Under the pieces are notes generated by a model, which was not told where the DNA came from, ran no database searches, and saw only the letters and a program-made list of their open reading frames with translations. From the NCBI RefSeq assembly GCF_963675165.1, contig NC_087377.1, positions 12,138,632-12,202,631 of the forward strand: 64,000 nucleotides of DNA, written 5' to 3'. The DNA comes from Halichondria panicea (Eukaryota; Porifera; Demospongiae; Suberitida; Halichondriidae). Below, in pieces: positions 1 through 64,000 of the stretch. Every line of letters begins with the position of its first letter. Positions within the stretch are counted from its first letter, which is position 1. Both the position numbers and the translations under genes were made by a program.

Positions 1-1130
1 AGCTTGCTACAATAACAACTCACAATTAATAAAGGAACTACCAATCTAAAGACGATCAATGGCTATACTCCCTTGCACATAGCATGCGTGTTTGGACACA
101 TACAATGCATAAAGCTTCTTCTCGAAAGTTGTATCTGCAATACAGGTAATTTTGTATGAAAAAGGTTGTTTTATCTACAAAAGAGACCTCCATTATCCTG
201 CATGCATGCTTGGAAAATGCGTTGACCATGCAAAGGCCTAACTCCATTGACTCGTGCACTCACTGCGTTTCTGAATCTGATTCACTATTATACTTGGCTA
301 TATATATAATTGCTGTTGAAATTCTAGTAATGCCATGCATGTTTGTGGTAAAATTAATGTTGCATGCATGCATGTACATTGTATATTTGTCATTTGCATC
401 GTATAAATTATCCACTTATTTCACTGCCAGAAGTGAAAAATAACGAAGATAAAACACCCTTGGATCTGGTAAAAGCAAAAGCAAAAGGTGAACTAAAATT
501 AATGGAAAATTCAACAAAATCCAGAAGTACATGGAATGTTTTCTTGCTAACAGCCCACCTAGCAATACCTTTATGACAAGTAAGCTCGTCCATGCATGTT
601 TTTATACTCATGCAGTCTGCTGCATACATGAATGATATAATTGGCTACATGTCATGAGTTCATGCATGCATGTGTATATAATTATATACAGTCTGCTGCA
701 AGCTATGCTCAAAATTAACAGTGTCTTCATTGTATATACCAGTATAACTGCTTATACATGCAGGTTCTGACGTGTTTTCCCATCTTATTGATATTGGCAA
801 GCACCTGCGTTCACTTTTGGAGGTCTTATCTGAAGTGTTTTGTAAATGGTTTGAATTTGGAGTTGAACTTCAAATTGAAGGCTCTGAGCTAGAGGTATAT
901 ATAAGATAATTTATTATCAATCAATGTATATAACAATGTATACGATTCAGCGATTCAGTATGGAAAATCAAGGAGTCCAACAGTGTTTCACAGCTATGCT
1001 GGTACATTTTTTCTCTCATGATACAACTTCTACTTGGTCAAGCATCATTAGGGTAGTGCAGTCACGTACTGTTAACTGTCCACATTTAGTGAAGCAACTT
1101 ATCAATTTGGCCGAAAAATTTGCTAAGTAA
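1..1130 (+). CDS. Ankyrin-repeat, death-domain protein, 3' part (partial at left edge)
   Basis: Four exons can be followed. The first ends at 145 (phase 1; an in-frame TAA at 13-15 shows its start lies after base 15) and encodes an ankyrin repeat with the TPLHIA signature. Exon 431-487 carries a second ankyrin piece (KTPLDLVKAKAK) and may extend further, since a longer reading runs to a TGA at 574-576. Exons 764-894 and 951-1130 (stop TAA) encode about 100 residues matching a death domain: KWFEFGVEL, then QQCFTAML, a conserved TW (STWSSII) and a final helix with LVKQLINLAEKF. Phases 1, 1 and 0 join cleanly. Ankyrin-death proteins are abundant in sponges and other invertebrates and are presumed cytosolic signalling adaptors; that role is family knowledge, not shown here. 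The 5' part lies outside the window. The start of the first exon and the end of the second are uncertain. Confidence 0.7.
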
Positions 1131-1244
1131 TTTCTTTATTATTTTCATTCCGTTAAAATTACTACATGTACTATTTCCTCATGCAGCACAATACTCAAGC
1201 GCACCTATTTTACCTATAATTATGCTAGCCTATAATTATATATA

Positions 1245-1627
1245 CAGTGGAATCTCCATTAACGACCACCTCCGAAGAGCAACCACACGCTATATAACCG
1301 CCAAGAGCTCAGGTCCGGATTGAAACACAATGACTTCAATGTAAAGCAACCTCTCAGGAGTGACCACCTCTCTACTCCGTATAACGAGCAGTTTTCTAGT
1401 CTCTGATCAGCTTTAGTAATGGAAAATAAACCTCCCAGAATGGACAGCCACACTCAGCTATACTCATCTATCTATAGGTGCGCTTGAGCATATCTGCAAA
1501 ATTATATAGTCATTAGATTCGAGGTAAGGTCGTTTTTAAGCCGCGGCTATTCCCGAAATATAGCCACCTCGCTATTCCGGCCAAGCTGCATGGTCCCAAG
1601 GGTGACCGGATTAACAAGAGTCTACTG
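1245..1627. mobile_element. Old pogo/Tigger-like TIR element
   Basis: The left end CAGTGGAATCTCCATTAACG and the right end ACCGGATTAACAAGAGTCTACTG are diverged inverted copies of the CAGTAGAACCTC-type termini seen in the better-preserved copy at 44103-44386. The left flank is TA, the target expected for Tc1/mariner-pogo elements; the right flank has decayed. There is no transposase frame inside, so it is a non-autonomous copy. Confidence 0.5.
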
Positions 1628-2900
1628 AACCAATGAAATACTGCGTTCTCTCTGATAATGATTTGTGTTGACTATAATAGTTATGTTAGCAACATAATAA
1701 GTGCTTAGATTCAGACAGCGTGGTTGACAGCTTATAATTATTAGCCTCGATCCCATGCCGCACTATCTATAAGGCCTGTGAAGGAGGCTATAATCATAGA
1801 TAATAGAAATTTCCTATTATAATTATGCCCTATTATATCTATGATTCCATGCATACATAAATACTCCATTGTATATAGTACGAGAGGAGACCGCATAGAA
1901 TAATTTTATTATGAGGTGTGTCTGAGTTGGCATGTGCTGCCACACCGGCGTCCATTAGCTGCCGCCATTTGTCTAGTATGTTAATTATAATAAAGTCTTC
2001 AATTAACATGGGAGAGGCAGTGCCATTACTTTATAAGGAACGAGTGTTTATGCTGTCAATAGCATTATCTCTGACAGACGTGAGAGCGTGTGTGTGTTGA
2101 TGAAGTAAGGCATAATTATAATTATACGTATTTCAACCCCATCCCAAAGCAATGTGATTTGCTCGGCTAACACTGATTCGATTGATGTCAGCCGAGTTCA
2201 GAGTCGTGCCGAGTGTTGTACTACTGGTGGGGGAGTGGCTGGTGGGGGAGTGGCTTTCATAGACAATGCAGAAAGATGTTTCCGATTAAGTCTTTAAATA
2301 CTCCACTTAACTACTCCATAATAGTTTCATAGACAAAACACATTATGTTTACTGCATATGGTTGCTAAGGTTTTAAAGTTGTGGTAACTAATTAAATTAA
2401 TGTGCTACTCAGGGATATGCATGCCCACTGGTCTGTGTTGGTCCATACTAACCAACTCTCAGCAGCCACTGTTGGCTTGCATCAGAATCTTTTTTCCAAT
2501 TCTTTTACTCATAGACAAGAACGTTCTTTGAGAGACTATGATTATCGTTATGATCCAAGATGCTTATAATCGAACTATGTGTATATAAGGCGTATAATTG
2601 CAAACGGCGACTTTCACTCGAATATACCCCCACCCGCGGCCTCAAATTGAGGCTTACACATGTGGCTATGATAATTGGAATAATAGGCAGAACCATGAGC
2701 ATGCATGCCATGGCAAATTTTTTAGCAAAATTGGTCAATGCATAATTATATGCATGCATGCCTAGTAACCATGCTGTCCCTAGGAACATGTGAGTTATAG
2801 CCAGTAACAATCCTTATAGAATTATAATGAATGGCATTTTCTTGAACTCCATCCAACATTATAATGGGTGTACTCCAAAACTACATTAATTCCTGTATAA
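1628..2900. other. Gene-free stretch with a TAGCCTCGA-type foldback fragment
   Basis: No convincing exon is visible. A small inverted pair at about 1743-1791 starts TAGCCTCGATCCCATGCCG and ends GGCCTGTGAAGGAGGCTA, one of many short members of the TAGCCTCGA repeat family in this window. The remainder is AT-rich with repeated ATAATTAT and GCATGCATGC words. Confidence 0.4.
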
Positions 2901-2964
2901 TTATAGTGACACCCGAATCTAAGTGAGGTGTTTACGTGCCAGAATCGTCCTAAATATCTCCCCT

Positions 2965-3588
2965 ACACTCACCATGTACAGTCTCAGACAATCGTTGTTC
3001 ACCTGTGTGTGCGTGTGTGTGTGTGTGTGCATGTTTGGGGGGGGGGGATATTGCTGAGCTGTATATAAGGTGTAAACATAAGTATAATAATGTGCTACTA
3101 CTAAAGAAGTAGCCATGACAGAGTTTAGGGGATATATATGTAAACTCCAGTAGGTTACACAGGCACCATTATCACATGGCCACCCACCCACCTTAGTGCC
3201 CAGCTCTGCAGTACAGATGCAGGCTGCATGCCTCTCTCTCACTGCATGGTTGGCCGCCTGGCTCTGGGAGATGTAGAAGTCCACCTGCACACACACACAT
3301 AAATTATACACACATCAACATCACAACAACATTGAGTAATAATAGGATAACATAAAATGTATCTTAAGATAGTCCACATATTTTTGCACAAGATCGTTAG
3401 TCTAAGCACACCGTCCATAAGCATCTTTTTTAGGCACTCAAGTAACAATCTAACACTTTACAAAAGATTGCAAAAATCCCATCACCCACTCACCACTTTG
3501 TGGATGTGCTGCTCGACCAGCTGCACTCTCCTGGTCTGTGTGACCACCCTCGAGTAGAGCCTCACACCATTAGTCCCATGCATAGTAC
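2965..3588 (-). pseudogene. HEAT-repeat-like gene fragment, copy H1
   Basis: Three exon-like blocks lie in order on the minus strand, each with plausible splice sites. Block 3494-3588 reads VTQTRRVQLVEQHIHKV before GTGAGT. Block 3192-3284 reads VDFYISQSQAANHAV then AACICTAELGTK before GTGGGT, between a CAG acceptor and a GT donor. A short block near 2965-3000 reads DCLRLYM. The pattern (helix pairs, NHAVRE followed by A-C-x-C-x-AELG) resembles HEAT-repeat proteins; no specific family is claimed. The same blocks recur at 36557-37156, with flanking intron sequence also alike (3589-3860 versus 37157-37430), so this is a segmental duplicate. No complete gene can be assembled, hence the pseudogene or fragment call. 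Confidence 0.45.
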
Positions 3589-3599
3589 CTGAGGGGGAG

Positions 3600-4390
3600 G
3601 GAGAGACAGTGAAATACAGTGGGACAAACAAAGGACGTTAACAGAGAACCTTGAGAAAAGGGACACTGTAATAATAACTTCCGTCCTCGAACTTTCCTCC
3701 AAAAACTATAATTATAACCTTCGAAAAAAATAAACCTCTCTATCATATCAAGTGCCTTAAATCAATAACAATAGTACAGTATGTAAAATGGTAAGCATCA
3801 GTCAACTAATAAACACATCCTGTAGTAGAGTGCATGGGTAGATTTGGTAAAGACTTCAGATTGAATGAAAGCACCTGGTGCTGATGCCTTGGTGCATGGA
3901 GATGCCAAAGCTACATAACATAAAGCTACTAATAGCTTATTTTTGCAATAATTATTTTGCTGCATGCTAACTCAAACTGAGCCATGCAGCCATATAATAG
4001 TCAATAAGTTCCTTCTTTCTAGTTCAGCAATCAATAATGCCTATATGGCCCATGAGCATCACTGTAGCGATCCCTGCAGGCAGAGCCCTGCAGGCTTGTT
4101 GTAGTGCTATAGTCCACTCCCAGCATACCAGTGAGTGATGTGTATTACCAAGAGTTCATGGTATGGCCCTCGGGCCTAAGTCACTACTGGAGCCAATAAT
4201 TATATCCCATGTGGCACTCGTGCATGTGTCACAACTGCATTGCATGTGTCACAACTGCATTCCTTGTGCATTCCTTTCCGTGTACACATCACTCCTTTTA
4301 TAAGACAACTAGTTTCAACTACTTGTGGTGGCTGTGGAATGCTCCAGACGCATGAAAAATGTTTTCTGCCTACCACTGAATCTGTTTAAC
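3600..4390. other. Intergenic; duplicate of sequence near 37.2-37.4 kb
   Basis: The first 260 bases match 37157-37430 in the same orientation, including the GAGGGAGAGA run and the CCTCTCTATCATATCAAGTGCC stretch. Around 3905 the words CAAAGCTACATAACATAAAG also occur at 63552. No exon was seen. Confidence 0.4.
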
Positions 4391-5157
4391 CATAGATAGA
4401 ACAGTAGGAGGGATTGGAAACGAAAATTTTTGCGTGAAACACTCCGCATTATAGGGTGTGGCTAAAACTACAAAGGATTATTTTTATAGTCAGCATGCTC
4501 ATTACCTGTCTTGCTGCCATACAATGTGTTGTACATAGAAATGGTGAAATTGATCACTTTTAATGTTGATTATTCTAAAAAGTAAAGAGAATCTAGCTCT
4601 AAAAAGTCGACTAAGCCACTCAGCCACTATCACTAAACAAATAAATGCTATAAAAAAAGGAATAGCTCTTACTATGAAGTCGTGAGAGGTCAAGGCCCGT
4701 GGTGTGTCTAAAAGTATACTAAAAGTATACTAAAGCAGTTTGAAGGACTATACTGCAAACGTTTATGAACAGTATAGCTTATCCATAGCATGAAGCCATT
4801 CTATGTAGCACTTAGATACATAATAACCAAGTCAAGCAATGTACTTTGCTGTTTTGACTCCACAGCAGGGAAAGAGAAAAGTTGACATAGAGTAACTCAA
4901 GCTTAACTCAACAAAAATTGGAAACAGAGTAAAGACAACGGACTTAGAGCTTGTCAGTGGTATAAACTTACTTCTCTAGAGTACCTCCCAGCTTCTGAGT
5001 GATCGCTAGTGGATAGGAGAGCTAGAAACAGTTAAAATACAACACAGAACGATCAACCACGAAAATATTTGCGAGCGCGAAATATAACGCGGAGTGTTTC
5101 AACCTTTTACACAGGGGGGCCTGGTCGTTTCCAATCCCTCTTACTGTTCTATCTATG
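4391..5157. mobile_element. TIR DNA transposon (non-autonomous), 767 bp, 7-bp TSD
   Basis: Ends are perfect inverted repeats beginning CATAGATAGAACAGTA, followed by GGGATTGGAAACG on the left and its complement on the right. GTTTAAC at 4384-4390 and 5158-5164 is a direct target-site duplication. The interior is closely similar to the elements at 5243-6020 and 39220-39983. There is no transposase frame; short minus-strand frames inside are shared by all copies but look non-coding. A 7-bp duplication is near the 8 bp typical of hAT; the superfamily is not assigned. Confidence 0.8.
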
Positions 5158-5242
5158 GTTTAACAGTGTTATACTATAAAAGGGACCGTTTCAGGACCGT
5201 TTCAGGTTACTGGGTGGAGGGTGGGCTTTAGGTAACTTTAGC

Positions 5243-6020
5243 CAGGGATACAAAAGAAAGGGGATTGGAAACGAAATTTTTGCGAAATTTTTGCGTGAAG
5301 CATTCCGCGTTATAGGGCGTGGCTAAAACTACAAAGGATTATATTTATAGTCAGCATGCTCATTACCTGTCTTGACTCCTCTACAATGTGTTGTACATAG
5401 AAACAGTGAAATTGATCATTTTTAATGTTGAAAAGTAAAGAGGATTTAGCTCTAAAACAATGAAAAAGTCCACTAAGCCACGCAGCCACTATCACTAGAC
5501 AAATAAATGCTATACAAGAAGGAATAGCCCTTACTATGAAGTCGTGGGAGGGACAGGCCTGTGGTGTGTCTAAAAGTATACTAAAGCAGTTTGAAGGACT
5601 ATACTGCAAACGTTTATGAACAGTACAGCTCATCTATAGCATGAAACCATCCTATATAGCACTTAGATACATAATAACCAAGTCAAGCAATGTCCTTTGC
5701 TGTTTTGACTTCACAGGAGGGGCAGAGAAAACTTGACATAGAGTAATTTAAGCTAAACTCAACAAAAATTGGAAACAGAGTAAAGACAACGGACTTAGAG
5801 CTTGTCAGTGGTATAAGCTTACTTTTCTTGAGTACCTCCCAGCCCCTGAGTGATCGCTAGTGGATAGGAGAGCTAGAAACAGTTGAAATACAACCAGAGT
5901 ACAGTCAAAACAAAAATAATCGCGAGTGCGAAATCATAACGCGGAGTGCTTCACCGGATGTCAGTCCTTTTACACAGGGCGTGGGCGGTAGTTTCCAATC
6001 CCCTTTCTTTTGTATCCCTG
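5243..6020. mobile_element. TIR DNA transposon (non-autonomous), 778 bp, 7-bp TSD
   Basis: Ends are inverted repeats beginning CAGGGATACAAAAGAAAG and then GGGATTGGAAACG. CTTTAGC at 5236-5242 and 6021-6027 is a 7-bp target duplication. The interior matches the neighbouring element at 4391-5157, but the outermost 18 bases differ, so these are two subfamilies sharing one body. Confidence 0.8.
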
Positions 6021-6341
6021 CTTTAGCCATACTATGCCAGTATCTAGATAGTGGCACAGTTCAAGGCTTGACCTGTGCCATATGGCAGATATTGGCACAG
6101 TGTTTCCTTTGATCTGCCCACTCAAAATGCAACAAGCCTGCATATATACAATAAGTAAAAAATTAATGTTCAGCATGATTATTATCATGTGTGTATGTTA
6201 TTATTTATTAATTTAGTTTATATTTATGTTATGTATTATATAGCTTTGACACGTACATGTTGAGGCATCAGCACCCGCAGGCAGTGCTTTCATTACAAAA
6301 GTTTTCGGCAAATATTTAATCTTTATTCCTTCACAATCACT

Positions 6342-7470
6342 TCAACTGATGTATATTTCCATGAGCTGAAGTCCAATATTAGCGTGTACGCTGGGATTAT
6401 AGAAGCACATTTGTAGCTCAATGTCATCAGTAGTTGGAGTTGATAGAGTTTTCGTAAACCACGGAGGATTGTTGTTATTGTAACATGTGTTGAGGCTAGA
6501 TTGACCATCCCACAACGCATTATCGGGATGCAAACGAAACGGGTTTACATTATAGTTATTAGATGTGGCCACACTATCACAAAAGTAGTCATTTCCGACA
6601 AATGGAGGAGAACCAAAAGTGTTCCCCTCATCACAAGGACAGCGCACGTGAGCGTCAGTATCACCAGGTTCCATTAAAATAACCACTAGCAAACGTCCAG
6701 ATATGTGTGCGTGGAGATTGTCCATGCGTGACACTGAGTCCATCGACATATGCAACATTGATAGTATTCCTACCTGCAGAATGGTATCCAGCGAATGCGT
6801 ATAGTTGTGTACAAACCGATAACCTATTGCTCTCCCACATACTTGCCTGTATTGGACACCACCCACTGGAAACATGACAGATGAGCAAAGACCAGCAGAC
6901 AATTGTGTACGACCACATGATCTTATCGAATAGTCTATCAGTTGAAGTCCTTGAGGGCATTGTTGGTTGGGATTGGTTATATTAATGTAGGCCACTCACG
7001 CCCATCCTGGTCCACCACAAGTGTCAGAAGCACTTGGTGGGTCTGTGGTCATTGTTATTGGTTTGCTGGTAGCAGCAGTTGCTGCTTCGATGGTTGATGT
7101 GGCTGCTGTTGGCATGCTGGTAGTTGGCACCGATGCACTTGCATTTCCTTCAGCATCTGTACTGTCTAGTGAGAGAGACAGATTATTGTAGTTAGCGTGC
7201 ATGGATAGCACACACACTCTTTAAGCTTTTTGCTGTGAGCATAATTGTTACTTACTTACCCTGTAATCTGTCGGCAATAGTTTCCAGTGCTTTACGAATG
7301 TGTTCCAGCTCTGATAGATATTCGAGTGATTCTCTAATCTTGTCAGCTCTGTCTCGGTTCCACTGGAGCAGGTTTGGCTCCTAACACAGGTGCTCGGTTG
7401 ATTCCAGGCTGACCCCAGACCAAGGAGGCAGCAAAATATTAAGAGTACAAAAGACATATAGCTAGTATAA
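6342..7470 (-). pseudogene. Broken secreted protein gene with coiled coil and Cys-rich C-terminal domain
   Basis: On the minus strand a signal peptide (MSFVLLIFCCLLGLGSA, from about 7465) leads into a coiled-coil segment (IRESLEYLSELEHIRKALE) that lies in another frame and ends at a GGTAAG donor. A Ser/Thr/Ala-rich linker (about 7020-7170) follows, then a Cys-rich domain of about 200 residues with CPQGLQL, FPVGGVQYRQVCGR, HIWTFASG, CPCDEGN, PPFVGNDYFCDS, LWDG, PWFTK and DDIELQMC. This domain recurs in uncharacterised secreted proteins of sponges and cnidarians as far as I recall. Lesions seen: a frameshift before the coiled coil, an in-frame TGA just after CGGPGWA (near 6993) and two frame switches within the domain (near 6810 and 6680). 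Four breaks make an inactive copy likelier than assembly errors. The stop after MEIYIS is near 6342. Confidence 0.65.
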
Positions 7471-7739
7471 TTATAGTCTCCACGGGAATAGGTGACAGTA
7501 GTGTCGTAAGTGTGGTGATAATCAGTCGGATACGGTTTGCTGTAGCTGTGCAATTTACGATTTATAGACTTAATTTGCACTTTGAAACACCCACACGTAA
7601 CATGACACGTAGAGGTAATACATGCACAGGACAATTCAAATTAAGATTTTTGTGTTTGTATAATAATTTAACACTAAACAATTACAGATTTCCCTGTTTG
7701 GTGACATTTTACGACAAAAATGAAAGAATTCTGTAGAAT

Positions 7740-8220
7740 GTTTTGTGAGCATTGCATTGTTATTTTGCAATAATAAAATCATAAACCAAAAGTGGTACTG
7801 GCACACGATCCACACGATATGGGGAGGACGTGGCCAGATCCCAAACAGAGGTGAAGCGACAGGCGCGGTGCAGCCTTTGATTGAGCACTAATTATCCGCC
7901 CACACCCCTCCCACGTCGTATGTTATTGCTGAGTGTAATCAGAGCCTATAATTGGTTGAGCTGCACCGCATCGCGCCTGTCAGACCAGAGCAGAGGTATA
8001 TACCAGAGGAGGTACAACAACATCACGTGCGTGGACTATGCATGGAATTTCAATCAACAGCAGTAAAAACTACTGTAGGTGTGGTCTAAATGAAAACTGT
8101 CACGCTCACCATCAGTATCTTTGCTGCACATTAATTTTTTACATATGTCATATGCAGTGTAAAACATGTATCAAATGAATCACTAATCATTGTGAGGGTC
8201 ATACACACAGCCACATTCAG
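7740..8220. other. No gene seen
   Basis: AT-rich spacer with no splice-bounded coding block on either strand. Confidence 0.3.
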
Positions 8221-8223
8221 AAC

Positions 8224-8412
8224 TCACGAGGTCCTCCTACCTGAGACTAATGAAATTAATATTCTGGGTGCGAGTGTGCTCCTCTGATGCAGCGAATGTA
8301 ATATATTGATGATCTCAACAGGGAGAAGGTGAGGCGACATCTCAGCCAGGACTGGGATCACCTCTCTTGGATGCAAGGAGACAGGCGAGAAGCTTGTCCG
8401 CTGAGTCAGCAC
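8224..8412 (-). other. Short coding-like block, unrecognised
   Basis: The minus strand reads about 60 residues of leucine-rich, helix-like sequence (SPHLLPVEIINILHSLHQRS). It could be an exon of a helical-repeat protein related to the fragments at 3 kb and 36 kb, but no family is recognised and no partner exon is adjacent. Confidence 0.2.
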
Positions 8413-8754
8413 TTTTTATCTATATTATCGATCTTGTATACAGATTCTCCTGTTACGTTATGAAGTCGTAAGTAGTCGTAAGTAGTTAACACTATATAAT
8501 TTGTAGGCAAAGAGCATCCCGCGTGGTAGCCAAGTAGGCATAACCCAAGAACGAAGCATTATTTTGCAAATCCATGAATTAAAACATTAATAGAAACTCT
8601 TACTTGGCAGCTGTAGCAGTCTACACACACACACACACACACACAATCACACTACCGTATACCTCGCTTGCGCATGCGCACCGAGGAATAATAACTTTTA
8701 CAGTAACAGTATATTCAAGACAATTCACTCACCCATGCAGGTTAGCACAGAGGC

Positions 8755-9100
8755 TCAGATAGGGTCATATCTCCTCCATGTAGTTGGTACAGTACAACAG
8801 TAGGACCCGGTTGGAGTGAGCTAGGGGTTGCATGGTCACTCTGTAGTTTAGTCTGATGATCTGAGAACCATTCCTGTTAATGTAGAACTGCTGTCCTGGT
8901 CCACCACCATTGTTCAGTATCACACTCCCACCATGCAGGATATGTCCACTGTCCTAATGGTCCATTACCATTGTTGTCAGCACCATTTCTACAGAAGGTA
9001 GTGAGGTCAGTGCGACAGGTGAGAGAAGGGAGACCACCAATGATTATGTAACTCTCTCCAATGTCAGTGATGAAGATCTCAGAATTGTTAGTCTAGTATG
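8755..9100 (-). pseudogene. Ig-like (V-type) domain relic
   Basis: The minus strand reads SEIFITDIGESYIIIGG, LTCRTDLTTFCRNG and GQWTYP, then shifts frame into SVILNNGGGPGQQFYINRNG and IIRLNYRVTM up to LLLYCTNYMEEI. The spacing of Cys, the Trp/Tyr and the late YC fits an Ig-like fold of a type common in sponge surface proteins. At least one frameshift near 8935 breaks it, and no signal or transmembrane exon is adjacent. Confidence 0.45.
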
Positions 9101-9125
9101 TTAGGACCATATCCCATGCAGATCA

Positions 9126-9733
9126 CAGGGGCGTAGCCAGGATTTAAGAGAGGGGGCTTGATGAACGAATTACCAGTGGGGGTGGGGCACTCCCCCAGAA
9201 AATTTTTGTTATTACATGCTCTGAGATTGATTCTAACGCAATCTGGCTAAAGAAATGAGGGTACTGCTGCTTGAGGGTACTGGTGGTTAAGCCACATCTT
9301 CATTTGAAGATGTCCTAGGTTTTGAGTTGTGACAATTAAATCATGCAGCTGCTAACCAGGTTCTGCTTGTGAATTAGCAGGACAGGGTGGGCAAGCCACT
9401 TGCAGTTGCAGTGCTGCTCTGTGAACTGGGCTCAACAGAAAAATACTCATGATGATGATGGTGATAGCTGCTGAACATTAACAGTCTGCAACTCTGTGGG
9501 GGACCTTGGTCTGCTCAGCACGTGGCTTTGCGCATGTGCACTGACTGGAATGAATATTTGGAGGTGGAGCTAGATAGTTAGAGGTGGAGTTTTGAGTTGA
9601 TCGTGCAATTATAGAGCTCTAGTACTCTCGATCTCATATCAGCTAGCTAGCTTAGCTAGTTACTTGTGGAGCAGAGTCGGAGGCCAGAGGGGGGTGCTGG
9701 AGCACCCTCTGCACCCCTCTGGCTACGCCACTG
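9126..9733. mobile_element. TIR element with CAGGGGCGTAGCCAGG ends, 5-bp TSD
   Basis: The left terminus CAGGGGCGTAGCCAGG and right terminus CTGGCTACGCCACTG are inverted. GATCA directly flanks both ends (9121-9125 and 9734-9738). Related elements are at 42258-42567 (TTAAT duplicated) and 60847-61603. No transposase frame is visible. Confidence 0.7.
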
Positions 9734-10139
9734 GATCAGGTATAGACTGTTCAGTGATTTATAGCTTCTACCACAGGATTACCTTGCTGTCCCAAGCAGG
9801 TGGACACAACACACAGTAGCAGAAGCTGAACAACACCTTGAGTATTCTCTATTGCATGCTGCAGTATCTCAGAGGCATCAAGATAATCTACGTTTTCTCA
9901 AGCAAAATTTAATTGAGTCACGAGTTGGCTAGAATCAGAGAAGTCCAGCAGCCTGCTAAATCTTTTTGAAACGTAATTTGAAGGCATTCAATCATCCTGA
10001 AGTTGCCCTGGGTCACTGTAATCGTGCTGCAGCACAACTGGCAACTCCCCAGGCCTTTGTGAAGCAGCTCCCTATGTGCATCTTTTGTGTACTCACTCTG
10101 TGCATTTTCATTTCAAATATTTTTGCCGACCACAAATAC

Positions 10140-10345
10140 AATGAAAATTTGACGCATGCGCAGACAACTAGTACCACCAGGCCTAGCCTCCTTCACAAGG
10201 CCTCTTGCCTAGCCTCCTTCACAAGGCCTCTCTTCGAGGAAGAGCGGCCTGGGATCGAGGCTACACCGGCCTAGTTGTTTGCCTAACCGTTATAAAAGCG
10301 AAAACTCGGCCTTGGATCGAGGCTAGTCTGGCCCCCAGACCAGCC
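10140..10345. repeat. Cluster of TAGCCTCGA/TAGCCTCCTTCAC short inverted repeats
   Basis: Two tandem copies of TAGCCTCCTTCACAAGGCC are followed by GGCCTGGGATCGAGGCTA and another GGATCGAGGCTA. These are the termini of the TAGCCTCGATYCCAGGCC element family, here collapsed on each other. Confidence 0.55.
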
Positions 10346-11085
10346 CAGAACACGCAGCAAGATCTTGGTCCACACCACTCCTCTGAGTCCTCAGAGACAC
10401 CATCACTGTCCCTCAACCATTGTCCTGCAGGTAGTATCTCCATGCACGGCAGCTCAGGCTCCGCCGGATTGGTTTAATAGGTCGGAACTGTCCTCTTGTG
10501 ACTTGTCACATTCATGCGCATCTTCATACTTATGGCATTCTCTTATATATACATAGCAATAGAAATATATAGTAGTACAACAATTAGATCTTTGAACCTG
10601 CAAAAGAGAAAATGCTGAAAAAATAAAAACTCGTGAATATTTATTTATGAGGGACCACAATACGATTAAATTAATAGTTAATGCTCACTGAAGCATGTAA
10701 CAATGTATGCATCGAATCCGAATTTTAGCCCAGTGACAGGAGAAGTCTTAGAGGAGCCAGTGCTAACGCACAGGTGGGAGCACGACTGGACATCGCTGCT
10801 AACGGTGTTTGGGGAGGTACGTACATTTTTTAAATCAGAAGCTGGTGCAGTGATCACAATGTTGTACAGCTGAGAGTGTGAGGAAGAAGTCAGACTGCTC
10901 ATTTCCTTGATGCCAGTAGGCGGCCACTGCCCAGTAGCTATTTTCTGAAACTGCTGACTAGACACAATAATAGAGCCGACTCAGCACATTTATAGCTTCT
11001 CTGTGTCGGCGTGGCAGCTACACCGACCAGAGATAAAGTAATTGGCAACGGTCTAAAAAATGTGACTATCTGTGATGCGCTACGT
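10346..11085. other. No gene recognised
   Basis: Several short open frames occur on both strands, but none has a domain, signal peptide or matching splice context. Confidence 0.3.
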
Positions 11086-11086
11086 C

Positions 11087-11460
11087 ATCGACTTTTTTCA
11101 TCTTTTGTAGCCTACATTTATAGCTAAAAGTAAAAAAAAACATGCTTAAGAAAATCAAAATCAAGAATTTATGCAGCCTAGTTGATCAACAGAGACACAA
11201 CAAAACAAGTAGGTAAAACATCATAGGCTTACAGCAGTGCTTCTTAAAAGGGGCACAAACTAATAATTATCTAACACTTTCTCGTCTTTTACAGCCTCAT
11301 TTTAGCATTTTTGGTTATAAATGTAAAAAACATACAAAAGAGATTTAACCAAGGAAATGTATGCAGGCCAGTTCGTCAACATAGACACAAATAACCAGGA
11401 TCTGTAGGTAAAACATCATTTGGCTACGGCAGTGCTTCTTAAAAGGGGGCACAGCCCAAT
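11087..11460 (+). repeat. Imperfect tandem duplication, about 190-bp unit
   Basis: Two successive units share TATGCAG, GACACAA, AGGTAAAACATCAT and CAGTGCTTCTTAAAAGGG in the same order, ending near 11263 and 11455. No coding content is seen. Confidence 0.55.
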
Positions 11461-12392
11461 AATAACTAGTTTTCAAGCTCTAGAGCACCACAGTCAATTC
11501 TTCCACGCTTGGACTTCACTTTAAATAAAGCACAGGACACGTGTAGCCTTACTATACGCAATTCTAAAGTCTCATGAGACTCTAAAAGTAATATTACTTC
11601 GTTTCGCGGGCGTTGTGCCGGGAAATAATGCGCATCAAGGATGGTTGAGAGGAAATCATCAATGTGAAATGATCACGTGAGTTACTCCCGTTGCCAATCC
11701 CTCTATTACTCTATCTCTGCACCGACCTTGAGCTAATGCCGATGGGAGAAATGGAATTTCTTGTCCAAAGGTGTCTCCTGCTTTGTCTCTACACAATATC
11801 AGCTCTATAGGTGTTGCAGGTAAGTTCATGTGATTGCATGTGTATGAGGCTAAATCTTGAGGCCTAGATTCTATAGCTTTAACTTAATTAATTAGCAATA
11901 GCATGTCAGGCATGTACATGCATGATTGTACATGTATAGAGTTGGGAGGCAAATAATAGTGATTGGAAGCATGCAGGTAGTGACAGTTAAATTTGAGGCA
12001 TCAGGCTTGAAAGGTAATGTTAGCATCAGTAAGGAGTTGATGATTTGATGATCTTGTCCCACGGTAGCCTCGGTCCCACGCCGATTTTTTTTAATAGAAC
12101 GAAGTTGAAAAATACGGCCTGGTATTGATTGTATCTGGGTGTGGCAGGAACCGGAAACAAAAGCAGAGATTCTTCACACTTTGTTTCCTGTCATATTTAT
12201 TTCCCCATATATAAGTTTAGTACCGTAATTTAGCTCTGTGCATGTATGCTCTTGAGCAACTAAAATCTAACCATAGATTGTCTATATAGCTAGCTAGCTA
12301 GCTATGGCAAGTTTAAGTTGTTCAGATTAACGTATACATTGCCTTGCTTCACAAGAAGGCCCCACTCTCATTGCAGAACAGGCCCAGCTCTA

Positions 12393-12670
12393 GCCTCGAT
12401 TCAAGGCCGATTAAAATACGGCCTGGTACCTATTGCAGGGGTGATAGTGCGCATGCGCTTCAAATTACCCAGAATATGGGTAATCGTACTACGAACGTAA
12501 AACCTTAGTAAATTATGCCGGAAATTAGTCCGTTTACTAAGAATATGTTCCGTAATACTTTATCTCTATGACTGAGTTCTGTGAAGCTGTGGCTTATGCC
12601 GTCTATTGCGTTGGTCTAGAAGGCTTGAAAACTAGTTTTAAGACAGAAGAGGCTCTCATCTATGTCTAGG
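12393..12670. mobile_element. TAGCCTCGATTC element end fragment (inverted relative to 57.9-58.2 kb)
   Basis: It starts TAGCCTCGATTCAAGGCCG then ATTAAAATACGGCCTGG and runs through CGTTCGTAG-like and GTCTATTGCGTTGGTCTAGA blocks. The same blocks occur in reverse at 57938-58206, inside the complete element at 56489-58206. This copy carries one end only. Confidence 0.6.
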
Positions 12671-14554
12671 CTAATTTTAGAAGAAAACTATATCTCAGAT
12701 CATATTTTTCGGTATAAATTATACTATGTTTAATTTGCTGTTATTTTCTCTACCAAAAAGAGGCGTCTCTAATGTCCAACACGAGTGTAGCATGTCCTGG
12801 TGAGGCTGTTTTGTTCACATGCTCTTCGCCTGGTACTGCATTGATATGGCAAGTGGATCTACTATCACCATCAGCAGGGATGTCACTGCAAAGTATCTTT
12901 CTTCCCTCACAAATTGGTGTTCGAAGGACACTTGGATCTAGAGTGATCATGCTTGAGGCTGTTAATTCTTGTGATCAATGATGGTGAAACTCTGACTTCC
13001 ACTCTCATCAACCTCAATGACGTGTCTGTACTGGATGATAGCAATGTCACCTGTACTGTTACTAACAATGGTCCTATGTCACAGCAGCACACCATCATGG
13101 TTGCTGGTGAGTATTTATACTTCATATAAGCCTGTTGAGATATTTGTATAACTTTCAGTTGTCCCAACACGTCCACTCAATCCAAGCGTATATCCTTCAT
13201 TCAAAACCAGCCCAGTTCGTCCATTATCACTCTGGAGTGGGACCCTCCCTCCTCTACTGGTGGTGTGTCTGTCAGCTATATCCTCACCGTCTCCCCAACA
13301 CATCAGATCTCTCCGGGTCACCAGTCACCATGGATACCACCTCCACACAGATCACTATCTCCTACAACACACCCTACAATGTGACCATCAGAGCTGAAAA
13401 CTGTGCTGGAATGAGTCAAGAAAGTTCAATTGTGGATCTATAAGTAAGCTATGGTGACTGCTGTCATTGATTATAGGCTGCAATTGTATATAAGTATAGG
13501 CTATTTATGGTCATAAAACATATACATAATTATTCCTTCCTTATCAATCAATGCAGTTGTGTGCCCCACTCCATTTACTGCTGCTGGTGTGACCATCACC
13601 AACACACCTCCTTTCACTATTGGTGGATCCATGCTCACCTTCACTTGTAGTAGAGACAATGAAGTGAGAACCTCAACCTGTGGCAGTAGTGGATGGTCTC
13701 CTGACCCTGGGACCTTTGAATGCAGAACAGGTATCCTATATATATGTAGCGGATTAACTGTGTAATGTTGACCTCATTATATCTCCAAGTTACCTGTGGC
13801 TCTCCTGCCACACCGTCCAGAGGTAGTGTGGACGTCAATAGTGGGACACCACCCTTCTCACTAAGCTCAGAAGTCATCTATCGCTGTGATGAGGGACTGT
13901 TCCCCCCTGATGTGAGGACCAGCACATGCACTGATGTGGGGGGTAGGGGAGAGTGGGTGGAGAATCCTGGGAGCTTGGTGTGCAGGGAGAGGCAAGGTGA
14001 AATGTAGCTGTTTAGAGGCAATGTCCTTCGAAAAAGCTTATTTTGTAATTTCTGTGACGTACAGTTGTATTAGCTTACGTATATACCACCCCACCTTTGT
14101 TCCACATTTTCAATGGCAGGTTATTGGTTGCTCGTATTAAGCTGATTGAGATCAATACAACATATCTTTTCTGACCGTCCATATAGCCAACTGCTCTCTT
14201 CCTCTTGAGCTGTGCAATGGTGCTATAGTGGACTATGAGAGGTTGAATGAGACAGTGTTGGAGGGAACAGTGCTGACCTACCAGTGTGACAATGGATTCT
14301 CACTGACTGGACCCAACTGTACCATCACTTGCACTAATGCTGGTGTCTGGAGCACTGAGCCTGAGGCAATCATGTGTATAGTTAATACTAAAGGTCAGTA
14401 ATTGTTTGCTATCCCAAAATACAGTCATACATACTCTATCTCACAGTTTCTACCTTGTTCTCCACTTACAACTGTCGCTATCAGTGTGGTCATCACTTTC
14501 ATTGTCACTCTAGTCATTGGATTCCTCACTGGACTGCTGGTGATGCATCTTTTC

Positions 14555-15395
14555 TGGCCTCGATCCCAGCCCCTCTCACTAGAGGGCCTGGTAACCACCG
14601 TTTGCGTGTGGGTGGATTCAATAGTTAATACCAACCATAAAGCTCTTTGTAAAATATCAATTAACCTTTTGTACTATGGTCACCCATGTGGTTGATTAAA
14701 CTATTAGTGTCAAGAGAGAGAGAAATCGCCATCACAACTCTAGGCTCATACGAGGAGCACTGATCTTACTGAGATGGCATCAAACAAGCGTCTGGAAGCA
14801 AGTAGATTTGCCAGAGCCGGTCGGTACTGACAGAAAAACGCCTACCACTCTACCACAGTACAAAAGAAGACAAAATCTGATTTTTCAACACTGAAGAGAG
14901 CTTGAGCAAGAGCAGAACAGAAGTAGAAGCCATTACAACAAAACTAGTCACTAGTCTAGGCCGTAAATGTTGTAGCCTCGAGACCAGCCGTTCGTTATCT
15001 GAAAGAACGCCTGGTCAAGTTCCAATGTAGCACTCGTTCTATGGTCCAGGAATTTCTTGGACCGGTAATTGCCCGCAAAGGTCCGCCCAAGGTGTATTAC
15101 CAATGAATATCATTATGATGCTATAAAATGCTGACTCAGCTAGAACGAGTGCTACATTGGAACTTGACCAGGCGTTCTTTCAGATAACGAACGGCTGGTC
15201 TCGAGGCTATAAATGTTGTAAGTAGCTGTGTTATTCTGCTGTGATTTGTGCAATGACATCATTGTAAAATATACAATATACTGACTAATTTACTAAGATA
15301 TCTCGATCCCCAAGATCTTGGGGCAACTGACACATGCGCAGACAGTGTATACCAGGCCGTCTTTCTCAACTGAGAGCGGCCTGGAATCGAGGCTA
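14555..15395. mobile_element. MULE-like TIR element, 841 bp, 9-bp TSD, inserted in the R1 TM exon
   Basis: The element begins TGGCCTCGATCCCAG and ends GGCCTGGAATCGAGGCTA. CATCTTTTC is duplicated at 14546-14554 and 15396-15404. Intact paralogues show the uninterrupted coding sequence at this site, so they serve as the empty site. A 9-bp duplication suits Mutator-like elements. No transposase was seen, and a second element is nested at 14973-15209. Confidence 0.8.
14973..15209. mobile_element. Nested foldback element, 237 bp, about 70-bp TIRs, 9-bp TSD
   Basis: Arms of about 70 bp are almost perfect inverted repeats beginning TAGCCTCGAGACCAGCCG. TAAATGTTG occurs on both sides (14964-14972 and 15210-15218). 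Its centre (TATGGTCCAGGAATTTCTTG and following) recurs near 54190. Confidence 0.85.
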
Positions 15396-15661
15396 CATCT
15401 TTTCTTTTGTAAGAAGGCGGTGTACTTCCCGGCAACTGAAGGACAAGCTAACGTAGCACCCACTGCACCACAGCTGTTCTTGTTTATGAGGTGTCACCCA
15501 AAGAGGAGATTGAACTGAACACCAACCAGGCGTATGGACCATTAGGACTGTAAAACTTAATACCAACAACTAATAGACATCTAGATAGATCTAGTTGTTA
15601 TATGGTTGACTTTAACATAACATGTATATTTTTGGCTGTAAAACCTATTGTCACATTCTGA

Positions 15662-15683
15662 TGTGGTTTTTCTGACTTCCTCA
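15662..15683 (+). promoter_or_regulatory. Candidate RUNX-ETS composite site upstream of R2
   Basis: TGTGGTTTTTC followed by GACTTCCTCA lies about 70 bp before the R2 start codon. TGTGGTTT fits the RUNX consensus and TGAGGAAGTC (reverse strand) fits ETS sites of the PU.1 type. The block is conserved upstream of R3, while neighbouring bases differ. Confidence 0.4.
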
Positions 15684-15754
15684 TGATCAATATATAGAAA
15701 GAGGTGTGTTTCATCATAGATCAATAAACTTAAGTTGTAGCTATAGCTCCTGCA

Positions 15755-17780
15755 ATGCAAGTACAGACAGTTATTATTATCAGCATCCAGCTGTTTTCTC
15801 TTGCTGCAGGTAAGTTTTATATACATAGATCATCATAATATACAATGTTCACTGGAGCACACAATTTTTCTCAGCCACACTGACATCCACCCCCCCTGTG
15901 GCCTGTCCTGATGACACTGTCACTTTCACCTGCACTCTGCCTGGTATCTTCATACGATGGGACGTCACTCCACCACAAGGCCAAAGGTTTAGCATATCAT
16001 TAAGTATCAGCAACACTGATAGCACACGAGGTAATCCAGCATTCCATGGTGTTCTCACTGACTCCAGTGGAGGAATGCTCACTGCCACTCTCACCTCACA
16101 GTCTGAGGCCTCAACTGCGGAGGGTACTATGGTGGAGTGTGTGGGAGAGAACTCACGAGAGGGTCCTCTCACCATCACTGTGGCTGGTGAGTGACTGATG
16201 GAGTTCTATTATTAATCATTATACCCACAGATCCACCGTCCCCTACTCTCAACGCAAGAGTGTCCTCCACTCAAAACCAGCCTAACTCATCAGATATCTC
16301 TCTGGACTGGGACCCTCCCTCCTCTACTGGTGGTGTATCTGTCAGCTATGTCCTCACCATCTCCCCAACACCTCTCTCCGGGTCACCAGTCACCGTGGAG
16401 ACCACCTCAGCACAGATAACTGTCTCCTACAACACACCCTACAATGTGACCATCAGAGCTGTCAACTGTGTTGGAATGAGTCAAGAAACTTCAATTATTG
16501 ATCTGAGTAAGCCATTTCATGGGGAATGACGTAATTGATTCTAAGTTTTATTTGACTGCAACTGTAAGGTCATAAAACATACGTACTTGGTTATCATACT
16601 ATTAAATCAATGCAGTGGTATGCTCCACACCGTCTACTGCTGCTGGTGTGATCATCACTAACACACCTCCTGTCACTATTGGTGGGTCCATGCTCACCTT
16701 CACTTGTAGTGGAGACAGTGAAGTGAGAACCTCAACCTGTGGCAGTAATGGGTGGTCTCCTGACCCTGGGACCTTTGACTGCAGCAGTCCAGTTACAGGT
16801 ATCATACATGGTCAATTAACTCTCTAAAAGGAATGTTGATCTCATGCATTAGATCCCCAAGTCAGCTGTGGTTCTCTTGCTGCACCGTCTAGAGGTAGTG
16901 TGGACATCAGTAGTAGGACACCACCCTTCTCACTGGGTTCAGAGGTCATCTATCGCTGTGACGATGGACTGTTCCCCCTTGATGTGAAGACCAGCACATG
17001 CACTGATGTGGGGGGTAGGGGAGAGTGGGTGGAGAATCCTGGGAGCTTGGTGTGCAGAGAGAGGCCAGGTGAAACGTAGCTGTTTAGAAGCAATGTTTTT
17101 GATTTCCTTCGAAAAAGTTCATATTATAGATGTACAATATTAGCTTACGTACACCACCTTTGTTCCACATTTCTTAAGTATTCAATGGCAGGTTATTGGG
17201 TGCTCGTATGGATCATTACAAACATATCATTTCTGACCATCCCTATATAGCCAACTGCTCTCTTCCTTCTGAGCCCTGCAACGGCGCTATAGTGGACTAT
17301 GAGAGGTTGAACGAGACAGTGTTTGAGGGAACAGTCCTGACTTACCAGTGTGACAATGGACTCTCACTGACAGGACCCAACACCATCACTTGCACTATTG
17401 CTGGAGTGTGGAGCATTGGGCCTGGGGCAATTAAGTGTGTACTTGTGACTGAAGGTGATGGATGAGCTTTGTAATTGTTTGCTTATCTACTACCGGTATC
17501 CCATCTCACAGTTTCTACTGTCGCTCCTTTGTTCTCCACTTCTGCAACTGTCGCTATCAGTGTGGTCATCACTTTCATTGTCAGTCTAGTCTTTGGATTC
17601 CTCATTGGACTCCTAGTGATGCATGTTTTCTCTCATAAGAAGGCAGTGTTCTCCCCGGCAACTGAAGGACAATCTAACGTAGGACCCACTGCACCAGCTG
17701 TTTCTGTTTATGAAGAGGTGTCACCCAAAGAGGAGATTGAACTTAACACTAACCAGGCGTATGGACCAGTAGGATTGTGA
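15755..17780 (+). CDS. R2: Ig-FN3-sushi x3 transmembrane receptor, 504 aa, intact
   Basis: Seven exons: 15755-15809, 15875-16186, 16231-16506, 16616-16798, 16853-17068, 17251-17454 and 17512-17780 (TGA). All introns are GT-AG and phase 1, and the sum is 1515 nt. Residues 1-18 are a signal peptide (MQVQTVIIISIQLFSLAA). About 19-122 is an Ig domain (Cys pair in TFTC and VEC, Trp in IRW); 123-214 is FN3 (LDWDPP, NVTIRAVN). Three sushi domains at 215-275, 276-347 and 348-415 each have paired Cys and a late Trp. The last exon holds a 24-residue transmembrane helix (ISVVITFIVSLVFGFLIGLL) and a tail of about 50 residues with SVYEEV, which fits the ITIM consensus, plus NQAYGPV, a YxxV within an NxxY context. 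It is a type I surface protein; ligand and signalling are unknown. R1 ends 200 bp upstream in the same orientation. Confidence 0.9.
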
Positions 17781-18174
17781 AGCATGAATTTTGTTTTCGT
17801 ACCCAAAACTGTCAGTATAATTATAGCTTGCTATAATTATTTTATGGTCAGCATGCTCATTTAAGCTAGATTTATAGTACAAGTACGTTGTATAGTCTGA
17901 GTTACGTATTAATCAATAATTATACATCTGTTCATTAAAACCATCACATGTTTTGTATCAACAAAAAGCAATAATCAAACTTGTCCTAAAGGAAATGCAT
18001 CACAGCACATACATAAATATTGGTACTGAAACAGCATAATTATCAAGAAGTTAGGATAATAAGTGACTACATGTATATACATACAGTGAAACCTCCAGGT
18101 TTCAATAGAGTAATCTACATGTATAGATATATAATATTATGCTTTATGAGTCAATTTATGCTACAAGTTAGTAT

Positions 18175-18261
18175 TGGAGCATTGCTATTGTTAGCCTCGA
18201 TCCCAGGCCGCTCTTTCTCGAAGAGAGGCCTGGGATCGAGGCTAACAATAGCAATGCTCCA
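18175..18261. repeat. Perfect foldback palindrome of the TAGCCTCGATCCCAGG family
   Basis: 35-bp arms (18175-18209 and 18227-18261) are perfect inverted repeats around a 17-base loop. The inner part is TAGCCTCGATCCCAGGCC and its complement. The outer 17 bases are also inverted, so the palindrome is larger than the element core. Confidence 0.8.
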
Positions 18262-18734
18262 GAAGGCCAGTGAAGGAGGCTATGCTATTGTATACTTAGT
18301 CTAGTTTATAGTTAGTTTTGAAAGGACGTGCGAGACTATCTATAATAACAAGTTGAGGTCGATGGTTGGAGGTGTTGCCCATTGAACATCAAACATACAA
18401 AAGATATACAGCTAGCTACTTTATAAATAGTAAAGGGGTGAAGGGATTGCACAACACAATGGGGGAATTGCAATACATGGAAAGTGACCTAATTAAAATT
18501 GCACTGTAAGTAAATATTCACTATATACATCTGTTCCTGTACACTTAATTGCACGGAGTGAGCGAAGTGAGTACGTCCCTTGTACCTATAGTGTTCAACG
18601 TCGCAATTTGTACGTATGTTGTTTGTCATAAACCATCGGCACACGATATGGGACTCGAGACCAATTCTACATGATTTTATTGCGCATGCATGCGCACAAC
18701 AATAATGTTGAATGAAAGTTAAATTTTGATTCCT

Positions 18735-20960
18735 CTGCTGCTGTGTGTCCCACACTATGTGTTTTAACCATCACAAACACATGCACCTCCTGTCACAATT
18801 CATGGATCCATGCTCACCATTAGTCACTTGCCATGGGTTGGAGACAGGAATGAAGTCTCCTTAACACTGGGACTTATGATTTACTGCTACATTATCATCT
18901 ATTCAGCTCTAGGTGGCAGGGCTGCTGCCTTTGGACCTACAGTATAGCTATATAGTTGGCTGTTGGAGGTGTTGTTGGCGGTCTGTGTGTGCATGGTGGT
19001 ACTGATTGTTGTAGAGCTCATAGTTTCACCAAGAAAAGAGTTTATGTTTTATGATACATTTGATTTTTCATTATGACAAGTGAGGCAATGATCTGTCAAT
19101 GAGATTGTCCTAGAGGCCACACTGAGTTGCAGTCAATCAGGTTTATAAGAATCGAAACCGATATGCAGAGTAGCTATAGCTACTTGTTTGCACTAAACTG
19201 TTTGTTTGCATTCATCTCTATTGTCAACAGTTTGCTTTCAAAAGAATGTATCCTTCAGCATCTGGCTAAACAAACACCAACATGTAGTAATACTATTCTC
19301 TTCAGCCCACAAAGTAAGCAATTTAGTCATTAACGATCTTTACTTTGACATGGTAGAGCTAGCTGCAGGAAAAGTCAACTCCATATTGGAAGTCTGGGAC
19401 AACAGCAGCACCATGCATACATGGGTAAACATAATTTATTGCTTCTTTTAGTGCTAGATCTAGGTCCCACTTGCATGGAGAGGTATCAGACTATTAATCT
19501 ATTATAATTATGTATGTCACATTTTGCTTTTGCTAATCATTTGCCCTGTTAAATATTGTGAACTTGTTGGTGAGCATCTTCTGTTAGCAGTGATGGTTGC
19601 ATGTCTCTCACTGACAGGTAGGAGGTATGAATGCATGACAAGATTGTACTTCATGTGTGATTGAACCTGTTCCATTTCAATACAGAGGCCTCTCTAGTAT
19701 TGATTCAACACAAGTGTGGTGTGTCCTGGAGGGAGAGGCAGTTCTGTTCACATGCTCCGGTGTGCCCGGTATTGCATTGAGATGGAGAGTATTATCTGTA
19801 ATTAGTAGGTCCTCCAGCAGAGTCTGGGTGTGTATGTCAGTACAATTCTGTAGTTGATAGAAGGGACACATTTGGATCTGTAGTGATTGTTTGAGGCTGT
19901 TCTTGTGATCAGTGATGGTGGAACTCTAATGTCCACTCTCATCAACATCAGTGAGGTGAAGTCAGTCTGTACATACTGCATGCATAATGATAGCAATGTT
20001 ACCTCTTAATCTCTCCATTAAACCCAAGAATATCCCCCACTCAAAACCAGCTCAGCTCCCTCCTCCTACTGGTGGTGAGTCTGTCAGCTATATATCCTCG
20101 TAATTTCTCCAACCATCTCTTCAGGTCACTAGTCACCGTGGAGACCACCTCGGCACACTTCAATATATCAAACATTCCATGTTGGACATGACCATCAGAC
20201 ATGACCATCAGAGCAGTTAACTGTGCAATAGCCGTGACAACATGGTGATGATCCGTTCTATTGATTAGTTCTTAATGCTTCTGGAACCAAGGTGTCCGGA
20301 TAATCGAGGTTCTACTGTATATACATTTGGTGCATGGGTGTTTTAATGTGGCGGTTTGGCAGATTTTATCGAAAAATCGCCTAGTTAAAAACCGTACGCC
20401 AACTGCAGGGTGTCATACAGAGTAGAGGGGGGGAAAATATAAAGGAGCGGATCCAGGAACTTCAAACAGGAGGGTCTAAATCCAAACATTGCTAAAAAAT
20501 GTTTTTCAAGACTCTGTTACAACATCGCTGATCCAGGACATGGGGAAAAAGTTTGATTGAGGTGTATTCTGATTGGTTTTCCATGGGATTGCCTAAGCGT
20601 TCTGATTATACACAACTAGTACCTGAATGCACATTTTAGGGGGGGGATTTCAACCAGAGGATATCTCCTTTCCCCCTTGCATGTATGAAACCCTGACAAG
20701 TCAGTTCAAATGGCTCATTCACCAAATAATTATAATGACCCGCCAAATTTTCCAGTTCTACGGTATAGTTTCTCCTGGCGCCCCCCTATCGATTTCCTCA
20801 CTCGGCTCCTACATGTAGTTTACGTTGTCGTAAGAAACCAAAGTATACTTCCCGGCAACTGAAAGACAAGCTAACGTAGGGTCCACTCCACCAGCTGGTC
20901 CTATTTATGAGGGGGTGTCACCCAAAGAGGAAATTGAACTGAATCAATACTAACCATGGG
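18735..20960 (+). pseudogene. Decayed receptor copy (sushi, TM, Ig, FN3 and tail pieces)
   Basis: Recognisable but scrambled pieces occur. A sushi-like block lies at 18740-18890. A glycine/valine-rich TM-like block at 18930-19015 resembles the R6 TM exon rather than R2. An Ig-like block at 19683-20005 (TGTCCTGGAGGGAGAGGCAG onward) and an FN3 block at about 20020-20225 follow. A tail block at 20835-20960 resembles CGTAAGAAGGCAGTGTACTTCC and then the region coding YEGVSPKEEIEL. Multiple stops and indels, and a Tigger-like fragment at 20280-20317, interrupt it. Confidence 0.7.
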
Positions 20961-20984
20961 CTGAAACTCGTATAGCATTCAATT

Positions 20985-21180
20985 ATTATGCCTCGAGGCG
21001 TATAGCCACACGAGGGATACGGTAAAGCTGACTGTGTGTGTGTGTATGTGTGTGTGTGCGTGTGTGTGTCTATTCTAGCTGCAACTGCCCAACAGCTACA
21101 ATGAACAACATATAACAGGCCTGTCATGTTTTCTTGGATTTTGATTCATAGATTTGCAAACTAAAAAGCATCTTTCTCGA
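20985..21180 (+). repeat. Dispersed repeat starting ATTATGCCTCGAGGCG
   Basis: The block ATTATGCCTCGAGGCG, CACGAGGGATACGGTAAAGC, a GT-rich run and TTCTTGGATTTTGATTC recurs at 53183-53370 and, reversed, within 38090-38390 and 33920-34140. No coding content or clear termini are seen. Confidence 0.6.
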
Positions 21181-21836
21181 CCAGGCTCAAAAATAGGGTC
21201 TGTCCAATTTCACCGTACAGAGTTGTTTTGTCTGCGCCACACGTTTTTATAGTGGTGCTCGAAGTAGCTGATGAGTGTTGTATAAGCCGGCTGTGAAACC
21301 ACACACTGTCGACACAGCTGCATCTTTTAGAATTATCTGGTTTCGCACATTGTTAATTCTAACCACTAACCACTGTAAACAGTCACTGAGACCACTGCAC
21401 AATAGCTATTTGTTAGCTACAAGAGTCAGAGAAACAGCTGAAAGCTGCATGTGTGTACTGCCAGAAGCAAGCCCTTGTGAACTCTGACTTCATTTCAGAT
21501 ACACCCCTTTTCGAATTCATTGAGCGGAAATGCAAAATACTATTTGTACATTGTAGATCTACTTGTTTCAGTTCTATCCTTGAAGAGATTATTAATTATT
21601 CATCAAGCCATATCAGATATAATTATCTGTGCTGCTCAAAGTGTGTATGCGTTCAACAATAATTACATGATTATACAAAGAAAACTCTTTTCTAATACTT
21701 TTTGAGCGAAAGTAAATCATGGCGAGAGGCATTAGCTATAGCCTAGCACAGTTTACAACATTCGTTATTCTGGAATTTTGTTTTTTTATAGTTGTATAAT
21801 TATGGTTGACTTCTTCAACATTAATCAACATTCTGA

Positions 21837-21858
21837 TGTGGTTTTTCTGACTTCCTCA
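21837..21858 (+). promoter_or_regulatory. Candidate RUNX-ETS composite site upstream of R3
   Basis: The same 22-base block as at 15662-15683 (TGTGGTTTTTC, GACTTCCTCA), located 75 bp before the R3 start. Diverged copies at 24159-24179 and 29903-29924 follow R3 and R5. Confidence 0.4.
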
Positions 21859-21933
21859 ATAGAGGGTGTGTTCAATCATAGGTGATCAATAAACTTGTTG
21901 TTGTACCAGCTAGTTATATATATAGCTCCTGCA

Positions 21934-23937
21934 ATGCAAGTACAGACAGTTATTATCAGCATCCAGCTGTTTAGTCTTGCTACAGGTAAGTTATATCATA
22001 GATCTGTACGTGTTAATCACTGGATCGAACACACAATTTGTTTCAGCCACTTTAATATCCACCCCCCCTGTGTCCTGTCCTGATGACACTGTCACTTTCA
22101 CCTGCACTCTGCCTGGTATCTTCATACGGTGGACGGCTACTGATACACAAGGCCTAGTATCTTTGTTCAGTATCACATTGAGTTCCAGCAACACTGATGA
22201 GACACAAGGTAACCCAGCATTCCGAGGTGTTCTCACTGACTCCAGTGGACCTCTCACTGCCACTCTCACCTCACTGTCTGAGTCCTCCATTGTAGAAGGT
22301 ACTACAGTGGAGTGTGTGGGAGACAACTCACGAGAGGGTCCTCTCACTATCACTGTGGCTGGTGAGTTCTTTGTTTGTAACATAACAGTGCGGAACAAGT
22401 ATCACTGATTATAATACACCCATAGATCCACCCTCTCCTCCACTCAACCTAATAGTGTCCTCCATTCTAAATCAACCCAGCTCCTCTAATATCACTCTGG
22501 AGTGGGACCCTCCCTCCTCTACTGGTGGTGTGTCTGTCAGGTATGTCCTCGTTATCTCCCCAACACCTCTCTCCGGGTCACCAGTAACCGTGGATATCAC
22601 CTCGGTACAGATAACTGTCTCCTACAACACACCCTACAATGTGTCTATCAGAGCTGTCAACTGTGTTGGAACAGATGAAAGTTCAATTGTGGATTTGAGT
22701 AAGCTAATGTACTCCTTTATACGATATTGATTGCTTCTCTTTAATACAGTTGTGTGCCCCACACCGTCTACTGCTGCTATGGTGACCATCACCAACACAC
22801 CTCCTGTTACAATTGGTGGATCCATGCTCACCTTCACTTGCAGTGGAGACAATGAAGTGAGAACCTCAACCTGTGGCAGTAGTGGATGGTCTCCTGACCC
22901 TGGGACCTTTGACTGCAGCAGTCCGATTACAGGTATATAATCTTAATTACATAAATTTGTACATGCTTCTTTTCATTGGTGTCCTCATTAGATCCCCCAG
23001 TCACCTGTGGCTCTCCTGATGCACCATCTAGAGGTAGTGTGGGCATCAGTGGTGGGACACCACCCTTCTCACTGGGTTCAGAGGTCACCTATCGCTGTGA
23101 CGAGGGATTGTTCCCCTTTGATGTGAGGACCAGCACATGCACTGATGTGGGGAGTATGGGAGAGTGGGTGGAGAATCCTGGGAGCTTGATGTGCAGGGAG
23201 AGACCAGGTGAAATGTAAATGATCAGAAAAAAATTTTCCGCGAAAAATAATTTCTGTCGATCTGCATGGTCTGTCTACAATTGTATTCAATGGCAGGTCA
23301 TATAATATTGGGTGCTCATGTTGAGCTGATGACATACAAACATCTGTCATGTGCTATAGTCATAGTATAATCATATTATATTTTCTAACCGTCCATATAA
23401 TTATAGTCAACTGCACTGTACCTGTTGAGCCCTGCAACGGTGCTATAGTGGACCATGAGAGGTTGAACGAGACAGTGTTGGAGGGAACAGTGCTGACTTA
23501 CCAGTGTGACAATGGACTCTCATTGACTGGACCCAACACCATTACTTGCACTAATGCTGGAGTGTGGAGCACTGAGCCTGAGGCAATCATGTGTGTGCCA
23601 CCAACTGAAGGTGATATATATATAGATGAGCTTTGTAATTGTTCGCTATTTACCGGTATCTCATCTCACAGTTTCTACTGTCGCTTCCTTGTCCACTTCT
23701 GCAACTGTCGCTATCAGTGTAGTCATCACTTTCATTGTCACTCTAGTCATTGGGTTCCTCACTGGATTGCTGGCGATGCATCTTTTCTCTCGTAAGAAGG
23801 CAGTGTACTTCCCGGCAACTGAAGGACAATCTAATGTAGGACCCACTGCACCAGCTGGTCCTGTTTATGAGGAGGTGTCACCTAAAGAGGAGATTGAACT
23901 CAACACAAACCAAGCATACGGACCAGTAGGACTGTGA
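21934..23937 (+). CDS. R3: Ig-FN3-sushi x3 transmembrane receptor, 502 aa, intact
   Basis: Seven exons: 21934-21985, 22047-22361, 22426-22698, 22750-22932, 22992-23207, 23407-23610 and 23672-23937 (TGA). All junctions are GT-AG and phase 1; the total is 1509 nt. The domain order equals R2: signal peptide 1-17, Ig 18-122, FN3 123-213, sushi 214-274, 275-346 and 347-414, then a TM helix (TFIVTLVIGFLTGLLAMHLF) and a tail with PVYEEV and NQAYGPV. The position two before the first Tyr is Pro here (Ser in R2), so YEEV no longer fits the strict ITIM rule. R3 is a close paralogue of R2; the Ig loop between IRW and the SSSNTD strand and the FN3 N-terminus are the most different parts. Broken relics separate it from R2. 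Confidence 0.9.
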
Positions 23938-23999
23938 AACTCATTCACTTTAATATTCAACGAGTTATAATTAATTGTGATCATTCTGGCATTTCATTT

Positions 24000-25165
24000 G
24001 TTCTACAGACTATCATGATAGAGGCTATAGTGTTTTACCCTTCGTATATTATAATTATATAACTATACGTAGAGATTGTCTCAATATAATAATTTATATT
24101 GCATTCCCTAATACAGGCAGGAGGTTATTTTTTGCTGTAAATTTGTCATTATTATAACGTGGTGTTTTTGACTTCCTCAATCAGAAATAGAATAAAGTGG
24201 TGTGTTTCTTTATGAATCAAGTGATTAAACTCGACAGTTATTATAACTACGCCTCGGTGTGTGGTAGTATGCGCATTATATATACCTATAGTATAATCTG
24301 TTGTTTTCCTTGCAGCTTTCATTATTCAGTATGAGGTACGTAATGTTGACAATGTAAACAATATAGCACTGCATCTGTTCATATAATTATTTAAACTGAT
24401 GAACAAAGAGTTAGAAAAAACAACAACAATTAAGAGAATTAAGCTACATTAATTATACAACAGTTACTGTTCTGTCAGATTCCTGCAGCAAATATAACAT
24501 TGTAATTTTCTTACCAGCACTAAAGCTTGTCAGAAAATAAGCCAGAAGAAATCTCAAAAAGATACTCACCCATTTTAGCTTTCAGTACAATATTCCTCCC
24601 ACTTGTAATCAATTATCTATTACTGAATTGCACCTCATATCATAATTATTGTCATCCGGAATTTGAACTCCTCTCTGTTATATAGCAACGTACATTTGCA
24701 TGTATGTGCTTTTTGATTCTTTACAACTGTTAGACAGTCTAATCAATTCAATTCAACTTCAATTAATTCAACAGAAACACCATCATTCATGGTGTTTCTC
24801 TTGTTTCCTATGCAAACAATTTTATATTGAGTATATATAGTGAGAAGCTGAATGTATAGACATACAGTTCATTGTGTTGGTTTAATTGGGACTGAACTGA
24901 TTGAACACTGAGAATAATTATTATAATTTATAGGGCATGTAGCTGTACACATCATAATAATATATAATTATTGTCATGCACCTGCAGTTTCCCCAACCAA
25001 AGGAATTGGTATAACATGCATGCAATATTATTCTCTGTGACACTGAGACATCTATGTAATAATCAAAATTACATACCAAAATTGTTTTAATTATATAGTC
25101 CTATGAATCGACATGTACAACAACAAACTGTATATATAGAGTGCAGCAACATAAAAACGCTAAAT
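24000..25165. other. Intergenic between R3 and R4, with orphan promoter-like block
   Basis: An AT-rich stretch without exons. At 24159-24340 it carries the GACTTCCTCA block and a following stretch (GGTAGTATGCGCATTATATA) that recurs after R5 at 29903-30040, suggesting a leftover gene start whose coding part has been lost. Confidence 0.4.
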
Positions 25166-25173
25166 GGCAATTC

Positions 25174-27452
25174 TTACAGTCCAACTGGTCCATATGCTTG
25201 GTTAGTGTTCAGTTCAATCTCCTCTTTGGGTGACATCTCCTCATAAACAGGACCAGCTGGTACAGTGGGTCTTACGTTAGCTTGTCCATCAGCTGATGGG
25301 GAGTATACTGCTGCCTTCTTATGAGAGCAAAGATACATCACTAGGACTCCAGTGAGGAATCCAATGATCATAAGCAGAACTGCCGTGACAACCACACTAA
25401 CGGAAACAGCAATTCCAAGGTCAGTACCAGTGAATAGAGTTGGGGATTGAGCTGTATATAGGTGGTTCAATATAGATGTGAATACATGCAAGTAACGGAA
25501 ACACTAGCCTTTGCAGACAATTTCCCCTGGATTTTTGTCCCACTCTCCTGTAGCTAGACAGGTGACAGTCATTATTCCTTCAGAGAACAATCCATCGTCA
25601 CACTGAAAGGTCACTTGTGTACCAGGAGTAGCTGGTACTGAATGATCACTGATGGTGCCATTCCTTGGTGGGTACAGTTGAGTTGTGCACCTCATCGGAG
25701 GAGCTGGAATTATCGTGAGAAGTAAGCATATATACACTTACAAGCAAATTGACTCACGAGTTGTGGGGGGAGATTGGGTAAGTTGGCTACACTCAGTAGT
25801 CTCAGGATCTGGACTCCACATCAGTGTACTCTCACATGTAACCACTGTAACAGCAGATACATACCCAGCGTCACACTGGATGGTTACTATGGATTCTGGC
25901 AATCTGCTGGACACCTGTACAAAGGCTCTGTTTGTAGAGTTGGTCAACATAGGACAGCCGCCTGAGAGGAAATCAGAAATTAATGTGACTGTATGTGTGT
26001 TTAATAATATTGATACTTGGCAGCTTACCAATCAAAAAGTTATACTCAGCAGTTGTACTGTTCCCAGCACAGTTGGTAGCCACAACACTGACAGTGTAGT
26101 TCAAATTGTATTGAGCTGTCACAGTGACGGAGGTGGATGTGAGGACAGTAGCAGAGAGCTGGGCCAGAGGTGAAATAATCACTGTGTAGGTTCGATCACC
26201 AGTCTCAGTAGGAGGGTTCCAACCAACAGTTACACTAACTTTATTGGCTGAGCTACTCAGAATTGAGTCACTGAATCCATTTGGTGGTGTGTTAGCTGTA
26301 GAAAAGTATTATGCTTTGCAAAACTTGCTATGCATGCATATAATCTCACTTGCTGTCAGTATGGTTAGTTCTTCCCTCAACTCAGGCTGCAATAAAGAAA
26401 GACAACTAATAGTGATTCCCTCCACCGCAGGGAAACTCAAACTTGAGGTGATCACTGAACTGGTAGAATTAAACATGATAAATGTAACGGTGTACTGATC
26501 TCGTTGGAATGGAAGTTCTGTTATTCTATCAAGTATCAAGTCCCTTGTTGGATCAGGTACGTCCCATTCCAGCAAAGCCCCAGGCACTGTACAAGTGAGT
26601 GAGATCACATCTCCAGCACAGGGGGTCTCAGTGTAGTCACGAGTCAGACCACCTAGCACCAAGGGTACACCTTTAGGAAGGAGATCTAGAATCAGATTTA
26701 GATATTTGCAAACATAGACACTATAGACTCTAGTATAGGCAGGACACACACATTTATTTTCTCTCAATTTCAAGCTACCTTAATAACTATAATTATTCTC
26801 AGAAATCTGGGGAATTTGGATAACAACGTAAATGATCCAGTGCATGACGTTTTATTTCTTCAATCACGTATCTATACTAATATTATACAGTATCTACAGT
26901 TCAGGCCCTACTGTTAACAGTGAAGATGACCATCTATAGCCTTGGCAAAGCCGAAGAAAAATAGCTCATAGAGTGAAGTGTTACAACAAACCTACATCAA
27001 TTTTACTATTCTTTTGTGCAGCTATAGCTCTGCATGTGTACATGCATGCACACTGACTTATATGAATTTGTACTCTGATTGTTTGGATTAATGTTCAGTT
27101 GTACGGAACATGTTACAAGATAAGTTTGCACATGCGCAGCAAACAGTCAGTAGCCCTTTTTTCACTCAAGACTTGTGGAGGAGGCTAATTGCATCTCTGA
27201 TAAGCTAAAAGAAAATCTTCCCTCAGACTCCCTTACTTAATTCATCTTCCCCAATAGCCATTAATCCTACAGTCATATTCATTTGCAAAATAATGATTTC
27301 ATAAGATGAAACATGCAACGTGATTGTTCATTTGAGGGTACTTTCTCTCTGTTCTCACAATGAATATTAATACCTATACACTACAGTGACTTACCAACCA
27401 CTAAAACCCAAATAGTTCTAGATATAGCCTCAGCTTGTGTCATCAGAGTCAT
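25174..27452 (-). CDS. R4: Ig-FN3-sushi x2 transmembrane receptor, 445 aa
   Basis: Minus-strand exons, 5' to 3': 27395-27452, 26350-26685, 26029-26295, 25758-25961, 25509-25703 and 25174-25451, totalling 1338 nt. The start encodes MTLMTQAEAISRTIWVLVV, a signal anchor or signal peptide; a second ATG is at 27443. Then come an Ig domain (SLTC, LLEWDV, ISC), FN3 (GWNPPTETG, YTVSVVATNCAG), two sushi domains, a TM helix (SVVVTAVLLMIIGFLTGVLV) and a tail with VYEEM and NQAYGPV. YEEM is of the YxxM type favoured by PI3K SH2 domains, unlike YEEV in R2 and R3. It has one sushi domain fewer than its neighbours. The intron after the exon at 25509 has a GC donor (AAAG/GCTAGT), the only non-canonical site in the model. 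It is head to head with R5, 204 bp apart. Confidence 0.85.
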
Positions 27453-27655
27453 TATGAAGATGGGGAGGATCTAAAGGTTACTGTGACTGACTTGACTGAC
27501 CAGTTCACCATCAGATCTATAACCTATAGAAGGTAGAAGATGGGCTCTTTAATGTTTCTCTAGATCTAGACTACACCCACAAATTTAACACAAGCAATTT
27601 AGTGGTGTTTGTGTTCTTAAAATGTTATTGATCTAGATTCTGCAATAGATCTAAA
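27453..27655. promoter_or_regulatory. Possible divergent promoter between R4 and R5
   Basis: 203 bases separate the two opposite start codons. No TATA box or RUNX-ETS block of the R2/R3 type is seen here, so regulation may differ. The call rests only on the head-to-head arrangement. Confidence 0.3.
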
Positions 27656-29846
27656 ATGCAAGTAAAAGCAGTTACTATTATTCAGTTGTTTGCTGTTGCT
27701 GCAGGTAGGACTTAGGTATAATTGTGTGTTCATGCACTAGAACCTTGACTTTAGCTAAAATTATTTTTGTATGCAGCCACACTGACATCCACCTCCACTG
27801 TGTCCTGTCCTGATGACACTGTCACCTTCACCTGCACTCTGCCTGGTAGTGTCATACGATGGACGGTCACTTCTCCACAACTACAAGTATTCACCATAAC
27901 TTTAGACACCAGCAACATTGATGTCACACGAGGTAATCCAGCATTCCGTGGTGTTCTCACTGACTCCAGTGGAGGAATTAATGCTCACTGCCACTCTCAC
28001 CTCACTGTCTGAGGCCTCCATTGTAGAGGGTACTATGGTGGAGTGCTTGCATGGGAGCGAGCTCACGAGAGGGTCCTCATACCATCACTATGGCTGGTGA
28101 GTTGACTGCTCTTTGTTTTGTAACATTATATAAAAGTGTGGAACAAGTGATTAATATACCCACATGCAGATCCACCCTCACGTCCACTCAATTCAAGAGT
28201 ATCCTCCACTCTAAACCAACTCAGCTCCTCTATTATCACTCTGGACTAGGACCCTCCCTCCTCTACTGGTGGTGTGTCAGTCAGCTATGTCGTCACCATC
28301 TCCCCAACACCTCTCTCCGGGTCACCAGTCACCGTGGAGACCACCTCAGCACAGATATAACTGTTCCTACAACACTCCCTACAATATGACCATCAGAGCT
28401 GTCAACTGTGTTGGAATGAGTCAAGAGAGTTTAATTGAGGATATGAGTAAGCCATTTCATGGTCATATACAACAATCAGGTATACTTTTAACGCAGTTGT
28501 GTGTCCCACACCGTCTACTGCTGCTGGTGTGACCATCACCAACACACCTCTTGTCACTATTGGTGGATCCATGTTCACCTTCACTTGTAGTAGAGATAGT
28601 GAAGTGAGAACCTCAACCTGTGGCAGTAGCGGGTGGTCTCCTAACCCTGGGACCTTTGACTGCAGCAGTCCGATTACAGGTATCATATAGGGGCAATTAA
28701 CTCTCTAAAAGGAATCATATCCCCAAGTCAGCTGTGGTTCTCCTGCTGCACCGTCTAGAGGCAGTTTGGACATCAATGGTGGGACACCACCCTTCTCACT
28801 GGGTTCACAGGTAATCTATCGCTGTGATGAGGGACTGTTCCCTCCTGATGTGAGAACCAGTACATGCACTGATGTGGGGGATAGGGGAGAGTGGGTGGAC
28901 ACTCCTGGGAGCTTGGTGTGCATAGAGAGGCCAGGTGAAATGTAGTTGGGCCAAGCCAACTTCTAGGCAGGCCGGTAAAAAAATTCTGAAGAGTGGGAGT
29001 TTTTAGACTCTTAAATTGTTAGGCTTCCTAAACCACACTGAGTTTTATGGTAACCTTATGGAGTGGGTGGTTGTGGGTGTTTTTCTAGCAAAAAGTGACT
29101 CGCTTACATTCGTGAAGCGTGTAATTAAGTTGGCTTGGCCTTGTTCAGAGGATTTTTGATTTCCTTCATTCTATAATTTCTGTGAATTGTATTAGCTTAC
29201 GTACACCGCTTTCATTCCACACTTTCTTAACTATTCAATGGCAGGTTATTGGATGCTCGTGTTGAGCTGATTGAGATACAAACATGTACTCATAGTCATT
29301 ATCTGACCGTCCCTATAGTCAACTGCTCTCTTCCTCTTGAGCCCTGCAACGGTGGTATAGTGGACTATGAGAGGTGGTTGAACGAGATAGTGTCAGAGGG
29401 AACAGTGCTGACTTACCAGTGTGACAGTAGACTCTCACTGACTGGACCCAACAACGTCACTTGCACTAATGCTGGAGTCTGGAGCACAGAGCCTGAGGCA
29501 ATCATTTGTGTACTTATAACTGAAGGTGATGAGCTTTGTAATTGTTTGCTATCTACTATATATCCCATCTCACAGTTTCTACTGTCGCTCCTTTGTTCTC
29601 CACTTCTGCAACTGTCGCTATCAGTGTGGTCATCACTTTCATTGTCACTCTAGTCATTGGATTCCTCACTGGGCTCCTAGTGATGCATGTTTTCTCTCGT
29701 AAGAAGACGGTGTACTTCCCGGCAACTGAAGGACAAGCTAACGTAGGACCCACTATACACTAGCTGGTCCTGTTTATGAAGAGGTGTCACCCACAGAGGA
29801 GATTGAACTGAACACTAACCAGGCGTATGGACCAGTAGGACTGTGA
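27656..29846 (+). pseudogene. R5: Ig-FN3-sushi x3-TM receptor copy, broken
   Basis: Exons by homology with R2: 27656-27704 (signal MQVKAVTIIQLFAVAA), 27777-28096 (Ig), 28170-28446 (FN3), 28497-28679, 28728-28934 and 29319-29525 (sushi), 29576-29846 (TM and tail). Splice sites are preserved, but the Ig exon has a 4-base insertion near 27980 and a disrupted C-terminal strand near 28045. The FN3 exon has TAG in place of the conserved Trp codon (28247-28249) and a 1-base shift near 28355. The tail has a 2-base insertion creating TAG before YEEV (near 29760). Several independent lesions argue for a true pseudogene. An AATAAA lies at 29881-29886. Confidence 0.85.
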
Positions 29847-29849
29847 ACC

Positions 29850-30570
29850 TCGTTCACTCTTTATTTTAATATTCAATAGCAATAAAACTTTCATTATTAT
29901 ACCGTGGTTTTTCTGACTTCCTCAATCGAGTAATAAAATCTTTTGAACCAAACTCGAAAGTTGTTATAACTACGGTGCATGTGTGGTAGTATGTGCATTA
30001 TATATACCCTATAGCTTTCAATAATCTATTGCAGCTTTCATTACAATGTAAACAATACATGTAGCACTGCATCTGTTCACATAACAAAGAGTAAGAAAAA
30101 CAACAGAATTTATTGTCAGACTTGTCCAGATTCCTGCAGCAAATATAAATCACAGCACATAAAGCATTTTAAATTATTATTAACGAGTCTCGCTATGTTT
30201 TGCTTCACTCAAACAGTATTAGATGGTACATGTATCATAAGAGGTTTTAGTTTTTTGACAATGAACCCACACTCATTACAGTAGACTATCGTTAATCCGG
30301 CCACCCTTAGGACAGTGCAGCTTGGCCGGTTAGTTACAATAGCCGTGGCTTAAAACTTAGTGGTGGAAAAGGGGGAGAGAGTGGGTGGAGCAACAAGGAT
30401 AAATAGTGGTGGAGAGAGTGGCTGAAGTGACCGAATGTACATAATTATAGGTAAAGTCATCCTAAACCTAAACTTAAAGCAGGGCTTTGAGTTTAATGTT
30501 CATATATAATAATATAAATAATAATAATAGAAACTGTTATGCAGTAAACAACTATAGATATCATTACGCA
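29850..30570. other. Intergenic with orphan RUNX-ETS-like block and a Tigger-like end
   Basis: CGTGGTTTTTCTGACTTCC is at 29903 and a decayed CAGTAGACTATCGTTAATCC terminus is at 30280. No exon was seen. Confidence 0.4.
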
Positions 30571-30574
30571 GACT

Positions 30575-31370
30575 CACGTTGGATCATGTTGTTCTATTCT
30601 CCCTCTGAGGATCATTCTCCCCAGAAGCTGACAGAGTGAGGTGAGACAGTCCACTCCAGCAGACTGCACTAGGGCATTGTCACTGCTCTGTGACATGGGT
30701 GGAGGGAGATGCATGTAAATTAATAACTGGAGTGTATACATTACATATTGAAATTGTTTAAACAATGGACACAAAAGTGTTTTGGAGCAAACGTTAACCT
30801 GTGCTATTGTAAATAATGTCTTCTATACGTTCTATACAGTCTCATTAATATAGTGTTAGAGCGACATTGAACGCACTCAAAGAAATGATCATGAAAGAGA
30901 AAGAGAGTATTAGAGCAACATTGAACACATGCACTCAAAATAAATGTAGCGTACAACAAAAATACAAATACAAATACAAGCAATTAAATGTTCTGTGCAA
31001 TCCACTACTCTGTTTCAGTGAAGCACTTTACTGTAGTGACGACCATTGCCTATTCACCTCGGAAAAAGTGGTCAGGTTGAAACCTGACTAACCTGACTGG
31101 TGGCTACGGCCCTGCACTACTCTGTTTCAGTGAAGCACTGGTGTCTAAGAAATTTCAACCCATACACTTGTACTATCACTAAAGCAACTGGAGAGTTTAT
31201 ATCTTACTTATCTCACCCGTTTGAGCAGTGTCTCCAGGAGGTTGATGTGTTGAGGGTAGTGTCTGTGTTGTAGTGTCTCAGCACAGAGGAGGAGGAGGGA
31301 GGACACTCGGTCACCACACCCACTTACATCACTCAGCTCTCCAAGCAGGAGAATGAAACTGGAGAGGGGG
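30575..31370 (-). pseudogene. HEAT-repeat-like gene fragment, copy H3 (two blocks)
   Basis: Minus-strand block 30585-30695 reads ALVQSAGVDCLTSLCQLLGR followed by MILRGRIEQHDP. Block 31215-31320 reads DRVSSLLLLCAETLQHRHYP followed by QHINLLETLLK. Both recur at 35546-35660 and 36150-36250 with similar flanks. They look like helical-repeat exons of the same gene as the 3-kb and 36-kb fragments. No open gene can be built across them. Confidence 0.45.
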
Positions 31371-31604
31371 GTACAAGATTAGTAAAACTGCCTCAATTTA
31401 CATCACACAACACATTCACAAGCTGTACTCAACCCTTGGATCCACTAGTGACCAGTGACCACCACCTTTATACCACATGCACATGTACAAAGTACCTTAT
31501 CAAACACATCTTTGTACATGATCAGTACACCTAATCTACACAACATCAACATACCTTTATCCCATACCCCACTACACCCTCAATCACATAGCATATCCAC
31601 ACAT

Positions 31605-31800
31605 ATCACACACCCTCACCCTTCACTCTTCTCCTACAGCTCTCCCAGCTTGTGATAGTGTGAGTCCATACATCCTCCCTTCCTCATTTTGGGGGCCAGG
31701 GAACCACACGAGTACATCTGCTGGTCTGGATTGTCATGAATACGATGCACCACGCCAAATACAGCCGGTCCATGATCAATATCAGAGGAGCTGAGGAATG
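31605..31800 (-). pseudogene. Conserved exon fragment, unrecognised (duplicated at 34.3 kb)
   Basis: The minus strand reads SSSDIDHGPAVFGVVHRIHD, then NPDQQMYSCGSLAPKM and GLTLSQAGRAVGEE without a stop, so it was probably once coding. A shorter copy lies at about 34335-34430. It sits between the H3 HEAT-like blocks and a death-domain relic; the family is not recognised. Confidence 0.35.
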
Positions 31801-31879
31801 GGGAGGAAGAACAGTAATTGAATAATAAATTGCTTCTAATCCCAAAATGTATACTGACTATAATTATACATACTCACTA

Positions 31880-32220
31880 GCCTCAGGAGTTCCTTTGCCA
31901 TGCAGTTGATCCTATCTTACATGGTCTGCCAGCTCCTCTAGGTTAATTAATTGGTCTTCCAGAGTAATTAACTCTTCATCATCCATTAATAGTCAATCAA
32001 GCAGCTGCAATGAGACAAAACAGGTGGTAAAGATCCACTACACAATAAACATCAAGTGAGACAGGGATTTAGCTCTGATAAAGGGTCATGCAATCTATAA
32101 CCATTATTTGATGGACATAAATGATAAAGGGTCATGCAATGTACATAATCATTACTGGTTGGCTGGTCTCTGGGAGGAACTCCCTCATAACCACGGAGGC
32201 TGACATACACAAAATATGCT
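31880..32220 (-). pseudogene. Death-domain exon relic and adjacent duplicated block
   Basis: Decayed text matching the second death-domain exon of R6 (ELADHV, then a remnant of AKELLRL) lies at 31880-31985. The following 31990-32220 duplicates 40290-40560, including the words AAAGGGTCATGCAATCTA and GGGAGGAACTCCCTC. Confidence 0.4.
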
Positions 32221-32299
32221 CATGTAAATTGTATCTAGAAAGTGAAAGCACTAGCGAATGCAGTGATGTCATTGTAATGACGTAATAAAACGTCTCATG

Positions 32300-32755
32300 C
32301 TTCACATGGAGGCTAGGTATCACTGGTCAACTATAGACATGGTTCAAACACTAATAGACAACACTTCATGGCAATTGGTAGAAGAGCTTCCTCCCCTCTA
32401 CGAGTTTTGCATGTATCTGGTGTTCCTCAAGTTAAGGAAGCATCTTGGGGCCTATGCTTTTCTTAGTCTATATCAATGATCTACCAGAAAAATTAACTTT
32501 GAAACTTGTGCAGATGATGCCAAACTAGTTGCCCCCAATAACGTCTTGCAGTGATCATACAATTATACTATTTTCGTTTATCTATGGTCCGTCCAACAAA
32601 GGGAAACCAAGTTTATCCTAGGAGGCTACATGTCCCAGAACAACAGACTACAAAACTCGCCTCACTAAACTCAATATGCTCCATGGTTTGAGCTCCAAGA
32701 CATTAGTGAAGTGTCTTAAATATACCCGCCAGATAATGTAGAGCTGAGTACACGT
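32300..32755 (+). mobile_element. Non-LTR (LINE) reverse-transcriptase relic
   Basis: One frame reads SILGPMLFLVYINDLPEKLT, the conserved RT block before the catalytic motif. A neighbouring frame then gives CADDAKLVAP, a variant of FADD. Further on, a stretch reads like the C-terminal NRLQ...TRL.KLN...FELQDIS region of jockey/CR1-type LINEs. Frameshifts and stops make it inactive. Confidence 0.65.
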
Positions 32756-32770
32756 CTATGTACTCACCTC

Positions 32771-32913
32771 CAATCTAGTTCGTAGCTGGTCAAGACCAAT
32801 TGCTCCTCTCCGAGATGATCAGTCAGCTCCTTCCATGTTGAGCAACTCTTCATCCATTGGTAAATCACTCCCATTAAGCATCCAGCATTGTCATTGCAAC
32901 ACGTATCTTCAAT
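32771..32913 (-). pseudogene. Death-domain exon relic related to R6
   Basis: After a TAG acceptor the minus strand reads IEDTCCNDNAGCLMGVIYQW, then MKSCSTWKELTDHLGEEQL, against IEDSCGVNHGGCLTEVIDQW and TWRELAGHLHNIGEEQL in R6 exon 45988-46153. It is open for about 45 codons but lacks the exon end and its partner exon. Confidence 0.55.
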
Positions 32914-33479
32914 CTATAGTGGTCCAGGAGAAAATGAGATTAAAGTGGGTAGTATGATTAAATTAACTAATAACGTATTTATTACTAGCACTTATACATT
33001 GCAAGTATAAAGCTTAAGGTGTGACAAAACAATGGTTAATCACATCAGCACAATGTAACAGGATTGCAAAATAAAACCACAGCCAGCTAGGTTCATAATA
33101 CAGTCAAAGGTTTCTTACTGGGTATGTGTAGTGTAAATTGTTTTTGCGTTAGAATAATGAGCACGTCTTTTCTCCACATACAAAAACAAACAAGTAACAA
33201 TCTTGACAACATCAACAAATATATAGTAAATTATCAGTACAGGCACTAATCATGTTCAGTGCTGTTAGTCAGGAGACTCTATGATGAGGAATTGGAGGAT
33301 ACACAATCTTTGACCAGCCAAGTCCATGAGCTACTGAAGGCACACGTAATGAAACCACTCAAAGTAGGCAATGAAATAGCAAATCTAAGATCCACTCACC
33401 ACTTTTGGTACAGACTTTAAGAGTGGACAAGTAATAACAAAAAACAGATGGTAAAGATCTGCTAGAGACGATAAACATT

Positions 33480-34440
33480 AACAATGACGACGCATGTCCA
33501 GCCTCCTCTGTATTTCAGTGAAGCACTGGTGTCTAAGAAATTTCAAACCATACACTAGCTAGCTATCAATCACTAAAGCAACTGGAGAGCTACTTTCATA
33601 TCTTGCCTCAATTTACACATTCACAAGCTGTACTCAACACTTAGACACTTGGATCTTTGTGTATACCACATGCACATCTACAAAAGTAAGTGACCCCTTA
33701 TCACACACATGATCAGTACACCTAATCTACAACATCAACATACCTTTATCCCATACCCCACTACACCCTCAATCACATAGCATATCCACACACACCACAC
33801 ACCCTCATCTAGTAGAGCCTTGCAGTTCTCTTCTCACTCTTGCAGCTACCAATAGCTAGCGTTCTAGTGCAGAGCTAACTACTTAGTAGAGTGGCAACAC
33901 TCCATGGACAAGTTTTGCTACACACTCTTCTGAAAAGGCTGCAATGGCATTCCAAGCAAAAGTAGGCATAACTCGAGAACGAAGCATTATATTGCAATCC
34001 ACTAATTAAAATCCAAGTAAACATGACTAGAAGCCTATAGAAACTCATACTTACAGTTCATTGATCCTTGAGCAGCTATATAGCAGTCTACACACACAAA
34101 CACACTACCATATACCTCGCTTGCACATGCGCACCGATGCATAATTATTATACTCCGCCTCAATTTACATGACACAACACATTCACAAGCTGTACTCAAC
34201 AATTGGACACTGTGTTACCCTTATCAAACACATCTTTGTACATGATCAGTACACCTAATCTACACAACATCAACATACCTTTATCCCATACCTCACTACA
34301 CCCTCAATCACATAGCACATCCACACACAACACACACCCTTACCCCTCACTCTTCTCCCACGGCTCTCCTGGCTTGTGATGGTGTGAGTCCATACATCCT
34401 CCCCTCAGGATCAATACCAGAGGATCTAAGGAAGGAGCAG
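33480..34440. repeat. Repeated copies of the 31.1-31.7 kb segment
   Basis: 33500-33800 and 34150-34430 repeat the segment seen at 31110-31680 (AAGCACTGGTGTCTAAGAAA, ATTCACAAGCTGTACTCAAC, TACCTTTATCCCATACC). Between them, 33920-34140 is a reversed copy of the ATTATGCCTCGAGGCG-type repeat. Confidence 0.55.
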
Positions 34441-34449
34441 AAGAATATA

Positions 34450-35540
34450 ATTCACCTGATTTGCTTCTTACGACACAACATCAAAGAATATTACACAATC
34501 TTTCAAACAGCTGTTCAGATAGTAACATGGTCAAAAGAGCTTTAAGCGCTCAATGTACAACAATATTGATTGCCAAGCAGCAGCTTACAAGGTTAGAGAA
34601 AGAGATAGAGAAACTTTGAGTGCTGTCAGGAGTGCATGAATATTCATGCACTCCTAGACTGGTACATGGTGCTGTACATACAAGATGGAGATAAGACAAG
34701 GAATGTAGTGGTCACCCACAACTTGGTGATCTGTTACAGAACACAAAAGGATTCGGAAGGTGATATAATATTATACCGTAGTGAAAAAAATTTGTGATAC
34801 ACTCCACACTAGCTAAACTGTAACATAATTGCAAAATAAAACTAACCAGTTAGGTCTCATAATACAGTGCAACTATCTTCAAAGGTTTCTTAATGGAGCT
34901 TTCATACTTGTAGTGTTGTTTTCACACGGTCAGCTAGTGAACAAATTAGAAAATAACTATTCTCCACACACAATGAATGAGCTGAGCAAACAATACAATC
35001 TTAACAGTTACACGTCAAATTATCAGCACAGCCTATATAATCTAGCTAGCTGTACAGTGTCTCACCATATATAGGCCTTGGTGACGTTGGTGAGAGCAGC
35101 AGCTTTCCCTTGTCTAACTGAGGGTATGCCCAAGGTTGGCAAAGAATAGTGTGAACAGTTCATCTAGCCACGATCTGAGGAGACCAGCAGTCACTCAGTT
35201 ACAAGTCACTAACAAAGCTCCAAATCAAAAACTTAATACAATAGTTATAATTATAGTGTAGTGATATCTACAGATAAAGGAAGTGAGAGCACAGTGCCAT
35301 ACACTTGATTGAATAAAAGTTGACAGATAAGCTTTTTGGATTGTCACTAATCAATTAACATGGCAATTGTACTAAAATTAGTTACAGTGTTTTTCTCTTC
35401 TTGGAAGCATCTCAGGAAGTTACCACAGGCGACTAAAGAAGGGGGCGGGATATGAACTGATTTAAGTTGTTGGCCTAAGTCATAATTATTATTTATACAA
35501 GCCTAGGTCATGTAGCTACGTATTATTATAGTCAATGACT
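34450..35540. other. No gene recognised; short perfect palindrome
   Basis: A 28-bp perfect palindrome lies at 34628-34655 (AGGAGTGCATGAAT and its complement). Open frames here show no domain. Flanking intronic words resemble 33 kb. Confidence 0.35.
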
Positions 35541-35545
35541 CACAT

Positions 35546-36587
35546 TGGATTGTGTTGTTCTATTCTCCCTCTGAGGATCATTCTCCCCAGCAGCTGATAG
35601 AAGAGTGAGGTGAGACAGTCCACTTCAGCAGACTGCACCAGGCATTGTCACTGCTCTGAGGGGTGGGGGGGGGTACATGTAATTAAGTGGAGTATGCAGA
35701 TCTCGTTATCCATTGAAATAACGGAAACAAGGACAGAGCAACATTGAACACTCAAAGTAGTTAGATACATGTAGTCACAGTACAATTACACAAATACAAG
35801 AAAATGTTCTGTGGAACCTACTTTGAAAGTTTCTTACAGTGTCCGCTTTTGAGGAAATTTAGGTGATCTAGCTGGCTAAGAAATTTCAACCCATGCTAGC
35901 TATCGATAGTACAACATACGTACATCACTAAATTAACTTTATAGACTTAAGAGATTATATAAATAGGGTCACCACAAGAGGACGCCCGACATATGTGCGC
36001 CTGGATATTATCACACAATGACATCAATGTACTGAACTTATAGTGATTCGTGCACGCATGTCAGACCTCCACTGGGGTCATACTGAATGACAAAATGAGT
36101 ATATCACAAAACATAATTCAACTACTTTTATATCTTTCTCATCTCACCAGTTTGAGCAGTGTCTCCAGGAGGTTGATGTGTTGAGGATAGTGTCTGTGTT
36201 GTAGTGTCTCAGCACAGAGGGGGAGGAGGGAGGACACTCGGTCAACACACCTACAAGTAGTAGAATGAAACTGGAGGGGGTTTACAAGATTAGATTTGGT
36301 TAAAATTGCTATTACGTAAACTCTGCAGTGCCTTGATTTACACCACACAAAACATTCACAAGCTCATGCACCTATGTATATAAGAAATCTCTTGTGTACA
36401 TTGGCATATTTACCACAACATCACATAAGCATGTATGTACCCTTATCACAAACACTTATGTACATAATATATAAGCTAGCATACCTTTATCCCCATACCC
36501 CACTACACCATAAAGTTCCACACATTGTCATGGAGACACTACAACAGTATGCTCACCAGTCGTCTCACGTACGGTTTCAGACAATCC

Positions 36588-36650
<63 letters not shown>

Positions 36651-37156
36651 GTGTGTGGTGGGTGGTTGAAGCTGTAATGTGTAAACATACTGATTATATC
36701 TGCTATTAATACTGAACACATGATACCGGACTTTAGGGGATATGGTTACACAGGCACAACTATCACATGACCACCCACTCACCTTAGTGCCCAGCTCTGC
36801 AGTACAGATGCAGGCTGCCTCACTGCATGGTTGGACGCCTGGCTCTGGGAGATGTAGAAGCCAACCTGGTTTGGATTACTGAGCTCTGTATATATTTTTA
36901 TATGTGTGCTACTGAAGACCCCCAAAAGTAGTATTTTCCTACACAAACGTGGCTCTGGGATATGTATGACTATATACCTGCACAGCATCACAACAATTTA
37001 GTTATTATAGATTCGGCTAGCTCGTCTAATGTTTTGTTCTAAACACAGAAACTCACCACTTTGTGGATGTGCTGCTCTACCAGCTGCACTCCCCTGGTCT
37101 GTGTGACCGCCCTCCAGGTCTTGAGAGTAGATCCTCACACCCTCAGCCACATAGTA
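35546..37156 (-). pseudogene. HEAT-repeat-like gene fragment, copy H2 (five blocks)
   Basis: Minus-strand blocks, 5' to 3': 37058-37156 (RYYVAEGVRIYS, then frameshifted LVEQHIHKV); 36783-36865 (FYISQSQASNHAV, SVLQSWALR); 36557-36586 (DCLKPYVRRL between an ACAG acceptor and a GTGAGC donor); about 36150-36250 (LETLLK, CAETLQHRHYPQHINL); and 35546-35660 (LLGRMILRGRIEQ). Together with H1 and H3 this defines one ancestral gene of helical repeats, VEQHIHKV-DFYISQSQ-NHAVRE-CIAELG-PYVRRL in order, consistent with HEAT repeats. A frameshift in the first block and missing connections suggest decay. A 66-bp (GT)n run lies in one intron. Confidence 0.5.
36590..36657. repeat. (GT)n microsatellite
   Basis: About 33 GT units with a single GC interruption. 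Confidence 0.95.
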
Positions 37157-37470
37157 CCTGAGGGGAGGGAGAGATAGTGAAACACAGTGAATAATAAACA
37201 AAGAACCCTCAGAGAAATGAGACACTGTAATAATAAAGACAGTGCGTCCGTCCCGAAATTTCCTACTCAAACTATATTACCTCCAAACAAAGGAAAACCT
37301 CTCTATCATATCAAGTGCCGTAAATATCTAGACAGAACAAAAGTAAATGGTAAGTATCAGTCAACCAATATTTCTGTACTAGGGTGGGTAGATTTGGTAA
37401 TTAAAGACTTCAGAATCGATAATAAGCAACAATCACACTGAGCCAAAACAGATGGTAAAGACCCACTATT

Positions 37471-39037
37471 CCCATACAAAAATGTCAAGGTTGTAACAAG
37501 CTTGCTACAAGGTGGTTTGGTTGCAGAAAGGTTGTTACAATCTAGAAAACAGGTTGTAACAACCTTGCATTGTGGTTGTCATTCAGTACAATTGATTTAC
37601 AACCTTGTAAAATAGTTGCAGCAACATTGCGTTCTGGTTGCTCATTTTGTAACAACCTGTTTACAACCTTGTAAAAGACATGGCAAGTGCACCCCAATTG
37701 GAATTATTTTCATATCTTGAATGTCAGCTGTCTAGCTAAGAGCAGGACAGTAGGAATCATGCCCTCCTCCAATGTGCACCAAGTTGCTGTAGCTGTCGTG
37801 AGACTGCAATGGTTGGCCAAGAAGTACTATGATGCCAACATTTTAAAGATGTCCAGTAAGTAGCTTTCATGATATTTAAAAGTAAGACAAACGAGTGCTG
37901 CAAATTGCGCTGTGTTAATGCCTAGCCTCGCTATGTCATGTTTTCTATCAAAAGTATTAGAGTGCTATATATAGTACTAGAGACTTAGTATAGGGGGAAT
38001 TTGAATTTGAAAGTGAATAATCTCTATCTATATATAGGCCGGGGTATGTCTGCAAGAGCTCACACAATTAATGGCTACTAAATAGCAGCTGCTCTTTTCT
38101 GACTCTTGTAGCTAATAAAAAGCTAGCGCTTTAGTGCAGGACTATAACTCATAAGCTGAATAGAAACTTTTGTGCAAACAAAATTAATGATGCTACGAAA
38201 GCTGCAACAGCTTTCAATGTAGCCATAACTCAAGAAAGAAACTTTAGTTTGTAATCTACGAATCAAAATCCAAGAGAACGTGGCAAGAAGCCTATATATA
38301 GAAACTGTTAGTTTTCGTCGCATTGCAGCATTTACAGCCACAGTCACTGTCAGCTTTACCGTATCCCTCATGCGGCTACGACTGAGGCATAACAATGTTG
38401 AATGTATGTCTCTAAGATTTTGTACAAATCATCATCCCCTATACCTCTATACGTCCACCCCTCTTGCTTATCACGAAGCATAAATAATTAGTGATAGATA
38501 TGGTCCTATAATTATGACACTTATAATTATGTACAGGCCGCCAGCACGCAGAGAAAGCTGTGTAGTAAACCATGCACTGGTTAATCGATGCAGTAAACGA
38601 CAAATGTGCATCATGTCGCCGTGTCATGCCATGAGAAGGCAGCGTAGTGGTGTATACTGTTTGGAACTCAATCAATCTCTCATCATTAATCGGTACTCGA
38701 AGAGACTATAATAATATTATAGCTTGCTTAACACATTATACTTTGTAATACTATACTTTGTTCTGTTATTTATTTTGTATCTCACTCTTAATGGATTTCA
38801 CTGTTTAACTACCTTGAAACTACCTTGAAACTACCTTGTTGCAACCCTGTTAGTAACCAGGTTGAAACCACCTTGTTGCAACCGTAATAACCAGGTTAAA
38901 ACCACCTGGCTACAACCTTGAAACAAGCTTGAAACAATTTCAAATCCATGGTTCTGGCAAGGTTGCTGCAACCTTGCCACAACCTTGTAAGACTTGCTTG
39001 TTTCAACCTTGCCACAAGGTAGTTATTTCTGAATGGG
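37471..39037. mobile_element. TIR element with internal AACCTTGTTGCAAC subrepeats, about 1.57 kb
   Basis: The left end CCCATACAAAAATGTCAAGG and the right end (complement) CCCATTCAGAAATAACTACC are imperfect inverted repeats. Both ends are followed by many diverged copies of a word such as ACAACCTTGTTGCAAC in opposite orientations (37490-37680 and 38810-39020). A copy of the dispersed ATTATGCCTCGAGG-type repeat is nested at 38090-38400. No clear transposase or target duplication is seen. Confidence 0.5.
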
Positions 39038-39219
39038 TACGTGTATACAAGTGAGACAACAATTAAGCTGATAACTGCGCTTTGTGTGTGTGTACCCCCC
39101 CCCCCGAGACACAGTTATCAGAGCTACAACCGTTAGTTTTAAAATAGTCAATGACAACTTAAAATGAAACCAGGGATGATTCATGCATGCAGGTGAATCT
39201 TACTGGACATGTACTCTAC

Positions 39220-39983
39220 CAGGGATACAAAAGAAAGAGGGATTGGAAACGAACATTTTTGCGAAACACTCCACGTTATAGGGCGTGGCTAAAACTACAA
39301 AGGATTATATTTATAGTCAGCATGCTCATTACCTGTCTTGACTGCTCTACAATGTGTTGTAAATACAAACAGTGAAATTATCATTTTTAATGTTGATTTT
39401 TCTAAAAAGTAAAGAGAATTTAGCTCTAAAAAGTCGACTAAGCCATGCAGCCACTATTACTAGACAAATAAATGCTATACAAGAAGGAATAGCCTTTACT
39501 ATGAAGTCGTAGGAGGGACAGGCCCGTGGTGTGCCTAAAAGTATACTGAAGCAGTTTGAAGGACTATACTGCAAACGTTTATGAACAGTACAGCTTATTT
39601 ATAGCATGAAGCCATTCTATGTAGCACTTAGATACATAATAACCAAGTCAAGCAATGTCCTTTGCTGTTTTGACTTCAGGAGGGACACAGAAAAGTTGAC
39701 ATAGAGTAATTCAAGCTAAACTCAACAAAAATTGGAAACAAAGTAAAGACAACATACTTAGAGCTTGTCAGTGGTATAAGCTTACTTCTCTCGAGTATCT
39801 CCCAGGCCCTGAGTGATCGCTAGTGGATAGGAGAGCTAGAAACCAGGGATACAAAACCATAGCGCAGTCCTCCATGTAATTATTTGCGAGCGCGATTAAT
39901 TACATGGAGTGCTTCACCGGATGTCAGTCCTTTTACACAGGCATGGGCGGTCGTTTCCAATCCCTCTTTCTTTTGTATCCCTG
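39220..39983. mobile_element. TIR DNA transposon (non-autonomous), 764 bp, 7-bp TSD
   Basis: Same family as 5243-6020: ends CAGGGATACAAAAGAAAG and complement, with ACTCTAC duplicated at 39213-39219 and 39984-39990. An extra CAGGGATACAAAA lies inside at about 39844. Confidence 0.85.
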
Positions 39984-40111
39984 ACTCTACTGTGGTGCTT
40001 ACGTAGATGTACGTACATGTACGTTTGAATGAAAGTTTTTATACAGTCCCACTTACTCATTACCACTAGATCTACCACATGCCACTATCTATTAATGTAC
40101 TGATGCATACT

Positions 40112-40560
40112 CACCAGCCTCAAGATTTCCTTTGCAAGTTGTTCCTCCAGATCTTACTGAGATAATTATGATCTGCCAGCTCCCTCCATGTTGGTCGTCC
40201 AGAACAACTCTTAGGCAAACCAGCCGTTACAATGTATCTTTCAGGGTCTGGGTCCGCAAGACTACTCTTCCATCATCCATTAGTCAACCACTTCAGTCAA
40301 ACAGCAGCTGAGACAAAACAGGGGTAAAGACCCACTACACAATAAACATGAAGTGAGACAAGTGATAAGGGTCTGATAAAGGGTCATGCAATCTACAACC
40401 ATTATTTGATGGACAGATAAAGGGTCATACAATCTACAACCGTGGTACGTAATTCAACGACTGGTTGGGTAGCAGTGACTGTGTAGTTGTCTCTCCTCTG
40501 GGAGGAACTCCCTCGTAACCACGAAGGCTAACATACACAATATAACGTATCATGCTTGAC
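40112..40560 (-). pseudogene. Death-domain exon relic plus coding-like block
   Basis: The minus strand contains SGRPTWRELADH followed by decayed LAKEIL-like text (40112-40265), a clear relative of the R6 death-domain exon. Further 5' on the minus strand, 40440-40545 reads VYVSLRGYEGVPPRGETT without stops, a block also present in part at 32160-32215. Stops and lost splice sites show it is not a working gene. Confidence 0.45.
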
Positions 40561-41034
40561 ATGATACAAGGAACCTCTCGATTCCAGGTCTTTTGTATTG
40601 GTGTATTGCAACTTGGAATCGAGGCTAGAGAACCTCTAGACTAATTAACTGAGACTGTGATAAAGAGGTGGATGCATGGTTGAAGCGTTTGGTTGTACAT
40701 AACTTCTTACTGCATGGACGTTTAATTTAATCCCTTAAGGCTTTGCGATCGTGCAAATATATGAGTTTCCAGTGCTAAAACAATTTGGATTTAAAAAAAA
40801 CAAGTCTTGTCTCTCACAGATGCTCGCTTTATTTGCTTATAATATCTATGAAAAGGATTGGCTATGGACACAATAATTAGATTTTAAGAAAGCTTTGTCC
40901 TAAAGCTATGCAGTGGAACATGAGAATTACACAGGCTCTTTGTGGTATACACCGTATACTGGTATAGGTCTTACCTATATCGAACAGATATCATTTTTTG
41001 TATCAATTACTGATGGTACCAAGTCTGCACTTCT

Positions 41035-41140
41035 TCCTTTTCGTTCAGGTGTACCACAGAGGAGCATTCTTGGACGATACCAAGCTTATTAAATCAGTTT
41101 CAAGTGTAAATGATGGCCTGCTAATGCAATCAGATATTGC
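41035..41140 (+). mobile_element. Deleted LINE reverse-transcriptase relic
   Basis: FRSGVPQRSILG, then after a deletion DDTKLIKSVSSVNDGLLMQS, are the RT block GVPQGSILG and the segment following FADDTK. The region between, including YINDLP, is missing. Confidence 0.5.
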
Positions 41141-42252
41141 ATCATTTTTTGTTGTAGTCACAGTATCTTGCACCATGTTATAATTATTGTATCACTTAAA
41201 TTAGTTTCATTTTGTACACTTGCTGTGAAGTTCATAAATTATTGATGGTATACCGGTATGTACGACACTTTATGCCAAAATAATTCATCTTGTGTATGTT
41301 CACGAGTGAATGTACATACTTGATCAGACACTACGGTATTGACTTCGAAGCTGATTAGGTAAAGAGTGTTAACTAAACATATACATAGTAAGCATCTTAC
41401 AATCTGGACAAGGGTGTCCACATTTAAACATCACACATAATTACATTGCTAAACTAGTGATTCTTACCACAAGCCAATCGAATAGGTTAATAGCCATGAG
41501 CAGGTAATGTGTTCAAAGGCCCAATGCATTATTGCCCTATGGTATGGTAAAGTCGGAGTGTGTAGCATTCTTTATTCTTTTCAACTTTTCCTGTTCCTCC
41601 CTATAGTTTCGTTATCATAGTCTCTCGTTTGTGTTTTGTTTTGCTTTCTCTAGTGCCTTAAGTTTCCCATAAAGGGCACTATGACAGGAGCAACTACCCT
41701 GCTTGTCCTGCTCTACTCAATTCATTTTGCTAAATGACCCTTTTGGGATTGGTTATAGACACACCACCTTAAGTAGGGGAAATATTTAGTGCAAGATATC
41801 TGCGGAGCTGACCTACTCTTGAATTACAATCATGCATAATCAAGTTTCAACCAGTGTTGGTTATAAATGTGAAAAATTCAAGGAGGAAAAAGGAGGGAAC
41901 TAAATGAATATCTATAGAGTTACTCCCCCCTCGTGGTCAAATGAATACACTTAAAGTGTTGACAGTTGAGACTACATGTATTAAAAACCACCAAATGTTA
42001 TTATATAGACACTGAAAGATAAACTAAGCCATCTACCACAAACAGACAATCATCTTCCTATAATAACTCAACATTTCAATGCACTAGCACCAGGTACACA
42101 ATGTATGTGTGTGAACGTACTTATATTATATATACCTACACAGCTGCTGGCATCACATGAATGTATAACCGACCAGGAAAGTAAACGGGAATTCATAGCC
42201 TAACATGGTCATACTAATAAACTGCTTTCATAACAGGAAAAACCAACATGCA
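41141..42252. other. No gene recognised
   Basis: No exon with splice sites and no repeat with clear termini was found. Confidence 0.3.
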
Positions 42253-42257
42253 TTAAT

Positions 42258-42567
42258 CAGTGGCATAGGAAGATTTTTTGCAAGGGGGGGCTAATAGTAG
42301 TCTGGCCACGCCCTCCCCAACTTCAAAAACTGAAAGAGGCTGGAATTCGAGACGCAGGCTCACAGATCAATCATTATCTCTGCGGTAGATCTATCACTTT
42401 GCACTTTAGACTTTTGAAACCACGCCCATCATTGAAATAATCACATAATTTACAGTTTTAGCTAGCTGGCTGCAGCCAGCATGCTGTAGCTAAGCTAGCT
42501 CAACAGTTCAAGCTAAACATTGCTCTCCAACAAGGGGGCTGGAGCCACCCCACTTCCTACGCCACTG
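42258..42567. mobile_element. Small TIR element with CAGTGGCATAGGAAG ends, 5-bp TSD
   Basis: CAGTGGCATAGGAAG and CTTCCTACGCCACTG are inverted termini. TTAAT is duplicated at 42253-42257 and 42568-42572. It is the same family as 9126-9733. Confidence 0.75.
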
Positions 42568-43281
42568 TTAATGCATGCATGCCCACCTATAGAGATACAT
42601 GCTACAGCACTAATACAACATTTATTTATAGGATAATGACCTAATGTAGGGAACAATAATTATACAGACAGTTGGCATTGTATCTAGTGTGTTGATGTCT
42701 GCATGAAAGCCTTGTCATGTACGTGTACAAATAAGCTGTTAAAGAACAATTAGGGGTTATAATTATATAGCATTCTATTATTAAGTTTCTGTGTAGAGTC
42801 CAACGATGCATTACGGAAACATTAAAAGTACACCATAAAAGCAACCAAGCTTCCTACACATGTCTGAAGCCAGAGTACAAAATTTCAGTTCAGATACACA
42901 AATAATATTCATGATATTGATACCGTTAAGATTTACTATGGAAACACCAATCAGTGAGTAGACCATAATCACAGGGGCTCTGGGTGAATTCCAGACACAC
43001 CCAACAATAAGAGGAAATGACATAAGCAAGCAGGAAATGACAGGCCTTAAAGGATTATCGTTAAAGCCAGTAGGCTTAACTTGGATTGGCACTACTCTTG
43101 GAGCTTTTTATCACTTTTCATATAATTATAGGATTGGCCACAAAACCACACAATTAATCCATAGCAACAAGTGAGGGCTATAAATTATTTAATCTCACAA
43201 CGCCATGACTATGAACAGTGAAAATCAGATTATGTTAACAGCACTATACATAGTGGATATAATTATATCTATACACATCAC

Positions 43282-43536
43282 CAAGGAGCCCATAAATAAG
43301 AGAAGGAGCGGCTAACTTCAACGTATACTCGGGGATCACGTTTCGTAATTGCCGGTGAAACTGCACTTCCTTGTATAGAAGCGACTAAGTGCTTGCAAAC
43401 CGCAGCCCAGTTGCATATAACACATGTAGGGATTCAACCACTAAGTGACTCTGCATATATGGAAGTGTGGTCATAGCCACTTACGAAACATAATCCCTGT
43501 AGTCAGCCGCTCCTTCTTTTATTTATGGGCTCCTGG
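43282..43536. mobile_element. MITE, 255 bp, about 35-bp TIRs
   Basis: The left CAAGGAGCCCATAAATAAG and AGAAGGAGCGGCTAAC and the right complement (CCAGGAGCCCATAAATAAAA) are inverted. CATCAC flanks both sides (43276-43281 and 43537-43542). No coding potential is seen. Confidence 0.75.
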
Positions 43537-43544
43537 CATCACAT

Positions 43545-44100
43545 AAGTGCAATTTAACAATAATCCGGAGGACACTTCCTATAGAGCTACAAACCAACAT
43601 CATCACATACATGTACATGTACGCACCCGAGTGTGCACGATTCCATATAGAACACAACATGCAATACCTATGCACTGCTTGGCTCAATACAAGTTTTCTT
43701 TGTTGTTGCCTGGTATATGGTTGGTACGCCTTTAAGGCCTATGGCAGAGGAGGTCCGACAACCATGGGCCTAACTTTAATTTAGCATTTTTATAACTTGT
43801 GCTTAGAGGTACATGTTGCACTCCTCTTAGACTTAGTCCTCTGTCTTGTATTGTTAGGTATAGTTTTAGTAATATAGGAGCTCTAACACTCTCAATAACA
43901 TCTGTAAAGGCAATCAAGTTTCATGATTTGCTGATTCAGCAAAAAATTAATGCTAGGCACACAGTTGTCGAACCTCCTCTGGGCCTATGGTTTGAGGTAT
44001 TATAACAAAACAGTTAATTTATGGACTTAGAATTGGTAATGAGTGGTTGAAATGAGCTACATGTACATGTATATTCTATAGTTGCTCAACATGTTACTAT
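43545..44100. other. No gene recognised
   Basis: Short frames only; none has a recognisable domain. Confidence 0.3.
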
Positions 44101-44102
44101 TA

Positions 44103-44386
44103 CAGTAGAACCTCCATTATCCGGAACCTCGATTATCCGGCTTGGCAGTTTTCTTGTTACCAGATTAGAAAATGGGCGTGTCCCTCAAACGCGCATGTGC
44201 GTTGCAGCTGTTACCATGGAGACATGCCTGTTTATCTTCTGCGCATGCGCAGACAACCATGTGGCACTGCTGTTTATCAATAAAGTGGGTGGATCAAGAC
44301 GTGGTTTATCTATTCGATTATCCGGCATATTCACTTATCCGGCCTGCTTCTGGAACCAAGGTGTCCGGATAATCGAGGTTCTACTG
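44103..44386. mobile_element. pogo/Tigger-like MITE, 284 bp, TA target
   Basis: Termini CAGTAGAACCTCCATTATCC and the complement of GGATAATCGAGGTTCTACTG are inverted, and TA lies on each side. These ends resemble those of Tc1/mariner-pogo elements. A truncated relative ends at 20317. Confidence 0.75.
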
Positions 44387-44647
44387 TACATGTATTATGT
44401 CAATCAACCAACACTAGCGGAGACTAAGTTTCTTGATAAACATTAATTAAGTGATCAAAAAATTCTTGGGTAAAAAGTGAATTGAGAGGAAACAACCTAT
44501 CTTGAATAAAACTTTCCTGACATGTTAAACATGTAAGCTGACAATTAAATGATTGTGGCTAAAATCCGGGGTAAACTAACAAAAATGATTTCATGTATTG
44601 AGAGTTTATTCTTGTACTAAAAATAGTTTTAATTCCGTACCACACAC

Positions 44648-46480
44648 CTAGTGCTTGGTGTAGTGCTTAGAAGGGAGTGGAGGTGCCGGGGGTTCGTTGT
44701 TAGGGGCTGGTTTAGGGGGACGGGCTGGAACTATCTCAATAGTTCTGCATGGGAAAAGTGATCAAGATAAGAACCGTTAACACTACTAAATGATACAAGG
44801 GTAAAGTTATGATGACAGAACCACAGTTTATAATTATTTGTATAGCTCAAACATGGGAGACACGTACATGTATTTGATGCATCTGTGGACCCATTATCCC
44901 AACCCAGAGGAGGTACGACACGCGTGCCTCGATGAGGCTAATTACCTCTGCAATAACGTTGAGCGTGGGCGGATAATCAAGGCGTGGTTACGCCCACGTT
45001 CAACGTTATTGCAGAGGTAATTAGCCTAATCGAGGCACGCGTGTCGTACCTCCTCTGATCCCAACCTATACCAACCTATATGGACACCTCACCCTTTCGT
45101 TGGATTAAGGTTTACCTATAAAAACTTCGGTTGCTGACCACCATACAATTGCATTGGTAGTTATACATGGGAGCATTTTGTGGCACTCAACTTACGGTTT
45201 AGGAGGACGTGAGGGAGGCAGTGCCTTTGGTAATCCGGGGCCGTCATCTGTCATGGTGGGGGATCGAGAGGGGAGGGGAGGGGGAGGGGCTCGGTCGTAC
45301 TTGTACACGGTACTTGGTACTGCCTTCATGTTCAACTCCACTGGGAGGCGACCTGTGAGTGAGTGTGACGAGTGGGGTAGTGTGGGTCATAATCATACTG
45401 TAGGGTGTATTTTGCTCCAGCAATTAAACTACTTGGATCGAGTTAACAGCTGTTAAACATACAAAGAGTCTCATTTTGGTAAACAGGGAAGCATAATTAT
45501 TATGTTATATACCACAGTTCTCAATGAATGGAGAGAAGAGCAAGAATGTGGCTTGTTGTAAAGTGAAGCAGTGTTGTGTCTAGTAGTTGGGTAGTTAGGA
45601 CACAACACAATACTGCCCACACAATCAAGGGAAGCCAGGTGTGGGCCCTTGGGATAAGTGGATACGTGTACGTGTGTACATACATGATGTACATGTACAT
45701 GATAATGACCTTTTTATGATGGCAGTTTAGTCGAGCTAAGGTAATTTGAGTACAATATTGTGACTGTCAATTAGAAAGGCTATTAGGGTTGCTTAAACAT
45801 AATATAATTATAGGTATAGCAATAACAACAATAATATTATGCTTTTCCAATAACGTACAGTCGATTGTGAGTATTTTTTTATACATGTATACGGACGGAC
45901 ACAATGACAGGCCACTATTACAGTTACCAGCTTATAGACTACCAACAGGGCCACAATTCAAGCAACACACATGAAACCACTACTCACCAGTTTCGTAGAT
46001 ATTTATGAGCTCCTTTGCTAGCTGCTCCTCTCCAATATTATGGAGATGACCAGCCAGCTCCCTCCAGGTTGGTCGCCCAGAACAGCCCCTCATCCATTGG
46101 TCGATCACCTCCGTTAGACAGCCACCATGGTTGACTCCACACGAATCCTCAATCTAAAATGAGATATTTGAGTGAGTAACGGGTTACACCAACAATAGAT
46201 GGCACTTCTATTTGTACGATTAAGGTGTGACCAAACAATGGGTTAATTATAGACTTTTAAGTTATCAACTTTCATCATTTACACATTCCTTCACACCACG
46301 TACAGAACAATGATTGACCCTTGATAGATTTAAGATTAGTAAGTACCTGTTCAATCATTGTTTTAGGCAGCCTCATAGTCTCAGCCAGCTCCCTCCATTT
46401 GTGGTCCATTGACCTGATCTGGACCAAGGCCTGGTCAATGTCCAGGAGCTTGTCCACATCAGGCAGGGCTGGGGCTGAGG

Positions 46481-46549
<69 letters not shown>

Positions 46550-47850
46550 GAGAGAGAGAACTGACCTTGCTAATGCAAAGAGGCCACCTAAAACATATTT
46601 CAGTAGGCTATGCTTCAGGGCAGCACTACAATTAGGCCACCTGTCACTGGAGGAAGCAATGAATGCTATACACTTTCTAACACCCAAGCCATGAATACCA
46701 TTGAGGGGAGTCTATACAGCAGCTATATCTTGCTGTACCAACTCATGATCAGTGTGTGAATCCACATAACAAGGTTAGCTCTCAATTGCAATATCCACAA
46801 AAAAGCGTTTTGCGTTGAGCGTTCCTTATAAGGTTATCTGTGGTCAACCATAAAGCTGTATCTTAGTCAACAATGCACTACATGTATTCTACAAACAGTT
46901 GATGGATCAACTTGAAGATTCTCAGCAACACTTTGATAAGACAGTCCAAGCAGCTCTGTCTGATGCACTATCTCCATCTTATATCCCAAATAATGCCTTG
47001 GTCAGCTTTTTTCACAAGAAAAATCCATATTTTGCTTCCTAATCAGACATGGCATTTCACCACAATGTGTTTATGAGACCACAATGTGTAAAGATTAGAT
47101 ATCCATATAAGGAACGCTCTACAATTTCAAAGATTCTGCAAAACCCTGTACCCACTGCCTTAAAAGGTAAGGGTAAAACCAGAAGCTTACGTAAACTTGA
47201 CAGCTTATCAAAGAACCACCACTGGTTCCTAATCAGCTGGTCAGGTGATGGGATTCTGCCATGATTAAGAAAGAGTGTGCTGTAATGTTGTCAACAACAC
47301 TATATGCAACTGAATCGGAAAAAATGGGGATCTCGCTAGATATCTCTAACTACCAGGAACGGACGCACTATGGTACATTCTAACATATCTGGTACACCTA
47401 TCAAAATCATTGACAAAGCCTCAAAGCCTATCACACAAACAGGCTCACCTGTTGGGCTGGCTGGGAGGGTGGCTGCTTTGGCTTGCTTCCTACTGGTGGC
47501 AGCAACATCCACAGTGGCGTAGGTGACCTGGTGTTGGTCCACTGTGGCAGTCGTGTTTTTGCCTTTCTTGTGGGACTGGCTGGAGCTAAGGGCAGCATAC
47601 ACCACTGGTTCCACTGTATCCTGGGGTGTCGGGAAACAAACAGAGTCAAGAATAGCTTTCAGTTACAGATCTGTACAATGTGACGCAGGATATTGTGGTA
47701 AAGTATTGTATTGGTGTATATGCATCACAGGACACATCAACATGCACAAACAGTTTCATTATGAACCAAAGATGATTTGTTTAACTTGAAGTATATAGTT
47801 ACAATGCCAACCAAAACAGACACCCATTAGTCACAATACTCTCACTAATG

Positions 47851-47890
<40 letters not shown>

Positions 47891-50348
47891 ACATTGCCGA
47901 GCTGTCCATAGCCGGGTAGTCTCTGAGTCTGCAGGAAAATGGAATGCAATGAACAATTGTGTCAAGATGAAATTACCTGTCCAGTGTTCATTGTACTGTA
48001 GCCTTCTGAGTTGATTCCTATCTTCTGTAAGGAGGAAAAATCAAAAATCAATGTTTTGTTCAATAGCTCTAGGTAGTGTTACGTACATTGTCTGAGTTGA
48101 GGACCACCTCATCGTAAGTCAGTGCCCCAGCATCCTGTATATAAATACATAGAAAGTGAGTGAACTGCAAATTTTTTATAATATGCCATAAACCAATTTG
48201 ACTAAATGTGAGGTACCATGGTCTACATGTATATAGTGTGAACTGACTGAGCTCTTCTCACCGGGCTACGATTAACTCTGCTGTAACCCTCAGAGTCACC
48301 CTCAGAGTCAGGAGGTTGGGCCTGACAGAGAGATAGATCAAGAGAAGGGGGGGGGGGGGGGGAGATTATTTGAGGCTTTTACTTTCCAGCATCATAATTA
48401 TGTACAACAGCAAAAAAGAATATAACTCACTTTCTTTGCATTCCTTGGGCCATCGTGCCTCAGCTCGCTGTAGTCTCCCTGAGCAGTGACACACAGGTAC
48501 ACACTACACACCGAGTTTATGATCTTACCTGAAGTCCCGACATCTCCACCACATCTTCTCTGAACTCGTCTGATTTCTGCCTCCTCAGTAAGAACAGGGC
48601 AACCACCACAATGACTATGAGACACACTACCACCAATATACCTACAACAACACCACCTACAATAGGTCCAATGCCAGTACCTGGGGGTGATATATGGACA
48701 GAGCAATGTAAAACTAAACAAGTTGTATATAAACATCACCTTCAGTCAGTACACACGTTATTTCCTCAGGCTCAATGCTCCACACTCCAGCATTAGTGCA
48801 AGTGATGGTGTTGGGTTCAGTCAGTGAGAGTCCATTGTTACACTGGTAAGTCAGCACTGTTCCTTCCAACACTGTCTCATTCAACATCTCATAGTTGAAT
48901 ACAATACCATTGACATTTGTTATTGTAATAGTATCGTTGAATGGTACAACAGGTACAGTGCAGTTGACTGTGAATGGCAGATACATATAATACCAATTTA
49001 AACATACATTCTCAAACATTACCTGGCCTCTCCCTGCACACCAAGCTCCCAGGATTCTCCACCCACTCTCCCCTACCCCCCACATCAGTGCATGTACTGG
49101 TCCTCACATCAGGGGGGAACAGTCCCTCGTCACAGCGGTAGATTACCTGTGAGCCTATTAAGAAGGGTGGTGTCCCACCATTGACGTCCACATTACCTCT
49201 GGATGGTGTGGCAGGAGAGCCACAGGTAACTTGGGGATATAATGAGGTCAACATTACACAGTTAATCCACTACGTAGGATATACCTGTTCTGCAGTCATA
49301 GGTCCCAGGATCAGGAGACCACCCACTACTGCCACAGGTTGAGGTTCTCACTTCATTGTCTCCACTACAAGTGAAGGAGAGCATGGATCCACCAATAGTG
49401 ACAGGAGGTGTGTTGGTGATGGTCACCCCAGCAGCAGTAAACGGTGTGGGGCACACAACTGTATAAAGAGAAGTAATACGTGCATGTGTTGTAGGCAAGA
49501 CATAATTATCGTACTTAGATCCACAATTGAAGTTTCATTCATTCCAGCACAGTTAACAGCTCTGATGGTCATATTGTAAGGAGTGTTGTAAGAGACGGTG
49601 ATCTGTCCAGAGGTGGTCCCCACGGTGACTGGTGACTTGGAGAGAGGTGTTAGGGAGATGGTGAGGACATAACTGACAGACACACCACCAGTAGAGGAGG
49701 GGGAGTCCCAGTCCAGAGTGATATTAGAGGAGCTGGGTTGATTTAGAGTGAAAGATACTCTCGGGTTGAGTGGACGTGAGGGTGGATCTGCATGTGGGTG
49801 TATCAAGTTGATCAAGGAATTTATTTATGAAAAGAACTCACCAGCCACAGTGATGGTGAGAGGACCTTCTTGTGAGCTCTCTCCATCACACTCCACCATA
49901 GTACCCTCCACAATGGAGGCCTCAGACAGTGAGGTGAGAGTGGCAGTGAGGGGTCCACTGGAGTCAGTGAGAACACCACGAAATGCTGGATCACCTCCTG
50001 TCTCATTAATATTGGTGTTGGGAATCAAATTGATTCTGAACAACTCTATCCGGCCTTGTGGAGCAGCCATTGCAGCAAACACCGTCCATCGTATGAGACT
50101 ACCAGGCAGAGTGCAGGTGAAGGTGACAGTGTCATCAGGACAAGCCACAGTGGATGGAGATGTTGTCAGTGAGGCTGCAAAAATTTACCTAGATCTAGAA
50201 TCCTGTACCAGGCTATCTCAATCTCCACAACCATTTAGCTCTAATACTTACCTTTCGCTTGCCATGAACAAGCTAGTAATATTATTAGTGTGACCGTAGC
50301 AAACACTAGACGGATACGTAGTAGACACCATATTCTTGAAGCTCCCAT
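44648..50348 (-). CDS. R6: Ig-FN3-sushi x3 receptor with tyrosine-motif tail, death domain and Pro-rich C-terminus, 799 aa
   Basis: Seventeen minus-strand exons: 50252-50348, 49842-50174, 49515-49787, 49285-49458, 49023-49229, 48740-48967, 48529-48680, 48431-48478, 48262-48321, 48087-48134, 47977-48024, 47890-47928, 47449-47620, 46347-46480, 45988-46153, 45196-45319 and 44648-44744. They sum to 2400 nt, one open frame ending in TAG. Signal peptide 1-32, Ig 33-143, FN3 144-234, sushi 235-437, TM helix about 443-472 (GGVVVGILVVVCLIVIVVVA). The tail (to 626) has YSEL, YSRV, LTYDEV, YSTM, YGQL, VVYAAL and VTYATV; LTYDEV, VVYAAL and VTYATV fit the ITIM rule. Residues 627-726 resemble a death domain (HKWRELAETM, CLTEVIDQW, PTWRELAGH, EEQLAKELI). 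Then APPPPLPSRSP and PARPPKPAP, typical SH3 ligands. SH2-phosphatase and death-fold signalling are inferred. The 13-codon YGQL exon is the least certain. Confidence 0.85.
44905..45057. mobile_element. Foldback MITE, 153 bp, 9-bp TSD, in the last R6 intron
   Basis: Arms of about 66 bp are near-perfect inverted repeats starting CAGAGGAGGTACGACACGCG. ATCCCAACC is duplicated at 44896-44904 and 45058-45066. The 9-bp duplication matches the TAGCCTCGA elements, but the termini differ. Confidence 0.85.
46482..46549. repeat. (GT)n microsatellite abutting an R6 splice acceptor
   Basis: On the R6 coding strand this is a (CA)n tract running directly into the ACAG acceptor of the first death-domain exon, replacing the usual pyrimidine tract. 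Confidence 0.9.
46870..47265 (+). other. Open coding-like stretch inside an R6 intron, unrecognised
   Basis: The plus strand reads QLMDQLEDSQQHFDKTVQAA, then SDALSPSYIPNNALVSFFHK to a stop at 47040-47042. A second frame from 47049 continues for 71 codons (KIRYPYKERSTISKIL). TGAGCGTTCCTTATA at 46816 and its complement near 47105 are inverted. It could be a transposon remnant; no domain is recognised. Confidence 0.25.
47855..47890. repeat. (CA)n microsatellite overlapping an R6 splice donor
   Basis: On the coding strand of R6 the YGQL exon ends AATGTG and passes straight into (GT)n, so the donor GT is part of the microsatellite. Confidence 0.85.
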
Positions 50349-50448
50349 CCTGTCCTAGACATATAGGTACTAGGTAGGTAGGTAAGCCCTTGAACTTGTA
50401 ATTTATAGGGGTGCTGCTTCGCCACTTGTGAACACTTGCGCTACCCTA

Positions 50449-50680
50449 GCCTTGATCCCAGGCCGCACTTTGGCTGAAAGATCAGTGGACCAAAGTGGCC
50501 AACTTGAATTATGCACCAGGTTCTGTGGTCACAGTGCTAAATTCAAGTTGGCCACTTTGGTCCACTGATCACCTCTGGGTTTCCCCCATGTGCTCCCCGG
50601 GGGGGGGAATATCATTGATTAGCCTCGATCCCAGGCCGCACTTCCCGCTAGGGAAGTGGGCCTGGTATCGACTGCTTACA
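50449..50680. repeat. Two TAGCCTYGATCCCAGGCCG foldback repeats upstream of R6
   Basis: The first starts TAGCCTTGATCCCAGGCCG and contains a 31-bp perfect inverted repeat (50480-50510 and 50540-50570). The second (50623-50675) pairs TAGCCTCGATCCCAGG with CCTGGTATCGA. They lie 100-330 bp upstream of the R6 start codon. Confidence 0.6.
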
Positions 50681-50689
50681 CATGCGCTA

Positions 50690-51430
50690 ATATCCCCCGG
50701 TATCTGGGGGCTTTGGATAACATCGTTTATGCTCAGTAAAACTATGACATCACAACGAAAGGAAGTGGATTGAAGGAAGTAGATAGAAAGTTCGATTGAA
50801 GGTTTCTAGCCCATCGGATAGCATTCTGTGATAGCTACCCTTAGCCTGCTATGTTAACAAAAGACTCACAGCCTGCAACAGTGTGGATGACGATCGTCTG
50901 AAAGGAGTGACGGCTGATAAGAGCCTATATGGACAGGCCACGCCCATTTAACACTAACTTTGGTGAAAGTCTACTATACTACTGCTACTGATTCTATCAG
51001 AAGAAAATAGCAGTACAACAAACCTACACAGCTCTGTTTCTAGCTAGCTAGCTATATAGCTCTGTGTATGACTTTTAGAATATTTTCTCTGATGTATCCC
51101 CAGTATTATAGGAATATTTACGGGTAAAATAATCCAATATTATAGTATTATAGAAATATTTACGGGAAAAAATCCAATAATTTGGCGCATGCGCAAGCAG
51201 TCGATAGCAGGCCTTCTTTCAAAGGCCTGTGAAGGAGGCTAATCATTGATAGGTGCATTATTTACGGTGCTGAATCATTGTAATGATGTAATGTTTATAA
51301 TGACGTCACTGCTTCAAACACGGTGAACTTAGACAACCCCATAGGGAATAGAGAAAAGTGGGCGTGGGAAACCGGAATGTGAATCTAGTCTACAATTAAT
51401 ATTGGTTTTTATACTGTCAAGCAAAGAGCA
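50690..51430. other. Intergenic between R6 and R7
   Basis: Head-to-head spacing of R6 (start 50348) and R7 (start 51434) with no exon between. It contains a repeat end GGCCTGTGAAGGAGGCTA near 51224, a tandem block around 51085-51180 and an ETS-like ACCGGAAT near 51370. Confidence 0.35.
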
Positions 51431-51433
51431 AAG

Positions 51434-53005
51434 ATGACTTTCGTAGCAAGAGTAAGTTATTTAGATGATAGTCTAGGGAGAGATCTATCTTAATTTCCTA
51501 CCGATTGTTTTCCCAGGTGAAGGTGTCCTATGTATTATTTTGTATAAACCTTCAGTACATTAATTATGATCAAATCTATATATTTTCTATTGAATAGGTA
51601 GTGTTGTTGCTTGCTCTTGCAATTCAAGCATCAGTTTTATATGGTAAGTAGCTACAGTGATTTTTGTCCCATCAAGAGATCGATTCTGATTTTGTTTTTA
51701 CATTTAGGTCAGGTGGTAGACATTGCTTCAGATTTAGACACAGCCGGTCGTAACTTTTCCTGTACTGGCGAAGTTGTCACATACACTTGCAGTGGTCAAG
51801 GAAACACTTTAACTATAAATTGTCCACCATTATTCACTTCGAATGTATTCCTCAGCAATGACCCTGTCCCTGATGCTGTTTCCACTGTTCCGAATGTTAT
51901 TCTTACCCTAACAAACAGAGTAATAAACGGGTCGCGTACATTTTATGCTGTAAACCTGCAAATCACAGTGTTGAATGATGCACGAATCGATGTTTCATGC
52001 TCTACTAACGCTACAAACAATGTTGCAATACCACTGATCCATGAGTGTAAGTTGTTCAGCTGTTCATAATTAAAAATTATAATTATATAAAACTTTAATT
52101 CATACAGCAAGTACAATCGAACCACCATCCATTGTGACATTTTCTGGAGACATGACACTATCATGGACCCCACCTTTGAACCCTCAGTTTGACATTGATT
52201 ATTATATTGTGAGAATTTACGTGGATGGAATTTTGAACACAACTAGGAGCTCTCGTGATAATAGTCTGGATATAGATGTCCCGGGAAATATCACTGCTAC
52301 TGTTAGTACTGTTAGCACTTGCGACAAAGTTAGTGACTCACAACCGTCTGATGGATTTATCATCATTGGAGAAAGCACCAATATACCAATACTAGTCCCT
52401 GATAATCAAGGTTTGTTCGAACTTTTAGTGCATGTGCTCACAAACATATATAGGAACAAAATTGTGCCGTATTATAGTTACGACACTTCCTTGTAAAATA
52501 ATACTTTTTCTGTAGGATTGATTGGTGGCATTGTGGTTCTCGCAATATTGTGTGCTGTCTTCCTCATCGCTTTTGTAACACTGGCATTGTTGTTCGCAAT
52601 GTTAAGGAAAACAGTAAGCATTCAATTTATGTATAATTATACTCTGCAGGAGCCAATGCATGTGGTTGAATGTGAGCCAAAAGGTTGTATTACCTTGTTT
52701 TTACACTTCCCTTGCAGATATCAAAGTTGAAACAAAATCAACGACAGGTGCGTTTAGTAACATTTATGTAAAGAGCTGTTGAATCTCCAAATAATACATT
52801 TTGGTTTTAGAAAAGTTTATTTGGGGATGGCACTGTCCCTCATTATTTACGTTATGCTCTGTAAAGTGTTAAGACTGATTTAGTAATGTCTAAGATTGGA
52901 ATGATTTTGCGTTATTTTTCTTTTTCTCACTGTAGGATTCTTGAAGAAACTGACATTTATCAAGATAGTGTAGTGTATGTACATAGTAAATGTGTGCTGC
53001 CTTAA
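51434..53005 (+). CDS. R7: small Ig-FN3 transmembrane protein with tyrosine-containing tail, 317 aa
   Basis: Eight exons: 51434-51451, 51598-51643, 51708-52046, 52108-52410, 52516-52613, 52718-52747, 52811-52860 and 52936-53005 (TAA), total 954 nt. Signal peptide MTFVAR then VVLLLALAIQASVLYG; Ig-like domain at about 22-134 (VTYTC, final VSC); FN3-like domain at 135-235 (LSWTPPLNP, IDYYIVRIYVDG, ATVSTVSTC); TM helix at 240-263 (IGGIVVLAILCAVFLIAFVT); and a 50-residue tail ending DIYQDSVVYVHSK with two Tyr. It has no sushi domain and is more diverged from R2-R5 than they are from each other, though the order and phase-1 introns of the ectodomain are the same. The last three exons are short, and the phase-2 junction at 52860/52936 is the weakest part. 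The ligand is unknown. Confidence 0.7.
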
Positions 53006-53182
53006 ATTTGTATGTACCTGTTATTAGGCAAGTACCTTACCTAGTGTGCAACGTTGTGAGTGTACTCGTGACCCTTTAAAGTAGTCTATACTGTCAAGAC
53101 TATACTAAGTATAGACTCACTATTCCGGCATTGAAGTACAAACCAGGCAATCATACTAGTAGATCCAGGAATTGTCTGATCA

Positions 53183-53520
53183 TTATGCCTCGAGGCGTAG
53201 CCGCACGAGGGATACGGTAAAGCTGACTGTGTTGTGTGTGTGTCTGTAACTGCTCAACGGTTGCAATGCGACGAAAGCTAACAGTTTCTATAGGTTTCTA
53301 GCCACGTTCTCTTGGATTTTGATTCGTGGATTAGCAAACTAAAGCTTCTTTCTCGAGTTATGGCTAGTTTGACTCACATTGAAGGCTGTTGCAGTCTCTT
53401 CAGAATCTTTCATAGCATCATCTGTCCGCACAAACTTTCTATTCAACATATGAGTTAGCCTTGCACTAAAGCGCTAGCTTTTTGTTAGCTACAATACTCA
53501 GATGAAAACAGCTAGCTAGC
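53183..53520 (+). repeat. Dispersed repeat starting ATTATGCCTCGAGGCG (second copy)
   Basis: Longer copy of 20985-21180 with CACGAGGGATACGGTAAAGC, GCAATGCGACGAAAGC, TTCTCTTGGATTTTGATTCG and GCACTAAAGCGCTAGC. The reverse complement of the same order occurs at 38100-38350. Confidence 0.65.
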
Positions 53521-54060
53521 TAGCAGTAGTTATTTGTGAAATTGATCTCTTTGGACACACCTTTAATTATTCCTATGGATGTAATGCGCATGCGCGCTCA
53601 TTCCCTGTGTGAGAAAATAAGATCCAGATCCAGATCCTCCTGGCAGAATCATCTTTGTCTTGAGGGGCCTGGTAAGCCACAAAACACTACCATATAACAA
53701 TATAGATAACAATATGCATGTACACAGGTCTTTTCTTCTTAGATATTATATACACTGAACTACAGATCCTGGAAGAATCAATTTTCTTCTTTCTTGAGGT
53801 CCTGGTAAGCCACATAATACAATAAATAATAACAACAATAGATGCATGTAAATAAGTCTTTTCTTCTCAGTGACTTTATATAGATAAGCTAACTTTAATA
53901 TAAAATTCATTAATAGAAACTACTCTAATACTTTTAAGCGAAAGCAAAAACATGGCGAGAGGCATTAGCACAGCGCCAGCTTGAACACTAGTTCAAACTC
54001 ATGAGTACTGACATTCGCATGATGAGTTTCAATTGTAGGGGTTGGGCCTCAAGTTCAGCA
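53521..54060. other. No gene recognised
   Basis: Two related blocks (TCCTGGCAGAATCATCTTTG and CCTGGAAGAATCAATTTTC, each followed by a shared ACAATA-rich run) suggest a local 120-bp duplication at 53630-53880. No exon was seen. Confidence 0.35.
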
Positions 54061-54064
54061 TTTA

Positions 54065-54293
54065 TCACAGGAAAGGGATTGGAAACGACCAGGCCGCCCT
54101 GTGTCAAAGCATAGATTGAAAAGGAAGGGGATTGGAAACGAACAGGCCTGGGATCGAGGCTAGTTCTAATGTAGCACTCGTTCTATGGTCCAGGAATTTC
54201 TTGGACCGGTAATTGCCCGCACAAGGTGTATTACCCATGAATATCATTATGATGCTACAAAACGCTGACTCAGCTAGATAAGTTGCACATTAG
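54065..54293. repeat. Stacked transposon ends before the minisatellite
   Basis: Two copies of GGGATTGGAAACGA (7-bp-TSD family) are followed by GGCCTGGGATCGAGGCTAG and a block (GTAGCACTCGTTCTATGGTC onward) also found in the nested element at 14973-15209. The end GCACATTAGAA is inverted to TTCTAATGTAGC. Confidence 0.6.
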
Positions 54294-54295
54294 AA

Positions 54296-55035
54296 TTAGA
54301 AGCAGTAGCACTGGTAGCAGTAGTAGCACTGGTAGCAGCAGTAGTACTGGTAGCAGCAGTAGCACTGGTAGCGCTGGTAGCAGCAGTAGCACTGGTAGCA
54401 GTAGTAGCACTGGTAGCACTGGTAGCACTGGTAGCAGCAGTAGCACTGGTAGCAGCAGTAGCACTGGTAGCAGTAGTAGCGCTGGTAGCAGCAGTAGCAG
54501 TAGTAGCACTGGTAGCAGCAGTAGCACTGGTAGCAGCAGTAGCACTGGTAGCAGCAGTAGCACTGGTAGCAGCAGTAGCACTGGTATATCCATTTTTTAC
54601 GCTCCTGTTCCAACTGCCACTATTTTACATCAAGTGTTAACAGTACATTACAATATAGCACTGGTAGCAGCAGTAGCAGTAGCATTGGTAGCACTGGTAG
54701 CGCTGGTAGCAGCAGTAGCACTGGTAGCACTGGTAGCAGCAGTAGCACTGGTAGCAGCAGTAGCGCTGGTAGCAGCAGTGGCACTGGTAGCAGCAGTAGC
54801 ACTGGTAGCAGCAGTATAGCGCTGGTAGCAGTAGTAGCAGCAGTAGCACTGGTAGCACTGGTAGCGCTGGTAGCAGCAGTAGCACTGGTAGCACTGGTAG
54901 CGCTGGTAGCACTGGTAGCACTGGTAGCAGCAGTATAGCGCTGGTAGCAGTAGTATCACTGGTAGCACTGGTAGCACTGGTAGCAGCAGTAGCACTGGTA
55001 GCACTGGTAGCGCTGGTAGCAGCAGTAGCACTGGG
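54296..55035 (+). repeat. GGTAGCAGCAGTAGCACT minisatellite array, forward
   Basis: Dozens of variant units built from GGTAGCACT and GGTAGCAGCAGTAGCACT, interrupted at 54587-54656 by unique sequence. All units are multiples of three, so long artificial frames appear on every strand. Confidence 0.95.
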
Positions 55036-55169
55036 GGGAAATATCTTTCATTGAAAAAATTATATATAATGTTACAAAAATATTGCAATGAAAGTAGTAG
55101 TCTATCTATCAATAGATAAAGAAATGTACCTAGGACTCATACACTTAAAACATACAAAACCATAACAAA

Positions 55170-55547
55170 ATGGTTTTGCAATGTATGTTCAAGCCAAACT
55201 CCACTCCCGAGCCAGAGAATCCAAACTCCACTACCGAGCGGCCAGAGAACCCAAACTCCACTCCCGAGCCAGATAACTCGAACTCCACTCTTGAGCCAGA
55301 GAAGAACCCAAACTCCACTCCCGAGCCAGAGAACCCGAACTCCACTCCAGAGCTACAGAATAACCCGAACTCCAGAACCCAAACTCCACTCATCCTCATG
55401 AGCCGCCACCGGAGAGTGCTAAGCAACGGATTCCCCGGAAACGATATTATACGAGATCAAAAGCCGAGGCTCCCCCAATTTCGAAGAGGCTGCTGTGCAA
55501 GGGTGACTCTTCATTCTCACAGTAACTATTGTGGTTACTCTATATAA
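55170..55547 (+). repeat. 27-bp-type repeat with NSTPEPEN-like open frame between the arrays
   Basis: About eight imperfect units of AACTCCACTCCCGAGCCAGA (55195-55400) give an open frame of 125 codons from ATG at 55170, with NSTPEPEN repeats and a basic C-terminus (RHRRVL). It has no signal peptide or splice context. It could be a low-complexity exon, but a minisatellite is likelier. Confidence 0.4.
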
Positions 55548-55784
55548 TTATGACTTGGACTTCGCATTGCTATACTGATTATTATGTGATTGTTTTGCTA
55601 TGTTTTTTTCATGATCATCACGCCTTATAGTTTGTCAGTTGTCACTGCATGTAAATTTTACGCGGTGTCTGCGGCCTACTGTGTAGAGAGAGTGCCCATG
55701 CATGTTACATAAATGTGAATAATAGGCTAAGAAATGTTGCTGATAATACCATTGTGTATATAGTAGATAAAAGAAAACTCTTTC

Positions 55785-56475
55785 ACTGCTGCTATACCAG
55801 CGCTATACCAGCGCTATACCAGCGCTATACCAGTAGTGCTACTGTTGCTATACTGCTGCTACTAGTGCTACCAGTGCATGCTGCTACCAGCGCTACCAGT
55901 ACGTGCTACTGGTGCTACTGCTACTACTAGTGGTACCAGTGCTACTGCTGCTACCAGCGTTATACCAGTGCTACCAGTGCTACTACTGCTACCAGTGCTA
56001 CTGCTGCTACCAGTGCTCCTACTGCTACCAGCGCTACCAGTGATACTACTGCTACCAATGCTACTGTTGCTACCAGCGCTACCAGTGCTACTACTGCTAT
56101 CAGCGCTACCAGAGCTACCAGTGCTACTGCTGCTACCAGCGCTACCAGTGCTACTACTGCTACCAGTGCTACCAGTGCTACTATTGCTACCAGTGCTACT
56201 ACTGCTACCAATGCTACTGCTGCTACCAGTGCTACCAGTGCTACTGCTGCTACCAGCGCTACCATTGCTACCAGTGCTACTAGTGCTACTACTGCTACCT
56301 ATGCTACTGCTGCTACCAGTGCTACTGCTGCTACCAGCGCTACCAGTGATACTACTGCTACCAATGCTACTGCTGCTACTGCTGCTACCAGTGCTACCAG
56401 CGCTACCAGTGCTACTACTGCTACCAGTGCTACTGCTGCTACCAGTGCTACCAGTGCTACTATAGTGCTACTGCT
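55785..56475 (-). repeat. Same minisatellite in inverse orientation
   Basis: Units CTACCAGTGCTACTGCTG and variants are the reverse complement of the 54296-55035 array. The two arrays, about 750 bp apart, form a giant imperfect inverted repeat. Confidence 0.95.
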
Positions 56476-56488
56476 ACTACTAGTTACC

Positions 56489-58206
56489 TAGCCTCGATTC
56501 CAGGCCGATTAAAATACGGCCTGGTACCTATTGCAGGGTAATGCGCATGCGTTAGTTTATTCACCAAAATCTGGGGAATCCCCTTTTGCTTCCCTCAACT
56601 ATTTTCTATCTTTGTAAACATCAGCTTAGCTCTCTATTGCGTTGTTCCAGAAGGCTTTCACACTAGTCTGAAGCCAGGAGAGGCTCTCATCTACCTCTAT
56701 GACGGTTGTATGGTCAGGATGTCTTACCATGGATCTGTACAGGCTATGGGAAGTGTAGAGTTAGACTGGAAACCACGCCCCTTTCTTTAGGGAAAGAGAC
56801 TGGCCAGGTGACTATCAACGACTCGTCTTCATTGCGTACTGAATTTTGCGGAAGTGGTTCAGGGAAAAGGGTGTGGTCACCAGTGTTGCGGTTTAGTATA
56901 CTTTGGCTAGATCGAGCTAGATCTACTGTACTCTAGCAAGCTAGCTAGCTAGCTCAGCCACCTACCAAACTTAATTTCAATCACAAGTCAACTGCTGCAA
57001 AACTATGTCCAAGTCTGGAGCTAGCTGTCACCTGGATGTACCTAGTTCTTGTCCTGTCTGTGGCAATGATACCGCTGTAATAGAAACTCAAATGTTGCTG
57101 GCAATAGGGCAAAGCAAAGGGACTTTCCATAAACCAGTTGGCAGAGAGACAAATATATCTACTGACTTCTGTCTGTTATTTTTTGCAGTGGCCTTGTAGC
57201 TATCCAGGTTATAGCAACTTTAGAATTGCTTCATTGGAGAAGTACTGATAGACAACTTATATCCAAACAGCTAGCTAAGTAGACATAACATTTATACTGC
57301 AACTGTACAGCTAAAAATATTAATACTCACATAATAATAAAATTTATGCAATATTGTGGTTTAGATATCTCCCACGTATTCATGCACACACTACATTCCA
57401 AGCATTCCGTTGGGACGAGTCGTTGATAGTCACCTGGCCAGTCTCTTTCCCTAAAGAAAGGGGCGTGGTTTCCAGTCTAGTGTAGAGTACAAGGGGGTAT
57501 TATGAGACCTCTAAATGTTTCTGACCCCCCTGTCTTGCAGTAATCTTGAGGGAGCTAAATAGCCTGTTCACTAACTACTATGGTCAATAGGCTTGCATGC
57601 AAGCAAAAAAAAAATTAGTGACAGTGCTTTGTTCGCAGCTAATGCTAGCATTTAGTGTTCAAAGTGATTCGGGTATTATGAGACAGGGGGGGGTATTATG
57701 AGACACCATTGCAATTAATTAATTTTAACGCTAATTGGCTGTTATAACATAATGGGGAACTTTCTGATATATAATATAGTGATTATTCTTCCTATAAAAA
57801 CAGTTACTCCTGTTTTAACAGATACCTAGTGAATTTTACTACAAAACATTTGGCACCCACTTAAATTTGGTCACTTAAAATGTTTTTTCCAATTAAACTG
57901 CTACTCGCGAAGACAACCCGGCTATAGGACAGTCCTAGACGTAGATGAGAGCATCTTTTGTCTTAAAACTAGTGTTCAAGCCTTCTAGACCAACGCAATA
58001 GACGGCATAAGCCACAGCTTCACAGAACTCAGTCATAGAGATAAAGTATTACGGAACATATTGGACTAATTTCTGGTATAATTTACTAAGGTTTTACGTT
58101 CGTGGTACGATTACCCATATTCTGGGTAATTTGAAGCGCATGCGCACTATCACCCCTGCAATAGGTACCAGGCGGCCGTATTTTAATCGGCCTTGAATCG
58201 AGGCTA
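56489..58206. mobile_element. MULE-like TIR element, 1718 bp, 9-bp TSD
   Basis: The left end TAGCCTCGATTCCAGGCCG and the right end complement TAGCCTCGATTCAAGGCCG extend into long subterminal inverted repeats (ATTAAAATACGGCC; GTCTATTGCGTTG). CTAGTTACC is duplicated at 56480-56488 and 58207-58215. An internal inverted pair (56768-56823 and 57418-57473) contains GGCCAGGTGACTATCAACGA. A 64-codon frame at 57005 has a CPVC pair but is not recognisable as a transposase. Confidence 0.85.
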
Positions 58207-58215
58207 CTAGTTACC

Positions 58216-60030
58216 TAATGCTTCTATTGTACACCTACCAGCTACTATGACGTCATTAGGAAGGTATATAGATGATGTAATCTAGGATTGGTTACTTGGA
58301 GAAACAACCCTAGACTAGGTAGCTTAGCTAGCTGCGGTTACCAACAAACCACACCCATATCATAGGTCAAAGGTCGTCAACTATCAAAGACTCAACTAGC
58401 GATCACTCAACTAGCGAAGGCTCAACTAGCGAAGCTCAACTGCAGAACACCAAGTTGAGAACACAACTGTTGAGTGACCTTCAGGGCCACCGTACAGTTG
58501 TCTCCTCAACCATTCCCAGCCTGTGCTTTACTCGAGGCTGTCTTCCTACGTTGAAGTAGACAGCCTCGAGTAACGCCGGGGCAACACGGATGGTTATTCG
58601 AGGTCGATTTTGTTGCCAATCCCTCTTTGCTCTATCTATGCCTCGAGGCAGCACAATGAAAATACCACGTGAAAGAGCAGCTCATGGTACCTACAGCGTG
58701 TGCATAGCTCAAACACAGCCCGCACAATCATTTTTTGAAAATTAGCAGTAGCCATGCATGCCGCCTATAGGCGGCTAAAGTGGGGAAAGGGTTAATGTAC
58801 TTGGGCGGGACTTATAAAATTTGTTGTTAATACCGGAAATGATCTTAAAGTTATATAGCATATCTGCTGAACCGCTTGGTCTCTTTTAAAAAAGTATGAA
58901 ATGGACACTCAGGACTCAGGAGTTAACATTGTGATATCTATTATGAAGTTTAGAATGTTTCTGTAATGCATATCTTTATGATGTCCCTATAATAGTATGA
59001 TGTCTCCTGCTTCAGAGAGTTCTTTTGGATTTAAAGTAACCATGCTATCTTTTCTTTCGTACAGTATAATTATTGTATCATGTTTCAGAACTCTCATCAA
59101 TGTTCACCTTACGCTTGTATCTGTTTCTTGATCTTTAAAAGCTGTTAATTTCTATATAATTCGTTTTTAGTGTGATGTAGATTTAAGGCTATACAACTAT
59201 AAATCTATGATACAACTCTGTTTACAGCTTCTAATTAATACAGTAGATTACTCTTGTCTTGTTTCGTGTGCAAATTGAATCAGTTCTTGCAATTTAATAG
59301 TTTTGGTAGATTACATTGTTGTCCCTGGAATTCTCTCCAATCTTTCTTCAACAGAGGCTTTCAGATTGCTTCAATAATTACTTTCAGTAACTTCTAAAAA
59401 CTTCTAAGAAATAAATACAGCTATATTGGTACACTTGGCTTGATTTTACTGCATTTCTATTCTCAGCTCCTATCTATCCATGCAATATGTGATTCCGCAA
59501 GAAATAAAAGCTTATTGTAGCAACTTTTTGCATAATCTGGAGAGAGTTAGAGATGAAAGACATGCTCACTTGTGTTTTTGTTCATTTTCATGTTTGGTTG
59601 ACAAAATAACGATCACCCTTGAGAAAAAATCACACACAGAACAAGCATTAAATGCTAAAATCATAAAAAACTGTTATAAAAATCAAATTCTACGCTATTT
59701 TTTACCCCTGTGGGAACAGCTGTTGTTTGCTAGACTCTTCCAGGGCTTGCGGAAAGCCCTTCTTGTTCACTCACTTTCTGAAGATTTTACAGTACATTAT
59801 AGCTTGACTTAGGTCACGCCCAGATACAATCAACACCAGGCCGAGGAGGAGACCGGATCGAGGCTAGTTCTGATGCATAACCACAATTACATCATTTGAA
59901 GCCAAATTTGGAGTCTTAGTGTAGACTGGGAATCAAAATTCTAGGCTCATTCCTCTCACTACTCTATCTATGTTTCATTGAGATACTGCAAGCTGAATAA
60001 GAGCATAGATAGTTCTAGTTCCTCTACTAT
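58216..60030. other. Mostly gene-free; palindrome and one unrecognised frame
   Basis: A 16-bp-arm inverted repeat (58528-58543 and 58558-58573, TTACTCGAGGCTGTCT) and transposon-end words (TTGCCAATCCCTCTTTGCTC) are present. A plus-strand frame at 59480-59812 (110 codons, QEIKAYCSNFLHNLERVRDE) is open but matches no family I know and has no splice partner. Confidence 0.3.
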
Positions 60031-60032
60031 CT

Positions 60033-63001
60033 ATGATGAGAGCAATGCAACTGTTTACAGCAAATACCCTGCAGTTGTTTGCTTTTACTGCAGGTAATTA
60101 TAAGAACTATAGCTACACATTATAGACGTCTGTCTTCACTAGCCTAAGTTTACATGTTTTGCAGCCTCACTGACAACATCTCCATCCACTGTGGCTTGTC
60201 CTGATGACACTGTCACCTTCACCTGCACTCTGCCTGGTAGTCTCATACGATGGACGGTGTTTGCTGCAATGGCTGCTCCACAAGGCCGGATAGAGTTGTT
60301 CAGAATCAATTTGATTCCCAACACCAATATTAATGAGACAGGAGGTGATCCAGCATTTCGTGGTGTTCTCACTGACTCCAGTGGACCCCTCACTGCCACT
60401 CTCACCTCACTGTCTGAGGCCTCCATTGTGGAGGGTACTATGGTGGAGTGTGATGGAGAGAGCTCACAAGAAGGTCCTCTCACCATCACTGTGCATGTGG
60501 CTGGTAGGTTCTTTTCATAAATAAATTTCTTGATCAACTTGATACACCCACATGCAGATCCACCCTCACGTCCACTCAACCCGAGAGTATCTTTCACTCT
60601 AAATCAACCCAGCTCCTCTAATATCACTCTGGACTGGGACTCCCCCTCCTCTACTGGTGGTGTGTCTGTCAGTTATGTCCTCACCATCTCCCCAACACCT
60701 CTCTCTGGGTCACCAGTAACCATGGAGACCACCTCTGCACAGATCACCGTTTTCTTTAACACACCCTACAATGTGATCATCAGAGCTGTCAACTGTGCTG
60801 GAATGAGCGACACCTCAATATTTACTGTACCATCCATAGGTCAGTGCAGGGGCGTAGCCAGGGGGGGGGGGCTCATGGTGCTCAAGCACCCCCTTTCTAT
60901 CTGAGATTGTACAAAAAGTGTACCTGATTGTCTAGCTGAGCACACCCTTCTCTTCCAGATCTTGCTGCAGTTAACTAGCTAGTAGGCAAGCAAAACAAAT
61001 TGGTCTTTAAACTGTGAGCTATTCTAGCTTAGATCTATAGACTAGTAGTCTGTTCTCTTTCATAGCTAAATAGGCTTCTCTAATGCACCTATCAATGTCA
61101 GTCCCCACTACCCCCCCTGCGGGGCATAGTGGGGACATAGTGGGGTTTTTTGGGGTTTTGATTCAGCAAGTAACCCCGAGGTGCGGGATAGGGTGGGGAA
61201 TTTGATTTCCTCAATATACAAACTTATAGCAGTAATATCCGGAAAAGTATAGCACATGCACACGTGTAGTCAAATCCCGGGGTTGTTAAGTGGGGGTATG
61301 GGAGGAGAAGTGGGGATTTGATTTCAACCAGGCCCCCTGGGGTGGGGCAATTGATATTGATGTAATCAAATCCCCACTAAACCCCGACATAGCCCGCATG
61401 GGGGGTAGTGGGGACTGGAATTGATAGGTGCATAAGCAAATAGAAGATTGGGCCACACCCAACTATTAATTACGACAGCATTAATTAGAGGTGTGGCTTC
61501 CGGTCAACCAAATATCGGCACTGCGTGGCTAAAAATCGGCCGCTTTGCGCCCTCTTCTTTCTATGATAGCACCCCCTTCCTCAAAATCCTGGCTACGCCC
61601 CTGCAGTATTATTAACCCGAGGTGCGCTGCGGTGCCACGGGTTATAGTAGTCGGTCATGCAGTCAGTCTGTCTGTCTGTCTGTCTGTCTGTTTGAGTCTA
61701 CTCACCTAGATGCAATAACACTGTGTTTGTACTATATTATGGGATAGCCTCAACGCAACAAGGTACATAGTTTGGCAGATTTTGATTTAAAGCTTCGTTG
61801 TCGAATAAAAGCTAGCAAAAGCTATAAGAAGCTAATAAGCTCGAACCTGTGCATGTTGGCCTAGATGTACACGCGGCTTTGCCTCTATAGACTCGCTAAT
61901 CCTGAAATTAACACTGAGGGTTTGCACTTCAGTGCTCTAGTTTACAATTATAAGCACTAAATTAGCGTCTTAGTTCATGTATACTCTTTCTCTACTCAGT
62001 TTCCTGTCCCTCCTCCCTCTCTGCTGCTAGTGGTGTGGTCATTGTCCAGATACCCAGTGTACCGACTGTGGGCTCCACACTGACCTTCACTTGTTTTGAA
62101 AGTAATCAAATGATACCCTCTACCTGTGGCAGTGATGGACAGTGGAGTCCTAACCCTGAGGATTTCATGTGCCCAACAATAGGTGAGTATAATTATAGAT
62201 GTGCAGTTTGCTTGCATTCAAGTTATGCATGGTATTTGACTGTATTGTTAAATACCAATAATTATAGTGACATGTGATGTTCCTGCGGCCCCCTCTATGG
62301 GTAGTGTGAACACTAATGGTCAGTCTTACACAGAGGGGTCACAGGTAACTTATCAGTGCAATGATGGACTGTTCCCCATGTGTGTTCTGACTGCCACTTG
62401 CACAAGAGATGGACAAAATGGAGTGTGGGAGCCTGATCCTAGTGTTGTGGTGTGCAGGACATCTCCAGGTAATGTAATTCTTCTCTAAACAAGATGTTCA
62501 TAGAGCATTCACTCCATGCGTTAAGCTTCATTGCGCAGCGGCAAAACGGATACTTTATAATATTATGGGTGAATCTATAAAGCAACAATTAGAAAACAGT
62601 GTTTTTGTCGCATTCGAAGATCGCCTACTATAATTATGAACTAGCCTATTATTTTTCAATTATTGTCTCATTAGCAGCCAGTCCAGTTCGCTCACACAGC
62701 TCATTTTTATGTCCACACACACACCAATCACTTTACCCCTGCTCCGCACGCACGGGGTAATTTATAATTAACTATGTGTATGCATGCACTGTCACAGTTA
62801 ACTGCTTTCTACCTGAGGAGCCCTCAAACAGAACTATAGTAAACTATGAAAGGTTGAATGTAACAGTGTTGGAGGGAACAGTGCTGACTTACCAGTGTGA
62901 CAATGGACTCTCACTGACTGGACCCAACACCATCACTTGCACTAATGCTGGAGTCTGGAGCACTGAGCCTGAGGCAATCAAGTGTGTGTCACCAACTGAA
63001 G
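60033..63001 (+). CDS. R8: Ig-FN3-sushi x3 receptor, 5' part (continues beyond the window)
   Basis: Exons 60033-60093, 60165-60503, 60558-60839, 62000-62182, 62268-62468 and 62798-63001, all phase 1, cover 423 residues: signal peptide (MMRAMQLF, LQLFAFTA; alternative starts at 60036 and 60045), Ig, FN3 and three sushi domains. The TM exon expected after 63001 is not in the last kilobase. The Ig and FN3 exons and the intron between them are almost identical to those of R6 on the opposite strand (49515-50174), apart from a 6-base insertion (two codons, HV) before the end of the Ig exon. Sushi 1 and 2 differ strongly from R6, while sushi 3 is close to R3. The FN3-sushi intron carries a 757-bp transposon. 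Whether its tail is the YEEV or the death-domain type cannot be seen. Confidence 0.85.
60847..61603. mobile_element. TIR element with CAGGGGCGTAGCCAGG ends in an R8 intron, with a nested element
   Basis: CAGGGGCGTAGCCAGG and its complement end the element; CAGTG and CAGTA flank it (5-bp duplication with one change). Inside, 61083-61434 is another inverted-repeat element (ATGCACCTATCAAT with GTCCCCACTACCCCCC, and complement), rich in GGGG runs. Confidence 0.7.
61660..61692. repeat. (GTCT)n microsatellite
   Basis: Seven to eight uninterrupted GTCT units in the R8 intron. Confidence 0.85.
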
Positions 63002-63004
63002 GTG

Positions 63005-64000
63005 AGAGTATAATTAACCTGAGGCACGTAGGCAACCACAGGAGTTATGGTAATCCCTTGGTTTGTTTGTGTGTGTATTTTAAGTATGCTCACCTGCATA
63101 TGGCTGCCATAGCGCCTTCGTTTACAGCATGGATATGTAATTATAATAGCCTCAACAAGTTATAATTATTTAAGCGGTAGATTTTGTAGCTTTGGATTAA
63201 AAGCAAGCAAAAAAAAGCTAAGAGAAGCTTATAACCTTAGGTACAATAATGTACGTGGCTTTAATTTTGGGTACGCCATTATACACATGCACGATATACA
63301 TCCATGTGGAGCCTTAGTTTTTCATGAGAAGAATTAATGGTCCGGGACTCCCAGAGCATGCCAGATGCCCCCATTTTCAGGGTGTGGCTTAGCAGGTGAT
63401 ATTTCACCTGCTTAAAATGTTCTAATATGTCCCACTTGGAGCATGTACATTTAGCACCTATATAAATTACCCCCTCACCCCCTCAACATTTGCACTATAT
63501 ACTTAATTAAAACTATTACTTTCATCGCGTCTACTATCCTTGGAGGTGGTTCCAAAGCTACATAACATAAAGCTACTAATAGCTAGCTTTTATACACCAT
63601 AATTATCATGATGAATTTTATTAGTCACAATTAATACTAGAGCACTGAAGTGCAAACCCTCGGCTGGTGACATGATTATAAAGAAACCAGAAGAGTGATA
63701 TAATGCAATGCATGTAGTGATGTATGACTGGCACAGCAACTCAGGAGCAATGAAACTAAACCAGACTAGAGGCATGCAGTGGTAATGAGGCATGCCCAGT
63801 GGACTAGGATCACAGCAAAGATGCCTGGAGTCTCAGAGAAGTATGATATGACTCCTGGGATCCTGGAGTCAGCTAACAGAGCAACAAACAAGTCACAATT
63901 CTAGCTTTCTATTGTAGTGACCCTTTTCCACTGTATTTGGTACGGGATCACTTCAGCTGTAAATACGGAGGATACCTCGAATAAAGGCCGCGTGTAGTTA
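63005..64000. other. No exon recognised; presumably R8 intron
   Basis: No TM or tail exon like R2 or R6 is seen. The words CAAAGCTACATAACATAAAG at 63552 repeat those at 3908. The last 100 bases hold no gene signal. Confidence 0.35.

Follow-up and report, generated by a model that had tools for sequence, protein, structure and literature searches.

Structure of the R6 gene

Can a single receptor chain carry both ITIM-type tyrosines and a death domain (DD), and if so, to what kind of receptor system would it belong? This question is raised by R6, a gene of 17 exons on the minus strand at positions 44648-50348 of a 64-kb window (the whole stretch of DNA analysed) from the sponge Halichondria panicea. 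The spliced model translates into 810 aa, every letter of which is the same as in the NCBI H. panicea protein LOC135347988. An earlier note on this DNA had proposed a single protein of 799 aa; the single protein stands, as the 17-exon model is the same as that of NCBI, but its length had to be corrected. The frame contains no stops, the exon phases agree and the N-terminus is hydrophobic. The protein is predicted to consist of a signal peptide, an Ig domain, an FN3 domain, sushi repeats, a transmembrane (TM) helix, seven YxxPhi tyrosines, a death domain and a Pro-rich end, which are distributed over the exons as follows:

50252..50348, minus: exon 1, start codon and signal peptide (residues 1-32; splice model, hydrophobic N-terminus)
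49842..50174, minus: exon 2, Ig-like domain (residues 33-143)
49515..49787, minus: exon 3, FN3 domain (residues 144-234; splice model, Pfam)
49285..49458, minus: exon 4, sushi-like repeat 1 (Cys/Trp pattern)
49023..49229, minus: exon 5, sushi repeat 2 (splice model, Pfam)
48740..48967, minus: exon 6, sushi repeat 3 (splice model, Pfam)
48529..48680, minus: exon 7, TM helix (about 448-469) with basic stop-transfer
48431..48478, minus: exon 8, Y491 (YSEL)
48262..48321, minus: exon 9, Y517 (YSRV)
48087..48134, minus: exon 10, ITIM-type Y531 (LTYDEV)
47977..48024, minus: exon 11, Y549 (YSTM)
47890..47928, minus: exon 12, Y563 (YGQL); donor next to a GT repeat
47449..47620, minus: exon 13, ITIM-type Y577 (VVYAAL) and Y603 (VTYATV), the twin motifs
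46347..46480, minus: exon 14, first half of the death domain (residues 627-671); acceptor after a long CA repeat
45988..46153, minus: exon 15, second half of the death domain (residues 672-726)
45196..45352, minus: exon 16, Pro-rich, PxxP motifs
44648..44744, minus: exon 17, Pro-rich C-terminus and stop codon

Three sushi domains had been counted previously; the Cys/Trp pattern gives this number, whereas Pfam passes two of the three.

The R6 death domain

As the fold matches of the whole 810-aa model were all to Ig, FN3 and sushi domains, the death domain was folded alone. Six helices were predicted, and the nearest structures were those of FADD, RIPK1 and other death domains. The Pfam death-domain profile matched R6 alone with an E of 0.00093 and 19.7 bits, which is below the Pfam cut-off of 22.6, and it matched nine of ten relatives at E<=0.1 (best 4.7e-8). 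Searching PDB sequences with the single R6 death-domain sequence was uninformative (FADD at E 1, behind two unrelated matches), so that a family profile was needed; the profile of the R6 family detected FADD at an E of 3.6e-5. Residues 627-726, which the earlier note had described as death-domain-like, match the death fold both in the fold search and with the family profile. Judged by sequence and predicted fold, the R6 death domain is real. The proposed union of ITIM-type tyrosines with a true death domain in one gene model holds as well, the NCBI protein covering all 17 exons. Pfam searches of R6 for a TNFR cysteine-rich ectodomain and for the ZU5 and thrombospondin domains of UNC5-type receptors gave no match up to E 1. 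An ordinary TNFR-type death receptor was rejected, as R6 has no TNFR domain according to Pfam.

R6 shares its ectodomain with short-tail receptors of a large cluster

The ectodomain of R6 is closest to those of receptors with short, unlike tails (86% against P0011). One of these, R7 (LOC135348523, also P0016), lies in the window together with further relatives:

60157..60692, plus: R7 tract matching R6 50182-49653
60161..62997, plus: R7 ectodomain exons
just beyond the window (L031 6930-7178): R7 TM/tail exon, tail PVYEEV...NQAYGPV
21953..23934, plus: short-tail relative with Ig, FN3, sushi and TM; tail PVYEEV...QAYGPV
15829..17777, plus: short-tail relative, tail SVYEEV...QAYGPV
27773..29843, plus: short-tail relative whose FN3 exon has an in-frame stop, probably a pseudogene
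12718..14554, plus: additional related ectodomain and TM exons
25177..26650, minus: additional short-tail relative

The R7 tract differs from that of R6 by three substitutions and one 6-bp insertion, and then diverges abruptly. Within it, the Ig exons show 0 substitutions in 333 bp, with the 6-bp insertion in R7, compared to 29/273 in FN3 and 33/78 in intron 1. An Ig exon free of substitutions is a mark of recent gene conversion. In a tree of 24 of the 29 ectodomains (P0003, P0007, P0009 and P0010 were dropped as partial or shortened and P0029 as a rodent protein), R6 groups with the short-tail P0011 (support 100/99) and the long-tail P0002 with the short-tail P0024 (100/100), and the well-supported branches require at least three tail changes. 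In simple counts there was no sign of the ectodomain being under positive selection: compared with three relatives in the window, its Ig exon has a dN/dS of 0.53-0.63.

R6 is embedded in a cluster that spans about 2.7 Mb of C1, from 11.2 to 13.9 Mb, and in which at least 148 short-tail exons were counted, along with 15 loci whose ITIM and death-domain exons are open. These are exon matches rather than proven genes, and close neighbours may belong to one gene; the genome searches scored the best 150 of 279, 268 and 503 candidates, so that all counts are lower bounds. Tail type is associated with strand (Fisher p 1e-7): when the 20 ITIM exons are set against the 150 listed short-tail exons, long and short tails run in opposite directions in 36 of 40 flanks. 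Exon-limited conversion and opposite orientation have been used as evidence for paired receptors (PMC5112662), and the shared ectodomain, the converted Ig exon and the opposite orientation seen here in the sequence are signatures of such receptors in vertebrates. On balance, we therefore favour the view that H. panicea has a paired-receptor-like family and that R6 is its long-tail arm, which would couple inhibition to death signalling. Our confidence is slightly lowered because only one of R6's own two flanks is opposite and the annotated signal peptide of R7 is weak. The resemblance of R6 to one arm of a paired system was absent from the earlier note and is the stronger finding.

What such receptors would bind is a further question. 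The system perhaps has a role in self/non-self recognition. Going further, the multi-Mb complex could be the allorecognition locus of H. panicea, whose inhibitory arm would hold both a 'tolerate' (SHP-2/ITIM) and a 'kill/reject' (FADD-type) output and whose Ig exons would be matched to opposite-strand partners by conversion; we regard this extended version as rather doubtful. A somewhat better, though still tentative, prospect is a pathogen-recognition array, unrelated to self/non-self, with R6 as the target and the short-tail proteins as counter-receptors or as decoys of the kind proposed for CEACAMs. In frog CEACAMs, too, genes are oppositely oriented and conversion is confined to the exon that putatively binds the ligand (PMC5112662), and LPS-responsive H. 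panicea genes with sushi or Ig domains have been reported, albeit not identified as the genes described here (PMC8242945). Against this, no microbial ligand is known, and a large linked array also suits histocompatibility complexes such as the Botryllus fuhc with its 53 FcoR loci (PMC12065747). A pathogen array would be compatible with R6 being the arm of a paired system.

Tyrosine motifs and proposed signalling

All seven linker tyrosines of the R6 tail fit YxxPhi, and LTYDEV, VVYAAL and VTYATV also fit [ILVS]xYxx[ILV], in agreement with the seven and three read previously. The twin motifs VVYAAL and VTYATV are spaced by 26 residues, and the Y577 and Y603 sites are both kept at 15/15 loci compared (V[VI]YA[AV]L / VTYATV). 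The short tails carry PVYEEV in 17/17 proteins, followed after 13 residues mostly by a second motif, YGP[LV] (15/17), a spacing beyond that of an ITAM; 19-residue TM windows of these 17 proteins contain no charged residue.

Candidate partners are encoded in the same genome. An SHP-2 orthologue on C3 has the order SH2-SH2-phosphatase, with E values against PTPN11 of 1e-29 (N-SH2 exon) and 1e-41 (C-SH2 exon), while its phosphatase exon alone fits several PTPs. In a FADD-like gene on C7, about 0.45 kb lies between the DED and the DD exons, and the DD is nearest to FADD. C2 holds three Src-type SH2-kinase frames, and C9 a Syk/Shark-like SH2-ankyrin-SH2-kinase order (kinases by motif only in both cases).

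We propose that, in the paired system, gene conversion and tail shuffling keep the Ig-FN3-sushi ectodomain common to R6 and the short-tail receptors, that both would bind the same ligand and that Src-family kinases would phosphorylate their tails. SHP-2 may then dock by its tandem SH2 domains on VVpYAAL and VTpYATV of R6 and damp the signal of the short-tail partners, whose pYEEV could recruit Src- or Syk-type SH2 proteins. Upon clustering of R6, its death domain may nucleate a FADD-like adaptor and lead to caspase or NF-kB-type signalling. One recognition event could thus end in restraint or in death/rejection, as set by tyrosine phosphorylation and clustering.

The same tail might instead belong to a plain activating (inflammatory) death-domain receptor without inhibition, its seven YxxPhi motifs serving either endocytosis through AP-2 or the docking of positive adaptors (SHP-2/ERK, p85). 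AP-2 also reads YxxPhi motifs, the form that all seven have, YSTM is presumably a p85-type YxxM, and the phosphatase found is closest to PTPN11/SHP-2, which often signals positively. However, a hydrophobic -2 residue in three motifs and twin motifs conserved across all 15 compared loci exceed what an endocytic signal needs, and we consider a purely activating R6 unlikely.

Conservation of the long-tail loci

Matches to the ITIM exon were found at 20 places in the genome. At 15 of them exons 13-15 are collinear and all open; the remaining five each contain a TAA. We compared the 15 exon-13 matches with a collinear exon 15 and left out the five TAA-bearing ones. Median dN/dS was 0.31 for the ITIM exon and 0.20 for the death domain, with dN<dS in 104/105 and 105/105 pairs, respectively, which are not independent of each other. 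That R6 is intact but unexpressed, a relic within a partly decaying array, would accord with the stops in some cluster matches (5/20 for the ITIM exon, and in other exons too); given that R6 itself has none and that dN/dS is low in the tail exons at the 15 loci, this is highly improbable. We give still less credence to the idea that annotation merged a sushi receptor with an independent death-domain gene: the exon 14 acceptor does follow a long CA repeat, the exon 12 donor adjoins a GT repeat, and our model and that of NCBI rest on one genome sequence, but the same fusion occurs in at least six further relatives in the annotation (P0002-P0006, P0009), and the R6 exon phases match. A two-gene fusion artefact was rejected on the identity of the NCBI model and the collinearity of exons 13-15 at 15 loci.

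Discussion

To our knowledge, the mechanism of self/non-self recognition in sponges is unsettled. For invertebrates in general it is likewise described as unsettled (PMC12065747). The R6 locus offers a concrete and testable sponge candidate with the marks of paired receptors, namely converted ectodomains, different tails and opposite orientation. If true, the ITIM and death-domain tail would unite restraint and death signalling within one chain. Two questions become testable with it: does SHP-type inhibition date back to the origin of animals, and have death-domain receptors arisen outside the TNF-receptor family as well?

Our protein searches could match only proteins that share exact words and are alike in total length. 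With 7994 candidates scored, the ectodomain search yielded 21 proteins of H. panicea, among them R6 itself, and a single rodent factor H; beyond H. panicea, this complement factor H was also all that searches for an R6-type tail gave. Under the same requirements, no sequence kinship to vertebrate paired receptors and no match to Hydractinia Alr were found, and Botryllus FcoR was not among the proteins that the ectodomain search yielded. In the listed titles and abstract openings on sponge ITIM, death-domain or sushi receptors, allorecognition and the H. panicea genome, neither this cluster nor this tail is described.

Like CD95 and TRAIL-R, R6 is a transmembrane receptor with a death domain. 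TNF-family death receptors carry TNFR cysteine-rich domains outside and, as far as we know, no separate ITIM array; the R6 ectodomain, by contrast, is Ig-FN3-sushi. The earlier view that ITIM and death receptors are normally separate proteins in vertebrates needs qualification: an ITAM/ITIM-like motif surrounds Tyr291 of the CD95 death domain, and SHP-1 binding has been reported for death receptors (PMC4572867, PMC10967194, citing Daigle et al. 2002), while TRAIL-R itself is stated to have no ITIM (PMC10967194). What is unusual in R6 is the separate array of ITIM-type tyrosines alongside the DD. We know of no sushi or death domain in Hydractinia Alr and of no death domain or sushi repeats in CEACAM paired receptors.

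Alr, candidate allorecognition genes, resemble the sponge family in their ITIM/ITAM motifs and genomic complex (PMC12065747). Botryllus FcoR, a multigene family in a histocompatibility locus, are type I receptors that join Ig and sushi domains to a tail with an ITIM or hemITAM; unlike R6, they are described with two Ig domains of the C2 type and without FN3, their family is smaller than the sponge array, and the term 'death domain' has 0 occurrences in the text of the review (PMC12065747). Sponge Ig-TIR receptors likewise combine an extracellular Ig part with an intracellular domain for innate-immune signalling, which is TIR rather than a DD (PMC6208332). The sponge short tail differs from vertebrate paired receptors in not being a canonical ITAM. 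In genetic organization the sponge family resembles CEACAM1/CEACAM3 and the Xenopus Ceacams, in which near-identical ligand-binding Ig exons are joined to different tails and clustered genes show opposite orientation and a conversion confined to roughly that exon (PMC5112662).

The R6 gene model encodes one protein with ITIM-type motifs and a death domain

R6, a receptor with signal peptide, Ig, FN3 and sushi domains, transmembrane segment (TM), tyrosine-containing linker, death domain (DD) and proline-rich end, was modelled by splicing as follows.

44648-50348, minus strand: R6 gene, 17 exons (splice model)

Exon number and outer coordinates agree with the earlier note. All 16 introns are GT-AG with consistent phases, and the spliced open frame comprises 810 residues, correcting the 799 claimed before. 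A protein search followed by script comparison identified LOC135347988, an annotated Halichondria panicea protein of 810 residues, as letter-identical to the model; with the one joined frame, this supports the proposal of a single predicted protein across 17 exons. The window lies at 12.14-12.20 Mb on an 18.1-Mb contig. By eye, a large inverted repeat, which may be a small mobile element, occupies about 44903-45060 in the intron between exons 16 and 17.

All seven tyrosines in the 164-residue linker lie in YxxPhi motifs, a number reached in none of 20000 shuffles, and three are ITIM-type (LTYDEV, VVYAAL, VTYATV; P 0.001), as the earlier note had counted. YxxPhi is also an endocytic signal. The 26-residue spacing of the twin motifs and the YAT[V/I] core resemble the PD-1 tail. 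Among ten long-tail (ITIM-type plus DD) proteins compared, all seven motifs occur in P0001-P0005, six in P0006, four in P0009 and two in each of P0007 and P0010, while P0008 has four of its own and two death domains. Two of these ten relatives also match SIT, an adaptor that interacts with SHP2, with a best E of 6.9e-4.

R6 belongs to a clustered family with different tails

Searching with the ectodomain returned 20 further H. panicea proteins: 17 short-tail, two long-tail (P0002, P0003) and P0028. The short-tail proteins (about 450-525 aa, n = 17) all carry PVYEEV, followed in 15 of 17 by YGP[LV] 13 residues further on; this tail is not a canonical ITAM. P0028, on a 7.59-Mb contig outside the cluster, joins a related ectodomain to a tyrosine kinase and is a third output type.

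In the genome, the FN3 exon had at least 150 matches (150 of 279 candidates scored), at least 141 of them within C1:11.25-13.91 Mb, and the short-tail exon at least 150 (150 of 268 scored), all on contig C1 and at least 148 in the same interval. The ITIM exon (exon 13) had 20 matches, every one within C1:11.41-13.81 Mb; the second DD exon (exon 15) had 52, ten at ≥82% identity. Exons 13-15 are collinear and open with both tyrosine motifs at 15 of the 20 ITIM-exon loci, and the remaining five contain a stop. Median dN/dS was 0.31 for the ITIM exon and 0.20 for the DD (105 non-independent pairs).

Several further regions were observed. At C1:14426000-14432000 lies the region of a P0008-type receptor (LOC135351151, with two death domains); it has two DD matches, one open frame each, and tyrosine motifs unlike those of R6. 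In the window lie:

32776-32913 and 40081-40309, minus strand: isolated fragments similar to the second DD exon, likely relics
3189-3287 and 36777-36868, minus strand: matches to P0010 residues 434-465, the aberrant end of annotated P0010, perhaps a repeat element incorporated into the gene model
51602-52730, plus strand: frames resembling Ig and FN3 domains, together with a TM segment, from a further receptor-like gene that lies head to head with R6; comparison with the R6-family proteins gave no match

Proposed pairing of long- and short-tail receptors

On the ectodomain tree, short-tail P0011 is sister to R6 (100/99) and short-tail P0024 to long-tail P0002 (100/100). Four tail-type changes are needed, three of them forced by well-supported branches. 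Contrary to pairing, three other long-tail genes make up one clade, and tail labels cluster a little more than shuffled labels usually do, a value this low arising in 33 of 500 shuffles.

Within the window, about 10 kb from R6 on the opposite strand, lies R7 (LOC135348523, P0016), whose TM and tail exon, directly beyond the window end, is of the short type. The Ig exons of R6 and R7 show no substitution in 333 bp and one 6-bp indel. R6 50182-49653 and R7 60157-60692 form a near-identical 530-bp tract on opposite strands; it contains just three substitutions and a 6-bp indel, the sign of recent gene conversion. The following 138 bp contain 29 substitutions. Each of the 20 ITIM exons was compared with its two flanking short-tail exons from the 150 scored: 36 of these 40 neighbours are oppositely oriented, and at R6 itself one of two is.

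Discussion

Candidate partners are encoded in the genome. Contig C3 carries SH2, SH2 and phosphatase exons in sequence, the SH2 exons matching SHP-2 (E 1e-29 and 1e-41); C2 has three Src-type SH2-kinase frames and C9 an SH2-ankyrin-SH2-kinase order (kinases by motif only in both); on C7, DED and DD exons lie 0.45 kb apart, the DD best matching FADD (E 7e-4). These genes provide possible partners for both proposed outputs of R6. A long run of tyrosine-phosphatase domain matches was also seen at C4:0.04-2.6 Mb. We think that R6 would restrain its short-tail partners through SHP-2 and could also nucleate death-domain signalling. The anatomy of R6, its family, the conversion, the gene orientation, the low dN/dS and the existence of partner genes are seen in the sequence, whereas tail phosphorylation, SHP-2 docking, the sign of short-tail signalling, the DD partner and the ligand are inferred.

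A self/non-self role for the cluster is plausible, since allorecognition families with tails of ITIM type are known from Botryllus and Hydractinia (PMC12065747); a pathogen-decoy role fits as well. Of the putative recognition receptors, only about half are reportedly expressed in any one H. panicea individual (PMC8242945), and copy-number or haplotype variation in the R6 cluster could be one cause.

The earlier note took vertebrate ITIM receptors and death receptors to be normally separate proteins. A separate ITIM-type array plus DD in an Ig-FN3-sushi paired-like receptor was not found in the titles and abstract openings searched, nor the same receptor outside H. panicea in protein database searches. 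Coupling of the pathways has precedent: associations between death receptors and SHP-1 have been published, as has an ITIM-like motif in the death domain of CD95 (PMC4572867, PMC10967194). In CD95 the ITIM-like motif lies inside the DD, whereas in R6 the ITIM-type array is separate from it. For frog CEACAMs, the evidence presented for paired receptors is opposite orientation together with conversion that is confined to an exon and leaves almost no synonymous change (PMC5112662); R6 and R7 likewise lie in opposite orientation and show conversion limited to about the Ig exon.
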